A stretch of DNA of 64,000 nt, taken from NCBI RefSeq assembly GCF_034356035.1, contig NZ_CP136423.1, positions 2,542,001-2,606,000 of the forward strand. The letters run 5' to 3'. Source of the stretch: Blautia hydrogenotrophica DSM 10507. Its GTDB lineage: Bacteria > Bacillota > Clostridia > Lachnospirales > Lachnospiraceae. The translations under genes and the position numbers were made by a program. Within the stretch, counting starts at the first letter, position 1. The number at the start of each line of letters is the position of its first letter. A model generated the notes under the pieces. That model worked only from the letters and a program-made list of their open reading frames with translations. It was not told where the DNA came from and did no database searches. This document shows positions 1 through 64,000 of the stretch, in pieces.

Positions 1-144
1 CTCTGCCTATAGCCTTTGGGGACCGAAGCAGTTCTTCTGGCAGAATTTCTGCTGCCAGTCGCTCTTCTCTGTCTCGTCATAGGTATCCTCGCCTCTTTGC
101 CCTGAAATCCTGTCCCCTTCGTCTTAAGCGGCTGAACGCAAAGC

Positions 145-180
145 GGGCTGTCCCACAATTACTGTGTAACAGCCCATTTT
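145..180. terminator. Inverted repeat downstream of guaB, possible terminator
   Basis: GGGCTGT (145-151) and ACAGCCC (169-175) form a 7-bp stem about 20 bp past the guaB stop codon. The T-rich tract follows on the plus strand (177-180), so it would terminate rightward transcription better than guaB transcription, which runs leftward. Bases 1-144 show no gene I can support; a short minus-strand ORF starting at position 80 and leaving the window is possible but unsupported. Confidence 0.45.
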
Positions 181-194
181 CATTTCAAAGCAAA

Positions 195-1673
<1,479 letters not shown>

Positions 1674-1690
1674 TTAATGTTTTGTTCCCT

Positions 1691-1719
1691 AGTGTAACAA
1701 ATATCCCCCCTGGTGTCAA
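1691..1719 (-). promoter_or_regulatory. Sigma-A promoter of guaB
   Basis: On the minus strand TTGACA (1714-1719) is followed after 17 bp by TACACT (1691-1696), a near-consensus vegetative promoter about 40 bp before the guaB start. The -35 hexamer overlaps the last codons of the upstream gene (stop at 1716), so the two genes are packed end to end but transcribed from separate promoters. Confidence 0.75.
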
Positions 1720-2222
1720 TCCAAAAAAACTTTGGACGGAGCACTTTTTTTCATCATCTGAAGCATAGTTTCATCCGGCTCTAAGATCACTTTACAGGTC
1801 TGCTGGTCCAGCTTCACAATCATCGCATACCTGTTTCTTTCAGAATTTCCTGATGAATAGTCCAGCACCTTCAGCTTGCCATTGTGATTGTAATAGTCCA
1901 AACGATGAGAACGAATGGGGGCCATGATGTCCACATGATTCATTTCCAGAGTCTTTGCCTTTTTGCGCTTGCTCTTTGCCATAATTACATCCACGTCCAA
2001 CTCCCCATTCACATAGAGATATTCATATTCTATGTCTGTCTTGGGAAAGACAAAAAAGTACACCAGAACCCCTGCCACCACCGCAAATACCATAAACAGA
2101 GGCGACACCAGGACGACAAACAGCGCCAGTATCACCACAGCTGCAATGGAGCCTGCTTTTAACAAGGTATCCTTTCCGGTTTTTTCTTTCTTAACCAGAC
2201 ATTCCGCATATAAATCGCCCAT
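1716..2222 (-). CDS. Small conserved membrane protein (DUF6106-like)
   Basis: A 168-residue protein with a short cytosolic N-terminus, a strongly hydrophobic stretch at about residues 25-58 (two closely spaced membrane segments), then a soluble domain of about 110 residues rich in charged residues and strands. It resembles uncharacterised Lachnospiraceae membrane proteins that I recall under DUF6106, but I cannot verify the family. No catalytic motif is visible. It has its own promoter (2255-2283) and a good ribosome site (GGAGGAAAAAAG before ATG). Function unknown. Confidence 0.75.
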   Translation of the reverse strand: MGDLYAECLVKKEKTGKDTLLKAGSIAAVVILALFVVLVSPLFMVFAVVAGVLVYFFVFPKTDIEYEYLYVNGELDVDVIMAKSKRKKAKTLEMNHVDIMAPIRSHRLDYYNHNGKLKVLDYSSGNSERNRYAMIVKLDQQTCKVILEPDETMLQMMKKSAPSKVFLD

Positions 2223-2254
2223 CTTTTTTCCTCCAAATTTCCAAACTTTTATCT

Positions 2255-2283
2255 AGTGTAACACAAAATAGGGAATGTTGCAA
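2255..2283 (-). promoter_or_regulatory. Sigma-A promoter of the small membrane protein gene
   Basis: Minus strand TTGCAA (2278-2283), 17-bp spacer, TACACT (2255-2260), about 33 bp before the ATG at 2222. The -10 hexamer is identical to that of guaB. Confidence 0.6.
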
Positions 2284-2336
2284 AACAACATCCCCTAAAA
2301 ACCTGCTTTTCAGACCAGATCGTTTTTTCGTCTCTC

Positions 2337-4004
<1,668 letters not shown>

Positions 4005-4009
4005 TTAAT

Positions 4010-4294
4010 TTATTTGACAACCGCTAAAATATCACTCTGTCTGACAATAATATACTCCTCACCGTCAAGCTTCACTTCGGTTCCTGCATATTTAGAGTAA
4101 ATTACCTGATCGTCCACGGCTACTTCCATCTTTACTTCTTTTCCATCTACGACTCCACCCGGTCCTACAGCAACTACTGCCGCCTGCTGTGGTTTCTCCT
4201 GTGCCTGACCTGGCAGTACAATACCAGACTGAGTCTTCTCTTCTGCCTCTAACTGTTTCAATACTACTCTGTCACCCAATGGTACTAACTTCAT
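4010..4294 (-). CDS. groES: Co-chaperonin GroES (Cpn10)
   Basis: Lid subunit of the GroEL chamber; 94 residues, the usual size. It starts with [14 protein letters not shown], carries the mobile loop ([19 protein letters not shown]) that contacts GroEL, and ends with the conserved strand [16 protein letters not shown]. It is first in the operon, preceded by a good ribosome site, a CIRCE operator and a sigma-A promoter, so it is repressed by HrcA, whose gene is in this window (43719-44756). Confidence 0.98.
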
Positions 4295-4327
4295 ATCTAT
4301 TGCCTCCTTCTATTTTTCACTCTCTTT

Positions 4328-4354
4328 ATTAGCACTCATTTTGATCGAGTGCTA
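4328..4354 (-). promoter_or_regulatory. CIRCE operator (HrcA site) of groESL
   Basis: Perfect match to the CIRCE inverted repeat: TTAGCACTC (4328-4336), 9-bp spacer, GAGTGCTAA (4346-4354). It lies just downstream of the predicted transcription start of groESL, where HrcA binding would block transcription. Confidence 0.97.
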
Positions 4355-4365
4355 ATCACTGTCCT

Positions 4366-4395
4366 TATATTAGTGAATTCCACTGTTTTCTGCAA
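4366..4395 (-). promoter_or_regulatory. Sigma-A promoter of groESL
   Basis: Minus strand TTGCAG (4390-4395), 18-bp spacer, TAATAT (4366-4371), immediately upstream of the CIRCE. Spacing places the transcription start near the edge of the operator. Confidence 0.65.
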
Positions 4396-4506
4396 CCCTT
4401 TAGAACTTAGTATATTCCTATATTTCACCATATATTCTCATTAATTCTAACTTTTTCTTTTATTTTCTCATCTTTTATATTTTTATCATTTTGAAAGAGG
4501 ACAGGC

Positions 4507-4549
4507 TTATCGCGCAAACCCTCATACCGCCTATCAGCGGCACCTCCAA
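4507..4549 (+). repeat. Short dispersed intergenic repeat, copy 1
   Basis: A 43-nt block beginning TTATCGCGCAAACCCTCAT matches 25895-25937 at 38 of 43 positions, in the same orientation. It contains a small hairpin (CCGC...GCGG), and most differences fall in or near the stem and loop. The rest of the 4396-4610 gap shows no gene. Confidence 0.6.
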
Positions 4550-4610
4550 CGTCTGTGCGCCTCGGCAAGCAAGCTCACCAGCCGCTGTCCGGGAGCTTAT
4601 ACCGTAACAT

Positions 4611-4654
4611 AAAAACCTGTATATCTGATTCTCACCCAGATATACAGGTTTTTA
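4611..4654. terminator. Bidirectional terminator after codY
   Basis: AACCTGTATATCTG (4614-4627) and CAGATATACAGGTT (4637-4650) form a perfect 14-bp stem with a 9-nt loop. It is flanked by A5 and T5 runs, so it can work in both directions; it lies about 50 bp past the codY stop. Confidence 0.85.
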
Positions 4655-4700
4655 TACATTTATTTTGTCCTATAGGAGTATCTCTCTTTTTATTTATCAC

Positions 4701-5489
4701 TCAAGCTTTTTTGGCTCTCTGTGTCTTGATTTCTTCCAACTCATCAAAAATTACTTCGTTGAGAACCTTAATATATGTGCCCTTCATCCCTGAAGACCTG
4801 GACTCAATCACTCCCGCACTCTCAAATTTGCGCAGAGCATTCACAATAACAGATCTGGTGATGCCCACTCTGTCAGCAATTTTGCTGGCCACCAGTATTC
4901 CCTCATCTCCATCCAGCTCATCAAAAATATGGATGATCGCTTCCAGTTCCGAAAAGGACAGTGTGTTAAAGGCCGATTTTACTACTTGCTGTTTTCGATC
5001 TTCCTCTGCATTTTCCTCATGCACGGATCTCATCATCTCCAGCCCTACAACGGTTGTCCCATATTCGCTGACGATGATATCCTCAATGTCGTAAGATTTG
5101 TCATTTCGGTACATAAATACCGTTCCCAGGCGCTCTCCTGCAATATCAATAGGATTGATAATCCCTTGATATCTCTGAATATCTGAAGCCTCAAACCCCA
5201 ATGTCTGAAGATTTACATTTTCTTTCGTAGACAACACTTCCAGAAAACGTTCGTTTAACAAGTGGTCAATATAGCCACCTACCTTATCTTCAATCAATTC
5301 AGTTAACTCCTCTACTCCAGGACATAAACTGACACCCAATACTTTTCCCTTTTTGCTGATGACCAAAATATTAGAGCTTAACGTCTCCATCAGAACCTGA
5401 CAAATATCATTGAACACAACCTTACTAGAACTGCTGTTATGCAAAAGCTTATTGATCTTTCTGGTTTTGTCTAATAATTGAACGCTCAT
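4701..5489 (-). CDS. codY: GTP- and branched-chain-amino-acid-sensing repressor CodY
   Basis: Global nutrient-responsive repressor of Firmicutes. The 262-residue protein has the CodY N-terminal GAF domain (LLDKTRKINKLLHNSSS; then FNDICQVLMETLSSNILVISKKGKVLG) and a C-terminal winged helix-turn-helix with ASKIADRVGITRSVIVNALRKFESAGVIESRS. A strong ribosome site (GAAAGGAGG) precedes ATG. It lies downstream of topA but is separated from it by a terminator (5641-5678), so it is likely expressed on its own. Confidence 0.96.
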   Translation of the reverse strand: MSVQLLDKTRKINKLLHNSSSSKVVFNDICQVLMETLSSNILVISKKGKVLGVSLCPGVEELTELIEDKVGGYIDHLLNERFLEVLSTKENVNLQTLGFEASDIQRYQGIINPIDIAGERLGTVFMYRNDKSYDIEDIIVSEYGTTVVGLEMMRSVHEENAEEDRKQQVVKSAFNTLSFSELEAIIHIFDELDGDEGILVASKIADRVGITRSVIVNALRKFESAGVIESRSSGMKGTYIKVLNEVIFDELEEIKTQRAKKA

Positions 5490-5640
5490 TGGTGTCCTCC
5501 TTTCAAAATATTTTTTTGTCAGTTTTACTCCTTAATTTATACTACCATGGTATACATATTAAAATCAACCTATTTTTTTAGATTTTTTCATTTTTTTTTG
5601 CATTTTTAAATAGTTGATAGATTTCTCAGGATGAAAAATC

Positions 5641-5678
5641 AAAAAATGCTGTCTTTTTTTTGGAAGACAGCATTTTTT
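5641..5678. terminator. Bidirectional terminator between topA and codY
   Basis: AAAAAATGCTGTCTT (5641-5655) pairs with AAGACAGCATTTTTT (5664-5678) around an 8-nt loop, giving a stem with A and T runs at its base. It lies 10 bp past the topA stop. Confidence 0.85.
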
Positions 5679-5687
5679 AAGGAATTT

Positions 5688-7772
5688 TCACGCTTTTATC
5701 GGTTCTTCCTCCTGGATCTTTTTCACAAATCCACAAGTCTCATTACTACACACTAATTTATTGCCCTTCTCAACCATATAGCTTCCGCAATTTGGGCATT
5801 TCTCTTTGGAAGGTTTCTGCCAGGACATAAATTCACACTCTGGATTTGCCTCACATCCGTAATACTTACGTCCTTTCTTGGTCTTTTTCAGAACCACGTC
5901 TTTTCCACATATAGGACAGGGAACTCCAATCTTTTCATAATAAGGTTTTGTATTCCGGCACTCTGGAAAGCCAGGGCAGGCCAAAAAGCGTCCATGGGGT
6001 CCATATTTGATCACCATATTTCTTCCACATTCTTCACAGATCACATCTGTGACCTCATCTTCAATCTTCACCTGCTCCAATTCTTTTTCCGCAATCTCCA
6101 CATCTTTTTTCAAATCCGGATAGAAGTTTCTGACAACCGTCTTCCACTGTACTGTGCCCGCTTCTACACAGTCCAAAAGCCCCTCCATCGTCGCTGTAAA
6201 ATTTACATCCACAATGCTGGGAAATGCCTGTTTCATGATGTTATTCACCACTTCTCCCAACTCGGTCATATACAGATTCTTATTCTCTTTGGAGATATAC
6301 CGTCGTTTGATAATCGTCGTGATTGTTGGCGCATAGGTACTAGGCCTTCCAATCCCTAACTCTTCTAAGGTCTTAACCAAAGATGCTTCCGTATAATGTG
6401 CCGGCGGCTGAGTAAAGTGCTGTTCCGGCTGAAGCTTCAGCAGCTTCAACGGCATGCCTTTTGTCAGACTCTTAGCCAGAACATTCTCCTTTTTCTTTAC
6501 GTCTTCCTCCTGACTGTACACAGACTGGAAGCCTTGAAAGACAATTCTGGAGGCAGCAACCGTAAAATAGTACTTACCTGCTGATATCTTAACGGATGTC
6601 GTCTCATATTTTGCACTGCTCATACGACTGGCCGTAAAACGCTTCCAAATCAACTGATATAAACGATACTGGTCCCTCGAGAGTGATTCTTTTAAAGACA
6701 ACGGTGTCCTGGTAATATCTGTGGGCCGAATTGCCTCATGGGCATCCTGAATCTTCTGTTTGCTGCCAGAGGTTTTCGGGACTGCCGCCACATACTCTTT
6801 TCCATACTCACTGTCAATATATTCTCTGGCTGCTTTGTCCGCCTCTTCTGAAATTCGGGTTGAATCTGTACGCAGGTATGTGATAACGCCCACTGTGCCA
6901 TTTCCCTTGATGTCAATTCCTTCATACAGCTGTTGAGCCAAGCGCATGGTCTTTTGAGTAGAAAAATTCAGCGTCTTGGCCGCTTCCTGTTGCAATGTAC
7001 TGGTGGTAAACGGCAGCGGTGCATTTTTGTGCCGCTCCCCTTTTTTCACCTCTGCTACCTCGTAGGAACACTGTCCTAACTCAGACAGAATCTCATCCAT
7101 CTGTTCTTTATTCTGAATCTGTACCTTCTTCTTTGTACCATAAAACTTGGCTATCAGCGGTTTCTTCTCGCCTTCCACCTGGAACTCTCCTTCTAAATCC
7201 CAGTACTCTTCTGGGATGAAGGAATTGATTTCATCTTCCCGATCTCCGATAATTCTAAGAGCCACCGACTGTACTCTTCCTGCACTCAGACCTCTTTTTA
7301 CTTTCACCCATAGCAGAGGACTGATACTGTATCCCACCAGTCGGTCCAGCACCCTCCTGGCCTGCTGAGCCTCCACCAGATTCATATTCAGTCTGCGCGC
7401 CTGTTTTATGGAAGATTTTACCGCTGTTTTTGTGATCTCATTGAAGGTAATCCTCTGCATTTTTTCGTCGTCAACCTTTAAGGCTTGTGTCAAATGCCAG
7501 GATATCGCCTCCCCTTCCCGGTCAGGGTCCGTCGCCAGATAAATTTTATCCGCTTTTTTCGCTGCTTTTCTCAGCTTTGTCAGCAATTCCCCTTTTCCCC
7601 GGATCGTGATATATTTCAACTCAAAGTCATTTTCTGTATCAATTCCCATCTGACTTTTCGGTAGATCTCTTACATGCCCGTTAGAAGCCTGTACGTCATA
7701 ATTGCTTCCCAAAAATTTTTTAATCGTCTTAACTTTTGCGGGTGATTCCACAATCACCAAATATTTCGCCAT
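5688..7772 (-). CDS. topA: DNA topoisomerase I (type IA)
   Basis: Relaxes negative supercoils by single-strand passage. The 694-residue enzyme has an N-terminal Toprim domain (KYLVIVESPAKVKTIKKFLG; TDPDREGEAISWHL), the active-site tyrosine in GVITYLRTDSTRIS, and three C-terminal four-Cys zinc ribbons (CEECGRNMV, CPICGKDVV, CPNCGSYMV). I chose ATG at 7772 (MAKYLVIVESPAK) because AGGAGAGGGAAC precedes it; an in-frame ATG eight codons upstream lacks a ribosome site. It follows dprA by 89 bp, the usual Firmicute order comM-dprA-topA-codY. Confidence 0.97.
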   Translation of the reverse strand: MAKYLVIVESPAKVKTIKKFLGSNYDVQASNGHVRDLPKSQMGIDTENDFELKYITIRGKGELLTKLRKAAKKADKIYLATDPDREGEAISWHLTQALKVDDEKMQRITFNEITKTAVKSSIKQARRLNMNLVEAQQARRVLDRLVGYSISPLLWVKVKRGLSAGRVQSVALRIIGDREDEINSFIPEEYWDLEGEFQVEGEKKPLIAKFYGTKKKVQIQNKEQMDEILSELGQCSYEVAEVKKGERHKNAPLPFTTSTLQQEAAKTLNFSTQKTMRLAQQLYEGIDIKGNGTVGVITYLRTDSTRISEEADKAAREYIDSEYGKEYVAAVPKTSGSKQKIQDAHEAIRPTDITRTPLSLKESLSRDQYRLYQLIWKRFTASRMSSAKYETTSVKISAGKYYFTVAASRIVFQGFQSVYSQEEDVKKKENVLAKSLTKGMPLKLLKLQPEQHFTQPPAHYTEASLVKTLEELGIGRPSTYAPTITTIIKRRYISKENKNLYMTELGEVVNNIMKQAFPSIVDVNFTATMEGLLDCVEAGTVQWKTVVRNFYPDLKKDVEIAEKELEQVKIEDEVTDVICEECGRNMVIKYGPHGRFLACPGFPECRNTKPYYEKIGVPCPICGKDVVLKKTKKGRKYYGCEANPECEFMSWQKPSKEKCPNCGSYMVEKGNKLVCSNETCGFVKKIQEEEPIKA

Positions 7773-7861
7773 GTTCCCTCTCCTATATTGCACCACTTTG
7801 AAATGTTTGTGACTATTCAGCCATGCAGTTTGGATTCACAGTTCTACAATTTCTTAAAATT

Positions 7862-8752
7862 TTATAAAATTGTTTTCTTTACAAAAAAATTATGCCCAAT
7901 CCGCTCTACAAGGCCCTCCAATTCCAATTCCGTCAAACAATTTATAGTCTTTGTCACCGAAAAATGTGTATATTCCACAATCTCATGGAGATTTTTTGGT
8001 TGTAAATCCAAACCACTATACACCAAATTAAGATCTCTTGCAAGTCTTACACTATTTTTTTTTGCTGAATCCTCCCTTGTCTCTCTTTGAATCCCCCACT
8101 CTTCCAGTATTTTCTGAGGAGACCCGGCAACTCCTGCCCCCTGTTCCAAGAGCTGATGACACCCGCGGCTGAGACTAGAATCCACAGGCCCTGGCAGCGC
8201 ATAGACACTCTTTCCTTGTTCCATCGCAAAATCTACCGTGATCAGCGAACCGCTCTTTTCTCTCGCCTCTATAACCAGCACCACATCAGCCAATCCACTG
8301 ATAATCCGGTTTCTTGCCGGAAAATAACAGCCCAGCGGCATCGTTCCCGGCTTTTTCTCACTGATCAGGCCCCCTGACTGCCAGACTTGGCGATATAAGC
8401 TATCGTGCTGTTTTGGATAGCAGATATCTACACCACTCCCTAAAACCGCAAACGTAGGTGTCCCTCCTTCCAAAGCCCCACTGTGAGCTCTTCCATCAAT
8501 CCCTGCCGCCAAGCCGCTGATTACCTGCACTCCTGCCCTACTCATCTCCTGCGCATACAAAAATGCCTGACGCCTTCCATAAGCACTGCATGCCCTAGCT
8601 CCCACGATGGCAATGGTCGGACGATCGTCTCTTGGCAGCTCTCCTCTCACATAGAGCTTTTTAGGCATCCCTCTCAACTGCCGAAGACGCCTCGGATATT
8701 TCTCACTGCCACGCTCAATACATTCTATGTCAAGGTAATAAATTTCTTCCAT
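7862..8752 (-). CDS. dprA: DNA-processing protein DprA
   Basis: Loads RecA on incoming single-stranded DNA during natural transformation. The 296-residue protein has the Rossmann-like DprA core (PTIAIVGARACSAYGRRQA; SGLAAGIDGRAHSGALEGG; AVLGSGVDICYP; FPARNRIISGLADVVLVIEA) and a C-terminal winged-helix domain. It lacks most of the N-terminal SAM-like domain of longer homologues. It follows comM by 15 bp, so the two are cotranscribed. No other competence genes are in the window. Confidence 0.94.
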   Translation of the reverse strand: MEEIYYLDIECIERGSEKYPRRLRQLRGMPKKLYVRGELPRDDRPTIAIVGARACSAYGRRQAFLYAQEMSRAGVQVISGLAAGIDGRAHSGALEGGTPTFAVLGSGVDICYPKQHDSLYRQVWQSGGLISEKKPGTMPLGCYFPARNRIISGLADVVLVIEAREKSGSLITVDFAMEQGKSVYALPGPVDSSLSRGCHQLLEQGAGVAGSPQKILEEWGIQRETREDSAKKNSVRLARDLNLVYSGLDLQPKNLHEIVEYTHFSVTKTINCLTELELEGLVERIGHNFFVKKTIL

Positions 8753-8767
8753 AAAAATACTCCCCTC

Positions 8768-10291
8768 TCATCTCCAATATTTTTTGTCTAGACTGCGATA
8801 GCCGATCGCTTCTTCCAAATGTTCTCTCTGAATCATCCGCGATTCCTCTAAATCAGCGATTGTCCGCGCCACTTTTAAAATTCTGTGATAGGCCCTGGCA
8901 CTGATTTTGAGTCGGTCATATGCTTTCCCCAAAAGTTCTCTTCCCTGTGAGCTAACCTCACAGTACTGCTCTATCCCTCTCGGGGTCAGATCTGCGTTAA
9001 AGCATAGAGTTGTCCCCTCATATCGCTCTTTTTGAATCCTCACTGCCTTTTCCACCCTCTGACGAATCTGGGCAGACCCCTCTTGCTCGCTTGGACTAGA
9101 CAATGCCTGATAAGATATGGGAGCCGCCTCCGCACACAGATCAATTCTATCTAACAGCGGCTGGCTAATTCTTTTCAGATACCCACCGATCTCTGCCGGA
9201 CTGCAGGTACAGCGGTTCATATCCGGATAATACCCGCAAGGACATGGGTTCATCGCAGCCAGCAACAGAAAATCCGCTGGAAAGCAGTAAGTCCCGTGGA
9301 CTCTAGACAGCCTGATATATCCATCCTCCAGAGGCTGCCTTAGAATCTCTAAACTCCTCTTTGAAAACTCAGGCATTTCATCCAAAAAAAGCACTCCCCT
9401 GTGTGCCAAAGTCACCTCTCCTGGTTTTGGATTCTTTCCGCCGCCGGCCAATGCCTGCGCCGATGCTGTGTGGTGAGGGGCTCGAAAAGGTCTTCTCATC
9501 ATCATAGGAAACTCTTCTGACAAAAGTCCTGCTATGCTGTAAATCTGAGATACCTCCAAGCTTTCCGCCTCACTGAGAAACGGCATAATTCCCGGGACCC
9601 TCTTGGCCACCATAGACTTTCCTGTTCCTGGAGCTCCTATTAAAAGCAGATTGTGAAAGCCACTCGCTGCGATCTCCGCCGCCCTTTTTGCCCCTTCCTG
9701 TCCCTGCACTTCTCGAAAATCCGCAGAATATCTCTGTCTTTTCGTAATATCTCCATGAAACTTTCCTCTCTCCCCCTTTTGTTTTCCCAACAAAACGTCT
9801 CTCATCTGAGCCAATGATCTTACTCCAATCACTCGTATATCTGGAACCATAGAACCTTCCTGTAGGTTTTCAAAAGGAAGAATACAGGTATGGCATCCCA
9901 ACTCTCTTGCCTTGCGAACAACGGGCAACACACCGATCACAGGATTACATTTCCCGCTCAGACTGACCTCGCCTATGATAAGGATTCCCTGAAGCGACTC
10001 ACAGGGAATCCTACCGGCTGCTGACAAAATCGCAGCCGCTATGGGAAGGTCATACCCTGCCCCCTCTTTTCGTATATCCGCTGGTGCTAAATTGACTGTT
10101 ATCCTCTTAGGCGGCAGTGAAAGCCCTGTGTTTTTCATTGCTGTTCTCACTCTCTCCTGAGCTTCTTTCACCTGAGAGGACACATATCCAACCATGGAAA
10201 AGGAAGGCAGACCGTCGCTTAAATCTGCTTCTACTTGAATCGGACAGATCTCCATTCCCTGAATGGATGCCGACAACACGCTACTGAACAT
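8768..10291 (-). CDS. comM: YifB/ComM-family Mg-chelatase-like AAA+ ATPase
   Basis: 507-residue AAA+ protein related to ComM, a branch-migration helicase in natural transformation. It has an N-terminal Lon-like ChlI domain, Walker A (LLIGAPGTGKSMVAKRVPG), Walker B (GVLFLDEMPEF), a Cys cluster (MNPCPCGYYPDMNRCTC) and the C-terminal Mg-chelatase domain. The start is ATG at 10291 (MFSSVLSASIQG), preceded by GAAAGGAGAG. The reading frame stays open 39 codons further upstream, but that stretch is encoded by a dispersed intergenic repeat and is not protein-like. Confidence 0.93.
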   Translation of the reverse strand: MFSSVLSASIQGMEICPIQVEADLSDGLPSFSMVGYVSSQVKEAQERVRTAMKNTGLSLPPKRITVNLAPADIRKEGAGYDLPIAAAILSAAGRIPCESLQGILIIGEVSLSGKCNPVIGVLPVVRKARELGCHTCILPFENLQEGSMVPDIRVIGVRSLAQMRDVLLGKQKGERGKFHGDITKRQRYSADFREVQGQEGAKRAAEIAASGFHNLLLIGAPGTGKSMVAKRVPGIMPFLSEAESLEVSQIYSIAGLLSEEFPMMMRRPFRAPHHTASAQALAGGGKNPKPGEVTLAHRGVLFLDEMPEFSKRSLEILRQPLEDGYIRLSRVHGTYCFPADFLLLAAMNPCPCGYYPDMNRCTCSPAEIGGYLKRISQPLLDRIDLCAEAAPISYQALSSPSEQEGSAQIRQRVEKAVRIQKERYEGTTLCFNADLTPRGIEQYCEVSSQGRELLGKAYDRLKISARAYHRILKVARTIADLEESRMIQREHLEEAIGYRSLDKKYWR

Positions 10292-10310
10292 TATTCTCTC
10301 CTTTCTCTTT

Positions 10311-10437
10311 CGGCACACACGCCGCCGTAATCCCCCGAAATAGCAAGACCACTGATTGCGGCGTGTGTATCGCACAAAGCATTTTGTACGATAGGAAAGG
10401 ACTTTCACGCAGAAACGTGACAGATCTTTCCTAATAC
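10311..10437 (+). repeat. Structured intergenic repeat family, partial copy C
   Basis: Shares the right half of the element seen at 22923-23110 and 23850-24038: a GCGGCGTGTG segment, then AGGAAAGGACTTTCACG, a short loop, CGTGACAGATCTTTCCTA. The last part folds as a nested hairpin (outer AGGAAAG/CTTTCCT, inner CACG/CGTG). It abuts the true start of comM and opens a false N-terminal extension. Bases 10438-10575 show no gene. Confidence 0.7.
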
Positions 10438-10575
10438 AAGAAATTCATCCAGCACTGCAATCAGACTCCCATGGTTGCTCTCAAAACTATGTACACCTCT
10501 CCAGGCACTGCTCATTTAAACTCGAAAAAATGGGAGCAGAATCTCTCCCTATGATTTGATTTTAGAATCGTTATC

Positions 10576-10743
10576 CTAGAATACCTTGTCGGTCTCTTCG
10601 ATCGTCAAACAGAACTTTTCCCCGCTCATCAATTCCACATAAATATGATTTTTATGTTTCTCGACAACCAGTGAAGCCAAATCCAACTGCTTCGTTCGAT
10701 TCAGAATATGATACAGCTTCCAGATGAATTCATCGTTTTCCAT
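10576..10743 (-). CDS. Small protein of unknown function (55 aa)
   Basis: A 55-codon frame starts at ATG 10743 (MENDEFIWKLYHILNRTKQ) and ends with TAG at 10576-10578. A strong ribosome site (AAAAAGGAGGAAG) sits at good spacing, which is the main support. The product is acidic, without membrane segments, and contains a strand-rich middle (HKNHIYVELMSGEKFCLTIEE). It is divergent from the helix-turn-helix gene at 10847 and shares its operator region, so the pair may be coregulated. No family recognised. Confidence 0.65.
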   Translation of the reverse strand: MENDEFIWKLYHILNRTKQLDLASLVVEKHKNHIYVELMSGEKFCLTIEETDKVF

Positions 10744-10773
10744 TTAACTTCCTCCTTTTTCAGTTTAGCCCAT

Positions 10774-10832
10774 TTTGTTCCGAATTGCAATAGTACATTT
10801 TGTTCTGGATATAATTTTAATAGTAGAACAAA
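10774..10832. promoter_or_regulatory. Candidate operator with three TTTGTTC half-sites
   Basis: TTTGTTCT (10799-10806) and AGAACAAA (10825-10832) form a perfect 8-bp inverted repeat, and a further direct half-site TTTGTTCC lies at 10774-10781. All sit between the divergent 55-codon ORF and the helix-turn-helix gene, and the last half-site is 15 bp before the regulator's start. This is the expected position for autoregulation. Confidence 0.55.
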
Positions 10833-10846
10833 GGAAAAGGAAATCT

Positions 10847-11071
10847 ATGAAATTTCAACGTATTCAAAATCTGAGAGAAGACGCAGATCTAACACAAAAA
10901 GAATTAAGTGAATACCTTCATATCAGTCCTCGTACCTATTCTCACTATGAAAACGGTACCCGAAACATCCCAGTCGAGATGTTGATACGACTGGCAAATT
11001 ATTACAACACCAGCATTGATTATCTGGTCGGCAGAACGGATAACCCTCACTGGAGAAAAGACGAAAAATAA
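10847..11071 (+). CDS. XRE-family helix-turn-helix regulator (74 aa)
   Basis: A single-domain Cro/CI-type repressor: LREDADLTQKELSEYLHIS (helices 1-3), RTYSHYENGTRNIPVEMLIRLANYYNTSIDYLVGRTD (helices 4-5 and the usual YLxGRTD ending). ATG at 10847 follows AAAGGAAAAGG; an earlier in-frame ATG at 10775 would overlap the operator repeats. It probably binds the TTTGTTC repeats directly upstream and controls itself and the divergent 55-aa gene. A terminator follows at 11076-11107. Confidence 0.9.
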   Translation: MKFQRIQNLREDADLTQKELSEYLHISPRTYSHYENGTRNIPVEMLIRLANYYNTSIDYLVGRTDNPHWRKDEK

Positions 11072-11075
11072 CGAA

Positions 11076-11107
11076 ATAGAACAGCAGTAGCTGTTTTATT
11101 TTTTGTC
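11076..11107 (+). terminator. Terminator after the helix-turn-helix gene
   Basis: AACAGC AGTA GCTGTT (11080-11095) followed by TTATTTTTT, 10-30 bp past the regulator stop codon. Confidence 0.75.
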
Positions 11108-11138
11108 TAAATCATACAAAACAAATTTAAAAAAAACA

Positions 11139-11167
11139 CTGACAGTCCTCCCAAAAAGTAGTAAACT
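11139..11167 (+). promoter_or_regulatory. Possible promoter of the Nudix gene
   Basis: CTGACA (11139-11144), 17-bp spacer, TAAACT (11162-11167), about 40 bp before the Nudix start. Both hexamers are imperfect, so this is tentative. Confidence 0.35.
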
Positions 11168-11205
11168 GTATAGATAACCAATGAACTATTTAAGGAGTGA
11201 AAATT

Positions 11206-12048
11206 ATGTTACAAGATATTGCACCTTACGTTTACCACAATGAGTATACCCCCTGTGCTCCTCAGCCTGAAGACTACCTTTTGATCTACCGTGAACAGGA
11301 ACTCCTCCTGAGGCAGGAAGAAGCCTCCTTTTCACTTCCCAAAATAAAAGAGCTTGCCTGGTCAGCTGAGCAATTACATATCTCTTGTCGCTATCTGTTT
11401 TCCATCAGTCAAAAACACTTTTTTCTGGCTTCGGACACCACCGCCTCTTCTTTATCAGGCTACAGTTTTCAGCCAATCCGTGTTCTGCGCAACGCCCATC
11501 CTGCTCACCTGGCTTTCGCCGGCATCACTGGAATGCAGCTTTCCCATTGGTACGACACACACCGCTTCTGCGGCCGCTGTGCCTCTCCTATGAAGCACAG
11601 CGACAAAGAACGTATGGTCTACTGCCCTAAGTGCAAAACCATCGAATATCCCAAAATCTGCCCCGCGGTTATCGTGGGAATCCTAAACGGCGATAAAATT
11701 CTACTGTCCACCTACGCCGGCAGGGATGTAAAAAGCTATGCGCTGATCGCCGGCTTCTCTGAAATCGGCGAGACCATAGAAGGAACCGTCCACAGAGAAG
11801 TCATGGAAGAAGTCGGTCTGAAAGTTAAAAACCTTCGTTTCTATAAGAGTCAGCCCTGGTCCTTCAGTGACAGCCTTCTCATGGGATTTTTCTGTGAAGT
11901 AGATGGCAGTGACGAGATTCGCATTGACCACTCAGAGCTAGCCACTGCTCAATGGTTCACCCGAGACGAAATCATTCTGGAACAATATGACATCAGCTTG
12001 ACCAGAGAGATGATACTGAAATTCAAAAACAAAGAACTTCCGTTCTAA
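11206..12048 (+). CDS. nudC: NudC-type NADH/NAD+ diphosphatase (Nudix)
   Basis: 280 residues in the order expected for NudC: a variable N-terminal domain, a four-Cys zinc ribbon (CGRCASPMKHSD...VYCPKC) and a Nudix domain whose box reads GFSEIGETIEGTVHREVMEE. The NudC signature SQPW(S)F follows at KSQPWSFSDSLLMGF. The family cleaves NADH to NMNH and AMP and can remove NAD caps from RNA. ATG at 11206 lies 8 nt after AAGGAG; an in-frame GTG at 11197 overlaps the ribosome site. Identification is secure, in vivo substrate is inferred. Confidence 0.92.
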   Translation: MLQDIAPYVYHNEYTPCAPQPEDYLLIYREQELLLRQEEASFSLPKIKELAWSAEQLHISCRYLFSISQKHFFLASDTTASSLSGYSFQPIRVLRNAHPAHLAFAGITGMQLSHWYDTHRFCGRCASPMKHSDKERMVYCPKCKTIEYPKICPAVIVGILNGDKILLSTYAGRDVKSYALIAGFSEIGETIEGTVHREVMEEVGLKVKNLRFYKSQPWSFSDSLLMGFFCEVDGSDEIRIDHSELATAQWFTRDEIILEQYDISLTREMILKFKNKELPF

Positions 12049-12065
12049 TTCGGATGAAAAAACTT

Positions 12066-13139
12066 TTACGGTTCATCTGGAACTGCTTTTAAAGTGTTCA
12101 TGATATGTTTGGCGAACTCTCTGGCTTTCTCCTGAATGTTCTCCACTTCCAGAATACTCTCCGGATCATTTGCAGTCTCCAAAAATGCGAACTGAGAGGG
12201 GAGAATAAAACTCTTATTCATATTGAGGCCTGAAATTAGCTGTTCTGCTACCAGATCTCCGCCACTGTATCCGGAAATAATAACAGCAAACAAATTTTTC
12301 TCCGAAAAGCGGTTTTTCCGAAATAAAGCTGTCAGCCTGTTTATAAAGGCTGACAGATTTGCACTGACAGCATCATTGTAATTAGGACAAAGCAGCACCA
12401 GCGCATCGCAATTTTGCACTGCTGGATACACCTGTTCTACAATCACCCCGCCATAGTAGCAGTTAGACCGCCTGCTAAAATGCATACACATCTTATAAGG
12501 ACAACCCGCACAGTCCTGTATCGAGCCGTTTCTCAGCGAAATCTCTTCAATTTCACAGCCTTTCAGATTTTCCTTTGTCATCTGCCAGAAATTTACCGTA
12601 TTTGACGTCCGAAAATTGCTGGCGTGCAGCATTAAAATCTTAGGCCTCTTCTTTGGCTTTTGGCTGAATCCTGCCACCGTATCTACCAATTCCCTGGAGG
12701 CTTTCAGATAAGCCCCCATATTATCAGTCTCCAAATTCATCGCCTGAATGTTGAAGTTTTGCAGGGAACCGGTTCCTTCCACCAGAGGTCTGCCTGGAAA
12801 AGTACATCCACACTGATTGGCCGTGAAGACAAAATCTCTGGCAATGGACTTTGTATAAAGCTCACTCTCACCGTCCACGATAATTCCTCCCACGGCCCCT
12901 TTTAACATCTGATGATTCAGACGAAGCACCTTCAGAAATCGAAAATATTCCAAATTGATCCCAGATATTCCCTGGGAGACGGCAAAGATAATTCTTTGAT
13001 TTTGAAGGCCCTTAAAGTCCTCTAACCGTTCAACCAATCGATAATCTCTTCCTCTTAGCGCATACTCTAAAACTTCCTGTAGTCTCATCGTTCTGCACTT
13101 GTCGTTACACCGGGGACGCACCAGAACCAATTCGCTCAT
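12066..13139 (-). CDS. Flavodoxin-fold NAD(P)H-dependent oxidoreductase-like protein
   Basis: 357 residues in two parts. Residues 1-150 form an uncharacterised region. The C-terminal half (about 165-350) is an NADPH-dependent FMN reductase fold: KILMLHASNFRTSNTVNFWQ (phosphate-binding region), a Cys cluster CAGCPYKMC...SNC resembling that of iron-sulfur flavoproteins, and ALVLLCPNYNDAVSANLSAFINR. Its ATG overlaps the stop of the next gene upstream (13136) by 4 bp, so it is translationally coupled to the dehydrogenase-like protein. Electron donor and substrate are not identifiable. Confidence 0.72.
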   Translation of the reverse strand: MSELVLVRPRCNDKCRTMRLQEVLEYALRGRDYRLVERLEDFKGLQNQRIIFAVSQGISGINLEYFRFLKVLRLNHQMLKGAVGGIIVDGESELYTKSIARDFVFTANQCGCTFPGRPLVEGTGSLQNFNIQAMNLETDNMGAYLKASRELVDTVAGFSQKPKKRPKILMLHASNFRTSNTVNFWQMTKENLKGCEIEEISLRNGSIQDCAGCPYKMCMHFSRRSNCYYGGVIVEQVYPAVQNCDALVLLCPNYNDAVSANLSAFINRLTALFRKNRFSEKNLFAVIISGYSGGDLVAEQLISGLNMNKSFILPSQFAFLETANDPESILEVENIQEKAREFAKHIMNTLKAVPDEP

Positions 13140-14317
13140 AAGATTGCCCCCAGTCCCTCATATGCCCGCGTCAGCCTCTTATACAGCTTCTGGGGAAGCG
13201 GTAGAGATTCAATCTCCAGCCCCTGCATCGTATAGCGGTTTCTGCTTCCCATGTAGACTCCACCCAGGAAATTCGAACTGTAATGCCATTCTCCTTTCAT
13301 CGTAAGAATCAAAGAGATTGCTGCGGATGAGAGTGCCGGTGCAATGTATGGCTTAAATCCCAGTTCCCTGGTGCGCAGATTCGCTTCCACAGCCATCTTC
13401 GTCAACTCCACAGAACGTTCATCATCATAATTTTCTATGCTGTTCGCAATCACCAAATCCTGCCCATGGGGACCATAAGCCCTGCCCTCAGTCAGAAAAT
13501 CGGCAAACCGCTCCTCCTGTTTTGCGTAATACGCTGCTCTCGCGTTCATCACTCCCAATCCATAACCCTGGATTTGCTCTGGAAGCAGACCTTTCTTGTC
13601 AAACTTCCCATTTTCATCCTCATTGGAAGCTAAAAACGCTGCCTTACAAAGTGGATCCACAGGATCGGAAACCACCGCAAAAACTCCCTGGAAGTTTCGT
13701 AGCCGTGCCATCCTCGCAAAACTTTCCACAATTGTACGGTTTGCTTCGAATTGAGCCATACGAACATCCTCCACCTTAGCCCCTACCGGTGGAATCCCTT
13801 TTGATGCACAGAATACAAAGAGATCACAGTCAAACAACTTCTGGGTATCCACTACTTTCACTGGTGGCAGTCGATCATAATCCCAGGGAAAGGCCGTCTG
13901 GTTCATTTCACACTCCCAACGTCTACATACTTTCTCATCCAAATCGCAGATACCAATTTCCTGTATGCAGTCCGCTCCTAGCAGTTTCAACCCAATGAGC
14001 ACAGTTCCTCCCACGTCCCCCAATGCCAACAGGTGCACCACTTTCTTTTTTTTCATCCATTCTCTCCAATAGAGATCTCTCTTCTCCCAGGCAACATCAT
14101 CCAACCAGGAAGTATTCTGTCCAATTACCTCTCCCCGGTAAATGGCCTCTATCAGCCCCTGATTTGTTTTCTCCTGACTCAGCCTGCCACTGTCTAGCCA
14201 ATGCAGTCCCTCTTCTCCTTGCAGCATTCCAGGATGAGAGACCACAAACCTCCCTTTTGAAGTTCTTGGGTCTCGTTGTACCTCAATTACCACGTCAGAA
14301 TTTACTTTTTCTCTCAT
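13136..14317 (-). CDS. Rossmann-fold, malate/lactate dehydrogenase-like protein
   Basis: 393 residues. A nucleotide-binding motif LLALGDVGGTVLIGLKLLGA at about residue 85 starts a Rossmann domain with the acidic strand end GICDLDEK. FAVVSDPVDPLCKAAF resembles the NxVDP(x) segment of malate/lactate dehydrogenases, and later blocks (GYGLGVMNARAAYY) keep that layout, but the usual catalytic His motif is not obvious. Function is therefore uncertain. ATG at 14317 follows GGGAAGTG; a frame upstream lacks a ribosome site. It sits between the flavodoxin-fold gene (4-bp overlap) and the large fusion gene (45-bp gap), suggesting an operon. Confidence 0.68.
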   Translation of the reverse strand: MREKVNSDVVIEVQRDPRTSKGRFVVSHPGMLQGEEGLHWLDSGRLSQEKTNQGLIEAIYRGEVIGQNTSWLDDVAWEKRDLYWREWMKKKKVVHLLALGDVGGTVLIGLKLLGADCIQEIGICDLDEKVCRRWECEMNQTAFPWDYDRLPPVKVVDTQKLFDCDLFVFCASKGIPPVGAKVEDVRMAQFEANRTIVESFARMARLRNFQGVFAVVSDPVDPLCKAAFLASNEDENGKFDKKGLLPEQIQGYGLGVMNARAAYYAKQEERFADFLTEGRAYGPHGQDLVIANSIENYDDERSVELTKMAVEANLRTRELGFKPYIAPALSSAAISLILTMKGEWHYSSNFLGGVYMGSRNRYTMQGLEIESLPLPQKLYKRLTRAYEGLGAIL

Positions 14318-14362
14318 TTTCACACTTCCCTTTTCCCAAAATATACACAAAGTCTGAAGCTG

Positions 14363-17300
14363 TCATTTAATCAGCTCTTTCAGACGAATCAACCGGACAA
14401 TATCATTTTCCACATAGATGGATGGGGCTACATGGTAATCATAGCTCAAATGATCTCCCCGGTCAGGGCAGCACGGAGACAGAATCACTTCTCCCAGACG
14501 ATTCAAAGTCAAATTTCTCTCAAACACCGTCTGATATTCTTCCTCCAAGACCCTCAAAATATCTCTGGAATTCTCCAGACAAGTCATTGACAAATCATAG
14601 ATCGCATCATTGGACACGCCATAAATAAATCCCGGCATTACATAAGGTAGTATCAAATTGATGGAATTTAACAGAGTCGCCTTATTCTCTGATTCTGATT
14701 TGATACTATCTCCTCCGATAAACGGATAGATCGAAGATTCCACGAACCACGCTTTTATGGACGGAATAAAATATACACTCTCCACTTTTCGATTCTGAAT
14801 CTCCATCAGATCTTTCCCACGGCCCGACAAAAGTCCTACAATAATCCGGTCAATTTTCACATTCTCTTGTTCAAAAAGCGGGTTCAGCTCTTTTATCCTA
14901 TACCCTTTATGCAGCAGATCATCCACCAAAATCACAGGACGGTTAAAAGACTTAATCGTCCTCACCTGCGTAGCCAGCGGAGAATAATTGGGATATTCTG
15001 TGATGGAAAATCCCGTCACCTCCGGCTCAAAGGTCTTCTCTGTGTGCAGTACCTTGGTAACCGTATTCGGCACTGCATTTCCTCTCAAAATTTTTCCGAA
15101 TGGCACACACATGGAAGGCCCTAATCTGCGCACTTTTGTGACTTCACTGGAAACCTGATTTGCTCTGGTAATTCTCTCCATCAGACGATGGTACATAATT
15201 TCTGACTGGAAAGAAAGGACCAACTGCCCTGGATACAGCTTCGTCATCGCCAGCTGCAGCCGACAGTGCGTCTGCTGTAGGGTATCCAGCACTCTAGGAT
15301 TTTGGTCAAACGGCGCTTTTAAAACTGTCTCGAGATTTTGGAAAATCACAATAGGCGCCTTCATGTCGACCACATACACAGGTCTTTTGGACATCTTGTT
15401 ATCCAAAAGCTGAAAGCCCTGCCTCTTTAACGTTCCTTTCGTCCTTTCATGAATATAACCACGATAAGGACTAAACACCGCATAAGTGTAATCTTTTTGC
15501 ATACAGAACGCCAACGTCTCCGTCGCCAATAGCTGATCTACATCCCGAATGTGGGTTTGACTCGAGAAAAAGACAGCGGCTACTAGGACAATTCTTCCGG
15601 AAGTGTGTTCTCGAATGTGGTCCACAACTTCTATACTTTGGAATTCCTTATACAAATTCGTGGTTGCAATTCCATGAAACGCGGCCACTCCCACAATCTT
15701 ATCAGACTGTTCTCTGTCTCTCACCACAGTATAACGAATATTGTCCACTTTTGAGGCACGCTGGAACTCTTCTTCCTCCGGTCTGCCCTCCAACACTTTA
15801 AAGATCTCCTCCTCAATGCTCTTCGTAGGATCCTCAAAGACTTCCACACGGACAGCCCTTCCCCTCAGAATCTGCTTGTATTGTGGTTCCCGCAAATACA
15901 GGTTATTCTCATAAATATAATTTTGCACCACCGGGTCTACAAGGGAAGAGATATCCCGGTTGTCATCAATGTTTTCACGAATCTTGGTGGAACTGATGTC
16001 CTCTAACCTCTCATTCAATTTCAGATAGTAAATCGGGGCCTTGATCTTTGCCTCCAATTCACTAGTTCCTCTCGTCTTCCCTCTCATAATCAAAATATGA
16101 GGAAAAGTCTGAATCGAATTTTCCACACAGGGCACTTGATAGGAGGAAGCGTTTTCCACCACATCACTTCCCGCTACCATGTAGACTTCTTTTCCCTGAA
16201 AAAGCTGCCGTAGTTTCAGAAGATCACTGGGAGTCGCTATATTCACTGGCCGATCGTCTGGAAATACGTAGATATTCTCCTCATCGGCCACCGACATGGT
16301 AATGATCTCTCTTCGAATCATATGAGGCTGAGTCTTTTTAGACCAGGAAAATTCATCCAGCGCCAGGTAGACTGTAAAGCCCAGGTCTCTGATCATTCTG
16401 GCAATCTCCTTATGTCCCAGAGAGAATGGGTCGTAGGTTCCTGGGAAAAACGCAATCTTCTTGGGCTCTTCAAAAGAAAACTCTTTATAGTAAAACAGAT
16501 AATTTCCAATAAACCGATAGAGATTGTTCAAGGAAGCTGCATTGTTAAAAAAGGCCAATTCTGAAGTCTCCCGATTTTCCAACAGTGCCACAAATTTTTT
16601 ACCGATAATTTGAAAAATATCCTTCTTCTCCTCAAGGCTTAAAACCTCTTCCTCAAAAAACGAGTGTCCAATAACCAGAACCGCTTCCTGACTGACTGCG
16701 TCCCGGTAATTTGCAAGGCCACTCAACAGGAATCCCAACATGGTCTTTCTGCGTTTCAGAAAACGGTCCGTCGGTTCCTGAAAGCGCTGGCGGTATTCAT
16801 TGTATCTTTGTACCATGATTGACACGGTGTCTAAAGCTACACAGCTTACTCTCTCATTGATGCTGATCAGCAGCCTCTTAATTTCCAACAAAAATTCGTC
16901 CAACTCATCTGGCTCCAGATACAAAACAAATCTGCCCAGATACTGAGGAATATACTTAGAAAACTCGTATTCTCCAATCTCTAACCCCTTAATCAGCTCA
17001 ATGGAGACTTCATTCCTCTGATCTTTTGTCAACAAAGGTGCCAGACTCACAAGAGCTTCCCCTGCCCGGTGCCTTACTGTCACCTGTTCGCTAACCTTCA
17101 AAAGATTGGAAAAATGAGTCGCCAACTGCAAAATAGACACATTCCCACCCATCTTTGCTCTCATAAACAGGTACTCAATATTCACGGCCTTGACAATCCA
17201 GGGGGTGGCCGCCTTTAGATTTTCCAAAAGAATATCCGAGAACGCATCTTCCTCATACAAGTCCTCAAAATTCCAGTGTGCTTTCCAGTTCTCTAGCTGC

Positions 17301-19198
17301 CAGTTGTCCAACACAACCATCGCCTTATATTTCAGTCCCGTTTTTCCCCAAAGCTGAAGCCTACTCAGCATTTCACCCACCAAATCAGCTAAATCCTCTC
17401 TCCTGGGCAGGCTGCCAGTCAAATACTTCAGAAAACGCAACACAGCCACATGAATTTCCAGCACTGGCCTTTCGATACAAGCTCCCGCAAAGTTTAAAAG
17501 CTGTGTCAAATCTGCATCACTCAACCATTTTACGGGCAGAACTGGCATCGTGTCCAACAGTATGAACGTCTCAGCGTCCGACATCTCCCTTACCCGGTAA
17601 AATCGAAGAAAACCGTGAAGATACGCCTCCTGATCTTCTATCTTGCACCGGCTCAGAACAGAGTCCACAACCCTTCTCAATGCATAGCCAATCCAACGGC
17701 GGTGTCTCTCCGTCACTTTATGGTCCGGCTGAATAATCATCTCCAAATACCGCTCCCACAGCTGAATACTATTGATCTCTGAGTTGTCCGCCTGAACTCC
17801 CTCCGGCAGTTCTTTTCGATAATCCTCATCATAATTTACGATAATATTTCCCATCAGATCAGCCGCCTGCCTTCGGATATCTCCTTCCCGGTGCATCAAA
17901 AGCTCATAGAGAAATTGCAGCGTCACATTTTTTTGTTTTTGGGTCATATAGGTAAAATACTCTTCGAAAATATTGATGTAAGCTCGGCTGTTTTTCCAGT
18001 TTTTTGCACTTCTAGCCGCCTCTAGGACAGTTCCAAAAGAAATCTCATGGCTCAGCTTGTGCATCAGGCTGATATTATGGGCAAACGTCATATGTTTCAG
18101 TGCATTGACCGTCTCTGTCATATCTAATAGAACTCGGTCTTTTCTCTCCACCTGTTTTCGCTGATCGGTGGAAAAATCCACATTCACTCCCAGCGACTCC
18201 ATGTAATCCTCAAAGTCTTTCAGCTTTGCATACACATGGCGATAGCGATCTTCTTTTTTCTTATCCACATTGTCCAGTTTATCCAAAATCACCTGAAAAG
18301 AGTCCTGTAGGCTATAAAACCCCATAACTTCCTTTCCATTGACCCGGGCCTTAGTTTTCACGCGGAAATCCGCATAAATCAGAACCAGGGCCTCCACCTG
18401 CAAGTCCTCCAGCTCCAAGTCCCAAGTAGAATGATTCGCCGCCACGTGTCCGATCGTCGGGAGGTTGTTTCTGCGGCACCACACATCGGTATAGTAATAA
18501 TGCAGATAGGGAATCCTGCGTACCTCCGAATCTTTACATCCATATTTTCCGATATCGTGACAGGCAGCCGCTCCTGAGATCAGCCTCAGATCAATGGGAA
18601 CTCCCGCCTCAAAGAGCTGTCTCGCCACATGCATCGCCACGTAATGAACGCCTGCCACATGAGCCAGTAAGTCAAAAGGCATAATCTCCTTTCCAATACG
18701 CATCAGTTCATAGACATATTGCTCTCGAAAACACTTGCGAAATCGGTCATATTCCTCCGTATAATGACTGTCACCCACATTGTCTGGAAACACAAAATCC
18801 CGGGTTCTCTCAAAAGGTTGCCATTTTTTTTCGTACAAAAACAGATGGTGAAGCACCTCCAGATAAAAAATCGCGGCGGATTCATACTCTGGATTCGGTA
18901 TCGCCTGACAGCATTCTGGAAACAACCCCTTGCGCACATAAAAATAGATATAGGAGAGCCATCCCTCTTTTGGGGTCTTTGGAGACAGCTCCTCCATAAT
19001 GTCCTGACATAAAATCAAAATGTCTTCACAAGCGACCTTCCGTCCCTCCAGGACTTCTCCTAGCCTTGCCCGAAATATCTCATTCTTCAGAAGTGCCTGC
19101 ATTCTTTTCTTTGTAAGTCTCATCCGCTTCAAAACTGTTTTTTTCAGAAGCTGTTCCTGTAAATTTCGAAATACCTCGCTTATCACTTTCGGAGTCAT
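14363..19198 (-). CDS. Giant HD / nucleotidyltransferase / phosphoribosyltransferase fusion protein
   Basis: 1611 residues. Around residue 215 an HD-type metal site (SGAAACHDIGKYG, then HVAANHSTWDLE). Residues about 300-880 are alpha-helical and repeat-like. At about 915 a NadD-like nucleotidyltransferase starts with FFPGTYDPFSLGHKEIAR (TxGH-type site) and ends with DISSTKIRENI. A GNAT-like segment may span 1110-1290. At about 1420 RPVILVDDLLHKGYRI matches a PRPP-binding motif. ATG at 19198 follows GGGAGGAGAA. The domain set suggests nucleotide or NAD-related metabolism, but the substrate is unknown. It heads the cluster with the dehydrogenase-like and flavodoxin-fold genes. Confidence 0.8.
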   Translation of the reverse strand: MTPKVISEVFRNLQEQLLKKTVLKRMRLTKKRMQALLKNEIFRARLGEVLEGRKVACEDILILCQDIMEELSPKTPKEGWLSYIYFYVRKGLFPECCQAIPNPEYESAAIFYLEVLHHLFLYEKKWQPFERTRDFVFPDNVGDSHYTEEYDRFRKCFREQYVYELMRIGKEIMPFDLLAHVAGVHYVAMHVARQLFEAGVPIDLRLISGAAACHDIGKYGCKDSEVRRIPYLHYYYTDVWCRRNNLPTIGHVAANHSTWDLELEDLQVEALVLIYADFRVKTKARVNGKEVMGFYSLQDSFQVILDKLDNVDKKKEDRYRHVYAKLKDFEDYMESLGVNVDFSTDQRKQVERKDRVLLDMTETVNALKHMTFAHNISLMHKLSHEISFGTVLEAARSAKNWKNSRAYINIFEEYFTYMTQKQKNVTLQFLYELLMHREGDIRRQAADLMGNIIVNYDEDYRKELPEGVQADNSEINSIQLWERYLEMIIQPDHKVTERHRRWIGYALRRVVDSVLSRCKIEDQEAYLHGFLRFYRVREMSDAETFILLDTMPVLPVKWLSDADLTQLLNFAGACIERPVLEIHVAVLRFLKYLTGSLPRREDLADLVGEMLSRLQLWGKTGLKYKAMVVLDNWQLENWKAHWNFEDLYEEDAFSDILLENLKAATPWIVKAVNIEYLFMRAKMGGNVSILQLATHFSNLLKVSEQVTVRHRAGEALVSLAPLLTKDQRNEVSIELIKGLEIGEYEFSKYIPQYLGRFVLYLEPDELDEFLLEIKRLLISINERVSCVALDTVSIMVQRYNEYRQRFQEPTDRFLKRRKTMLGFLLSGLANYRDAVSQEAVLVIGHSFFEEEVLSLEEKKDIFQIIGKKFVALLENRETSELAFFNNAASLNNLYRFIGNYLFYYKEFSFEEPKKIAFFPGTYDPFSLGHKEIARMIRDLGFTVYLALDEFSWSKKTQPHMIRREIITMSVADEENIYVFPDDRPVNIATPSDLLKLRQLFQGKEVYMVAGSDVVENASSYQVPCVENSIQTFPHILIMRGKTRGTSELEAKIKAPIYYLKLNERLEDISSTKIRENIDDNRDISSLVDPVVQNYIYENNLYLREPQYKQILRGRAVRVEVFEDPTKSIEEEIFKVLEGRPEEEEFQRASKVDNIRYTVVRDREQSDKIVGVAAFHGIATTNLYKEFQSIEVVDHIREHTSGRIVLVAAVFFSSQTHIRDVDQLLATETLAFCMQKDYTYAVFSPYRGYIHERTKGTLKRQGFQLLDNKMSKRPVYVVDMKAPIVIFQNLETVLKAPFDQNPRVLDTLQQTHCRLQLAMTKLYPGQLVLSFQSEIMYHRLMERITRANQVSSEVTKVRRLGPSMCVPFGKILRGNAVPNTVTKVLHTEKTFEPEVTGFSITEYPNYSPLATQVRTIKSFNRPVILVDDLLHKGYRIKELNPLFEQENVKIDRIIVGLLSGRGKDLMEIQNRKVESVYFIPSIKAWFVESSIYPFIGGDSIKSESENKATLLNSINLILPYVMPGFIYGVSNDAIYDLSMTCLENSRDILRVLEEEYQTVFERNLTLNRLGEVILSPCCPDRGDHLSYDYHVAPSIYVENDIVRLIRLKELIK

Positions 19199-19319
19199 AT
19201 TTTCTCCTCCCATTGTCACATGATCTTTTCCTCGCTGCGCCTTTTTCTATTCGCGCACATAGCCATTAAGTATATATTACCATCTTTAACCATAAGAGGG
19301 AAGTTTTTTTCACATAGGA

Positions 19320-19377
19320 AAACCGCTGTATTCTCTGAACTTAGCCCCTCCATAAGTCCAGACAAATACAGCGGTTT
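19320..19377 (-). terminator. Inverted repeat after iorB, probable terminator
   Basis: AAACCGCTGTATT (19320-19332) and AATACAGCGGTTT (19365-19377) form a perfect 13-bp stem with a 32-nt loop, 14 bp past the iorB stop. The T tract on the minus strand is short (TTTT), so efficiency is uncertain. Confidence 0.6.
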
Positions 19378-19390
19378 CATCTTCATATTT

Positions 19391-19969
19391 CTATGCAACA
19401 GCCTCCATGCCTGCTGCCAAAGCCTTTTTATTCAGTTCCAAGAATGCAGGTTTCACACAGGCTGCCAAAGCTGCATCCCAATCTAGCTCTTCCAGCTTCA
19501 TAATCTTAATCAGAGCCCCCAAAAGTACCACGTTCATAGCTTTCGGATTTCCCAAATCCGCCGCGATTTTTGCCGCGTTCAAAACTTTCGTGGTCGCTTT
19601 TTCCTTCACTTTCTCGATGATATTCTCTGGATACTCCTCTTTTCCCGACAGAGTCGTAGCAGTCTCCATGTGAAAATCATTGACCACCGCAAATCCCTTT
19701 GGATTCAATATTTCCAGATAGCGATACGCTTCCATTGCCTCAAAAGAGACCAATATATCCGCAGACCCTTGTCCGATAATCGGTGAATATACCTTCTTTC
19801 CATAGCGCACCTGAGTCGTCACGCTTCCTCCTCTCTGAGACATTCCATGAATCTCAGACATTTTCACGTCATAACCGGCTTCCACCAGAGCATAGGAAAG
19901 GATTTTACTCGCCAGGATGGTTCCCTGTCCGCCCACACCGCATAACAGAATATTTTTATTCTCAGACAT
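19391..19969 (-). CDS. iorB: Indolepyruvate:ferredoxin oxidoreductase, beta subunit
   Basis: Gamma-type 2-oxoacid oxidoreductase subunit of 192 residues: NILLCGVGGQGTILASKILS, SEIHGMSQRGGSVTTQVRYG, and GSADILVSFEAMEAYRYL. With IorA it oxidatively decarboxylates aryl pyruvates to aryl-acetyl-CoA, reducing ferredoxin, as in anaerobic aromatic amino acid fermentation. ATG at 19969 follows GGGAGGAAAAA; the frame extends upstream into iorA without a ribosome site. One base separates the genes. Confidence 0.94.
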   Translation of the reverse strand: MSENKNILLCGVGGQGTILASKILSYALVEAGYDVKMSEIHGMSQRGGSVTTQVRYGKKVYSPIIGQGSADILVSFEAMEAYRYLEILNPKGFAVVNDFHMETATTLSGKEEYPENIIEKVKEKATTKVLNAAKIAADLGNPKAMNVVLLGALIKIMKLEELDWDAALAACVKPAFLELNKKALAAGMEAVA

Positions 19970-19970
19970 C

Positions 19971-21743
19971 TTATTTTTCCTCCCTTCCGATTGCACCTTT
20001 CGGACAAACCTGTGCACAGACATCGCAGGCCACGCACTGCCCTTTGTCAATACTTACTTTCTTCGTCTTCTTGTCATAGGCCAAAGCTGGACAACCAGTC
20101 TTAATACATCTCTTACAGCCGATACATTTCTCATGGTCAACTACATTCGTCGCCTTATAATTTCCAAACTCCGCTTTGTCCTCAGCAGAAAGTTTCTTCA
20201 GAACACATGGCCAGCGGGTGATAATCACTGCCGGACCTTCCACATTGATTCCCCACTCGATCGCTTCCTTCACTTCGTCCAGCTTCAGCGGGTTCACTAC
20301 CTTCACATGCTTGCAGCCTAGCGCCTTGACCACAGCTTCTATATCGGTGGCATTTGCTGGCTCCCCTTTGATATTATATCCTGTGCCAGGGTTTTCCTGA
20401 TGCCCGGTCATTCCCGTGATGCGGTTATCCATCACTGTCAAAACCACATTGCTGTTATTATAGATTGCATCCAAAAGGCTCGTCATCCCCGAGTGGAAGA
20501 AGGTGGAATCCCCCATCATACCAAAGCATTTCTTTCCTGTCTGTGCTTTGTCAAACATCAGCTGAGCTCCATGGGCCACTGAGAATCCGCCTCCCATACA
20601 GATGGCGATGTCCTTACAGTTCAAAGGGTCCATACCGCTTAGCGCATAACAACCGATATCACTGACTGCAATCGCCCTCTTTTCCTTAGACAGCTGATAT
20701 AAAAAGCCTCGGTGGGGACATCCCGCACATAAAGTCGGAGGACGCTTCGCAATCTCTTCCGGGTTAATTTCAATCGTCTCGCTTTCCTCGTTCAGCAGCT
20801 CTTTGCGAACAATATCCGGATTCAGCTCATACATCAGCGGCAACTTCTCTTTTCCAACGCATTCGATGCCTGCCGCCTTGATCTGCTCTTCCATAAATGG
20901 ATCCAGCTCTTCAATCACGTACAGAGTTTCGACTTCTTTTGCAAATGCCCGGATCTTATCCATCGGAAGAGGATGCGTAAACCCTAATTTCAGATAAGAG
21001 GCATTGTCTCCGAAGACTTCTCTTGCATACTGATAGGATACGCCAGCTGTGACAATTCCAATTTTCTTGTCATGGTATTCTACACGGTTTAGCTCTGTCT
21101 CATTGGAGAATTTTTCCAGAGCTGTCATTCTCTCTTCCACATGTCTATGTAAAATTTTAGAGACAGCCGGGATTGGATCGTATTTCATTTTTTTCTCATA
21201 AGGAATAAACGGTACTTCCACTCTGTCTCCCATCTCCACGATGGATTTACTGTGACAGACACGGGTCGTCATACGCATTAAAACAGGCGCATCATACTTC
21301 TCACTGATCTCAAACGCCGCTTTCACAAAATCCTTACATTCTTGAGAGTCTGACGGCTCTAGCATCGGAATCTTAGCCGCCTTTGCATAATAACGGTTAT
21401 CTTGTTCGTCCTGGGAAGAATGAAGACCTGGGTCATCGGCCGAAATCACCATCAATCCCCCAGTCACACCTACATAAGACAGGGTAAACAATGGGTCTGC
21501 CGCCACATTCAAACCTACATGCTTCATAGATGCCATGGCACGTCCACCTGCAAAAGAAGCTCCAATCGCTGCCTCTAGAGCTACTTTTTCATTGGGAGCC
21601 CATTCTGAGAAGACTTCATCGTACTTTGACATATTTTCCAGGATCTCGGTACTCGGTGTACCTGGATAAGCGGATGCAAACTGAACACCAGCCTCCCACG
21701 CGCCCCTGGCAATCGCTTCATTGCCTGTCATTAATTGTTTCAA
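19971..21743 (-). CDS. iorA: Indolepyruvate:ferredoxin oxidoreductase, alpha subunit
   Basis: 590 residues with the pyrimidine-binding domain first (MTGNEAIARGAWEAGVQFAS; PGTPSTEI), a thiamine diphosphate domain (CAGCPHRGFLYQL; GMMGDSTFFHSGMTSLL) and a C-terminal ferredoxin domain with two cluster motifs (CIGCKRCIKTGCPA; CVACDVCAQVCP). The start appears to be TTG at 21743, 8 nt after GGAGG, rather than the ATG four codons later. It forms an operon with iorB and is divergent from a LysR-type gene, its probable regulator. Confidence 0.95.
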   Translation of the reverse strand: MKQLMTGNEAIARGAWEAGVQFASAYPGTPSTEILENMSKYDEVFSEWAPNEKVALEAAIGASFAGGRAMASMKHVGLNVAADPLFTLSYVGVTGGLMVISADDPGLHSSQDEQDNRYYAKAAKIPMLEPSDSQECKDFVKAAFEISEKYDAPVLMRMTTRVCHSKSIVEMGDRVEVPFIPYEKKMKYDPIPAVSKILHRHVEERMTALEKFSNETELNRVEYHDKKIGIVTAGVSYQYAREVFGDNASYLKLGFTHPLPMDKIRAFAKEVETLYVIEELDPFMEEQIKAAGIECVGKEKLPLMYELNPDIVRKELLNEESETIEINPEEIAKRPPTLCAGCPHRGFLYQLSKEKRAIAVSDIGCYALSGMDPLNCKDIAICMGGGFSVAHGAQLMFDKAQTGKKCFGMMGDSTFFHSGMTSLLDAIYNNSNVVLTVMDNRITGMTGHQENPGTGYNIKGEPANATDIEAVVKALGCKHVKVVNPLKLDEVKEAIEWGINVEGPAVIITRWPCVLKKLSAEDKAEFGNYKATNVVDHEKCIGCKRCIKTGCPALAYDKKTKKVSIDKGQCVACDVCAQVCPKGAIGREEK

Positions 21744-21918
21744 TGTATATTCCTCCTCACTTTGATAATCTGGTTTTATCTTAGCAACAATACCTCTAAA
21801 AATCCAATATTGTTTTCTAATAAGCTTATAAGGAAATGTTATTTATTTATATAAATATCAAAAATTCTATGATTTTATTGTGAATTTTGCATAATTATCT
21901 CAGTTTTTTATTTCCCTC

Positions 21919-21947
21919 TACACATTTTTCTAAAGTTATTTTATAAT
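21919..21947 (+). promoter_or_regulatory. Possible promoter of the LysR gene
   Basis: TATAAT (21942-21947) with a weak -35 (TACACA, 21919-21924) at 17 bp, in the iorA-LysR intergenic region. Only the -10 is convincing. The 257-bp intergenic region is AT-rich and would hold the LysR operator, but I see no clear T-N11-A site to single out. Confidence 0.35.
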
Positions 21948-22000
21948 CAAATGTAATAAATACCTTACCGCTCAAAATATAAAAAATAGGAGGAGTCATC

Positions 22001-22888
22001 TTGAATCTTCGACAACTAAAGTACTTCGTAACCCTAGCTGAAACTTTAAGCTTCACCAAAACTGCCCAGGTCTTTTATATCTCGCAGACCGCAGTCACTC
22101 AGCAGATCAAATCCCTGGAATCTCAACTGGGCGTTCCTCTCTTTCGCCGCACAAAACGAAAAGTAGAACTGACTTCTGCGGGTGCCGTCTTCCTCCCAGA
22201 AGCCAGGGAGATACTGGAAAAAACACAAAAGGCCATTGTCAAGACCAAGCTAGCCTACACTGGTTCTTCTGACACTCTGCGCATCGGCGTCGTCCAAGGC
22301 TACGAGCACTCTGATATGCCGGAAGCTCTGCATCGTTTCCGCGCGCAAAACCCCAACATCTCCATCTCCATTTTTCGTTCCGACGCCAGCGATCTCTACT
22401 GCGCTCTCCAAGAAATACGACTGGATGTAGCTTTCAATTCTCGGATAGCCCCTGGCAATCTGGAAGATTTCAACATCTCCAGCCATACATTAGCCACTTA
22501 CCCTTTGATGGTATTTCTACACCCGTCTCATCCTTTGGTTCGCAAAAAGGAGTGCAGCCTATCCGATTTAAATCATGAGCCCTTAATCTTTCCTGATCTC
22601 AGAAACGACCCGTCCGGGTACAATAAATGTCTTCTGGATTACTTTGTTCAGACCGGCTTTGTACCGACAATTGTCCAGGAATCCAGCAACTATGAAGCCA
22701 TCCTTCTGATGGTAGCCGCCTCCTTGGGGATTGCAATTTTGCCCTCCTACGCCCATGTTCTGGCTCACAACCTGGGAAATATCACTGCGATTCCCCTCAC
22801 AGGTGAGATTTCCTCTCTTGATATCGTAATTGCTTGGCATAATCAAAATCACAATCCTACGATTCAAAAATTTCTCTCTGCAGTGTGA
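22001..22888 (+). CDS. LysR-family transcriptional regulator
   Basis: 295 residues with the N-terminal winged helix-turn-helix of the family (NLRQLKYFVTLAETLSFTKTAQVFYISQTAVTQQIKSLESQLG...LFRRTKR in consecutive parts) and a periplasmic-binding-like effector domain (LRIGVVQGYEHSDMPEALHRF). Start is TTG at 22001 with AGGAGG ending 7 nt before it. It is divergent from iorAB, so it probably regulates that operon in response to an aromatic or 2-oxo acid; the effector is unknown. Confidence 0.93.
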   Translation: MNLRQLKYFVTLAETLSFTKTAQVFYISQTAVTQQIKSLESQLGVPLFRRTKRKVELTSAGAVFLPEAREILEKTQKAIVKTKLAYTGSSDTLRIGVVQGYEHSDMPEALHRFRAQNPNISISIFRSDASDLYCALQEIRLDVAFNSRIAPGNLEDFNISSHTLATYPLMVFLHPSHPLVRKKECSLSDLNHEPLIFPDLRNDPSGYNKCLLDYFVQTGFVPTIVQESSNYEAILLMVAASLGIAILPSYAHVLAHNLGNITAIPLTGEISSLDIVIAWHNQNHNPTIQKFLSAV

Positions 22889-22922
22889 CAAAAAGGCGGT
22901 CTAGAAAGGTCTTTCCTTGCAG

Positions 22923-23110
22923 AGCAAAATGAGCAAGCCCTCTTCAACTCCCCCATCTCCTCTATCTTGGAGAGTGCGTCCCGCTTTACACGCCACCGCA
23001 ACACCGTTTTGCAGTGCACCACTTTATTGCGGCGTGCACATCCTTAGCGGAGCGCTTGTATAATAGAAATAGCTTTCGCGCTTCAGCAAGATGAGGTATT
23101 TCCTATTATA
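22923..23110 (+). repeat. Structured intergenic repeat family, copy A
   Basis: Full-length relative of 23850-24038. It keeps the same order: CAAGCCC...CTTCAACTCCCCCAT, a CTCC/GGAG hairpin, CACGCCACCGCAACACCG with a TGCAGTGC partner, GCGGCGTGCACATCC, GCGGAGCG and a terminal long hairpin closed by TATAATAG/CTATTATA. Divergence in the stems tends to keep pairing. No coding potential seen. Confidence 0.75.
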
Positions 23111-23117
23111 CAGAAAA

Positions 23118-23160
23118 GAGCTGTACACAGGCGAGTCACTCACTCCCCTGCATACAGCTC
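23118..23160 (-). terminator. Terminator after the CarD-type gene
   Basis: GAGCTGTA (23118-23125) and TACAGCTC (23153-23160) form an 8-bp stem, followed on the minus strand by TTTTC, 24 bp past the stop codon at 23184. Confidence 0.55.
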
Positions 23161-23183
23161 TCCAAAACTTTCTTTCAGTCTTG

Positions 23184-23702
23184 TCACAATTCCTTCTGCA
23201 TCTTTTTCACCTGTTCTACTATATACTCTTTGACCTCTTCAAAAGGAATTCCCAAAGCCACTCCCAGTTCCTCGTAAAGAAGCATCTCTGCTTTCTTTCG
23301 ATACTCCAGGTCTGTCTTTCCCGCTTTCTTCCCATTCTTGATCAACCTGCGGTTTTTTACATAAACCGATTTGATCAGCCTCACCAGCTCTTCACAGGAA
23401 TGGGTCCGCAAAGAAGCTTTATAGTGCTCATTTAATACTCTCTGGTCCCGGCTGCTGCACACCCGCTCACAGATCTTGGGCATCCGCCAGATAAGCGCAT
23501 CTGCCTCCTCCCGGGTCATTACTGGACGCATGAACATATCACTGTCCACAGGAATGTAGATGGTTCCGCCTGTGCGGATCGGAGAAAGCTTATAATAAAT
23601 TTTTCCTGGGTGTGACCCTCTGATATTAGACAAAGGGCCAATTTCTTCCACACGGCAGACTCCGGTATTACCATACACAATGCAAGCCCCTTTTTCAAAC
23701 AT
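23184..23702 (-). CDS. CarD/CdnL-type transcriptional regulator
   Basis: 172 residues. The first 60 match the CarD-CdnL-TRCF RNA-polymerase-interacting domain (FEKGACIVYGNTGVCRVEEI, KIYYKLSPI, TIYIPVDSD), followed by an all-helical C-terminal domain. Such proteins bind the RNA polymerase beta subunit and tune initiation at rRNA and stress promoters. Good ribosome site (TTGGAGGAACC). It is a single gene flanked on both sides by direct copies of the 190-nt repeat. Confidence 0.9.
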   Translation of the reverse strand: MFEKGACIVYGNTGVCRVEEIGPLSNIRGSHPGKIYYKLSPIRTGGTIYIPVDSDMFMRPVMTREEADALIWRMPKICERVCSSRDQRVLNEHYKASLRTHSCEELVRLIKSVYVKNRRLIKNGKKAGKTDLEYRKKAEMLLYEELGVALGIPFEEVKEYIVEQVKKMQKEL

Positions 23703-23849
23703 TTTGGTTCCTCCAATCCAAATAATCCGTTACCTATATCTTATTTTTACCAACTATTTCTATTTTATCACTCAATAATGCTATTCACAAATAAAAATTT
23801 AAATTTTTTATTATTTTCGGTAACTATTCAACCATGCGACTGGTAAGGA

Positions 23850-24038
23850 CAAAGTGGGCAAGCCCACTTCAACTCCCCCATCCCCTCAATCTTTGAGGGG
23901 CGCAGTCCCACTTTGCACGCCGCCGCAACACCGCCTTGCGGTGTACTACCTTATTGCAGCGTGCGCATCCCTGGCGGAGCATTTATGTAATGGGAAAGGA
24001 CTTTCACGCATTAGCGTGACAAGGTCTTTCCTATTATA
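23850..24038 (+). repeat. Structured intergenic repeat family, copy B
   Basis: Best-preserved copy. In order: AAGTGGGC/GCCCACTT hairpin, CCCCTCAA/TTGAGGGG hairpin, ACACCGC/GCGGTGT hairpin, a GCGTGCGCATCC segment and a long terminal hairpin (GGAAAGGACTTTCACGC loop GCGTGACAAGGTCTTTCC, read as two arms). It occupies most of the 23703-24086 gap; the remaining bases there show no gene. Confidence 0.78.
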
Positions 24039-24086
24039 AAACAAAAATCCGGAGCAAGCTTGCCTGCAGGATTCTCTGCCTGAACC

Positions 24087-25298
24087 TTATTTTTCCTCGC
24101 ACACCTGGAAAATATAAAATTTCAGATAGTACGACTCCTCTGCCGCCCATAAAATCGGATGATCTGCCGCCTGCGTCCGATATTCTACCTGGCGAAGGCG
24201 CCTGTGGGCGCTTCTCGCAGCCTGATGAATCGTCTTCGTAAACAGCTCATAATCCATAAAATGAGAACAAGAACAGGTTGCCAGATATCCCCCTGGTTTT
24301 ACCAACTTCATCCCTCTTAGATTGATCTCCCGATAGCCTTTTACCGCGTTTTTGACAGAATTTCTGGATTTCGTGAACGCCGGCGGATCTAAGATCACCA
24401 CGTCAAACTTCTCCCCCTCCTGTTCTAGTTGAGGCAGCAGCTCAAACACATCTGCGCAAAGAAATTCCACTCGGTCTTCCATTCCATTGAGTCTCGCATT
24501 TTCTCTGGCCCGCGCACATCCTGACTCTGAGGCATCTACTCCAAGTACTGATCTTGCACCGCCTAGTGCCGCATTCAGAGCAAAGGAGCCCGTGTGAGTA
24601 AAACAGTCTAAGACTCTAGCATCCCGACACAGCCTTTGGATCGCCAAACGATTGTATTTTTGGTCCAGGAAAAATCCTGTCTTCTGTCCTTCTTTTACAT
24701 CCACAAGATACCGAATCCCATTCTCCGTGATCGGAACATTCGTGTCAAAAGGCTCACTTAAAAATCCTTTTACTCTGTCCATCCCTTCATTTAGGCGAAC
24801 CTTAGCATCACTTCTCTCGTAGATGCCCCGAATCTGAATTCCATCCTCAGCGAGCACCTCTTTTAATAGATTTAAAATCTCTGTTTTCATCCTGTCTATT
24901 CCCAGAGCCAGAGACTCCACCACCAGGACATCTGAAAATTTGTCCACTACCAGTCCTGGCAAAAAGTCCGCTTCGCCAAAAATAATCCTACAGCTCGAAA
25001 TATCCACGGTATGTTTTCTGTATTCCCAGGCATCCTTCACTCTCATGCGCAGAAATTCCCTGTCAATCACTGCGTCTTCCCGTCTAGTCATCATCCGAAC
25101 CCGAATCTTAGAATTCTGATTTATGAAGCCTTTTCCCATGGGATATCCGTCGAAGTCCTGAACTCTAACAATGTCTCCATTCTCAAAATGTCCCATAATC
25201 GATTCGATTTCGTTGTCGAAAATCCAGGCGCCCCCGGATTTGATCGTTCTCCCCTCACCTTTTTTCAATGTCACTATTGCCAGTTGTCTTTTTTCCAC
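24087..25298 (-). CDS. Class I SAM-dependent rRNA large-subunit methyltransferase (RlmI-like)
   Basis: 403 residues: an N-terminal PUA domain (GGAWIFDNEIESIMGHFENG), a central RlmI-type domain (KVRLNEGMD..., DVKEGQKTGFFLDQKYNR) and a Rossmann methyltransferase core (VLDCFTHTGSFALNAALGGA; DVVILDPPAFTKSRN with the catalytic DPP(A)F; YLATCSCSHFM). RlmI methylates C5 of a cytosine in 23S rRNA; the exact target here is inferred. GTG at 25298 sits 7-8 nt after GGAG; the open frame upstream starts inside the ribosome site. It follows the GNAT gene by 11 bp. Confidence 0.9.
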   Translation of the reverse strand: MEKRQLAIVTLKKGEGRTIKSGGAWIFDNEIESIMGHFENGDIVRVQDFDGYPMGKGFINQNSKIRVRMMTRREDAVIDREFLRMRVKDAWEYRKHTVDISSCRIIFGEADFLPGLVVDKFSDVLVVESLALGIDRMKTEILNLLKEVLAEDGIQIRGIYERSDAKVRLNEGMDRVKGFLSEPFDTNVPITENGIRYLVDVKEGQKTGFFLDQKYNRLAIQRLCRDARVLDCFTHTGSFALNAALGGARSVLGVDASESGCARARENARLNGMEDRVEFLCADVFELLPQLEQEGEKFDVVILDPPAFTKSRNSVKNAVKGYREINLRGMKLVKPGGYLATCSCSHFMDYELFTKTIHQAARSAHRRLRQVEYRTQAADHPILWAAEESYYLKFYIFQVCEEK

Positions 25299-25309
25299 TT
25301 TTTCTCTCC

Positions 25310-25798
25310 TCACTCACACTTATGATAAGCAATTCTCTCTGTTCCGTCTTCCGCCGTGACATAACCACATCTTTGAAAACCATTTTTCTCCAGCGCTCTT
25401 TGCATAGGCAGATTCTTCTCATGGGTATCAATTCTGAGATTTTGGCAGTTTTTCCAACACCATCCCAGAAATTCGTGAATCAGACCTCTGCCTTTGTCTA
25501 CCACGGCCACCCGGTGAATCGTTCCATAAGGCTCCCCATTCAGCCACCTTCCCTCCCGAATTTCCTCGTAGCTGGGTTCTCCTCCCAAAAAGAAGACAAA
25601 AACTCCCAAAAGCTTATCTCCCTCTAAGCACACGAACAGCTGTCCTGCCTCTATGTCCTGCATAATAAGTTTCTGGTTAGGGTATCCATTTTTCCACTGA
25701 TCTGGATTTCCAGTTTTTTCCATAAATTGTCTCGCCTGTGCATAGACTTCCTCAATCCTGGAAACTTCTTCTGACTTTGCTCTTCGTATTACCACCAT
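25310..25798 (-). CDS. GNAT-family N-acetyltransferase
   Basis: 162 residues with the GNAT layout: VVIRRAKSEEVSRIEEVYAQA (first strand and helix), DKLLGVFVFFLGGEP, then IHRVAVVDKGRGLIHEFLGWC (acetyl-CoA-binding helix region) and LRIDTHEKNLPMQRALEKNGFQRCG, typical of the RimI-like group. ATG at 25798 follows GGAGGGG. Substrate unknown. It is probably cotranscribed with the methyltransferase. Confidence 0.88.
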   Translation of the reverse strand: MVVIRRAKSEEVSRIEEVYAQARQFMEKTGNPDQWKNGYPNQKLIMQDIEAGQLFVCLEGDKLLGVFVFFLGGEPSYEEIREGRWLNGEPYGTIHRVAVVDKGRGLIHEFLGWCWKNCQNLRIDTHEKNLPMQRALEKNGFQRCGYVTAEDGTERIAYHKCE

Positions 25799-25894
25799 TT
25801 CCCCTCCTGTCCCGCATTTCTTCACTTAATATAAGGGACGTTTCCTTCTTTTGTCAATATTTCATTTTTCAAGCACGGCCGTCCTTTACCGGGT

Positions 25895-25937
25895 TTATCG
25901 CGCAAACCCTCATGCCGCTTGTCGGCGGCACCTTCAA
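25895..25937 (+). repeat. Short dispersed intergenic repeat, copy 2
   Basis: 38 of 43 bases identical to 4507-4549, same orientation, with a longer stem (GCCGC/GCGGC). It lies between the GNAT gene and sigK, two unrelated divergent genes. Confidence 0.6.
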
Positions 25938-26091
25938 AAGTATAACCTGCGGATTGCTCCATGCATCGCACTCCGACACATACGCCTGTGTACTCATATA
26001 GTAAAAAGACAACCTGCAAAATCAGTTGGAAAAGCACGAATTTCTTGTCCGCCTCATAGACTATATAGAAATCCCCTATGAGGTGAACTTT

Positions 26092-26718
26092 TTGAAAACA
26101 TTTCAAAAACCCCTGACGGTGGAGGAAGAGAGATATTACCTTAAAAAATTTCAAGAAGGGGATCTTAAAGCGAAAGATATTCTGATCGAGCGAAACCTCA
26201 GACTTGTAGCTCATGTGGTAAAAAAATATCAAGGATTGGAGGAAGACTTGGATGATTTGATCTCTATCGGAACCATTGGACTGATCAAGGCAGTATCCAC
26301 TTTCGACAGCAAAAAGTCCAACCGCCTGTCCACTTATGCCGCCAGATGTATCGACAATGAACTCCTCATGATGCTGAGAGCTCGAAAAAAATATTCCCGG
26401 GATGTTTCTTTGTACGAACCAATTGGCACTGACAAAGAAGGAAATGAAATCAATCTTCTGGATATCATTGAGAGTCCGCCGGAAGATGTCGTAGAAAATT
26501 ATTCGGTGAAACAGGACATTCAAAAGGCGATGCACCTTTTGTCCACCTGTCTTTCCCATAAAGAATATGAGGTAATCCGACTGCGCTTCGGACTATTCGG
26601 TGAAAAGGAATATACACAGAGGGAAATAGCAAAGCGGCTGAACATCAGCCGCTCTTACGTGTCTCGCATAGAAAAAAATGCACTATTAAAACTACGTCGT
26701 CTCTTCTTGTCTTCTTAG
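26092..26718 (+). CDS. sigK: Sporulation sigma factor SigK, no pro-sequence
   Basis: Late mother-cell sigma factor of sporulation. 208 residues with sigma-70 region 2 (RNLRLVAHVVKKYQG, DDLISIGTIGLIKAVSTFD, RLSTYAARCIDNELLM) and region 4 (EKEYTQREIAKRLNISRSYVSRIEK). The chosen start is TTG at 26092 after GAGGTG, giving MKTFQKPLTVEEER. The frame runs 22 codons further upstream to a TTG without a ribosome site, and that stretch is not hydrophobic, so the membrane-anchoring pro-sequence of Bacillus pro-sigma-K is absent. Confidence 0.88.
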   Translation: MKTFQKPLTVEEERYYLKKFQEGDLKAKDILIERNLRLVAHVVKKYQGLEEDLDDLISIGTIGLIKAVSTFDSKKSNRLSTYAARCIDNELLMMLRARKKYSRDVSLYEPIGTDKEGNEINLLDIIESPPEDVVENYSVKQDIQKAMHLLSTCLSHKEYEVIRLRFGLFGEKEYTQREIAKRLNISRSYVSRIEKNALLKLRRLFLSS

Positions 26719-27924
26719 AATATCATAAGGTTGGAAGGTCACACCGACATCCACATACAGCCTTTGCTGAGGATGTGGTGCGCTTTCCACCTCCTCGCCC
26801 TCTTCATTGAGAATTCGTCTGACTGTCACCTCTAAGTTTCTGCCGTCTGGCTTCATAACCTCAATCTTTTCTCCAACTGAAAATTTATTCCTCTGTGTAA
26901 TCTGAGCCATCCCTTCCGGTGTAAGCTCCTCCACAAAGCCTAAATAGGTGTACTCTTTCACATAGGTGTTATTGTCATAGATCTGCGCGTTTTCATCTGG
27001 TTTTCCATAAAAAAATCCAGTGGTAAACTGCCGATACGTACAATTGGAGATCTGTTCCCGATACCAGGGGAGATTTTCATGGTACTTCTTTGCACTTTCC
27101 AGATAGTCATCAATCGCCTTTCGATAGGTTCTGGCCACCGTAGCCACATAGAGAGCTGTCTTCATTCGCCCCTCTATCTTCAGACTATCCACTCCCGCGT
27201 CTAGCAGATCGTCCATGTGTTCAATCATGCACAAATCCTTAGAATTAAAAATATAGGTTCCTCTCTCGTTTTCATACACCGGCATATACTCTCCTGGTCT
27301 GGTCTCTTCCACAAGTGAATATTTCCAGCGGCATGGATGTGTACATGCTCCTTGGTTGGCATCTCTTCCCACCAGGTAATTGCTCAATAAACACCGCCCG
27401 GAATAAGAGATACACATTGCCCCATGCACGAAAGTCTCAATTTCCATATCTTCCGGTATATGAGCCCGAATCTGGCGAATCTCTTCTAGGGACAGCTCTC
27501 TAGCTGTCACCACCCTCTTCGCACCCATCTGATACCAAAAGCGGTAGGTCTCATAATTCGTGTTGTTGGCCTGCGTGCTGATATGGCGCTCCAGCTCAGG
27601 ACAGATTTCCTTTGCCAGCATAAAGATTCCCGGGTCCGCAATAATCAAACCATCCGGCCGAGTGGTCTTCAGCTCCTTCAGATACGCCCTGACCCCGTCC
27701 AGATCTCGGTTATGAGCTAAAATATTTACGGTCACATAGACTTTTACCTGGTGGGAATGAGCGAATGCAATCCCTTCTTTCATTTCTTCACGGGTAAAAT
27801 TTTTCGCCTTCGCCCTCAGACCAAAAGCTTCCCCGCCGATATAGACGGCGTCAGCACCAAATATGACTGCTATCTTAAGCACCTCCAGACTGCTGGCAGG
27901 CACTAACAATTCTGGTTTTCTCAT
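26692..27924 (-). CDS. U32 peptidase-family protein (RlhA/TrhP-like)
   Basis: 410 residues with the U32 fold and signature: ELLVPASSLEVLKIAVIFGADAVYIGG spread over the N-terminus, ERHISTQANNTNYE, FVHGAMCISYSGRCLLSNYLVGRDANQG and CTHPCRWKY, with the conserved Cys residues. Family members are RNA hydroxylation enzymes (tRNA 5-hydroxyuridine, or a 23S rRNA cytidine) rather than ordinary peptidases; the target is inferred. It overlaps the 3' end of sigK tail to tail by 27 bp. Ribosome site AAAGGAG. Confidence 0.9.
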   Translation of the reverse strand: MRKPELLVPASSLEVLKIAVIFGADAVYIGGEAFGLRAKAKNFTREEMKEGIAFAHSHQVKVYVTVNILAHNRDLDGVRAYLKELKTTRPDGLIIADPGIFMLAKEICPELERHISTQANNTNYETYRFWYQMGAKRVVTARELSLEEIRQIRAHIPEDMEIETFVHGAMCISYSGRCLLSNYLVGRDANQGACTHPCRWKYSLVEETRPGEYMPVYENERGTYIFNSKDLCMIEHMDDLLDAGVDSLKIEGRMKTALYVATVARTYRKAIDDYLESAKKYHENLPWYREQISNCTYRQFTTGFFYGKPDENAQIYDNNTYVKEYTYLGFVEELTPEGMAQITQRNKFSVGEKIEVMKPDGRNLEVTVRRILNEEGEEVESAPHPQQRLYVDVGVTFQPYDILRRQEETT

Positions 27925-27933
27925 GACTCTCCT

Positions 27934-28575
27934 TTATCCAATCTTTATGCTCACAGTGACCCCATCCCCAAGAGGGAGAATCGATGTCATCAGCTTAGGA
28001 TCATGTTTTAACGCAAACAGATAATCTCTCATTCTCTTGTGAATCGTACGGTTTCTCCGCTCCACGGCAAATCTCGACTCAATGATATCTCCGTCCTGAA
28101 GTACGTTGTCAGAGACCAGCACCCCTCCCGGCGCCAGCAACCTCATAATTTCAGGAAGAAAATGGATATACTGCCCCTTTGCCGCGTCCATAAAAATTAA
28201 ATCATAAGACTCATCCAAAGTCTTCAAGAGATCTTTCGCATCCCCGGCAAGCAGTGTAATTTGGTGAGAACGCCCGTACTTTTTAAAATTCTCCAACGCA
28301 ATCGGAATTCTTTTCTCATAGTTCTCTATCGTGGTAATCTGACATTTTTCAGGGCCATACTCACACATAAGAAGTGTGGAGAAGCCAATGGCAGTCCCCA
28401 CCTCCAATATTTTTTCCGGCTGCTTGATACCCAACAATACTTTCAAAAAACTTTGCATCTCCCGCCGTATCACGGGAACATAAGTCTCATGGGCATACTG
28501 TTCTAGTTCTTCCAGATAATCTTTATTTCCTGTATCCAGAGAATTGATATACGTGGTCAGCCTCTCATCAATCAT
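27934..28575 (-). CDS. SAM-dependent O-methyltransferase (TrmR-like)
   Basis: 213 residues of the class I small O-methyltransferase family: ILEVGTAIGFSTLLMCEYG (SAM loop), ITTIENYEKRIPIALENFKK, YDLIFMDAAKGQY and GGVLVSDNVLQDGDI with the metal-binding acidic residues. Some Firmicute members 5-methoxylate uridine 34 of tRNA, and linkage to the U32 (5-hydroxyuridine) gene 9 bp downstream fits that pathway. ATGA overlap with the upstream mltG-like gene. Confidence 0.9.
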   Translation of the reverse strand: MIDERLTTYINSLDTGNKDYLEELEQYAHETYVPVIRREMQSFLKVLLGIKQPEKILEVGTAIGFSTLLMCEYGPEKCQITTIENYEKRIPIALENFKKYGRSHQITLLAGDAKDLLKTLDESYDLIFMDAAKGQYIHFLPEIMRLLAPGGVLVSDNVLQDGDIIESRFAVERRNRTIHKRMRDYLFALKHDPKLMTSILPLGDGVTVSIKIG

Positions 28576-28985
28576 TGTGAAACGGTTCCTCCCTCGTCTT
28601 CTTCCTCACTCTGGCCGGACAAAACCGCCAAAATCCGATCTGGTGTGTAAGCCGTGCTCAGTATATAGGTGCCTGCTTTGATCTGCCCTCTGTAATTGGA
28701 CAGTTTCTCCTGGAACACAAACACCTTCGCGTCTTCAATCAACCCCTTCTTTTCAAGCGTCTTTCCCACCTGGTAGGCGGAAGCTCCCTCCTTAATCACC
28801 ACCGTCACTTCCTGTCCATCTTCAGGACTCATAGCCCGCTGATTAAAGATACTATACCCAAAGTGGTACGCGGTCTTCCCAGCCCAAATAATCAGAAACA
28901 CGACGCACACATACAAAAGAATTCTCAGTACGCTTCCGGCCATCTCCGATGTTGCTTTTCCTTCGTTATTTTTTAAAACTCTCAT
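28572..28985 (-). CDS. Short MltG/YceG-like membrane protein
   Basis: 137 residues: one membrane helix at about 15-37 (SVLRILLYVCVVFLIIWAG), then an extracellular LysM-like segment resembling the N-terminal part of MltG (VTVVIKEGASAYQVGKTLEKKG; YRGQIKAGTYILS). The catalytic YceG domain of MltG (with its active-site Glu) is missing, since the protein ends soon after in an acidic tail. It is therefore a stand-alone N-terminal module, not an active transglycosylase. ATG at 28985 follows GGAGAAG. Confidence 0.75.
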   Translation of the reverse strand: MRVLKNNEGKATSEMAGSVLRILLYVCVVFLIIWAGKTAYHFGYSIFNQRAMSPEDGQEVTVVIKEGASAYQVGKTLEKKGLIEDAKVFVFQEKLSNYRGQIKAGTYILSTAYTPDRILAVLSGQSEEEDEGGTVSQ

Positions 28986-29004
28986 GTGTCTTCTCCTCAC
29001 CGGC

Positions 29005-29343
29005 TTATAACGCTGGAATATCCAATCCAATCCCCCAGGTCAACTCCCTGGTAATTTTCTGTATCAGCCGACACAAGGCCAGCTCAGCATCCAGATAAGC
29101 GTTTACCTCTGGAATTTTTCGAAGTTCCTCCGACTCTTTGACAAGCTCATCCATTTTTTCAAACAGGTGCTCCCTCTCCATCTCTCTCTGAGCCAGGTAG
29201 TTTCCTGCTCGGAAACGATTCACCCTGTCTTTCAATTCCGGCTGCTTGCTCAATATTTCCTCTTGTTTTTTGTATTCTTTGTACACAGAGCTCTGTCTAA
29301 TCACTGACACCAGTATCTGTACATTTCTCTCCACAATATCCAT
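29005..29343 (-). CDS. YlbF/YmcA-family protein
   Basis: 112 residues, all helical, matching the YlbF family (QSSVYKEYKKQEEILSKQPELKDRVNRFR in two parts; EREHLFEKMDEL). In Bacillus, YlbF and YmcA with YaaT modulate RNase Y and mRNA maturation. The gene lies 6 bp downstream of RNase J, which supports a role in RNA turnover. Good ribosome site (GGAGGCGTAACAG). Confidence 0.85.
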   Translation of the reverse strand: MDIVERNVQILVSVIRQSSVYKEYKKQEEILSKQPELKDRVNRFRAGNYLAQREMEREHLFEKMDELVKESEELRKIPEVNAYLDAELALCRLIQKITRELTWGIGLDIPAL

Positions 29344-29349
29344 CGGCTG

Positions 29350-31194
29350 TTACGCCTCCATAATAATCGGTAAAATCATCGGTCTTCTCTTTGTGCGTTT
29401 CCACAGGAAATCCCCGAGAGCATCCTTGACCTCATTTTTAATTTTGCTCCAGTCAGACACACGGTGCTCCAGACAATTATCCAAAGCTTCCTCCACGACC
29501 TTTCTGGCATCTCCCATTAGATCCTCGGATTCTCTCACATATACAAAGCCTCTCGAGACAATATCCGGCCCGGCCAGAACCACATTGCTGTGTCTCTCTA
29601 GCGTCATCACCACAATCATAATGCCGTCTTCTGCCAAATGCTGACGGTCTCTCAAAACAATATTGCCCACGTCTCCGACGCCCAAACCGTCCACCAAAAT
29701 TGCCCCTGTCTGAACTTTTCCGGTGACTTTCGCGCTATCCATATCTAATTCCAGCACATTCCCGGACTCCAAGATAAATATATTGTCTTTAGAAATTCCC
29801 AGGCTTTCCGCAATCTGCGCCTGCGCTTTCAAGTGACGGTACTCGCCGTGTACAGGAATCGCATAGTGAGGATGCACGAGAGAATAGATCAGTTTGATCT
29901 CTTCCTGACATGCATGTCCTGACACATGCGCATCCTGAAAAATCACATTGGCCCCCTTTTGAGAGAGCTCATTAATCACCTTAGACACCGCTTTTTCGTT
30001 TCCTGGAATCGGATTGGAACTAAAAATAATCGTATCGTTTGGTTTAATCGTCACTTTTTTATGAATACTAGCCGCCATCCTGGACAAAGCTGCCATAGAT
30101 TCTCCCTGGCTGCCCGTTGTAATCAGTACAACCTGATCATCCGGATAATTCTTAATCTGGTCAATCTCTACCAGTGTCTTATCCGGAATTTTCAAGTATC
30201 CCAGCTCTGTCGCCGTAGTGATCACGTTCACCATACTGCGGCCTTCCACCGCTACCTTACGGCCAAATTTATAAGCTGAGTTTATTATCTGCTGCACACG
30301 GTCCACATTGGACGCAAATGTAGCTATAATAATCCTGGTATCTTTATACTCATTAAACAAATTGTCAAAGACATGTCCCACTGTCCGCTCCGACATCGTG
30401 AAGCCCCTTCGCTCCGCATTGGTGCTGTCACACATCAAAGCCAGCACACCCTTCTTTCCGATCTCTGCAAAACGCTGTAGATCTATGGCGTCCCCGAATA
30501 CCGGTGTATAGTCCACTTTAAAATCACCAGTGTGAACCACAATTCCTGCCGGTGAATAGATCGCTAACGCTGATGCATCCTGGATACTGTGATTGGTCTT
30601 CACAAACTCAATGGAAAAATGTCCCAGATTTATCACTTGTCCATGGCACACTTCTTTTAGCTTTGTAGACTTGACCAGATTGTGTTCTTTTAGTTTATTT
30701 GTAATCAATCCCAGCGTCAGCTTCGTAGAATAGATCGGCACATTTACTTCTTTGAGCACATAGGGTAGAGCTCCAATATGATCTTCATGTCCATGGGTAA
30801 TCACGAAACCTTTGACTTTCGAAATATTGTCTTTTAGATACGTGATATCCGGAATAACCAAGTCAATTCCCAACATATCATCTTCTGGAAAAGACAATCC
30901 GCAGTCTACCACTACAATACTCTCCTCGTACTCAAATGCAGTGATGTTCATCCCGATCTGTTCTAACCCGCCCAAGGGGATAATTTTCAGTTTAGACGCT
31001 GATTTTTTTCCTTTACGCACAGCGGCAGGCTTTGCCGAACTTCTGCTTGCTGTCTTGGCAGGCTTCTTTCCCGTACTGCTTTTTCCCTTAGCTCCTGAAG
31101 AACGCTTCTGCACCGTCTTTTTGGTTCCTTCCGTATGCTTTGTTCCGTGATTCACACCCTTATTTTCTGTTTGACTGCTGTTTTCTTTTTTCAA
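29350..31194 (-). CDS. rnj: Ribonuclease J
   Basis: Metallo-beta-lactamase/beta-CASP RNase with 5' exonuclease and endonuclease activity. The core has VVDCGLSFPEDDMLGIDLVIPD, the HGHEDHIGALPYVL metal site, VHTGDFKVDYTP, LMCDSTNAERRGFT, SNPIPGNE and VSGHACQEE. Of its 614 residues the first 70 are a Lys/Ser/Thr/Ala-rich, probably disordered tail, longer than in Bacillus RNase J1. Start is TTG at 31194 after GGAGGTG; an overlapping ATG at 31198 is out of frame. Confidence 0.95.
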   Translation of the reverse strand: MKKENSSQTENKGVNHGTKHTEGTKKTVQKRSSGAKGKSSTGKKPAKTASRSSAKPAAVRKGKKSASKLKIIPLGGLEQIGMNITAFEYEESIVVVDCGLSFPEDDMLGIDLVIPDITYLKDNISKVKGFVITHGHEDHIGALPYVLKEVNVPIYSTKLTLGLITNKLKEHNLVKSTKLKEVCHGQVINLGHFSIEFVKTNHSIQDASALAIYSPAGIVVHTGDFKVDYTPVFGDAIDLQRFAEIGKKGVLALMCDSTNAERRGFTMSERTVGHVFDNLFNEYKDTRIIIATFASNVDRVQQIINSAYKFGRKVAVEGRSMVNVITTATELGYLKIPDKTLVEIDQIKNYPDDQVVLITTGSQGESMAALSRMAASIHKKVTIKPNDTIIFSSNPIPGNEKAVSKVINELSQKGANVIFQDAHVSGHACQEEIKLIYSLVHPHYAIPVHGEYRHLKAQAQIAESLGISKDNIFILESGNVLELDMDSAKVTGKVQTGAILVDGLGVGDVGNIVLRDRQHLAEDGIMIVVMTLERHSNVVLAGPDIVSRGFVYVRESEDLMGDARKVVEEALDNCLEHRVSDWSKIKNEVKDALGDFLWKRTKRRPMILPIIMEA

Positions 31195-31401
31195 TCATTG
31201 CACCTCCATCATGTTGTTGTGCAATTATTCTATATTCTATCTTCGCTGAGGAAAGCCTCTCCTTCTCTCACGTTCTTTCGACTTCTCCCGCCATCTCATT
31301 CTTTTTCAGATCTGTCCTTTCTTACTGCGCTCACAGACAGATTTATTTTCCACAGTTTTCTGTTTTCAAGGCACACAAAACACACCCTGCCAATCTGTGC
31401 C

Positions 31402-31486
31402 CACAAAGTGGGTGAGCTCACTCCTACTTCCCAATCCCCTCAATCTTGAGGGGCATAGCTCACTTCGCGCGCCACCGCAACACCAC
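31402..31486 (+). repeat. Structured intergenic repeat family, partial copy D
   Basis: Left half of the element only: AAAGTGGGTGAGCTCACT, CCCAATCCCCTCAATCTTGA with its GGGG partner, and CGCGCCACCGCAACACCAC. Same orientation as the other copies. The rest of the 31195-31619 gap shows no gene. Confidence 0.72.
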
Positions 31487-31619
31487 TCACAGCATCTGCA
31501 GACAATATCCCCCTATTTTCCTGACAATACACAGCTTTTTAAGCTACACTCCAATGCCTATAAATATAGAATAAATGCAAATTATATTTCTTCGTAATTT
31601 ATGCTAAAACATAGCTCGG

Positions 31620-31877
31620 CTACATTTTAATATCTACATCTTCCATCGATTGCTCAAAAATTCTCATAACAGCTTCCAGCTCTTGTTCATCTTCGACCAT
31701 CACATAACAGGCTTCCTGACTCTCAGGCTCTGATACATCTTTCAGAATATAAGCCTCTGCCTCCTGTTCTGTCACGGAATCTGACACCAAAAGATAGTTA
31801 AATCCATTGATTCTGGTCTGTTCTTCCACATAAAATTCCTGTATTCCGTCTTCTGTCTGAAATTCAATCTTTTCCAT
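31620..31877 (-). CDS. DUF1292 family protein (YrzB-like)
   Basis: 85 residues, strongly acidic, with the DUF1292 pattern (IEFQTEDGIQEFYVEEQTRING, YLLVSDS, EAYILKDVSEPE). Function unknown. The order IreB - RuvX - DUF1292 is conserved in Firmicutes (yrzL-yrrK-yrzB in Bacillus), which supports the call. It starts 30 bp after ruvX with a ribosome site GAGGAAAGG. Confidence 0.85.
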   Translation of the reverse strand: MEKIEFQTEDGIQEFYVEEQTRINGFNYLLVSDSVTEQEAEAYILKDVSEPESQEACYVMVEDEQELEAVMRIFEQSMEDVDIKM

Positions 31878-31907
31878 CTCGTTAACCTTTCCTCTGCCGG
31901 AAATCTC

Positions 31908-32366
31908 TCAGACTTTCTCCTCGCCGGCATCTTCCATTTCTTTGCGGATTCTCTGTGCATCCAGATACCCCTGCAAAATAAAAATAGCAGCCAACTCGTC
32001 CACATAATCTTTGCGGTTTTCTCTTCGAACTCCGCTCTCCATAAGTGTACGGTTCGCCTCCACGGTCGTAAGACGCTCATCCCACATCACAACAGGTAAC
32101 CCTGTCCTTCTCACCAGCATGTCCCTAAATTCCAAAGACTTTTGGGCTCTGTCTCCCATTGTGTTGTTCATATTTTTCGGCAACCCCAAAACCAGGGTCT
32201 CTACCTCATACTCCTGAATCAAAGCTTCAATTCTAGCTAAAGTCTGTCTCAATTTGTTCTCAGACTTGCGCCGAATAATCTCTACCCCCTGAGCAGTCAA
32301 GCCAAGCGGATCACTTACGGCCACTCCTACCGTCTTCGAACCAAAATCCAATCCCAATATCCTCAT
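31908..32366 (-). CDS. ruvX: RuvX/YqgF family endonuclease
   Basis: 152 residues, RNase H fold: [21 protein letters not shown] at the N-terminus, [16 protein letters not shown] in the middle and [18 protein letters not shown] near the end, giving the acidic active site (D7, E of VETLV or WDE). The family resolves Holliday junctions or processes pre-16S rRNA. Middle gene of the ireB-ruvX-DUF1292 operon. Confidence 0.95.
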
Positions 32367-32369
32367 AGA

Positions 32370-32639
32370 TCACTTTTCCCAGGATCTATTTCTGATATAT
32401 TCTGTGAGCAGTTCCTCCACAAGCTCATCCCGCTCCACTTTCATAATCATACTGCGAGCTCCTTTATAACTTGTGATATAAGTAGGATCTCCTGACATAA
32501 TATACCCGACAATCTGGTTGACAGGATTATAACCTTTTTCAGCCATTGCGTTATATACCAAATCTAAAACTTCTTTTACATGAAGCTCCACATCTGGTTT
32601 TGTTTTAAAATATTGTGTATTTCCAAGATTCTCAGCCAT
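32370..32639 (-). CDS. IreB family regulatory phosphoprotein (DUF965)
   Basis: 89 residues, highly characteristic: NTQYFKTKPDVELHVKEVL, then VYNAMAEKGYNPVNQIVGY, then IMSGDPTYITSYKGARSMI. In Enterococcus IreB is a substrate of the Ser/Thr kinase IreK and affects cephalosporin resistance. First gene of the operon with ruvX, 3 bp apart. Confidence 0.95.
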   Translation of the reverse strand: MAENLGNTQYFKTKPDVELHVKEVLDLVYNAMAEKGYNPVNQIVGYIMSGDPTYITSYKGARSMIMKVERDELVEELLTEYIRNRSWEK

Positions 32640-32743
32640 TTTCTCACGTCCTCTTTTATATTCTATTCAGCTGTCAAGGCTTTCTCCCACAACTGAAACT
32701 ATCATCCTTAGTTTATTTTAATATATCTTACCATAAATTACAA

Positions 32744-34069
32744 TCAAAACTTTACTGCCTGTCCAACTAGCAGGTGACTGCTCAAAAAACGCTCTGGAAC
32801 CATCTGCACACAGTCATTGACTTTCCAGCTTCCATCGCTGGGCACGGCCGCCTTGATATATTCCCTGGAATGCCCGATCAGATACAGCTGCCCATCCACA
32901 GATATTTCTTCCTCCAAAAGTACCTCCAGCGTTTTCCCCAGAAAACTTTTCTCATATTCTTCCGCCCGTCTCTCTCCTAGAGCTATCATACATCCGCTCC
33001 TGCGAGCTTTCTCCTGCTCCGGAACCTGTCCGTCCATCTTATCTGCCTTCGTCCCTTTGCGTCGGGAAAACTTAAAAATGTGAGTCTCATAAAATCTTAT
33101 GTCTCTCACAAACTCATAAGACTCCTCAAATTCTTCTTCTGTCTCCTGCGGAAATCCTACAATTACATCGGTCGTAAGCGCAGGGTTTTCGTAATATCTG
33201 CGCAAAAGCTCACATTTCTCCCGATACTCCTGCGCTGTATAGCGCCGATTCATTCTCTCCAGAGTCGTCTGGCATCCACTTTGCAAAGACAGATGAAAAT
33301 GAGGACAAACCTTCCAAAGCTCTGCCAACCCTTTCACAAACTCCTCGGTAATGACCCCCGGCTCCAGAGAACTCAGACGTATCCGGGTAATCCCATCCAC
33401 CTGATGAATCGCACGAATCAAGTCCAGCAGACTGTCCGGCTGTTCCTTGAAATCCACCCCATAGGAGCTCAGATGAATCCCCGTCAGCACCACCTCATGG
33501 TATCCTCTGTTCGCAAGGCGGACAACTTCTTTTTGTACCTCATCCTTGCTCCTGCTGCGGACCCTTCCTCTGGTGTAAGGGATAATACAGTAAGTGCAAA
33601 ACTGATTACAACCGTCCTGGACCTTGATATACGCTCTGACATGTTCTGCTGTCGTCTCTATCTCCAAAGCCTCGTATTCTTTCGTCTGATTGATATTAAT
33701 CACGCATTCTTGTTTTCCCCTGCTCTTATCATATGCCTCCAACAAGGACACTATGTCTTTCTTTTTGTTGTTCCCGACAATCAGATCAATCGCAGAATCT
33801 TTTTCCAGTCGCGGCAGATCTGCTTGCACATAGCACCCAGCTGCCACCACCACAGCTTCCGGATTCATCTTCTTTGCCCGGTGCAGCATCTGTCTGGATT
33901 TGCGGTCTGCAATGTTTGTGACCGTACAAGTATTAATAATATAGACGTCGGCCCCCGGCGCAAATGGTACAACTTGATATCCCGCTTTTTCGAGAATTTG
34001 CTGCATGGCTTCCAGTTCGTAGGCATTTACTTTGCATCCAAGATTATGAAAAGCTACCGTCTTGCTCAT
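32744..34069 (-). CDS. mtaB: tRNA t6A37 methylthiotransferase MtaB
   Basis: 441-residue radical-SAM enzyme that makes ms2t6A at position 37 of tRNAs. N-terminal UPF0004 domain with three cluster Cys residues (HNLGCKVNAYE, INTCTVTN, AAGCYVQAD), radical SAM motif CNQFCTYCIIP, and a C-terminal TRAM domain. Start at 34069 (MSKTVAFHNLGCK) follows AAGGAGTTT; an ATG eight codons earlier lacks a site. Confidence 0.93.
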   Translation of the reverse strand: MSKTVAFHNLGCKVNAYELEAMQQILEKAGYQVVPFAPGADVYIINTCTVTNIADRKSRQMLHRAKKMNPEAVVVAAGCYVQADLPRLEKDSAIDLIVGNNKKKDIVSLLEAYDKSRGKQECVININQTKEYEALEIETTAEHVRAYIKVQDGCNQFCTYCIIPYTRGRVRSRSKDEVQKEVVRLANRGYHEVVLTGIHLSSYGVDFKEQPDSLLDLIRAIHQVDGITRIRLSSLEPGVITEEFVKGLAELWKVCPHFHLSLQSGCQTTLERMNRRYTAQEYREKCELLRRYYENPALTTDVIVGFPQETEEEFEESYEFVRDIRFYETHIFKFSRRKGTKADKMDGQVPEQEKARRSGCMIALGERRAEEYEKSFLGKTLEVLLEEEISVDGQLYLIGHSREYIKAAVPSDGSWKVNDCVQMVPERFLSSHLLVGQAVKF

Positions 34070-34143
34070 ATCAAACTCCTTTTTCATGTCCAAACTTTAT
34101 ACAATTTCACTAATTATGCGGCTATTTTTTATCTGATTTCACC

Positions 34144-34172
34144 TTGACTTTTATAGACTCAAACTGTAAGAT
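34144..34172 (+). promoter_or_regulatory. Promoter of the HPr-like gene
   Basis: TTGACT (34144-34149), 17-bp spacer, TAAGAT (34167-34172), about 50 bp before the start at 34225. Confidence 0.6.
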
Positions 34173-34224
34173 AAGGCTGTAAGTAAGAAAGAAAACTATA
34201 GTATCACACTAGGGAGGTCTATTT

Positions 34225-34458
34225 ATGAAAACAGTACAGATTTCACTGAACTCTATCGATAAAGTGAAAGCATTTGTAAATGAAATCAGCAAATTTGACT
34301 GCGACTTTGATCTGGTATCCGGAAGATATGTCATTGACGCAAAATCTATCATGGGTATCTTCAGTCTGGATCTTTCCAAACCGATCGATCTCAACATTCA
34401 CACTGATGGAAGCAGCCTGGACACTGTAATGGAGGTTGTAAAATCCTATATCGTTTAA
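34225..34458 (+). CDS. HPr-fold protein lacking the catalytic histidine
   Basis: 77 residues with the length and beta-alpha layout of HPr. The segment DAKSIMGIFSLDLSKPIDL matches the HPr Ser-46 region (KSIMGVMSL), so the regulatory serine position is present. The active-site His-15 region (GLHARPA in HPr) is replaced by NSIDKVKAF, with no histidine, so it cannot accept phosphate from enzyme I. Ribosome site GGGAGG precedes ATG; promoter and terminator are its own. It may be a regulatory relative, comparable in principle to Crh. Confidence 0.82.
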   Translation: MKTVQISLNSIDKVKAFVNEISKFDCDFDLVSGRYVIDAKSIMGIFSLDLSKPIDLNIHTDGSSLDTVMEVVKSYIV

Positions 34459-34478
34459 ACCACTCAGAGTCTTTTGGA

Positions 34479-34532
34479 ACTGTCGTGCAATCAAACCTCA
34501 AAACGGGTTTTTCATTGCGCGGCAGTCTTTTT
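34479..34532 (+). terminator. Terminator after the HPr-like gene
   Basis: ACTGTCGTGCAAT (34479-34491) pairs, with two mismatches, to ATTGCGCGGCAGT (34514-34526), followed by CTTTTTA. Confidence 0.75.
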
Positions 34533-34579
34533 ATGTCCAGTTCGAACGTTTCACAAAAGCCATTTTGGCAAACTCAGCT

Positions 34580-35758
34580 TTATTCCACTGTGATTACTTC
34601 TGTCGTCCGAATCGCCTCTTCCATCAGAGAATCTATCTTTTCCTCCAATTTCGTCTCCGATCTGTGAATAATTTTCAGATTCGGTTTTGTCACCGGGTGC
34701 TTTGCCACAAAAATTGTACAGCAGTCCTCAAACGGCTGGATGGATGTCTCAAAGGTATCAATCTTATGTGCGATCTCCACAATCTCCTGCTTGTCAAAAC
34801 CAATCACCGGACGATAGACCGGCAGCGTACACACTTCGTTAGTCGCCATCAGACTCTGCATCGTCTGACTTGCTACCTGTCCGATACTCTCCCCGGTAAT
34901 CAATCCCATACACTTTCTCTCACGCGCAAAGTGCTCCGCAATCCTCATCATATAACGGCGCATGATAATCGTCAGTTCTTCATGGGGACACTGATCATAA
35001 ATGTAAAGCTGAATATCCGTAAAGTTTACCACATGAAGGTTAATCGGTCCGCTGTAGCGCGCAACCAGCCTCGCCAGATCCACAACCTTCTGTTTTGCCC
35101 GCTCACTGGTATATGGCGGAGCATGAAAATACACTGCGTCAATCTGCACGCCCCTCTTAGCAATCATATAACCAGCCACAGGACTGTCGATTCCACCTGA
35201 CAGCAGAAGCATCCCTTTCCCATTCGTGCCCACCGGCATTCCTCCTGGTCCTGGAATGGTCTGGGAATAGACATAGATTCTTTCCCTGATTTCCACCGAA
35301 AGATTCAGCTGCGGCTCATGGACATCCACCGACGCACCCGGAAAAGCATCCAGAATGCAGCCTCCCAGTTCCGCATTCACCTCCATGGATTCCATCGGGA
35401 AAGACTTCTTCGCTCTGCGGGTGTGAACCTTAAATGTCCCACAGTAGCCTGGATGGTGTTCCTTCATGTAAGTCAGAACATCCTGTGACAACTGTTCAAA
35501 GCCTTTCTCCTCATAGATAGCCACAGGGCAGATTCCCACAATCCCAAAAACCTTCTGAAGCGTTTCCACAGCCTCCTCAAAATCATAAGCACTATGACAG
35601 TGCACATACACTCTCCCTTGCTCCTTTGTCACCTGGAACTCCCCTTCGATCTTTTCCAAGGCTAGCCTCATCTGACGTATCAAGGCATCCTCAAACAGAT
35701 GCCGGTTTTTCCCCTTCAGAGCAATCTCCGCGTATTTTATCAAAAATGCATTTATCAT
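34580..35758 (-). CDS. thiI: tRNA 4-thiouridine synthase ThiI
   Basis: 392 residues: ferredoxin-like and THUMP domains (INAFLIKYAEIALKGKNR; GRVYVHCHSAYDFEEAVETL), then a PP-loop domain (GKGMLLLSGGIDSPVAGYMIAKRG). There is no C-terminal rhodanese domain, as is usual in Firmicutes. It uses sulfur from the neighbouring cysteine desulfurase to make s4U in tRNA and contributes to thiazole synthesis. I prefer ATG at 35758 by family alignment; ATG at 35770 is also possible. It is 22-34 bp downstream of the desulfurase gene. Confidence 0.93.
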   Translation of the reverse strand: MINAFLIKYAEIALKGKNRHLFEDALIRQMRLALEKIEGEFQVTKEQGRVYVHCHSAYDFEEAVETLQKVFGIVGICPVAIYEEKGFEQLSQDVLTYMKEHHPGYCGTFKVHTRRAKKSFPMESMEVNAELGGCILDAFPGASVDVHEPQLNLSVEIRERIYVYSQTIPGPGGMPVGTNGKGMLLLSGGIDSPVAGYMIAKRGVQIDAVYFHAPPYTSERAKQKVVDLARLVARYSGPINLHVVNFTDIQLYIYDQCPHEELTIIMRRYMMRIAEHFARERKCMGLITGESIGQVASQTMQSLMATNEVCTLPVYRPVIGFDKQEIVEIAHKIDTFETSIQPFEDCCTIFVAKHPVTKPNLKIIHRSETKLEEKIDSLMEEAIRTTEVITVE

Positions 35759-35792
35759 TCTATCTTCCATCCTTTACCTTTTACTCATCTCT

Positions 35793-36947
35793 CTAACGGC
35801 GGGAATAACGCCTCAGCACAGGCAATAGCTCCTTTAAAGTTTGAATACAGTAGTCGATTTCCTCTGCCGTGGTCGTCTCACAAAAACTAAACCGAAGCGT
35901 TGTCTCCAACTGACTTTTTTTCATTCCGACAGCCGTAAGCGTAGAGCTGCTTGTCTTCTTGTGAGTCGAACAGGCAGAACCTGCTGACACATAGATTCCC
36001 CTTTCTTCCAGCGCATGCAGCAATACCTCGCTTCTGACTCCCAAGAAACTAGCGCTGATAATATGGGGAGCTCCCTTTTTGCAGGGCATTCCGTTGACAA
36101 CCACCTGCTCCATGTTCAAAAGCTCCTCTGTCATATGTTCTTTCAGGCTATACATATACTGTCTGTTCTCTTCCAGACGGCTATAAACCTCCCTGGCCGC
36201 CACTTCCATACCGGCAATTCCCGGCACATTATCCGTTCCTGAGCGCATTCCGCCCTGCTGACCTCCGCCCAAAATCTGCGGCTGTACCTTCGCCTTACCA
36301 GAAATATACAAAAAGCCGACTCCCTTGGGGCCATGGAACTTATGGGCGCTGACAGACATCAGATCAATCCCCTGTCTCTTGGGATAAATTTGGAATTTTC
36401 CAAATGCCTGAATCGCATCCACATGATAGAGCGCTCTCGGATTTTTCTCATGGATCATGGCCGCGATTTCTTCCACAGGCTGAACAGAGCCAATCTCATT
36501 GTTTACATACATGGTGGACACCAAAATCGTATCTTCTCTCAGGGCTTTTTCCAATGCTTCCATCCGCACCACTCCTGTCTCGTCCACTGGCAGGACAGTC
36601 ACCTCAAAGCCCAGTTCCTCCAGATGCCGCACAGGCTCTCTCACCGCTGCATGCTCCACGGACGTAGTAATCAGATGCCTTCCATTTCTTTGATTTGCCA
36701 TAGCTGTGCCCACCAATGCCAGATTGTTGGACTCTGTTCCTCCAGAAGTAAACAGGATCTCCCTTGGCTGTACCTTTAAAATCCTGGCAATCGTCTCCTG
36801 CGCTTCTTTCAGGTACCGCTCGGCCTCCATACCCTTTCGGTGCATCGCAGAAGGGTTTCCATAGTCTTCCATCATTGTCTTGACCACGATGTCCCGAACA
36901 CTCTCGTAACACCGTGTCGTAGCTGAATTATCCAAATAGGCTTCCAT
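35793..36947 (-). CDS. Cysteine desulfurase (NifS/IscS family)
   Basis: 384-residue PLP enzyme: YLDNSATTRCYESV, FTSGGTESNNLAL, the PLP-lysine motif SVSAHKFHGPKGVGFLYI and the catalytic-Cys loop SAGSACSTHKKTSSSTL. It removes sulfur from cysteine as a protein persulfide. Linkage to thiI points to tRNA thiolation as the likely role. It begins 1 bp after rsmE, with GGAGGACG as ribosome site. Confidence 0.94.
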   Translation of the reverse strand: MEAYLDNSATTRCYESVRDIVVKTMMEDYGNPSAMHRKGMEAERYLKEAQETIARILKVQPREILFTSGGTESNNLALVGTAMANQRNGRHLITTSVEHAAVREPVRHLEELGFEVTVLPVDETGVVRMEALEKALREDTILVSTMYVNNEIGSVQPVEEIAAMIHEKNPRALYHVDAIQAFGKFQIYPKRQGIDLMSVSAHKFHGPKGVGFLYISGKAKVQPQILGGGQQGGMRSGTDNVPGIAGMEVAAREVYSRLEENRQYMYSLKEHMTEELLNMEQVVVNGMPCKKGAPHIISASFLGVRSEVLLHALEERGIYVSAGSACSTHKKTSSSTLTAVGMKKSQLETTLRFSFCETTTAEEIDYCIQTLKELLPVLRRYSRR

Positions 36948-36948
36948 C

Positions 36949-37689
36949 TTATTCGTCCTCCAACTGAAACATTAAAATAGACAGAACCGTCATCCCCGCA
37001 GTCTCCGTGCGAAGAATCCTCTTTCCCAAGGTAATCGGCTCTACTCCCACAGCCATGGCCTGTTCGACTTCTTCCGGGGCGAATCCGCCCTCCGGTCCAA
37101 TGAAAATACCGATGCTCTGTCCTCTTTTGATACCGGCCAATGTTTCTTTTGTCTGTCTCATCCCTTTTGCCAGCTCATAGGGAAGCAGCTTCACATCCAA
37201 ACTTCCGCTGTAGTCCAAAGCTTCCCGTAGACTGCATACCGGATGAATTTGGGGTACTAGCAGTCTTCTAGACTGCTTCGCAGCGTTTCTGGCGATCTCC
37301 TGCCATCTCTCCTGTTTTTTGGCCGCTTTCTTTTTGTCCAGCTTCACTACACATCTGGAAGTCGCCACGGGAATAACCTCAAAAGCCCCCAGTTCCACAG
37401 CCTTTTGGATAATCAGTTCCATCTTATCTCCCTTTGGCAGTCCCTGAAACAAGTAAATTCGGCTGGGCAGCTCATAATCCGACTCCTGCGCATACAAGAT
37501 TTCCAGCAAGATTTCATCCTGCTGAAAATCTTTGATTCGGCAGTGATACTCCTTTTTCTCCCCGTCACTGACCCAGAGTTCCTCGCCCTCTCTCATTCTG
37601 AGTACCTGGCGGATGTGATTCACGTCCTCCCCGGTAATGTGAATCTCCCTCTCGTCAATCTGTTCCGGCTTCGCGAAAAAACGTTTCAT
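36949..37689 (-). CDS. rsmE: 16S rRNA m3U1498 methyltransferase RsmE
   Basis: 246 residues: an N-terminal PUA-like domain (HITGEDVNHIRQVLRMREGEEL) and a SPOUT domain with the trefoil-knot SAM motifs (IGIFIGPEGGFAPEEVE, ITLGKRILRTETAGMTVL). Usual size. It lies 4 bp downstream of prmA, a common Firmicute arrangement. Confidence 0.95.
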   Translation of the reverse strand: MKRFFAKPEQIDEREIHITGEDVNHIRQVLRMREGEELWVSDGEKKEYHCRIKDFQQDEILLEILYAQESDYELPSRIYLFQGLPKGDKMELIIQKAVELGAFEVIPVATSRCVVKLDKKKAAKKQERWQEIARNAAKQSRRLLVPQIHPVCSLREALDYSGSLDVKLLPYELAKGMRQTKETLAGIKRGQSIGIFIGPEGGFAPEEVEQAMAVGVEPITLGKRILRTETAGMTVLSILMFQLEDE

Positions 37690-37693
37690 CCTT

Positions 37694-38647
37694 TCAGTCC
37701 TTTCTCGCAGTCACACTGACCCACTCACCCTGGCGAGTCACTTCCACAACCTTCAGCCCAGCCCTTTCCACAGCCTGGCGCACTTCCTCTTCCTTCACAT
37801 CCAAAATTCCCGATGTGATATAAATACCGCCCGGCTTCATGTGTTTTACAACCACGGGAGTCAAAGGCACCAGGACGTCTGCCAGAATATTGGCCGTCAC
37901 CAGATCATATTTCTCATACCCTACCTTATCCTGTACCTGAACATCATCAATAATGTTTCCAATCATCATATCGAATTTATCCGCCGAGACACCGTTCGCC
38001 CGCAGATTGTCTTCCACCGCCGGCACTGCACATGGGTCCAAATCCGTTCCCACCACATGCTTAGCTCCTAATTTCAGTCCGATAATCCCTAAAATTCCAC
38101 TTCCGGTTCCTACATCCAGCATCCTCGAAGACGCTTTCACATACTTTTTCAACTGACGAATACAAAGCTGCGTCGTCTCATGCATCCCGGTCCCAAAGGC
38201 TGTACCCGGATCAATATGAAGAACCATTCTGTCTTTGTCCTCTTCCTTCACAGGCTCCCAAGACGGTGTAATCAGAATATCATCCACATAAAACTGATGG
38301 AAGTATTCCTTCCAATTATTGATCCAGTCTTTGTCCTCCGTCTGAGACTCTTCAATACTTCCGTCTCCGATATCCATAAACTGAGACAAATTTTTCAGCT
38401 CATCTCTCACTTTCGCCAGTATCTCCTCTTTGTCTTCTTCCTCTTCCAGATAAAAACTCAAATACGCAATTCCATCGTCTCTGGGTCCTTCTGGCATAAT
38501 GTCCACAAACATCTGTTGTTTATCTTCTTCTGTCAAAGGCTGCTTGTCCTCAATTTCCACACCCTGAATTCCCAGTTCAGCCAGAGCGCAGATCACCATA
38601 TCTTCCGCCTCTGTCCTCGTTTTAATTCGAAATCGATTCCATCTCAT
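37694..38647 (-). CDS. prmA: Ribosomal protein L11 methyltransferase PrmA
   Basis: 317 residues: N-terminal recognition domain (RWNRFRIKTRTEAEDMVICAL), then a SAM domain with HIDPGTAFGTGMHETTQLC, MLDVGTGSGILGIIG, and LVTANILADVLVPLTP. ATG at 38647 follows AGGAGGAGAAAAAG. The frame is open 23 codons further upstream, but that part lies in non-coding sequence resembling the intergenic repeat. Confidence 0.95.
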   Translation of the reverse strand: MRWNRFRIKTRTEAEDMVICALAELGIQGVEIEDKQPLTEEDKQQMFVDIMPEGPRDDGIAYLSFYLEEEEDKEEILAKVRDELKNLSQFMDIGDGSIEESQTEDKDWINNWKEYFHQFYVDDILITPSWEPVKEEDKDRMVLHIDPGTAFGTGMHETTQLCIRQLKKYVKASSRMLDVGTGSGILGIIGLKLGAKHVVGTDLDPCAVPAVEDNLRANGVSADKFDMMIGNIIDDVQVQDKVGYEKYDLVTANILADVLVPLTPVVVKHMKPGGIYITSGILDVKEEEVRQAVERAGLKVVEVTRQGEWVSVTARKD

Positions 38648-38696
38648 CTTTTTCTCCTCCTTATTTTCACCAAAGTCCTGTCCACTCTTCACACAA

Positions 38697-38737
38697 GAAC
38701 TTTCGCATATCAGCATGACAGAGTCCTTCCTAGGACA
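38697..38737 (+). repeat. Possible diverged end of the structured repeat family (copy E)
   Basis: GAACTTTCGCATATCAGCAT then GACAGAGTCCTTCCTAGGAC resembles the terminal hairpin of the family (GGACTTTCACGC...GTGACAAGGTCTTTCCTA) with many changes. It overlaps the end of the transporter gene by a few bases. Weak. Confidence 0.35.
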
Positions 38738-39656
38738 TAAATAGAGCCACCAACGGTACCGTCACCATAGAGCCTAAAGTCGTGACAATAATTCCCTTAG
38801 ACAATATTTTCCCATCTACTCCTGCCTGCTCTGCCATCAAAAGCGGCATATTCCCCACAGGCATTGCCACCATCAGCATACACGCTCCCAGCATCATCGG
38901 GTCCGTCACCCAAGGTTTCAGTGCCACCGTCAATAATATTGGCACGATAATCTGCCGTGCCAAAACAAAAACATAGATCCTTTTCTCCGAAAATATTTCT
39001 CTGAGTGGGGCTTTTGCAAGAAAACCGCCCACAATCACCATACTCAAAAATACCGTAGCGTCTCCCACATAATTCACAGTTTCTTGTGCTATCATCGGTA
39101 CCTCTGGTTTTAACAGAAAAATTAAGATGGCGATCACATTGGACACATTGCCCACATTCAAAAAAATTTGGGGAGAAAGCTTCTGCTGTTCTTTTCCTCC
39201 ATCTTTGTTTACCAGATAAATTCCGTACGTGTAGATCAGAAGGTTAAAATAAATGTTGAAAATCGTCACATAGACCATTGCATCCGCGCCTAAAACCGCC
39301 ATGACCACCGGAATTCCGATAAAGCCTGTGTTCCCGAAAACCGTCATCATATTGTACTGCTGAAACTGGCAGCCAGGTGAGCGAAGAAGCCCTGGAATCA
39401 CTAGACCTAAAAGTATCAACAGCAGATACAAACCACCAACCAGCACAAAACCCCAGATCACCTGGTCGTGTTTTAGGTTATGGCACCCCTCTAGAGCACT
39501 GACAATAATCAAGGCGGGGCTGCAAAGCTGAACTACCAAAGCCGACAAGTCTGCTGAACAGGAAAAGGCGAGGATTTTCCATTTAAACAACACATATCCT
39601 ACTAAAATCAATAAAAAAATAACCACCATCTGCTGAAATATTACACCCGCACTCAT
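38730..39656 (-). CDS. AEC-family membrane transporter
   Basis: 308 residues, about ten membrane segments, matching the auxin-efflux-carrier/MleP-type family (VIFLLILVGYVLFKW; MTVFGNTGFIGIPVV; the C-terminal bundle ending PLVALFMS). Family members export malate, other organic acids or auxin-like compounds; the substrate cannot be read from sequence. ATG at 39656 follows GGGAACG; the 20 upstream codons are basic and lack a ribosome site. Confidence 0.88.
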   Translation of the reverse strand: MSAGVIFQQMVVIFLLILVGYVLFKWKILAFSCSADLSALVVQLCSPALIIVSALEGCHNLKHDQVIWGFVLVGGLYLLLILLGLVIPGLLRSPGCQFQQYNMMTVFGNTGFIGIPVVMAVLGADAMVYVTIFNIYFNLLIYTYGIYLVNKDGGKEQQKLSPQIFLNVGNVSNVIAILIFLLKPEVPMIAQETVNYVGDATVFLSMVIVGGFLAKAPLREIFSEKRIYVFVLARQIIVPILLTVALKPWVTDPMMLGACMLMVAMPVGNMPLLMAEQAGVDGKILSKGIIVTTLGSMVTVPLVALFMS

Positions 39657-39771
39657 CTTTCGTTCCCTATTCTTCACAAATTCCCTAAAAGCTCTACATT
39701 TCCATCCACTAATCATACACGATTCACAGGCTGTTGAAAAGAGTTTTCTTTTATTTCACCCAAAAACAAAC

Positions 39772-39846
39772 ACCGCTGCGCCTAGGCCGACTCCCTATTG
39801 CCCTCTCTCACAGAGGCCAATGTCATCTTCGCCCGACACAGCGGTC
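39772..39846. terminator. Possible long inverted repeat after dnaJ
   Basis: ACCGCTG (39772-39778) and CAGCGGT (39838-39844) are complementary, 21 bp past the dnaJ stop codon. The loop is long and the T tract poor, so terminator function is only plausible. Confidence 0.35.
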
Positions 39847-39864
39847 ATTTCTCTTTTATAAAAT

Positions 39865-41040
39865 TCACTCTTCAAAAGCTTCTTTTACTTTATCCATGAA
39901 GCCTTTTTTCTTCTTCTCTGGTTTGGAAAATGGGCGATTCCCACATGCCTCATCGAACTCTCTGAGTGCCTCCTTCGCCTTTTCATTTAGCTTCGTTGGA
40001 ACCTGCACTACCAGAGTCACATAATGATCACCGCGCATATTTTTATTACGCAGGGACGGAACTCCTTTTCCCTTCAGTCTTATTCTGGTATCTGTCTGTG
40101 TACCCGGCTTCACCTCGTACACTACATCTCCGTCCACCGTACTGATTTTCACTTCTCCACCGAGAGCTGCCTGAGCAAAAGTAATCGGCGCTGTCGAGAA
40201 GATATTCATATCCTGTCTCTGGAAAATCGGATGCCTTGCCACAGAAATCTCCACCAGCAAATCGCCTCTCGGTCCCCCATTGACTCCCGGTTCTCCTTTG
40301 TCCCGAATTCGTATACTCTGTCCGTCATCAATTCCAGCCGGCACAGACACCTGAATTTTCTTGCGGGACGAAATATACCCAGTTCCACGGCAGTCTGAAC
40401 ATTTCTCTTTGATGATCTTTCCAGTTCCATGGCAATCCGGGCAGGTCTGTACATTCCGCACCATGCCGAACATGCTCTGGCTCGTGGTCACAATCTGGCC
40501 TTCCCCGTGACATCTCGGACAGGTCACAGGACTAGTCCCTGGTTTCGCTCCGGTACCGTGACAGGTAGAGCAAGAGTCCTTTAGCATGATTTCCAATTCC
40601 TTCTCACAGCCAAACACAGCTTCCTCAAAGGTAATATTCAGCCTCGCCCGCAGATTTGCCCCTCTCATAGGACCATTCTGCGTTCTCCTGCTTCTGCCGC
40701 CGCCAAAGAGATCCCCAAAAATATCTCCGAAAATGTCACCCATATCCGCGCCGTTGAAGTCAAAACCGCCAAAACCGCCGAAGCCTCCGGCTCCGCCGCC
40801 TGCACCGCCATTCTCAAAAGCTGCATGACCGAACTGATCGTACTGTTTTCTCTTCTGGGGATCGCTCAAAATCGCGTATGCGTTTGTGGCCTCCTTAAAT
40901 TTTTGCTCGGCATCTTTATCACCCGGATTCACATCCGGGTGATACTTTTTAGCCAGCTTACGATATGCCTTCTTTAATGTCGCCTCATCTGCATTTCGGT
41001 CAACACCAAGGACCTCATACAAATCTCTTTTCTCTGCCAT
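39865..41040 (-). CDS. dnaJ: Chaperone DnaJ (Hsp40)
   Basis: 391 residues: J domain with the HPD motif (YHPDVNPGD), a Gly/Phe-rich linker ([16 protein letters not shown]), four zinc-finger repeats ([32 protein letters not shown]) and the C-terminal substrate domain. It stimulates DnaK ATPase. Last gene of hrcA-grpE-dnaK-dnaJ, 15 bp after dnaK. Confidence 0.98.
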
Positions 41041-41055
41041 GATTAATCATCCTAC

Positions 41056-42945
<1,890 letters not shown>

Positions 42946-43046
42946 TCACACTTGCCGTGCCTGCGCGAAACTTTTCATCTCCGTGCCCGCACGATATGAT
43001 CTAACTCTCATTCATTTGCTAATCTATGCCAAACTGTCCTCTCGGA

Positions 43047-43703
43047 TCAATTTGCTACTTTTACCATGCTGTGGCGAATGACAAAATCTTTGTAAGTATA
43101 ACCTTTCTGCAACTCCTCCGCCACCACATTTTCTCCTAAGCTCTCGTCCTCCACATGCATTACCGCGTTGTGGTAGTTAGGATCGAAAGGCTGACCAACC
43201 GCCTCAATGGGCTTCACTCCCAGCTCATCCAATGTCGTCATAAGCTGTTTGTAGATCATCTTCATACCATCTGCAAAGGCATCTCCTTCCTGCGCTGTCG
43301 CAAGTCCTCTCTCAAAATTGTCCACCACTGGAAGAATCTTTTCTACAATCTCCTTCGCCCCGATGATGTACATACTGGCCTTTTCCTTTTCTGTCCTCTT
43401 GCGGAAATTGTCAAATTCTGCCATAGTCCTTTGCAAGCGATCTGTCAAATCTGCAATCTGTTGGTCCTTTTTATCCTTTTTCTCTTTCTTTTTTCCAAAG
43501 AAAGAAGTCTTTCCCTTAGGCGCCTCATTCTCAGAAGCTTCCTTATTTTCCTGGACTTCTTCTGTCTTAGCGCTATCGCTTGATGTATCTACATCGTCTG
43601 TGCCTTTTTCTTCTGTCTCTGAATTTACTTCAGTCTCAGATGGTTCTTCCTGCACAGTCTCCTGTTTTTCCATTTCCTCCTGAACTTTCTTCTCCTCTGA
43701 CAT
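43047..43703 (-). CDS. grpE: Nucleotide exchange factor GrpE
   Basis: 218 residues: a long acidic, low-complexity N-terminus (residues 1-75), a coiled coil (ADLTDRLQRTMAEFDNFRKR) and the C-terminal beta domain ending with VAEELQKGYTYKDFVIRHSM. Releases ADP from DnaK. 15 bp after hrcA, 119 bp before dnaK. Confidence 0.97.
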   Translation of the reverse strand: MSEEKKVQEEMEKQETVQEEPSETEVNSETEEKGTDDVDTSSDSAKTEEVQENKEASENEAPKGKTSFFGKKKEKKDKKDQQIADLTDRLQRTMAEFDNFRKRTEKEKASMYIIGAKEIVEKILPVVDNFERGLATAQEGDAFADGMKMIYKQLMTTLDELGVKPIEAVGQPFDPNYHNAVMHVEDESLGENVVAEELQKGYTYKDFVIRHSMVKVAN

Positions 43704-43718
43704 TTTACTCCTGCCTTT

Positions 43719-44756
43719 CTAGGTTTTTTTCTTGAATATATTGTCCAACTGGGTTTTCAGTGTTTTCAAACTATCTACCACATTTTCGTAATCCATACGT
43801 TTGGGTCCGATAATCCCAATCGTGCCTTGAAGACCATTTCCCAACTGATAAGTGGCAGTCACCACACTGCAATCTTTCATTGTCTGAATCGGCGTCTCAT
43901 TACCGATGTAGACCTGAATTCCTGTATTTTCATCCGTACCCATGGTATCTTTTACAAGCTCCACCAACTGCTGTTTTTCCTCAAACGCTGAAATCAGCTC
44001 ACTGGCGCGGGTACTGTCACTCAGCTCAGGATACTTAAAAATATTCGTCGCCCCTGAAGTGTAGATCTCTGGTTCCTCCTCCAGTTGTATGGTCATGGCC
44101 ACTTCATCCAGCACGGTGGCAACCACACCGCTATGAATTCCCGCCTGCTCCTTTAGCCTGGCAATCAGTCCCAGATTGATCTCTGCAATCTGCAAGCCAT
44201 TCAAATTTGTATTTAGCAGTAAATTCAGCTTCAAAATGGTCTCATCGTCCATTCTCTCTTCCAATTCGATGATCTTATTTCGAATCAGATTTCCTTCCGC
44301 TACGACCACCGCCAAAAGTTGCAAATCACTGACCCTGGAAAGCTGAATGAATTTCAGGCGATTGCTGGTACACTGCGGAGCTGAGATCAAAGTTGCATAA
44401 TTAGTATTGGAAGCCAAAACCTTGACCACCTGCTTTAACACTTTCTCCATCTTATCCGTTCGCTCTATCATCAGCTCACGGATTTCTGAAATCTCATCTT
44501 CTTTCTCTCGCATCAGTTCATCCACATACAGACGATATCCCTTGTCAGAAGGAATCCGGCCTGCGGAAGTGTGGGGCTGCACAATGTAGCCTAATTCTTC
44601 CAGATCAGACATTTCGTTACGGATTGTCGCGGAACTTAGATTCAAATCCGTGTATTTGGAAATCGTTCTCGAGCCCACCGGCTCTCCGCTCTCCAGATAG
44701 TTCTGAATGATTGCATGCAGTATTTTCCGTTTACGCTCACTCAATCTCTCATCCAA
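43719..44756 (-). CDS. hrcA: Heat-inducible repressor HrcA
   Basis: 345 residues: winged helix domain (LSERKRKILHAIIQNYLESG; SSATIRNEMSDLEELGYI) and a C-terminal GAF-like dimer domain. It binds CIRCE and needs GroEL for activity. Start is TTG at 44756, 9 nt after AGGAGG. Two perfect CIRCE sites in this window (4328 and 44784) are its targets, giving feedback between the two chaperone operons. Confidence 0.96.
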   Translation of the reverse strand: MDERLSERKRKILHAIIQNYLESGEPVGSRTISKYTDLNLSSATIRNEMSDLEELGYIVQPHTSAGRIPSDKGYRLYVDELMREKEDEISEIRELMIERTDKMEKVLKQVVKVLASNTNYATLISAPQCTSNRLKFIQLSRVSDLQLLAVVVAEGNLIRNKIIELEERMDDETILKLNLLLNTNLNGLQIAEINLGLIARLKEQAGIHSGVVATVLDEVAMTIQLEEEPEIYTSGATNIFKYPELSDSTRASELISAFEEKQQLVELVKDTMGTDENTGIQVYIGNETPIQTMKDCSVVTATYQLGNGLQGTIGIIGPKRMDYENVVDSLKTLKTQLDNIFKKKT

Positions 44757-44783
44757 GAATCCGTCCCTCCTGTCTTACTTTTA

Positions 44784-44810
44784 TTAGCACTCAACTATAA
44801 GGAGTGCTAA
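44784..44810 (-). promoter_or_regulatory. CIRCE operator of hrcA-grpE-dnaK-dnaJ
   Basis: TTAGCACTC (44784-44792), 9-bp spacer, GAGTGCTAA (44802-44810), a perfect match, 28 bp before the hrcA start. Confidence 0.97.
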
Positions 44811-44821
44811 CATCTATGATT

Positions 44822-44850
44822 AAGATAGCACTACGACTATCGTTTGTCAA
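44822..44850 (-). promoter_or_regulatory. Sigma-A promoter of the hrcA operon
   Basis: Minus strand TTGACA (44845-44850), 17-bp spacer, TATCTT (44822-44827), directly upstream of the CIRCE. The remaining sequence to 45111 shows no gene. Confidence 0.7.
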
Positions 44851-45111
44851 TAGATTCCCCAAAAAAATTACAGTTTTTGTATAACAGTTCCGTCATACAG
44901 TGTACGGGAACATAAAACATACATGTATATTTTTGTAAGCAGACATCTATATGAGCTGAGTACCTTTCCTGAGTAAAACAGTGGCGTCAGTCACGATAAG
45001 CACGTAGTGCAGTTTTACAAATGGCGCTGGCTGAACTGTTACGCTTTTATAACGATATTGCCGTGCAGTACCTTGCTTTACCTCTGCCATGGGATATTCT
45101 GGCGACAAAAT

Positions 45112-45873
45112 TCAAATTAAAATTCCGTATCCGACACCTGGATTCCTACCATTTAGCAGACAGCGTTTCAGAGACTTTTGAAGTGCCGTGTTCTCCGGAT
45201 ACAACTGCTTATCGACACGAATTTCGCCAAAAACCCTTTCCTCAGCCTGGCGTACTTTTTTATTCACCCTAAGCACCCGAAACCTTTTCTGAAATCGGAT
45301 AATATTGCTTTCTGCGTTTAACAATTCCAACAGTACAGGAGATAACAGCCACGATTCACAGTCAAACAGCTTATAGCTATCACCAAAAAATCCCCTTGCC
45401 TGCTGAATGGACTCACCGCAGGCTTTGGGGGAGAGAGTTCCTCCCTCTGGAATATGAATGTGAATGGATTTTTCTGCTGTGTCTTTTTCAAATTGAAGGC
45501 GCCCCAAACGAAACAATTTCATTTTTAGATGAAGTTTCAGCCACTTCTCCTCTGTAAGACCAATGATACACTTTTTCTTGAAGCAATGCGCCGACCAGAC
45601 TGTAAGATCTGAAAATGTATCATAGTAAACGCAATCTGGGATTCCTGCGCCTTTATAGGCCGGATATAAATCTTCTGCAAACCGAAGATATAGATACAAA
45701 AGCATAAACTCTTTTTCCCTGCTTTTCTCTATCTCCTGGAAAAATCTTGTCTCATTCTTATAAAAAATATTCCTCCAGTTCTGGTACGCATATTCCGGCA
45801 TCATGTATTTTAAAACACAGGAACGAGCTTTTTCTGGAAGCCCGATCTGCTCCATAAATTGTTTTCTGTCCAA
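45112..45873 (-). CDS. Acyltransferase-domain protein (NAT_N/GNAT_C-like)
   Basis: 253 residues. The C-terminal half (HIHIPEGGTLSPKACGESIQ; DCESWLLSPVLLELLNAESNI; IIRFQKRFRVL) resembles the GNAT-like C-terminal domain of uncharacterised acyltransferase proteins common in Lachnospiraceae; the N-terminal half is helical. Start is TTG at 45873 after GGAGGAAAA. Substrate unknown. It lies directly downstream of a decayed glycosidase gene and may have been its operon partner. Confidence 0.7.
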   Translation of the reverse strand: MDRKQFMEQIGLPEKARSCVLKYMMPEYAYQNWRNIFYKNETRFFQEIEKSREKEFMLLYLYLRFAEDLYPAYKGAGIPDCVYYDTFSDLTVWSAHCFKKKCIIGLTEEKWLKLHLKMKLFRLGRLQFEKDTAEKSIHIHIPEGGTLSPKACGESIQQARGFFGDSYKLFDCESWLLSPVLLELLNAESNIIRFQKRFRVLRVNKKVRQAEERVFGEIRVDKQLYPENTALQKSLKRCLLNGRNPGVGYGILI

Positions 45874-45914
45874 TCTGTTTTTCCTCCCTCAATAGTCTGT
45901 TTTCCCTTCGTCCT

Positions 45915-47640
45915 TTAAAAGCTCTCATTGAACAGACAGTTTTGCTGTCTAACGGTGCAGCCTCTTAACCTCTTCTTCAAGAGCTGACCTTCTCTCCTCG
46001 TCTGCGCTTCTCCCCCCGCCGTGCCGATTTCATTACTTCTTCCTAGTCCATAGTACGAATGGACGCTTTTTATCAAATTGTAGATTTTTTCCTCTAATTC
46101 CGGGTATTTTCGCCTTATTTGGCGTACTTTTTTAATATCACGAATAGCCTCAGACATCATAAAAAATCTCGGAGAGCATCTTGTTTCTGTCTACATTCCC
46201 GGATAAATAAGAAGCATATCTCCTACCTCAAAATAGGGATGCGCATTATCCTCCAAAGGCTTTTCACACCAAGCGTCATAAGCCCATTTTACGGAACCAT
46301 TCGTTCCATAAAATGCAACATACCAGATCGTCCATGCCACCTCGCCCGGGTCACTCATAGAAAAAATCCCAGGGCAGTCCGCAATCATACCATACAGATC
46401 TGTAAGTTTTCCTTGACTTCTCCGTTCGCCTGCCACAGTCCGAAAAAGAGAGAACGGAATCGGCTTATCACAGATATTAGAAATATGAGGCGTTACCACG
46501 AAGAGACGTTCCCGTAACTGTGGATAGAAGTTTCCAACATAACCTCCTGTCTTCAAGGCTTTTCCTTCTTTATCCCATATACTTTCAATCAAGTTTAGCG
46601 CCGCTTCCATTTCCTCCTCACTTCTCTCATCCATGGCGAGGATTACCCGGTCAAACCACCCTTTGTCTTCCAGATGGCTCACGTAATTCTTTAAAAAATG
46701 CTCCATATTTCTTCCCATATTTTCGTGCCAGGAGCTGCTTTGCACACCCTCTCAATGCCCTCCTCCCTAAAACGTAAAATATTTTCCCACGGTACAATCG
46801 AAAAGCACTCGATATAAGAAACTCCGATCTTGGTCAGTAAAAAATTGACCTACTTGTCAAAATCCGTGTAATCAAAACTCCATTTATTCTCTTGTCTTTT
46901 CCATTTTATCATAGAAGAATAGTCGCACCAGGTCTGATGATACCAGGGTTCTTTGACAATGGAGGCAGTTCCCTTCTTTTCACCAGCCTTTCTGTATAGT
47001 TTCATAAGGTTTACCACAATCGCCACATGTTCCGGTAAAAAGGGCGGAAGACCGTAATATCCAGCACTGGCATACGGATACTGCCATAAATCCAAGTAAT
47101 AATCATCCCTCTTATCCAGCTTCAGATTAAGAACCCGGATGTGCAGAACAAGCCTTACTTCTTCCCATCGCCAAGAATCACCTTAATCTCTCCCACATAA
47201 TTCCCTGGAATAACCTTTTCAAACACTGAGACAGCAATCCAGAATGGTTATAGCAATATCTCTTCTGTCCCAACCATGAAATCTTCTTCTATATCAGCAC
47301 CCCAAATCACATCAGCACTGAAACTGCGGCTGCCAGCCGGCGGTTTCGAAGGATAAAACGGACTCGACTCAGATATCCAGTTACTACCCGTGTAGGTACT
47401 GACAAATTTGGGGAATTCCACTTTAACCGAAATCCCTGCTGTCGGATTTCCTCTTTCATCCACAGCCTCCGCTGTCACATGCGCAGCTTTTCCCACTCCT
47501 CGCTCTGTAATCAGCATTGCCGCCACACTGCCTTCATCGTTTTTCCACAATATATCACATTTTCTGTAGTTTTATTCCGTTCTGTATTGATCGACACATA
47601 TCCTCCGCCCTTTGGAAATAAAAGTACAATATGCTTTCAT
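45915..47640 (-). pseudogene. Decayed GH123/DUF4091 glycoside hydrolase gene
   Basis: Fragments in three frames read in the order of a DUF4091/GH123 protein: WKNDEGSVAAMLITERG (about 47540), then PGNYVGEIKV (about 47200), YLDLWQYPYASAGYYGLPPF (about 47080), WSFDYTDFDK, VSYIECFSIVPWEN (about 46800), DRVILAMDERSEEEM (about 46640, with the paired acidic residues of the active site), WAYDAWCEKP, GDMLLIYPG, a frameshift into VDRNKMLSEIF, and SEAIRDIKKVRQIRRKYPEL (about 46130). At least four frameshifts separate them, so no enzyme is made. GH123 enzymes act on N-acetyl-beta-galactosaminides. Confidence 0.8.
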
Positions 47641-47642
47641 TT

Positions 47643-47652
47643 CCCCCCCCCC
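47643..47652 (-). repeat. Homopolymer G10 tract (minus strand)
   Basis: Ten consecutive C on the plus strand, so G10 followed by AAATG on the minus strand, at the ribosome-site position of the decayed GH123 gene. Such tracts can slip during replication, and also cause sequencing errors. Confidence 0.7.
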
Positions 47653-47755
47653 GCATTCTGTTCCCATTGTACCACAGATATGCGACACAGACAGCAGTCA
47701 ACAAAAAAATGCCGCGTACCTTTTGTACGCGGCGCTCTCACACCTTTGTTCACGT

Positions 47756-48637
47756 TCACGGTCCCCAGATGAAAGCCTCTCCACCCTGACAGTATTTCTG
47801 GTTGTCTGCCATATACTCTTGCTCTGTCGTCTGTTTGCCGTTTTTAAAATAATAGTGGGGCACTGAGCCGTCAGCTTCCATCTGGCCCACTGAATCATGC
47901 AGAGTCGTCACCTGCTCACAAACTCCGTCTTTCAACTTTAAAACCATCATGCCGCTGGTTCTGGCCTCCAACATCTGACTCACGGTAAAAGTACCGGTGG
48001 ATTCCTGATACGAAACCTCAGGCGGCATATCAAAGTCCACGGCGCCCCGAATCACTGCGGCCGTTTTAACTTTGTTATCATGCACTGTAAATACATAGAT
48101 ATAACTGCCATCAAACAGCATCCAGTCCAAAGTTCCATCTCCGTTTAAATCCGCAGCAATATACCGAATTCCTTCTTCCGTATACAGAGGCATCATGGAA
48201 CAGGTCTGCCCTACCTCTGTCTCTCTCCAGCTCCATTCGTAATCATTCAGGTCTTCCGTGATCCCCGCCTGTTCTCCTTCCTGGGCCATCTTGGAAATCC
48301 AATAATTGTAAGTCTTCTCCGTCACCTTTACTACCGTGACCTTACAGGAATATTCTTGATTTCCCACTTTTGCCGTCACTGTAGTCTTTCCAGGCTTTTT
48401 TCCGTAGACTGTGCCTTTTTTAGATACTGTCGCTACACTGGTATCTTCACTAGAATAGGAAACCTTCTTCTTTGTCCCTTCCATTTTTAATGTCACCGTC
48501 TGATCTACATAGACAGTTGCCCGCTTCGCGTTTAGTCCGATTTTCGCAGCTTCCACCTTTTGCGGTCCGCACAGAATGAGTGCCAACACAAAAAGCAGAC
48601 CAATCATTCCCATCCAATAACTTTTCTCTCTAGCCAT
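47756..48637 (-). CDS. Secreted protein with a bacterial Ig-like (Big2) domain
   Basis: 293 residues. Signal peptide at the N-terminus (WMGMIGLLFVLALILCGPQ, cleavage probably after KVEA), then one Big2 domain at about 32-105 (ATVYVDQTVTLKMEGTKKK; VSYSSEDTSVATVSKKGTV; GKTTVTAKVG), and an unassigned C-terminal domain containing ADLNGDGTLDWMLFDG, similar to an EF-hand-like or FG-GAP-type calcium loop. No sorting signal. Probable secreted or surface-associated protein, function unknown. Good ribosome site (GGGAGGTTATAA). Confidence 0.8.
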   Translation of the reverse strand: MAREKSYWMGMIGLLFVLALILCGPQKVEAAKIGLNAKRATVYVDQTVTLKMEGTKKKVSYSSEDTSVATVSKKGTVYGKKPGKTTVTAKVGNQEYSCKVTVVKVTEKTYNYWISKMAQEGEQAGITEDLNDYEWSWRETEVGQTCSMMPLYTEEGIRYIAADLNGDGTLDWMLFDGSYIYVFTVHDNKVKTAAVIRGAVDFDMPPEVSYQESTGTFTVSQMLEARTSGMMVLKLKDGVCEQVTTLHDSVGQMEADGSVPHYYFKNGKQTTEQEYMADNQKYCQGGEAFIWGP

Positions 48638-48698
48638 TTTTATAACCTCCCTTGTTCTGATGGATACATTCTAGCACGCTGCATCTGCAATTTTGTTT

Positions 48699-50708
48699 TT
48701 ACAACTCAACTTTTTCCAATTCTGCTAGATTTTTTTTCAACTCAATCATCTTATCACGAAGCTGTGCCGCCTGTTCAAAGTTCAAGTCCGCCGCCGCTAC
48801 CTTCATCTGCTTCTCCACTTTCTGAATCAGTTTTTCCAGCTCTTTTTTACTCATGGACTCCGGATCTTTCTCCAACTGACTCTCCGTCTGAGCTACCGCC
48901 TTAGAGATGCTGATCAGATCTCTCACTGATTTCTGAATCGTCTTAGGCGTAATTCCATGTTCTTGATTGTACGCCTCCTGCAGCGCACGGCGCCGCTCTG
49001 TCTCGTCAATAGCCATCCGCATAGAATCCGTCATCACATCCGCGTACATCAGCACCCGTCCTTCGCTATTACGGGCTGCACGGCCTATCGTCTGAATCAA
49101 AGAAGTTTCTGATCTAAGAAAGCCCTCCTTGTCCGCATCCAGAATCGCCACTAGGGTGATCTCCGGGATATCTAGTCCTTCCCTCAGCAAATTGATTCCC
49201 ACCAGCACGTCAAAGACATCCAGGCGCATATCCCGGATAATCTGAGTCCGCTCTAGAGTGTCGATATCGGAGTGAAGGTATTTCACCCGTATTCCCAGAT
49301 CTCTCATGTAATCAGTGAGGTCCTCCGCCATTCTCTTGGTCAGCGTGGTAATCAAAACTTTATGATGTTTCTCCACTTCCTTGTTCACCTCACTCACCAG
49401 GTCGTCAATCTGCCCCTCCACCGGACGCACTTCCACCTTGGGGTCTAAAAGTCCCGTTGGTCTTATGATCTGCTCTGCTCTTAAAAGCTCATGCTCCTCC
49501 TCATATTCCCCAGGAGTCGCAGATACAAACAGAATCTGGTCAATCTTGCTCTCGAACTCCTGAAAATTCAATGGCCGGTTGTCTTTCGCTGAAGGCAGCC
49601 GGAATCCATAATCCACCAATGTCTGTTTTCTGGACTGGTCTCCCGCATACATGCCACGAATCTGCGGCACCGTCTTATGGGACTCGTCGATAATGATCAG
49701 AAAGTCATCTCCAAAATAATCTACCAGAGTATAGGGCGGTTCTCCTGGTGCCAATCCCGACAAATGCCTCGAATAGTTCTCAATCCCCGAGCAAAAACCT
49801 GTCTCCTTCATCATCTCCACGTCGAAATTCGTTCTCTCTGAAATTCTCTGTGCCTCTAAGAGTTTGTCCTCTCCTTTAAAATAGGAAACTCTCTGTGCCA
49901 GCTCTTTCTCAATTTCGTCAGCCGCCTTGAGAATCTGTTCCATGGGAACTACATAGTGGGACGCTGGAAAAACTGCGATGTGATTTAGCTCGCACTTAAT
50001 CTCCCCCGTTAGGACATCCACTTCTGAGATTCGGTCCACCTCATCCCCGAAAAACTCCACGCGGATCGCAGATTCCGAGTAATCCGCAGGAAAGATCTCC
50101 AACACGTCTCCCCGGACTCGGAATGTTCCTCTCTGAAAATCCATCTCATTGCGCGTGTACTGTATGTCGATCAGCTGGCGAATCACCTCATCCCGATCTT
50201 TTGTCATTCCCGGTCTGAGAGAGATGACCATGTTCTGATAGTCATCCGGACTTCCCAGTCCGTATATGCAGGAGACACTGGAAATAATAATCACATCCCT
50301 GCGTTCACTCAAAGCCGCTGTTGCTGACAGGCGAAGCTTCTCAATCTCATCGTTGATGGAGGAATCCTTAGCGATATACGTATCTGTGGAAGGGACGTAG
50401 GCCTCCGGTTGGTAGTAGTCGTAGTAGGAGACGAAATACTCTACAGAATTATCTGGGAAAAATTCTTTAAATTCTCCGTACAACTGAGCTGCCAGTGTCT
50501 TATTGTGTGCAATGATCAACGTCGGCTTTTGTAACTGCTCAATCACATTTGCCATCGTAAATGTCTTGCCAGAACCCGTAACCCCTAGTAAAGTCTGGCA
50601 TTGATTACCTTCCTTGAATCCTTTTACAAGTTTTTTTATCGCCTCCGGTTGATCACCTGTGGGCTTATATTCTGATACTAAATGAAATAATTTTTCTTTT
50701 TTTTCCAC
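48699..50708 (-). CDS. uvrB: Excinuclease ABC subunit B
   Basis: 669 residues of the nucleotide-excision repair helicase: Walker A ([19 protein letters not shown]), the beta-hairpin region ([20 protein letters not shown]), DEAD-like motif [12 protein letters not shown], helicase motifs ([25 protein letters not shown]) and the C-terminal UVR motif ([21 protein letters not shown] over two lines of helix). Start is GTG at 50708 after AAGGAG. A candidate SOS box and a hairpin leader lie upstream. Confidence 0.97.
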
Positions 50709-50754
50709 GCTACCCGCTCCTTACTATGACTACTATCAGCCCGATTTTCACAAA

Positions 50755-50807
50755 AATTCGTACAATAAAATCCAAAAAACAAGGCTAATATGACCATTGT
50801 ACGAATT
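50755..50807. repeat. Perfect 12-bp inverted repeat in the uvrB leader
   Basis: AATTCGTACAAT (50755-50766) and ATTGTACGAATT (50796-50807) are exact reverse complements 29 bp apart. They would form a hairpin in the uvrB leader RNA or mark the ends of a tiny element. The wider stretch 50709-51103 contains no gene I can support. Confidence 0.75.
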
Positions 50808-50882
50808 AAGTCACTAAAAAACGCTTTTTGACTGCGCGATACTCTCCAATATTGCATGATATTTGTTGATATTTACTGGTTC

Positions 50883-50933
50883 AGTATAGCACAATATTTC
50901 ATATTTGCATAGGTAAAATCGAACAAATATTCT
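50883..50933 (-). promoter_or_regulatory. Probable uvrB promoter with a LexA-like box
   Basis: Minus-strand -10 TATACT (50883-50888) with a weak -35. Just upstream, plus-strand CGAACAAATATTCT (50920-50933) matches the Gram-positive LexA consensus CGAACRNRYGTTCG at 12 of 14 positions. uvrB is a common SOS gene, which raises the prior. Confidence 0.5.
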
Positions 50934-51103
50934 GCTTTCTTTTTACATATTTATTCAATTTATTTTATATTATTCACCGCAAATTCCTTGCATTTTATCC
51001 TCTTTTATATACATATTTTATGGGAATTTATCTTTTTTTTATCTATTGTTTATCAGTGTCTCTCTCTTTTCCGCTACTATAAGGATACCGGAGCTGTTGA
51101 TTC

Positions 51104-51150
51104 AAAAAAAGCGCCGGACACAGGAAACATCTCCTCCTGTATCCGGCGCT
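51104..51150 (-). terminator. Strong terminator for the ABC transporter remnant
   Basis: AGCGCCGGACACAGGA (51110-51125) pairs with TCCTGTATCCGGCGCT (51135-51150), one mismatch, 9-nt loop, followed on the minus strand by T7 (51110-51104). It lies 33 bp past the stub's stop codon. Confidence 0.85.
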
Positions 51151-51182
51151 TCTGTCTGTTTTTGTCCTCTGCTCTGCCGCTA

Positions 51183-51390
51183 TCAGCTTTGGCTTTGCTG
51201 TATTTTCCATTCTTTCGTTTTCGCCTGCTCGGCTATGACACGGGCGTACCATCCGCCGCATTTGAAAAGTTCACAGTGCGTACCTCTTTCTGATAGGTTT
51301 CCGTCCTGTAAAACCAGGATCTGATCTGCATTGACGATGGTATTCAGCTGGCGCGCGATAACGATGACGTTTTTGTCTCTCATAAGGTAT
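51183..51390 (-). pseudogene. 3' stub of an ABC transporter ATP-binding/permease gene
   Basis: The residues DKNVIVIARQLNTIVNADQI and LVLQDGNLSERGTHCELF are the H-loop and D-loop end of an exporter-type ATPase, except that the switch histidine (IAHRL in active proteins) reads IARQL. Nothing upstream encodes Walker A or B, so only the last 70 or so codons remain, with the gene's terminator. Confidence 0.75.
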
Positions 51391-51510
51391 CCAGAGTCCT
51401 GTTGATTTTCCTTCCACCTGGCGCGTATATCTGTAAAAAGAGAGTCTTTAACTGCAGACACAGTTTAACAATGAATTTATACTGTCAACAACCAGTATGT
51501 CCCAATTATA

Positions 51511-52134
51511 TCAGACTGAATCAAGGTATATTCTCTTCTCGTTGCCCGTATACCTGTTCTGCGTAACCAGCACCAGATCACCGTCTGAGGAACGGTTCGC
51601 TTTCTCTGAAACAGATACAATATTATATGTATACACCTCTCCCCAGATATCTGTAAATCTCACCTCCATGCCTTCATTCAGCACGGATATGCTTCGGAAC
51701 AGGCCACCGCGGAGCGAATCTTTGATGACAAGGTTCCCGCTCTCCGCTGATCCCGATTCGCACTTAGGCATATATTTTCCGTCCTCATACTCTGATTGTA
51801 CTGGCCAGGCCTCTTCAATGAGCGGAATCTCGAGTATTCCGATGCACGAAATCTCCTTGACCTCCAGATATGCCCCCTCCTGATTCGTACTTCCTTCCTG
51901 CACAAAGCCTTTCGTCTGCTCGGGAAGAAGAGAAATAAGCCTCTCAAGAATCTCATCGCACTGCTTATGCGCCTGATTTTCCTGGTATTTAGAATTACAC
52001 ATCAGAGCAGAGGCCAACAAAAGAACAACAGCTCCTGCATAAAGGAAAATCCGACCGGAAGCCCAGCCAGATCCTCTGTTATCTTTTCTGTCTCTACTTT
52101 CTACATCTTTATCTTTTATGAACCTGCTTTGCAT
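51511..52134 (-). CDS. Sortase-fold protein lacking catalytic His and Cys
   Basis: 207 residues: one membrane helix at about 28-46, then a sortase-like domain (IGILEIPLIEEAWPVQSE; SGNLVIKDSLRGGLFRSI; VRFTDIWGEVYTYNIV; DLVLVTQNRYTGNEKRIYL). At the usual GH position it has Asp139-Ser140, and at the TLxTC position Gln192 replaces the catalytic Cys; only an Arg (201) remains. The order of strands is kept, and the frame is intact, so it looks like a pseudoenzyme rather than a broken gene. It overlaps the minor pilin gene by 26 bp at the end of the pilus operon. Confidence 0.78.
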   Translation of the reverse strand: MQSRFIKDKDVESRDRKDNRGSGWASGRIFLYAGAVVLLLASALMCNSKYQENQAHKQCDEILERLISLLPEQTKGFVQEGSTNQEGAYLEVKEISCIGILEIPLIEEAWPVQSEYEDGKYMPKCESGSAESGNLVIKDSLRGGLFRSISVLNEGMEVRFTDIWGEVYTYNIVSVSEKANRSSDGDLVLVTQNRYTGNEKRIYLDSV

Positions 52135-53053
52135 CTCTCTTCCTTCTCCAAATCGTCAGTCCCGCGATAATAAGTATGAGTCCGCTGAGGAAAAGAAGAA
52201 TAGCGGTATATAACAGAGCCGTCCCATCTCCTGTCTTCGGAGGTTCTTTGCCCTCTTCCCTGTATGTGTTGGAGATCATAAAGGCAGTCTGGTTTTTCTC
52301 GACCATGACCGTATACCCTTCCGGTATATTCCGCTCTACAACCTGCCATACACTTCCGTCGTCCTCTGTTTTCCACACGTACGACCAGTCGTTCTCCTCC
52401 GACAGAGTCTGAACACTGTGCCGCTCTCCGTCCTTTAAAATTTCAACAGTAATATCCTTTGGTCTGACTGAGCCGTCCCCATCGTTGCTCCAGTACTTTA
52501 CAATCCTATACTCCTTCTTCTCGCCGGTCGGTATAAATGTCTCGTATTTTGTCTCTACTTCAGTCTCATATACCCACTCTCCAGCTTCGTTCATAGAAGG
52601 AACTGTCACAAGCACAGGTACCGGATCATATCGAACGCCTTCATGAATAATACTTTCTCCGTCAATCAGATACACGCCCTTTGCAAGACCGCTGAAATAC
52701 AGATCTCCATTCATATCTGTACGCCCTGAATGATCCGCTTCGATTCTGTCTGCTTTCACATAGGAGGCCAGAGTCTGCGCTGCCGCTGCCATACTTTCAG
52801 TATCAAGAGCATTTAAATCCATCTGGAACTCCTTAAATTCACCTGTAAGCTCAAACTCCCAACTGTCGGTGATATCGCCCACGCGGTATACCCAGAACTG
52901 CGCCTCCTGCACAGGAGTATATTTCAGATGTATTTCTCCCGTCTGCTCCGCTTCCCCGGCACAGACCGGCTGTGTTGTAAATACCATACAGGACATAAGA
53001 ATTGCCGCCAGAATGCCTCCTCTTTTGTATAACACTTTTACTCTATTTATCAT
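52109..53053 (-). CDS. Minor pilin / Cna_B-domain cell-wall protein
   Basis: 314 residues: signal peptide (GGILAAILMSCMVFTTQPVCA), a pilin-type domain (YTPVQEAQFWVYRVGDITD), a Cna_B-type domain (RIVKYWSNDGDGSVRPKDIT; WQVVERNIPEGYTVMVEKN; FMISNTYRE), and a C-terminal sorting signal PPKTGD, membrane helix (LYTAILLFLSGLILIIAG) and basic tail (RRKRDAK). The signal is xPxTG rather than LPxTG. It lies 3 bp after the class C sortase gene; as pilus base or cell-wall anchor is the likely role. Confidence 0.85.
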   Translation of the reverse strand: MINRVKVLYKRGGILAAILMSCMVFTTQPVCAGEAEQTGEIHLKYTPVQEAQFWVYRVGDITDSWEFELTGEFKEFQMDLNALDTESMAAAAQTLASYVKADRIEADHSGRTDMNGDLYFSGLAKGVYLIDGESIIHEGVRYDPVPVLVTVPSMNEAGEWVYETEVETKYETFIPTGEKKEYRIVKYWSNDGDGSVRPKDITVEILKDGERHSVQTLSEENDWSYVWKTEDDGSVWQVVERNIPEGYTVMVEKNQTAFMISNTYREEGKEPPKTGDGTALLYTAILLFLSGLILIIAGLTIWRRKRDAKQVHKR

Positions 53054-53056
53054 ACA

Positions 53057-53887
53057 CTACCGCCCTCCTTTTCTTTCATATATCCTCCGTACCAGAAACC
53101 AGAGAATCCCCCCTGCTAAAAGGATAACTACAGCCACTGCCAGCACTACAATAACTATATCAATCTGAACCGCATCGGCCGGAATCCGTTGGGCAGATAC
53201 AGCATTGGCGATACGATACCCCCGTACTAGAAGTCTATGACTGTTGATTCCGTAGGGCGTACAGGTCAGAAGAGTACAGTAATCTTTTCCCTCCTCGATC
53301 TCCAGATCCTCAACCTCCCGGGGCTCTACAATTCGTATCTGATCCACCTGATATGTAAGTGTCCTGTCGAGAACATGGATGGAGAAGGTGTCCCCCTCTT
53401 CCATCTCATCGAGATTGCTGAAAAGCTTTGCCGAGGGCAGCCCCCTGTGTCCTGTCAGAACACAGTGAGTCCCGCTTCCGCCGACCGGAAGAGAGCTTCC
53501 CTCCAGATGTCCCACAGCGATCTGCAACACGGTATCCTCTGTCCCATGATATATTGGAAGGGACATTTTAAGTTTCGGTATCTCTACATACCCCATAATG
53601 CCTGTCCCTGTCACATCAAGAAGAGAATTATATTCTTCCTCTTCTGCTTCTGTCAGACGATACCTGTTCTCCTTTTTCTCCAGGAGTCTGCTGTTATACG
53701 CCTCCGCATCCTCCATCATGCTGCCATACTCCGCCGCATCCATCTGAGATACCCCCTCAGTGTAGGCGGCAATAGCTCTGGATTGATGATATGAATTCCA
53801 ATAATCACTGACTGTCGGATACAGCAGTAAGGAAAGTCCGGTAAACATTACAAGAAGCAGTAAAACAGTTGTCAATTTCTTCCTCAT
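53057..53887 (-). CDS. srtC: Class C (pilus) sortase
   Basis: 276 residues: N-terminal membrane helix (LTTVLLLLVMFTGLSLLLYP), sortase core with His147 in LTGHRGLPSAKLF, Cys209 in TLLTCTPYGINSHRLLVRG and Arg218, and a C-terminal membrane helix (IDIVIVVLAVAVVILLAGGI), the class C layout. It cross-links pilin subunits by transpeptidation. It sits between the major and minor pilin genes. Confidence 0.95.
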   Translation of the reverse strand: MRKKLTTVLLLLVMFTGLSLLLYPTVSDYWNSYHQSRAIAAYTEGVSQMDAAEYGSMMEDAEAYNSRLLEKKENRYRLTEAEEEEYNSLLDVTGTGIMGYVEIPKLKMSLPIYHGTEDTVLQIAVGHLEGSSLPVGGSGTHCVLTGHRGLPSAKLFSNLDEMEEGDTFSIHVLDRTLTYQVDQIRIVEPREVEDLEIEEGKDYCTLLTCTPYGINSHRLLVRGYRIANAVSAQRIPADAVQIDIVIVVLAVAVVILLAGGILWFLVRRIYERKGGR

Positions 53888-53969
53888 ACTGGATTCTCCT
53901 TACTGCTGTATAGAAGGGAAAGAAAATCCCTCTATACAGCAAATGATTATTTAGCCTGTAAGCTGTTTA

Positions 53970-55562
53970 TTATTTTTTACCTAAACATTTTCTCAGCACG
54001 AGAACAGTGCCCGCACCTAGAACGATAGCTGCGCCCAGAACATAGAATACAGTTGTACCCATGCCGCCTGTTGACGGAAGTATGGAGCCTTTAGTATTCC
54101 GAATTTCTATACTGACTAATCCCTCTTCAATATTTCCCGTCATCCGTTCATTATTCACGTCGACACTAATCTCCTTTAACGCATTGCTCGCAACACCTGC
54201 CCAGTTCTGGCCATTAACTGTAACTGCAGTAATTTGGACAGGAATTGGACCAACAATTTTATTATATCCGTCAGGCGCCTGTATTTCTTCCAGATAATAT
54301 GTACCATCATCTAGACCTGTTATATGAAAGCTCCCTTCTGAATCTGACGTAAAGATTGTGCCCTCGTTTTCCTCACCTGTCCAGCCGGTTACAATTCCGC
54401 TCTCAGCTTTGACATATTCGCCCTCGCCACGATACAATTTAAATGTCGCATTTTCCAGACCTGCCTTATCTTCAGCGTCAATTTTTGTGACAGTTAACAT
54501 ATAAGTAAATACAATGACCTTGTCTTCTGGAGTCTGTCCTGTGGAATCCTCCCCGCCAGGGTTAGGATTATTGGAAAACTCAAGATAAGCATCAGTCGGG
54601 TTACCCGGCAGACCAACCTCTGCGTTCTCCTTAAGTGTAGCATCATATTCTACAATAATGTATTTATCCGAGTCGATTCCAGGAATATCTTTTAAATTGT
54701 CAAAAGAAAGCGTATACCCGTTTTCTGTAGGAGTCAGATTCCATAAACTTCCATCTATCTCCGCCTTATCTGTTCCGCTTTTATCAGAAGCAATGTAAAC
54801 CTTTACTGAATCTCCAATCAATGTAAACTTATCTGTAAGATTATCATGAAATGCATAATAATACTCATCATATGCATCCATTGCCTCTTCATCTGGTATT
54901 GTACCAATCAGTTTGTAAGGTACAGTGTCGCCGATATTCCAGTCAGCCACATCGTTGTATCCTTCACCATAACCACCGTCTTTCGCATATTTGTCATCTT
55001 CTCGAACCTTTTTCTCCATAGCCGGCACGTCAGATTTTGGAGTAACCTTTACATCGCTTACTACCTTAAGGATAAAATCTGTGTAAGCATCTGTTTTATC
55101 CACACTATCATCTTTATCTTTTACCAGATAATATCCGGCTCCAAAAACTGATATGACATATAAACCATTTTCATCTTCTGAAGTCCCAGCCACATCGGTA
55201 AGATATTTTTCTGCAATATCTGCAAATTTTTCTGCATTTGCCGAAAACTGATCCAATACTTTCGCCACATCAGCGGCACTCTCACAATCTTCATATTCAT
55301 CTAATTTGTCTTTAAGTTCTGTCAGCAATGCGTCTGCTTGGCTTTTTACCGCTGATCCCCATTCAATATTGGAGAGAGTCGTTCCATCCTCTGACAGATC
55401 TCCCGTAAATACTTGATAAGCCTCATAGACGTGGTCAGCCTTGGCATTAGTAATAGTAATCGTATAGCTTTGCTCATTATTTTGGGCAAATGCTGTGAGA
55501 TTCATGGCAAATGTCATAATTACTACTAACAGAAGACTGACAATTTTCTTCATTCTCTTCAT
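53970..55562 (-). CDS. Major pilin (SpaA-type isopeptide-forming)
   Basis: 530 residues: signal peptide (IVSLLLVVIMTFAMNLTAFA), an N-terminal pilin domain (TITNAKADHVYEAYQVFTG), an isopeptide-forming fimbrial domain (IGDTVPYKLIGTIPDEEAM), a SpaA/Cna_B domain (LENATFKLYRGEG; TYYLEEIQAPDGYN with the E-box glutamate) and the sorting signal LPSTG, a membrane helix and RKCLGKK. It is the backbone that the class C sortase would polymerise. 82 bp upstream of srtC. Confidence 0.93.
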   Translation of the reverse strand: MKRMKKIVSLLLVVIMTFAMNLTAFAQNNEQSYTITITNAKADHVYEAYQVFTGDLSEDGTTLSNIEWGSAVKSQADALLTELKDKLDEYEDCESAADVAKVLDQFSANAEKFADIAEKYLTDVAGTSEDENGLYVISVFGAGYYLVKDKDDSVDKTDAYTDFILKVVSDVKVTPKSDVPAMEKKVREDDKYAKDGGYGEGYNDVADWNIGDTVPYKLIGTIPDEEAMDAYDEYYYAFHDNLTDKFTLIGDSVKVYIASDKSGTDKAEIDGSLWNLTPTENGYTLSFDNLKDIPGIDSDKYIIVEYDATLKENAEVGLPGNPTDAYLEFSNNPNPGGEDSTGQTPEDKVIVFTYMLTVTKIDAEDKAGLENATFKLYRGEGEYVKAESGIVTGWTGEENEGTIFTSDSEGSFHITGLDDGTYYLEEIQAPDGYNKIVGPIPVQITAVTVNGQNWAGVASNALKEISVDVNNERMTGNIEEGLVSIEIRNTKGSILPSTGGMGTTVFYVLGAAIVLGAGTVLVLRKCLGKK

Positions 55563-55565
55563 TTT

Positions 55566-58397
55566 TTATCCCCTCCATTTTTTATTTTTTCTATACAAAA
55601 CACAGGCGCCGCCGCAGACGAACACTATCCCTGCAATTGTATACAAACCTGTTCCTGTGGAACCCGTTTCCGGAAGCCGATATTGAATCCTCTGATCCTC
55701 AACTTCAATCGGTACTGCTACATCTGTACCGCCGTCAACAGGTCCTTCTGTATCACCGCAATTTATAACTTTAAGCATTTTATCTCCCTCGCGGTAAAGA
55801 CCAGATTTGGTTGCTGTATCAATCAAACAATCTACCTCTTCTCCGTCGGAATCGTCATAATAGAACCAATATCTTGTATCGCTGAGCTGATAATGGTCCG
55901 GCGCTTTTGTCTCCTGAATATAATAGAGCTGGTTACTGCTCAGATAAAATCCATTTGACGGATCCCCTTTATAGGCTATACTTCCCTTCTCATCTGTGGT
56001 ATCCTCCGTGAGTAACTCGCCGTTTAATGAAAATATACCGTATGTCGCCCCAGGCACCAGATTGCCGAAATCCGTATCCTTTTTGACAACCGTAAGCATA
56101 TATTGCATTGACTCAAATATGGTATCTCCAATCGTTCCTTCTGAACTGTCTTCAAATTCCTTTCCAAACGCCTCTACGGCAACTTTATTTTCATAGTTCC
56201 CGCCTTTGCTGCCGGACTCTGCTGTCACATAATATGTAATGACATATTCGAATGCCCCGGGATGCAAAATCTGTATTTTTACAACATGAAGCTCCTCACT
56301 CACTTCCACCACATAATCACTGCCGTAATTCAGCACCTGTTCTATGCCGTCCGCCGCTGTCGCCGTAACCTCAACGGAGCCTTTTCTGTAATAAATGTTA
56401 TCGCTCATCTTATCTGTAACAACAAGCTTTTCTTGTCTTGATAAATCGATTTTTCCCGAATTGACTATGATTTTAAACTGTCCGCTGCCGCTCATATTCG
56501 ATTTTTCTACTATATATGGAATTTCATAGCGAATGCGTCTACTATCCTCATCCTTTTCATCTTTTCTCAAATATACATTATTTTCACCTTTATCTCCGGG
56601 AGATAAAATCATCTCCTCATTTTCTTCAATATACTTTATCGTTATCGTTGTCTCTCCCGTCAGGTACCAGTCTGTGCACCAGCCTTCGGGAATCCCTTCA
56701 ACAGCCTTATCGCTGCACCCCTCATGCGAATCTGTTCTTGATACAAAGTACAGCTCTAATTTCATTTTCTCATCATACCAATAATATGCCATTTTATCTG
56801 CCACAGCAGCATCCTGCGCAGACGACAAAACTTTTTCAGTATTGCCATTTTTTAATATAATCACCGCTTTGCTGAGATCGGGGTAGTAATCCTTAATCCA
56901 CCTTCCCTGGTCCTGAATACTCCACGATGCATACTGATTTTCATATCCGGGAATTGTCGCTTTTATAGTCCATTCCATTCTGCCTTCAGCATTAATCTTA
57001 CCGGATTTCTCCACTTTGCCTTTCTGCCCCGGCTCCGGTTTTGACACAATATCTATATCCGGGCTGACCAGTTCTCCATCCTCGTTCTTATCGAAGCTGA
57101 CTGAAACACTGAAAATCAACTTGAGCCGAATCTTCGTGTTGTCATACATCTGCAGAACAACTTTGTTGCCTTCCTCCTCAATAATCAGCCTGCCTATAAT
57201 TGTGCCATCGTTTGCCGCTATATTCTCATTTTTTATCGCCGAAGCTGTAATTCCTTCAGGCATAGTATACACATATCTTCCGGCATCCGGAATCCCCCCC
57301 GGAGCATACATCTTGAAATCAAATGTATACCCCTCACCTTCATATATCTGATACTTTTCACCGCCTTTTTCTACTTCATTTCCCTCCGTGTCAACAAGCT
57401 TTATCTCAAATACAGGCTCCTCTTTTCCCATCTTACGTCCAAGAACGTACTCTTCCAGGTCAATATCGCCCGTCTCTTTCTCTTCAGACTTGTTCTCTTC
57501 CTGTTTTACAGAATCATCCGCACTGCTCTGCTCTTTCTGTGCGCCGTCGCTTGTAGGCTCGTCCACATTATCCTTAGAGCTCTCCGTTCCGCCGGAAGAT
57601 GGCTCTTTATCCTCTCCGGGATTCTCTGCGTCGCCGGACGGTATCGCCTCATCTCCTGAAGAGGGCTCTACAGTTCCATCTGTATTCTCTTTATCATCAG
57701 ATGGAACTGCCTCCTCTTGGGAAGGAGTGTTCGTCTCTTCGTCAGTACCTTTGTAAATATTCTCAGCTTTACTCAGGTTTCCGTATCCCGCCGGTTGTAC
57801 CTGTAATGTCGCCACGCTGCCGTCCACATCTCCTGCAACGACAGTGACTGCTCCGTATGCAGCGTCAGTCACAACTCCCACCTGGTCACCCTGAAGAAAT
57901 GCAATATCTCCCGTTTGCGGGCTGTAGCTATCTGAATTCTCATATATTCCTTTTTCTTCAAATGCCTCTTTAAAATCCGTGGCAGCATCCTCCTGCGGAA
58001 CAGCACTCTCCGGTATCTGGGCGTAATACAGGCAGAATGACAGGAACATTCCGTTCCATTCTCCGCACGGATCACCGTACCAGTTTCCGTAATATGTATA
58101 TCCATCGTCCTCAGTGTCAGCCTCTGTTCCCGTACTCTCTGAGTACCCGATCTGGGACTCTGCCACAGCTGTGAGATCCTCCGCCCACACGCCTGAAAGA
58201 CTCTGCGGCAGCGCTCTCTCCCACTCAGCCGTATTTGCTCCCGCTGCCTGACCACTCTCCATCGTCGCTGCCGGAAGAATAAGCATATATCTTGTTCCCA
58301 ACATCACAACAGCAGACAGACAGATTATGATTCGATGCCACAGTGAGCTTCTTTTCCATTCTTTTATGAAGTCTCTTTCCTGTTTGTTTCGTTTCAC
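55566..58397 (-). CDS. Large LPETG tip adhesin with degenerate CHAP-like domain
   Basis: 943 residues. Basic N-terminus and membrane helix (RIIICLSAVVMLGTRYMLIL). Residues about 95-205 resemble a CHAP peptidase (YGNWYGDPCGEWNGMFLSFC; TGDIAFLQGDQVGVVTDA), but the catalytic Cys (WCAMF in active relatives) is Asn115 and the His is Gln172. An acidic Ser/Pro/Glu linker (about 220-315) follows, then adhesin domains, a SpaA domain (GNLVPGATYGIFSLNGE; YYIQETKAPDHYQLS) and LPETG, helix, RKNKKWRG. GTG at 58397 follows GGGAGG; the upstream TTG at 58448 overlaps lepB. Confidence 0.88.
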   Translation of the reverse strand: MKRNKQERDFIKEWKRSSLWHRIIICLSAVVMLGTRYMLILPAATMESGQAAGANTAEWERALPQSLSGVWAEDLTAVAESQIGYSESTGTEADTEDDGYTYYGNWYGDPCGEWNGMFLSFCLYYAQIPESAVPQEDAATDFKEAFEEKGIYENSDSYSPQTGDIAFLQGDQVGVVTDAAYGAVTVVAGDVDGSVATLQVQPAGYGNLSKAENIYKGTDEETNTPSQEEAVPSDDKENTDGTVEPSSGDEAIPSGDAENPGEDKEPSSGGTESSKDNVDEPTSDGAQKEQSSADDSVKQEENKSEEKETGDIDLEEYVLGRKMGKEEPVFEIKLVDTEGNEVEKGGEKYQIYEGEGYTFDFKMYAPGGIPDAGRYVYTMPEGITASAIKNENIAANDGTIIGRLIIEEEGNKVVLQMYDNTKIRLKLIFSVSVSFDKNEDGELVSPDIDIVSKPEPGQKGKVEKSGKINAEGRMEWTIKATIPGYENQYASWSIQDQGRWIKDYYPDLSKAVIILKNGNTEKVLSSAQDAAVADKMAYYWYDEKMKLELYFVSRTDSHEGCSDKAVEGIPEGWCTDWYLTGETTITIKYIEENEEMILSPGDKGENNVYLRKDEKDEDSRRIRYEIPYIVEKSNMSGSGQFKIIVNSGKIDLSRQEKLVVTDKMSDNIYYRKGSVEVTATAADGIEQVLNYGSDYVVEVSEELHVVKIQILHPGAFEYVITYYVTAESGSKGGNYENKVAVEAFGKEFEDSSEGTIGDTIFESMQYMLTVVKKDTDFGNLVPGATYGIFSLNGELLTEDTTDEKGSIAYKGDPSNGFYLSSNQLYYIQETKAPDHYQLSDTRYWFYYDDSDGEEVDCLIDTATKSGLYREGDKMLKVINCGDTEGPVDGGTDVAVPIEVEDQRIQYRLPETGSTGTGLYTIAGIVFVCGGACVLYRKNKKWRG

Positions 58398-58431
58398 CTG
58401 GTATTCCCTCCCTTTCACTTTCTCTCTGCTT

Positions 58432-59013
58432 CTATTCAACCGCGCCAACTTCTGTCAATGGCCAGATCCGGAATACAATTTTTCCCACAATCTGTTCCTC
58501 AGAAACACAACCGACTGCTCTGCTGCGGCTGTCCAGAGAAGTGCCTCTGTTGTCGCCGCAAACAAAAATCCTGCCCTCCGGAACCTGATAAGGCATTTCG
58601 ATATCACATTCCCCAAGTGCCCCCTCCTTCAGATAAGGCTCATCCAGCAGTTCATTGTTAACGTATATATAGCCGTCCTCGGCAACATTCACCCAGTCTC
58701 CCGTAAAAGCGATAACCCGCTTTACAAGGACTTTGTTGTTATAGTAAAAAGAGATAATGTCACCCTGTTCAAAGTCCGAACTCTTTAATGCTATAACAAT
58801 GTTTCCCGGTTTCAGCGTTGGTGACATGGAACTTCCGTAAATTCTCAAAACCGGCACAAGCAGAACCGCTATCAGCACTGCAGCAGCCGCTGTAATCAGG
58901 ATAAACGCCGTATTTCGAATAGTTCTTCTAAAACGCCGTCGCTTTTTTTCTCTTTTAAGTTCTGTCTCCAACTGAAAAATCTCAGGAATCACCAATGGCT
59001 CTTTTCTTTTCAT
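58432..59013 (-). CDS. lepB: Signal peptidase I (pilus-operon type)
   Basis: 193 residues: cytosolic N-terminus, membrane helix (AFILITAAAAVLIAVLLVPV), catalytic Ser62 in YGSSMSPTL, Lys98 in VLVKRVIAFTGD, and box D/E motifs (IFVCGDNRGTSLDSRSRAVG). A dedicated peptidase is common in pilus loci, where it processes pilin precursors. Its ATG overlaps the stop of the upstream ORF (ATGA), so translation is coupled. Confidence 0.94.
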   Translation of the reverse strand: MKRKEPLVIPEIFQLETELKREKKRRRFRRTIRNTAFILITAAAAVLIAVLLVPVLRIYGSSMSPTLKPGNIVIALKSSDFEQGDIISFYYNNKVLVKRVIAFTGDWVNVAEDGYIYVNNELLDEPYLKEGALGECDIEMPYQVPEGRIFVCGDNRGTSLDSRSRAVGCVSEEQIVGKIVFRIWPLTEVGAVE

Positions 59014-59276
59014 CGCCCCACCTCTTCTTCAAACTCCTCTGCACATGCCCCGATATTTTCCAGGTATTGAATAGCTGCCTGCTGCGCAGCCCCATAAAAT
59101 CTGTTCAGCTTCAGAGCAACCTCCGCAATAGAACCAGCTTCATCTATCAATATCCTTCTGTTTTCCAGCTACCTCTTGGCCAACCACTCCTTCAGTTCCT
59201 CGGCCTCTCTTCTCTGCTCCAAAAGCATTTCCAGAAGTTCCTTGCGGCTAAGTCTGTGCATCTCTCTTTCCGTCAT
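59010..59276 (-). pseudogene. Small coiled-coil ORF with an in-frame amber codon
   Basis: Frame open from ATG 59276 (MTEREMHRLSRKELLEMLLE) to TGA overlapping the lepB start, interrupted only by TAG at 59171-59169 (codon 36). Before it: QRREAEELKEWLAKR; after it: LENRRILIDEAGSIAEVALK and NRFYGAAQQAAIQYLENIGA. The two halves together resemble a small helical protein often seen next to sortase/signal-peptidase genes in Clostridia (recalled, not checked). Ribosome site is weak. Either a nonsense mutation, read-through, or a sequence error. Confidence 0.7.
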
Positions 59277-59417
59277 ATGTAATTCTCAACCCAATCTGTT
59301 TCTTTTATACTAACAGCAGCTATACATTTCATTGGCTCTATAGTGACGATCCTGGCGTCATAATCCTTATTCTGTCGGTCATACCTATGGTGCTGTGTTC
59401 GGATTGACTGTTAAAAA

Positions 59418-59441
59418 ACCACATAATCAACATTATGTGGT
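59418..59441. repeat. Left inverted repeat of the invertible segment
   Basis: 24 bp beginning ACCACATAATC, matching the reverse complement of 59821-59844 at 23 of 24 positions. It is itself a near-perfect palindrome (CCACATAAT, 4 bp, ATTATGTGG), the form expected for a tyrosine-recombinase core site. Confidence 0.9.
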
Positions 59442-59605
59442 AGATTACGATTTCCTGAAATTTTAGAATAATGTTGAAACAAACGTTCTGAATTGCGAGA
59501 AATTATTTCTGGCACTGAGATTATGCATCTGCGGCAGGCAACATTTCAATTAATACTTTCTGCCGTAACGAAAGCTTTGCACAGTATATCTTCGTATATT
59601 TAACA

Positions 59606-59636
59606 GAAAAAAAGTTTTGCGCCCTGAAAAAAGCGC
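59606..59636 (-). terminator. Possible weak terminator inside the switch (minus strand)
   Basis: TGCGC (59617-59621) and GCGCA (59632-59636) with a T7 run 4-11 nt further along the minus strand (59612-59606). The stem is only 5 bp. In the present orientation it would oppose read-through from the recombinase gene toward the pilus operon. Confidence 0.4.
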
Positions 59637-59644
59637 AGAATACC

Positions 59645-59678
59645 AGGCCTTTCCGTTTTTCAAAAAACAGTAAGGCCT
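59645..59678. repeat. Long hairpin inside the switch
   Basis: AGGCCTT (59645-59651) and AAGGCCT (59672-59678) enclose CCGTTTTT and AAAAACAG, which also pair with one mismatch, so almost the whole 34 nt is palindromic. Confidence 0.75.
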
Positions 59679-59762
59679 ATTTCTGGTGTTGTTTATTTCT
59701 TTACAAAAAAATAGAATTCAATCGGATTGTTTTAGATAGATTATTTTTTCATATTTTAGAAC

Positions 59763-59791
59763 TTGACCGTAGCGTCTTTTGATAATATAAT
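59763..59791 (+). promoter_or_regulatory. Strong sigma-A promoter inside the switch
   Basis: TTGACC (59763-59768), exactly 17 bp, TATAAT (59786-59791), the strongest promoter match in the window. It currently points right, toward the 3' end of the recombinase gene on the opposite strand. Confidence 0.85.
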
Positions 59792-59820
59792 AATATAAAG
59801 TATGTAATAGCGTTTGAGTA

Positions 59821-59844
59821 ACTACATAATGTTGATTATGTGGT
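59821..59844. repeat. Right inverted repeat of the invertible segment
   Basis: 24 bp beginning ACTACATAATG; one mismatch to the reverse complement of 59418-59441. Its right end lies 1 bp from the recombinase gene's stop. Confidence 0.9.
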
Positions 59845-59845
59845 A

Positions 59846-60685
59846 TCATATAACAAGTCCCAGGGCATCCATTCTCTGCCTATGTTCCACCCCGGATGAT
59901 TTTATATAAATTCTCGTAGTATTGATACTGCTGTGTCCTAAAACGTCCGCTAGCTTTGCAATGTCCTTGTCAGCAGCATAAAAGCATCTTGCGAATAAAT
60001 GTCTCAGGTTGTGGGGAAATACTTTTTTCGTCTCCACACCTGCTTTCCCGCACAGCCGCTTCATCATCTTCCATATATTAGATCGGTCTAGCGGTCTGCC
60101 TGTCCGCGTCACAAACACAGCGCCTGATGAAATCTTCTGTGATCCCATATACCTTTTTAAAACTTTTCTCAGTTTTCCGGGTATCAGTACGGTTCTTGTC
60201 TTACCCTTCATGTGGATCAGTGCCTCCCCGTTACAGACAGCCTCTGCCGTGATAAAGCTCAATTCAGAGACTCGGATGCCTGTTCCGCAGATAGTCTGAA
60301 GTAGAAGCGCCAGCTTCTCCTGGCCAAGACTGCGCGCCGTGTTCACCATACATAGATATTCATTCTTAGAAAGCTCCTTTTCTTTTGCACAGTATGTTTT
60401 TTTCTGAATTCTAAGCTGCTTCACCTTCAGCTCTGTCGCTCCGGAATAATTTAAAAAACCGTTGATTGCGGCAAGCTTCACATTTACGCTTGCCGGAAGA
60501 TACTCTTTCCTGAGCTTTTCTTTATACTGGATTACACTCTCTTTGCAAAATCCATGTTTCTTTATATACATCAAAAAGCTCTGTATATCTCTCTGATACT
60601 GTTTTATTGTCGCTAGGCTCCTCTCCTGTCTCTTCAAATAGTCCAAATAAGAATCTAATTGAACACTTGTAACTGTATCACCCAT
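59846..60685 (-). CDS. Tyrosine recombinase (probable DNA invertase of the pilus switch)
   Basis: 279 residues: an N-terminal SAM-like core-binding domain (LDYLKRQERSLATIKQYQRD) and a catalytic domain with the full active set: Arg138 (GTGIRVSEL), His225 and Arg228 (PHNLRHLFA), His251 (LGHSSINTTR), Tyr260 (RIYIKSSG). Ribosome site AGGAGGTG. Its stop touches the right inverted repeat, and it is transcribed toward the switch. No attachment site, tRNA or excisionase suggests a prophage, so local inversion is the best-supported role. Confidence 0.92.
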   Translation of the reverse strand: MGDTVTSVQLDSYLDYLKRQERSLATIKQYQRDIQSFLMYIKKHGFCKESVIQYKEKLRKEYLPASVNVKLAAINGFLNYSGATELKVKQLRIQKKTYCAKEKELSKNEYLCMVNTARSLGQEKLALLLQTICGTGIRVSELSFITAEAVCNGEALIHMKGKTRTVLIPGKLRKVLKRYMGSQKISSGAVFVTRTGRPLDRSNIWKMMKRLCGKAGVETKKVFPHNLRHLFARCFYAADKDIAKLADVLGHSSINTTRIYIKSSGVEHRQRMDALGLVI

Positions 60686-60702
60686 TCTTAAACACCTCCT
60701 AC

Positions 60703-60747
60703 ATGTATTCTGAATGTATTTATCCTATGATATACTAGCGAATACAT
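60703..60747. promoter_or_regulatory. Inverted repeat in the divergent intergenic region
   Basis: ATGTATTC (60703-60710) and GAATACAT (60740-60747), 29 bp apart, lie between the recombinase and the divergent 71-aa gene. A further partial copy (GAATGTATT) lies at 60712. Possible operator. Confidence 0.4.
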
Positions 60748-60797
60748 ATTTTCGTCCCGGAAATAACAAAAAGAAAACAAAGACGAGGTGAATCATA

Positions 60798-61013
60798 TTG
60801 AAAAAGAAATCACAAAAGCAGATAGTCGATGACTATGACTACGTCACCAATACGACGTCTGCTGTGGACTGTACAGGGCTGATCCCTTCACTTCCGCAGA
60901 ATGAGGCCGAGCTCGAGTCCTACAAAGAAATCTATCATTACCAGTCCTCGCTGGATGACAGCCAGTCTCAGAACCCTCCGCCAGCAGTAAATAAAAAGCG
61001 CTCATTTTTTTAA
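60798..61013 (+). CDS. Small hydrophilic protein of unknown function (71 aa)
   Basis: TTG start at 60798, 7 nt after GAGGTG; MKKKSQKQIVDDYDYVTNTT at the N-terminus, then AVDCTGLIPSLPQNEAELES and a Pro/Lys-rich tail. No membrane segment or known motif. It lies divergent from the recombinase, so it could be a recombination accessory factor, but nothing in the protein shows this. Confidence 0.65.
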   Translation: MKKKSQKQIVDDYDYVTNTTSAVDCTGLIPSLPQNEAELESYKEIYHYQSSLDDSQSQNPPPAVNKKRSFF

Positions 61014-61089
61014 TTTTTGAAACAATTGGTACAGATGTGCCACTTTTTGTTCATATGCTGTAAAAATACCTATTTGTAAGCGTTTTTTC

Positions 61090-61119
61090 TTGACAATATT
61101 TTTTATTTCACTATATAAT
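61090..61119 (+). promoter_or_regulatory. Promoter of the antiporter gene
   Basis: TTGACA (61090-61095), 18-bp spacer, TATAAT (61114-61119), about 160 nt before the antiporter start. The leader 61126-61281 does not match a riboswitch I can recognise. Confidence 0.75.
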
Positions 61120-61281
61120 TTTTTGTAGATGTTTACACTCCAATATCCATTGGGAAATATGGCCCGCAATACGTCAAGCCATCCTTTTGATTTCCAAATG
61201 TCCTCCGTTATCTATAAGATGTCAGTCATATAAAACGCCTTCCACTCTTTCCATTTTATAGATAGAAAGGAATTAAATTAT

Positions 61282-62892
61282 ATGTTCTCATTTACCACTT
61301 TGCTCCTGCTTGTATCTGCCGTCCTACTGATCTGCTCCATCCTCAAACGGGTATCCGGCCGTTTGGGTATTCCCTCCCTCCTGGCCTTTATCTTACTGGG
61401 GATGATCTTTGGTTCGGACGGGATATTTAAGATCCACTTTGAAAATTATGAATTTTCCGAACAGATCAGTACGCTCGCTCTCGTCTTTATTATTTTTTAC
61501 GGCGGTTTCGGAACCAACTGGAAAGAAGCAAAACCCGCGGCAGCGGCGTCGATTCTACTCTCCAGTCTCGGTACGGTCATGACCGCCCTGCTTACTGGAC
61601 TGTTCTGCCACCTATTTCTGCGCATGGATATACTGGAGGGAATGCTCTGCGGCGCTCTTTTAAGCTCCACCGACGCTGCGTCCGTCTTCTCTATCCTCCG
61701 TTCCCGCAATCTTGCGCTGAAAGAAAATACCGCCCCTCTTCTGGAAGTGGAGAGCGGCTCCAACGATCCCGTTGCCTACACGCTGACCATAATCCTTCTG
61801 ACCGCTATGGGAAGCAGCGTCACCTTCTCTGACGCCGGTATTCTTCTGCTGAAACAACTTGTCATCGGCGCGTTGTTCGGCTTTACGATCGGGCTGATCG
61901 TGCGGTGGACGTTGCAGAAGCATCCTTTCGAGGGCTCCGGGATTGAAACCATTTTCATCGTCGCGGTCGCCCTGTTCGGATATGCCATGCCTACCGCGCT
62001 GGATGGAAACGGTTTTTTAAGCGTTTACATTACCGGAATCATTCTCGGGAACAGCATTCTTCCAGAAAAGACTATCCTGGTGCCGTTTTTTGACGGCGTC
62101 ACAAGTATCCTCCAGGCAATCCTGTTCTTTCTGCTCGGACTTTTGTCTTTCCCATCCGAAATGGTGAATGTATGGTTGCCCGCTTTAGCTATCGCTCTGT
62201 TTTTGACATTTATTGCCCGCCCTGTCGCTGTATTCCTCCTGCTGACTCCTTTTCGCGGGAGTATCCGGAAAAGCCTTCTGGTGTCCTTTGCCGGCCTGCG
62301 GGGAGCCGCCTCCATTGTATTTGCCATCATCACCGTATTAAGTCCTATCAGTACGGAAAACGATCTGTTCCACATTGCTTTTGTCGTCGTCCTGTTTTCC
62401 ATCGCTCTGCAGGGAAGTCTGCTGCCACTTATTGCCAACAAACTGAACATGATCGACAAAGAGGGGAATGTTTTTAAAACATTTACTGACTATGTGGATG
62501 AGACTCCGATAAACTTTATTCAATTTGCCATCACCAAAAACCATGAATGGTGCGATAAATGCGTATCGGAGCTGACACTTCCGCCCGGCTCGATCCTTGT
62601 CAACCTGCAAAGGGGAGAAACTCAGCTTGTTCCAAAGGGAGATACCCGTCTTCTTGATGGAGATCTGCTTGTCATGTGTTCCATGGAATGTAAGCAGGTT
62701 CCGGATCTGTTTCTGACCGAAAAGCTTATTGAAAAAAACGATCTGCATGCTGACTCCACACTGGCGGATGTGTCCGGACATTCCACTTCCCTGATCATTA
62801 TGATCCAGCGCGGGGAAGAATACCTCATCCCGGATGGCGCCACCGTATTAAAAGAGGGAGACCGTCTTATCATCCACAGACAGGTATCCTGA
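61282..62892 (+). CDS. cvrA: Potassium/proton antiporter, CvrA/NhaP2 type (CPA1)
   Basis: 536 residues: about 12 membrane segments of the Na+/H+ exchanger fold (ALVFIIFYGGFGTNWKE; GALLSSTDAASVFSIL; LEVESGSNDPVAYTL with the conserved Asn-Asp pair; LVSFAGLRGAASIVFAI) and a cytosolic TrkA_C-type domain (PPGSILVNLQRGETQLVPKG; EYLIPDGATVLKEGDRLIIH). It exports K+ or Na+ in exchange for protons. Ribosome site GAAAGGAATT. Confidence 0.93.
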   Translation: MFSFTTLLLLVSAVLLICSILKRVSGRLGIPSLLAFILLGMIFGSDGIFKIHFENYEFSEQISTLALVFIIFYGGFGTNWKEAKPAAAASILLSSLGTVMTALLTGLFCHLFLRMDILEGMLCGALLSSTDAASVFSILRSRNLALKENTAPLLEVESGSNDPVAYTLTIILLTAMGSSVTFSDAGILLLKQLVIGALFGFTIGLIVRWTLQKHPFEGSGIETIFIVAVALFGYAMPTALDGNGFLSVYITGIILGNSILPEKTILVPFFDGVTSILQAILFFLLGLLSFPSEMVNVWLPALAIALFLTFIARPVAVFLLLTPFRGSIRKSLLVSFAGLRGAASIVFAIITVLSPISTENDLFHIAFVVVLFSIALQGSLLPLIANKLNMIDKEGNVFKTFTDYVDETPINFIQFAITKNHEWCDKCVSELTLPPGSILVNLQRGETQLVPKGDTRLLDGDLLVMCSMECKQVPDLFLTEKLIEKNDLHADSTLADVSGHSTSLIIMIQRGEEYLIPDGATVLKEGDRLIIHRQVS

Positions 62893-62921
62893 GAAACACT
62901 TTCACACAAATTGCGCAAACT

Positions 62922-62949
62922 GCTGTAATGAGGCTCGCCCCATTACAGC
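62922..62949 (+). terminator. Hairpin after the antiporter gene
   Basis: GCTGTAATG (62922-62930) and CATTACAGC (62941-62949), perfect 9-bp stem, 30 bp past the stop. No T tract, so terminator strength is doubtful. Its flanks (TTGCGCAAAC and GCGGCAC) resemble those of the short repeat at 4507 and 25895. Confidence 0.5.
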
Positions 62950-63030
62950 GGCACGTCAAACCCATGAGTAAATAAATTATGAACAACACACTTTTGGCTG
63001 GTACAATAAAAGAATAAGGGGTGTTGTTCA

Positions 63031-63690
63031 TATGGAAGAGTTACTGCTTTGGATGGTGTATATTGAAGATGTGCATCAGGAAAAAAAGTATAGCATTTGC
63101 TAAAAGATATTTTGGTGATGGTTTTGTTTGTGGCATTAACCAATGCAGACGACTGGGTGGAAATGGCACTTTTCGCAGAAACTTATCAGGAGTACTTTAA
63201 AAAATATTTAAAAATGGAGTGCCTTCCCATGATACCCTCCGCCGTGTAATAGGGATGATCTCACCGGTATTTTACAACAGCTTTACGAAAAATGACAGGA
63301 ACTGTTAAACCGTGAGGAGGGAGGGTTTCTCAAAATGCTCATCTGTATTGATGGGAAAACTATACGCGGGAATAAGCGGAAAGAAGAAAAGCCTGCACAT
63401 ATTGTATCTGCATGATGTAAAGAAAATGGTTTCTGCCTTGGTCAGAAAGTGGTAGAAGAAAAAAGCAATGAGATTACAGTGATACCGGACTTAGTGGACA
63501 AATTACAGATCAAAGGGCAGGTCATAGCTATTGATGTGATGGGGACACAGAAAGAGATTGCAGAAAAGATACGCAGCAAACGTGCAGATTACGTTCTGGC
63601 GTAAAATGGAATCAAAAACCCTGTATGAAAAACTCAAAAAATATTTTGCAGAGAAGGCGTTTCGTATAAAAATATTCGACTGCCAATGCT
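63031..63690 (+). pseudogene. ISAs1-family transposase remnant
   Basis: Frameshifted pieces in order: MEELLLWMVYIEDVHQEKK, then LTNADDWVEMALFAETYQEY in a second frame, FYNSFTKNDRN, IDGKTIRGNKRKEEKPAHIV, VVEEKSNEITVIPDLVDKL, KGQVIAIDVMGTQKEIAEKI and RADYVLA, ending near KTLYEKLKKYF. These match the ISAs1/H-repeat transposases. At least four frameshifts or stops, so it is dead. GAACAACAC (62981) and GTGTTGTTC (63021) flank its promoter region. Confidence 0.8.
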
Positions 63691-63796
63691 TACCACAGCA
63701 GTTTTTGGAGCAGCTTTGTACACCTTTTATTATTACAGAAATAATTACTCTTCTGACACCTGCCTACAAAGCTTCTTTACGAATCTATATCTGTAG

Positions 63797-64000
63797 ATTA
63801 CTGTTATTGGATGCTTAAAAAAATATTTTAATTTTAAAACTTCCGTCACCAAATACCTGGCAAAATCTAGCTTTGGAATTTATATCCTCCACTACCCAGT
63901 ACTCACGCTGATTTGCTATCTTCTTTGTTATCATGCAGATCTTGCCGCCGGATGGAATTACTTACTGGCCCTAGGTACTGAATGCATCATTACTTCTTTT
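63797..64000 (+). pseudogene. Acyltransferase-3 family protein, C-terminal fragment (runs off window)
   Basis: After a TAG at 63794-63796 the frame reads ITVIGCLKKYFNFKTSVTKY, then LAKSSFGIYILHYPVLTLIC, typical of the last membrane segments of OafA-like acyltransferases. There is no start codon and no upstream part, so it is probably a 5'-truncated copy cut by the neighbouring insertion sequence. Its 3' end is outside the window. Confidence 0.6.

Follow-up and report, generated by a model that had tools for sequence, protein, structure and literature searches.

A predicted invertible promoter, linked to a tyrosine recombinase, ahead of a sortase-dependent pilus operon in Blautia hydrogenotrophica

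Positions 59418–59844 of the window, the 64-kb stretch of Blautia hydrogenotrophica DSM 10507 DNA analysed here, very probably form the recombinase-linked invertible promoter of a pilus operon, which would have been sequenced in its OFF orientation and would be ON after inversion. The reading of this region as a switch is well supported, the support coming from comparison with its relatives rather than from the window copy itself. In the mechanism that we propose, the adjacent tyrosine recombinase would bind both near-palindromic sites, and strand exchange in their matching central bases would invert the 379-bp segment between them. In the sequenced orientation the promoter would fire toward the 3′ end of the recombinase gene, leaving the pilus operon without its main promoter (OFF); after inversion, transcription would start at about position 59464 on the minus strand, cross the left site and, past a leader of some 450 nt, reach the pilus operon (ON). 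A single strain would then contain both cells with pili and cells without them, and the pili of this strain would be phase-variable.

Predicted recombination sites and the recombinase gene

The switch region comprises the following features.

59418..59441, + strand: predicted left recombination site, near-palindrome ACCACATAAT-CAAC-ATTATGTGGT
59442..59820, strand not applicable: predicted invertible segment of 379 bp, the longest among the 51 entries compared (144–379)
59520..59549, − strand: weaker promoter-like site TTGAAA-18-CATAAT, facing the pilus genes in the present orientation (10/12)
59763..59791, + strand: promoter TTGACC-17-TATAAT (TTGACC 59763–59768, 17 nt, TATAAT 59786–59791), 11/12, its position fitting the habit of the family
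59821..59844, − strand: predicted right recombination site, inverted copy (23/24)
59846..60685, − strand: tyrosine recombinase of 279 aa, candidate invertase; Phage_integrase 94.4 bits and Phage_int_SAM_1 28.4 bits, both above cut-off

The two repeat arms are 24 nt long, identical at 23 of 24 positions and 379 nt apart, as the initial annotation had described. No other pair of this kind occurs in the window (at least 22 of 24 matches, arms 50–1000 nt apart), and in 40 first-order Markov control sequences the best arm match of each reached only 18–21 of 24. Both arms take the form of a near-palindrome, ACCACATAAT-N4-ATTATGTGGT, with an asymmetric centre, which is the shape of a tyrosine-recombinase site, and the single mismatch between them falls outside the central 8 nt. 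A search of the whole 3.6-Mb genome with the site pattern, at no more than three mismatches, returned the two arms only, each with 0 mismatches to the pattern, a result to be read beside that of the backwards control pattern, which at the same threshold also gave two matches per strand. A 24-nt piece, compared with IMG/VR, matched no contig.

The recombinase gene does adjoin the repeats, as had been claimed; it reads toward the segment, and its 3′ end lies one base from the right arm. The frame is whole and contains all the expected domains. Residues 6–266 align to XerA-type structures, and R, HxxR, H and Y, the residues expected in the tyrosine recombinase family, are visible in that alignment. 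Identity with the housekeeping recombinase XerC/XerD, acting at dif, was considered and rejected, the NCBIfam scores being 113.3 bits for XerD (cut-off 329.6) and 112.8 bits for XerC (cut-off 335.15); the protein also falls below the cut-off of the XerA model. The genome has 13 Phage_integrase matches in total, so another recombinase could act at these sites.

Promoters and phase of the window copy

In the sequenced orientation the TTGACC-17-TATAAT promoter faces the 3′ end of the recombinase gene and points away from the pilus genes, in agreement with the initial annotation. Promoter-like sites in the switch region are not in excess (five found, compared with 4.9 ± 2.5 in shuffles), and because their number is at chance level, the weight given to the window promoter derives from the position of the promoter in relatives. 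The earlier description of the copy as captured OFF is upheld by promoter position, whereas the score rule leaves the window ambiguous, with best scores of 13.4 toward the recombinase and 12.3 toward the pilus genes. Measured from a reference point near the segment end, the stronger site lies at 41 nt and the weaker at 90 nt, which makes OFF the better reading of the sequenced orientation. Some transcription of the pilus genes in the present phase is possible. From the left arm to position 58950, no minus-strand promoter-like site was listed.

A terminator within the segment, insulating the pilus genes in the OFF phase, was dropped as a candidate, because the best terminator-like site of the window folds no better than shuffles (z 0.09). 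Between 58950 and 60850 there are four terminator-like sites, compared with 1.0 ± 1.1 in shuffles, and the left arm is itself one of these. Over the 49 oriented segments of the 51 compared entries that were used for this count, terminator matches numbered 18 for the promoter strand and 19 for the opposite strand.

The pilus operon

On the far side of the switch, and on the same strand as the recombinase gene, lie the following genes.

59010..59276, − strand: short first gene, interrupted by an in-frame stop after about 35 codons; it overlaps at its end with the start of the signal peptidase gene (coordinates counted by hand)
58432..59013, − strand: signal peptidase I (sigpep_I_bact 123.7 bits, cut-off 47)
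55566..58448, − strand: LPXTG surface protein of 960 aa with a SpaA domain, likely adhesin (SpaA 37.3, cut-off 23.1; LPXTG_anchor 25.2, cut-off 15.9)
53970..55562, − strand: major pilin (SpaH/EbpB family 106.3 bits, cut-off 95)
53057..53887, − strand: class C (pilin) sortase (287.1 bits, cut-off 160)
52109..53053, − strand: probable minor pilin (Cna_B 38.2 bits and GramPos_pilinD1 25.1 bits, over cut-off)
51511..52134, − strand: last gene of the operon, 207 aa, no Pfam or NCBIfam family

Domain matches thus confirm the signal peptidase, likely adhesin, pilin and sortase genes that had been read downstream of the switch, and the major pilin and class C sortase, both over curated cut-offs, together with the LPXTG anchors, identify a sortase-dependent pilus operon. 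The broken short gene between the switch and the signal peptidase gene had gone unmentioned, as had the weaker promoter-like site that faces the pilus genes; in L092, L094 and L096, open frames that match the second piece of the broken gene stand ahead of signal peptidase. No relative of the 207-aa protein was found in Pfam, NCBIfam or the PDB (best PDB E value 0.64). Class C sortase relatives occur once more in the same genome, at C1:2804664-2806371, with identities of 44% and 42%; the second of these matches contains stop codons.

The switch in relatives

Relatives of the recombinase came from a genome contig collection (38 loci) and from the other 63 genomes of the genus (12 matches in 8 genomes, E ≤ 1e-30). 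In 33 of the 38 collection relatives and 9 of the 12 genus relatives a site pair starts just past the recombinase; of the five collection relatives without one, four lie on contigs that end 2–212 nt past the recombinase match. The exact site pattern was also searched for in 299 family genomes, 11 of which, including that of the window, had a match, and the control pattern gave no match in any row; the 14 loci taken from this search were chosen by motif and so give no independent support for the motif. One of the 14, L075, has a lone exact-pattern site and no recombinase relative in the stretch examined. The family of this recombinase is large: in the protein search all of the scored candidates, at least 7999, were recombinase relatives, and among the matches listed the nearest non-self relative was 67% identical.

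Site pairs were looked for in 73 locus entries, being present in 63 and absent from 10. For L020, L027, L029, L071 and L012, all without a pair, the contigs end 33–224 nt past the recombinase match with the left site visible; the pair of L012 was found in a separate repeat search, and the contig of L027 stops at the last base of its left site. Contig breaks at the sites would be the effect expected of mixed orientations on assembly. The contig of L053 ends inside the recombinase gene, L054 and L017 also lack a pair, and L013/L064 (one locus, 35% identity) has no standard site pair but a different inverted repeat. Twelve of the 63 entries were dropped as re-fetches or near-identical copies (L006, L007, L008, L009, L011, L014, L015, L016, L077, L045, L051 and L055), giving a compared set of 51, which includes the window and both L031 and L032. 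An arm match of 22 to 23 of 24 is common among the relatives.

When viral contigs were scanned with the recombinase, in a search restricted by pattern, no relative was confirmed. The sole contig of the viral collection with the site pattern, L080 (IMG/VR, 1–9070), starts with a recombinase gene and a site pair, after which come genes that are phage-like as judged by eye from the frames; it is perhaps a prophage beside a host switch.

The central 8 nt are identical between the arms in 49 of the 51 entries, compared with 0.9% of between-locus comparisons, and the entries have 38 different 4-nt cores; the choice of pairs rewarded matching cores, but there were few candidate sites per locus. Because recombining sites must keep one core while loci drift apart, we read cores that match within a pair and differ between loci as the mark of recombination within each pair.

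Natural inversion was observed between two genomes. In L031 (Candidatus Mediterraneibacter avicola) and L032 (Ca. M. intestinipullorum), whose recombinases are 60% identical to that of the window, the segment is identical at 229 of 229 positions only when inverted, and at 80 of 229 otherwise; the two are the same locus, with 4967 of 5000 positions identical in the left flank and 395 of 397 in the right. Two related loci with different cores, L042 and L046, likewise have opposite orientations over 160 nt at 91%, while near-identical copies in the same orientation occur in L042/L045 and in L049/L051/L055. The initial annotation had proposed looking for the segment reversed in related genomes: the homologous L031/L032 switch supplies such a case, whereas the DNA of the window segment, compared with 64 genomes of the genus, matched in 1 of 64, its own genome only. 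L049, L051 and L055 are three contigs of one assembled genome, with near-identical switches and downstream genes and slightly different flanks, and are either duplicated loci or mixed strains.

The promoters of the 51 entries differ from shuffled controls. The best score per segment averages 14.4 (10.3 ± 0.2 in 20 shuffle rounds); 86% of promoters lie 30–70 nt from the reference point used above, compared with 20% in shuffles, and a 17-nt spacer is found in 90%, compared with 36%. By promoter direction 40 entries are OFF, 8 are ON and 3, the window among them, are ambiguous, a ratio that does not represent 48 independent draws, the entries being partly related.

Cargo of the switches and pilus loci without one

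The next gene past the switch (at least 120 aa, at most 2 kb away) is co-oriented with the recombinase in 46 of the 51 entries, opposed in 3 and absent in 2. Full sortase-pilus operons, with major pilin and class C sortases over cut-off, stand behind the switches of L023 and L063, that of L023 also having a signal peptidase, and in L040 a sortase-domain gene is followed by a 2724-aa frame that reaches the contig end. HA-domain helicases make up 8 of the 30 large cargo proteins scanned; an HA-domain ResIII-type helicase is the first cargo gene in L038, L042, L043, L044, L046, L047, L049 and L052, and since sugar-nucleotide or sugar-transferase genes follow it in L042 and L046, the helicase-headed switches may control phase-variable polysaccharide clusters. 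Rrf2 regulators account for 5 of the 22 small first genes. The pilus is thus one of several cargoes. In L022 (13414–17561), a Cas13d gene scoring 1118.7 bits (cut-off 150) lies together with a cas2 gene about 2 kb past the switch, other frames standing between the switch and these two.

Seven other genomes of the genus have a relative of the pilin, and in the six loci examined there is no site of at least 15/18 and no recombinase relative in the stretch examined. Signal peptidase precedes the pilin in five of the six, and class C sortase relatives follow it in four; the L092 stretch stops at the pilin gene, and L097 has a different arrangement. The pilus, therefore, does not need the switch, which in this lineage seems to have been added to a pilus operon of standard type.

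Alternative explanations

Against our main reading stand the direction of the window promoter, ambiguous by score, the weaker promoter facing the pilus genes, the broken first gene and the six switchless pilin loci. Two of these points would suit a copy that is locked or decayed, while its relatives do switch: it would either fail to invert, or the pili would be off by other means, or the weaker minus-strand promoter would sustain a low level of pilus expression. Besides that promoter and the in-frame stop in the first gene of the operon, the arm mismatch and a segment longer than any other of the 51 point in this direction, but the recombinase frame is whole with all its expected domains, the mismatch spares the central 8 nt, and arms matching at 22 to 23 of 24 positions are commonplace in relatives, so that we consider a locked copy improbable.

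It is very unlikely that the repeats serve mainly to regulate the recombinase, by antisense transcription or as binding sites, and that the pilus operon uses a promoter of its own that has escaped recognition. The promoter does run antisense into the recombinase gene in the present orientation, and the switchless pilin loci of the genus must have another promoter; this explanation nevertheless has to accommodate a segment found in opposite orientations between the matching flanks of L031 and L032, a next gene that shares the orientation of the recombinase in 46 of 51 entries, and the stretch from the left arm to 58950, for which no minus-strand promoter-like site was listed. Many tyrosine recombinases are integrases, and both the recombinase and the sites are missing at the six pilin loci of the genus, as they would be if the repeats were the ends of an integrated mobile element. 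That explanation, the least probable of those weighed here, is close to refuted: the repeats are inverted rather than direct, they enclose a short promoter-bearing stretch, and the homologous segment occurs in both orientations between unchanged flanks in L031 and L032.

The invertible promoter of the pilus operon is thus the reading that we prefer. If the window copy flips, the sortase pili of this bacterium would differ between cells of one clone, with consequences for adhesion and for the reading of genomic pilus genes as an expressed trait. Because recombinase, site and promoter follow one pattern, a site beside a member of this family of recombinases allows phase-variable operons to be predicted from assemblies, together with the phase that they are in. 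We also put forward, tentatively and as rather unlikely in its full form, that the module is a portable switch cassette of Clostridia, consisting of the recombinase, two private core-matched sites and a promoter, and placed ahead of pilus operons, glycan clusters headed by HA-domain helicases, and other genes. Owing to the fixed geometry of such a cassette, transcription from the OFF-phase promoter would enter the recombinase gene in antisense; this would lower the invertase and stabilize the OFF phase, and would in this way explain the excess of OFF (40) over ON (8) among the 51 entries; the antisense feedback is testable in many natural copies.

Comparison with known systems

One known counterpart is fimS of Escherichia coli, an invertible promoter ahead of fimbrial genes with the linked tyrosine recombinases FimB and FimE; it resembles the window in this layout and differs in having two recombinases, chaperone-usher fimbriae and other repeats. 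E. coli fimS is mentioned in PMC11868660 and PMC2654543. The mechanism is already known in kind, and is met here with many relatives; among the matches listed from the open-licence literature, a weak basis for a negative, there was no report of an invertible promoter before a sortase-pilus operon of Lachnospiraceae.

In gut bacteria, ON/OFF variation of sortase-dependent pili has been described for Bifidobacterium breve, as in our reading of the window, but there the switch works by replication slippage, with no DNA inversion (PMC9187656). Small inversions are frequent in Clostridia, to which 14 of the 15 positive Firmicutes samples belong, and these inversions, like the Cdi switches of C. difficile, are short invertible segments controlling adjacent genes, as the window segment is predicted to be; unlike it, their reported targets are mainly signalling and chemotaxis, and the main text of that report does not use the word sortase (PMC5903667). 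In hCom2, inverton group 139 of gut Clostridia, associated with tyrosine recombinase group 35, has 33 invertons, 32 of them in Clostridia and nearly all with a nearby tyrosine recombinase (PMC11892184). Likened to the window switch by class and by linkage to a recombinase, this group and the window switch may well belong to one family; neither sortase nor pili is mentioned by name in the main text of the report (PMC11892184).

The invertible promoter that is linked to the recombinase SZO08550 and lies ahead of the LPXTG protein SZO08560 in Streptococcus zooepidemicus was reported with five inverted reads and RT-qPCR (PMC2654543). As in the window, the promoter lies between inverted repeats, the recombinase is adjacent and the target is an LPXTG surface protein; unlike in the window, the repeats are 10 bp long, the segment is about 115 bp and the target is a single surface protein with no pilus operon (PMC2654543). 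In the other orientation of the streptococcal segment, transcripts were reported on the reverse strand of the recombinase gene, into which the window promoter likewise points antisense (PMC2654543).
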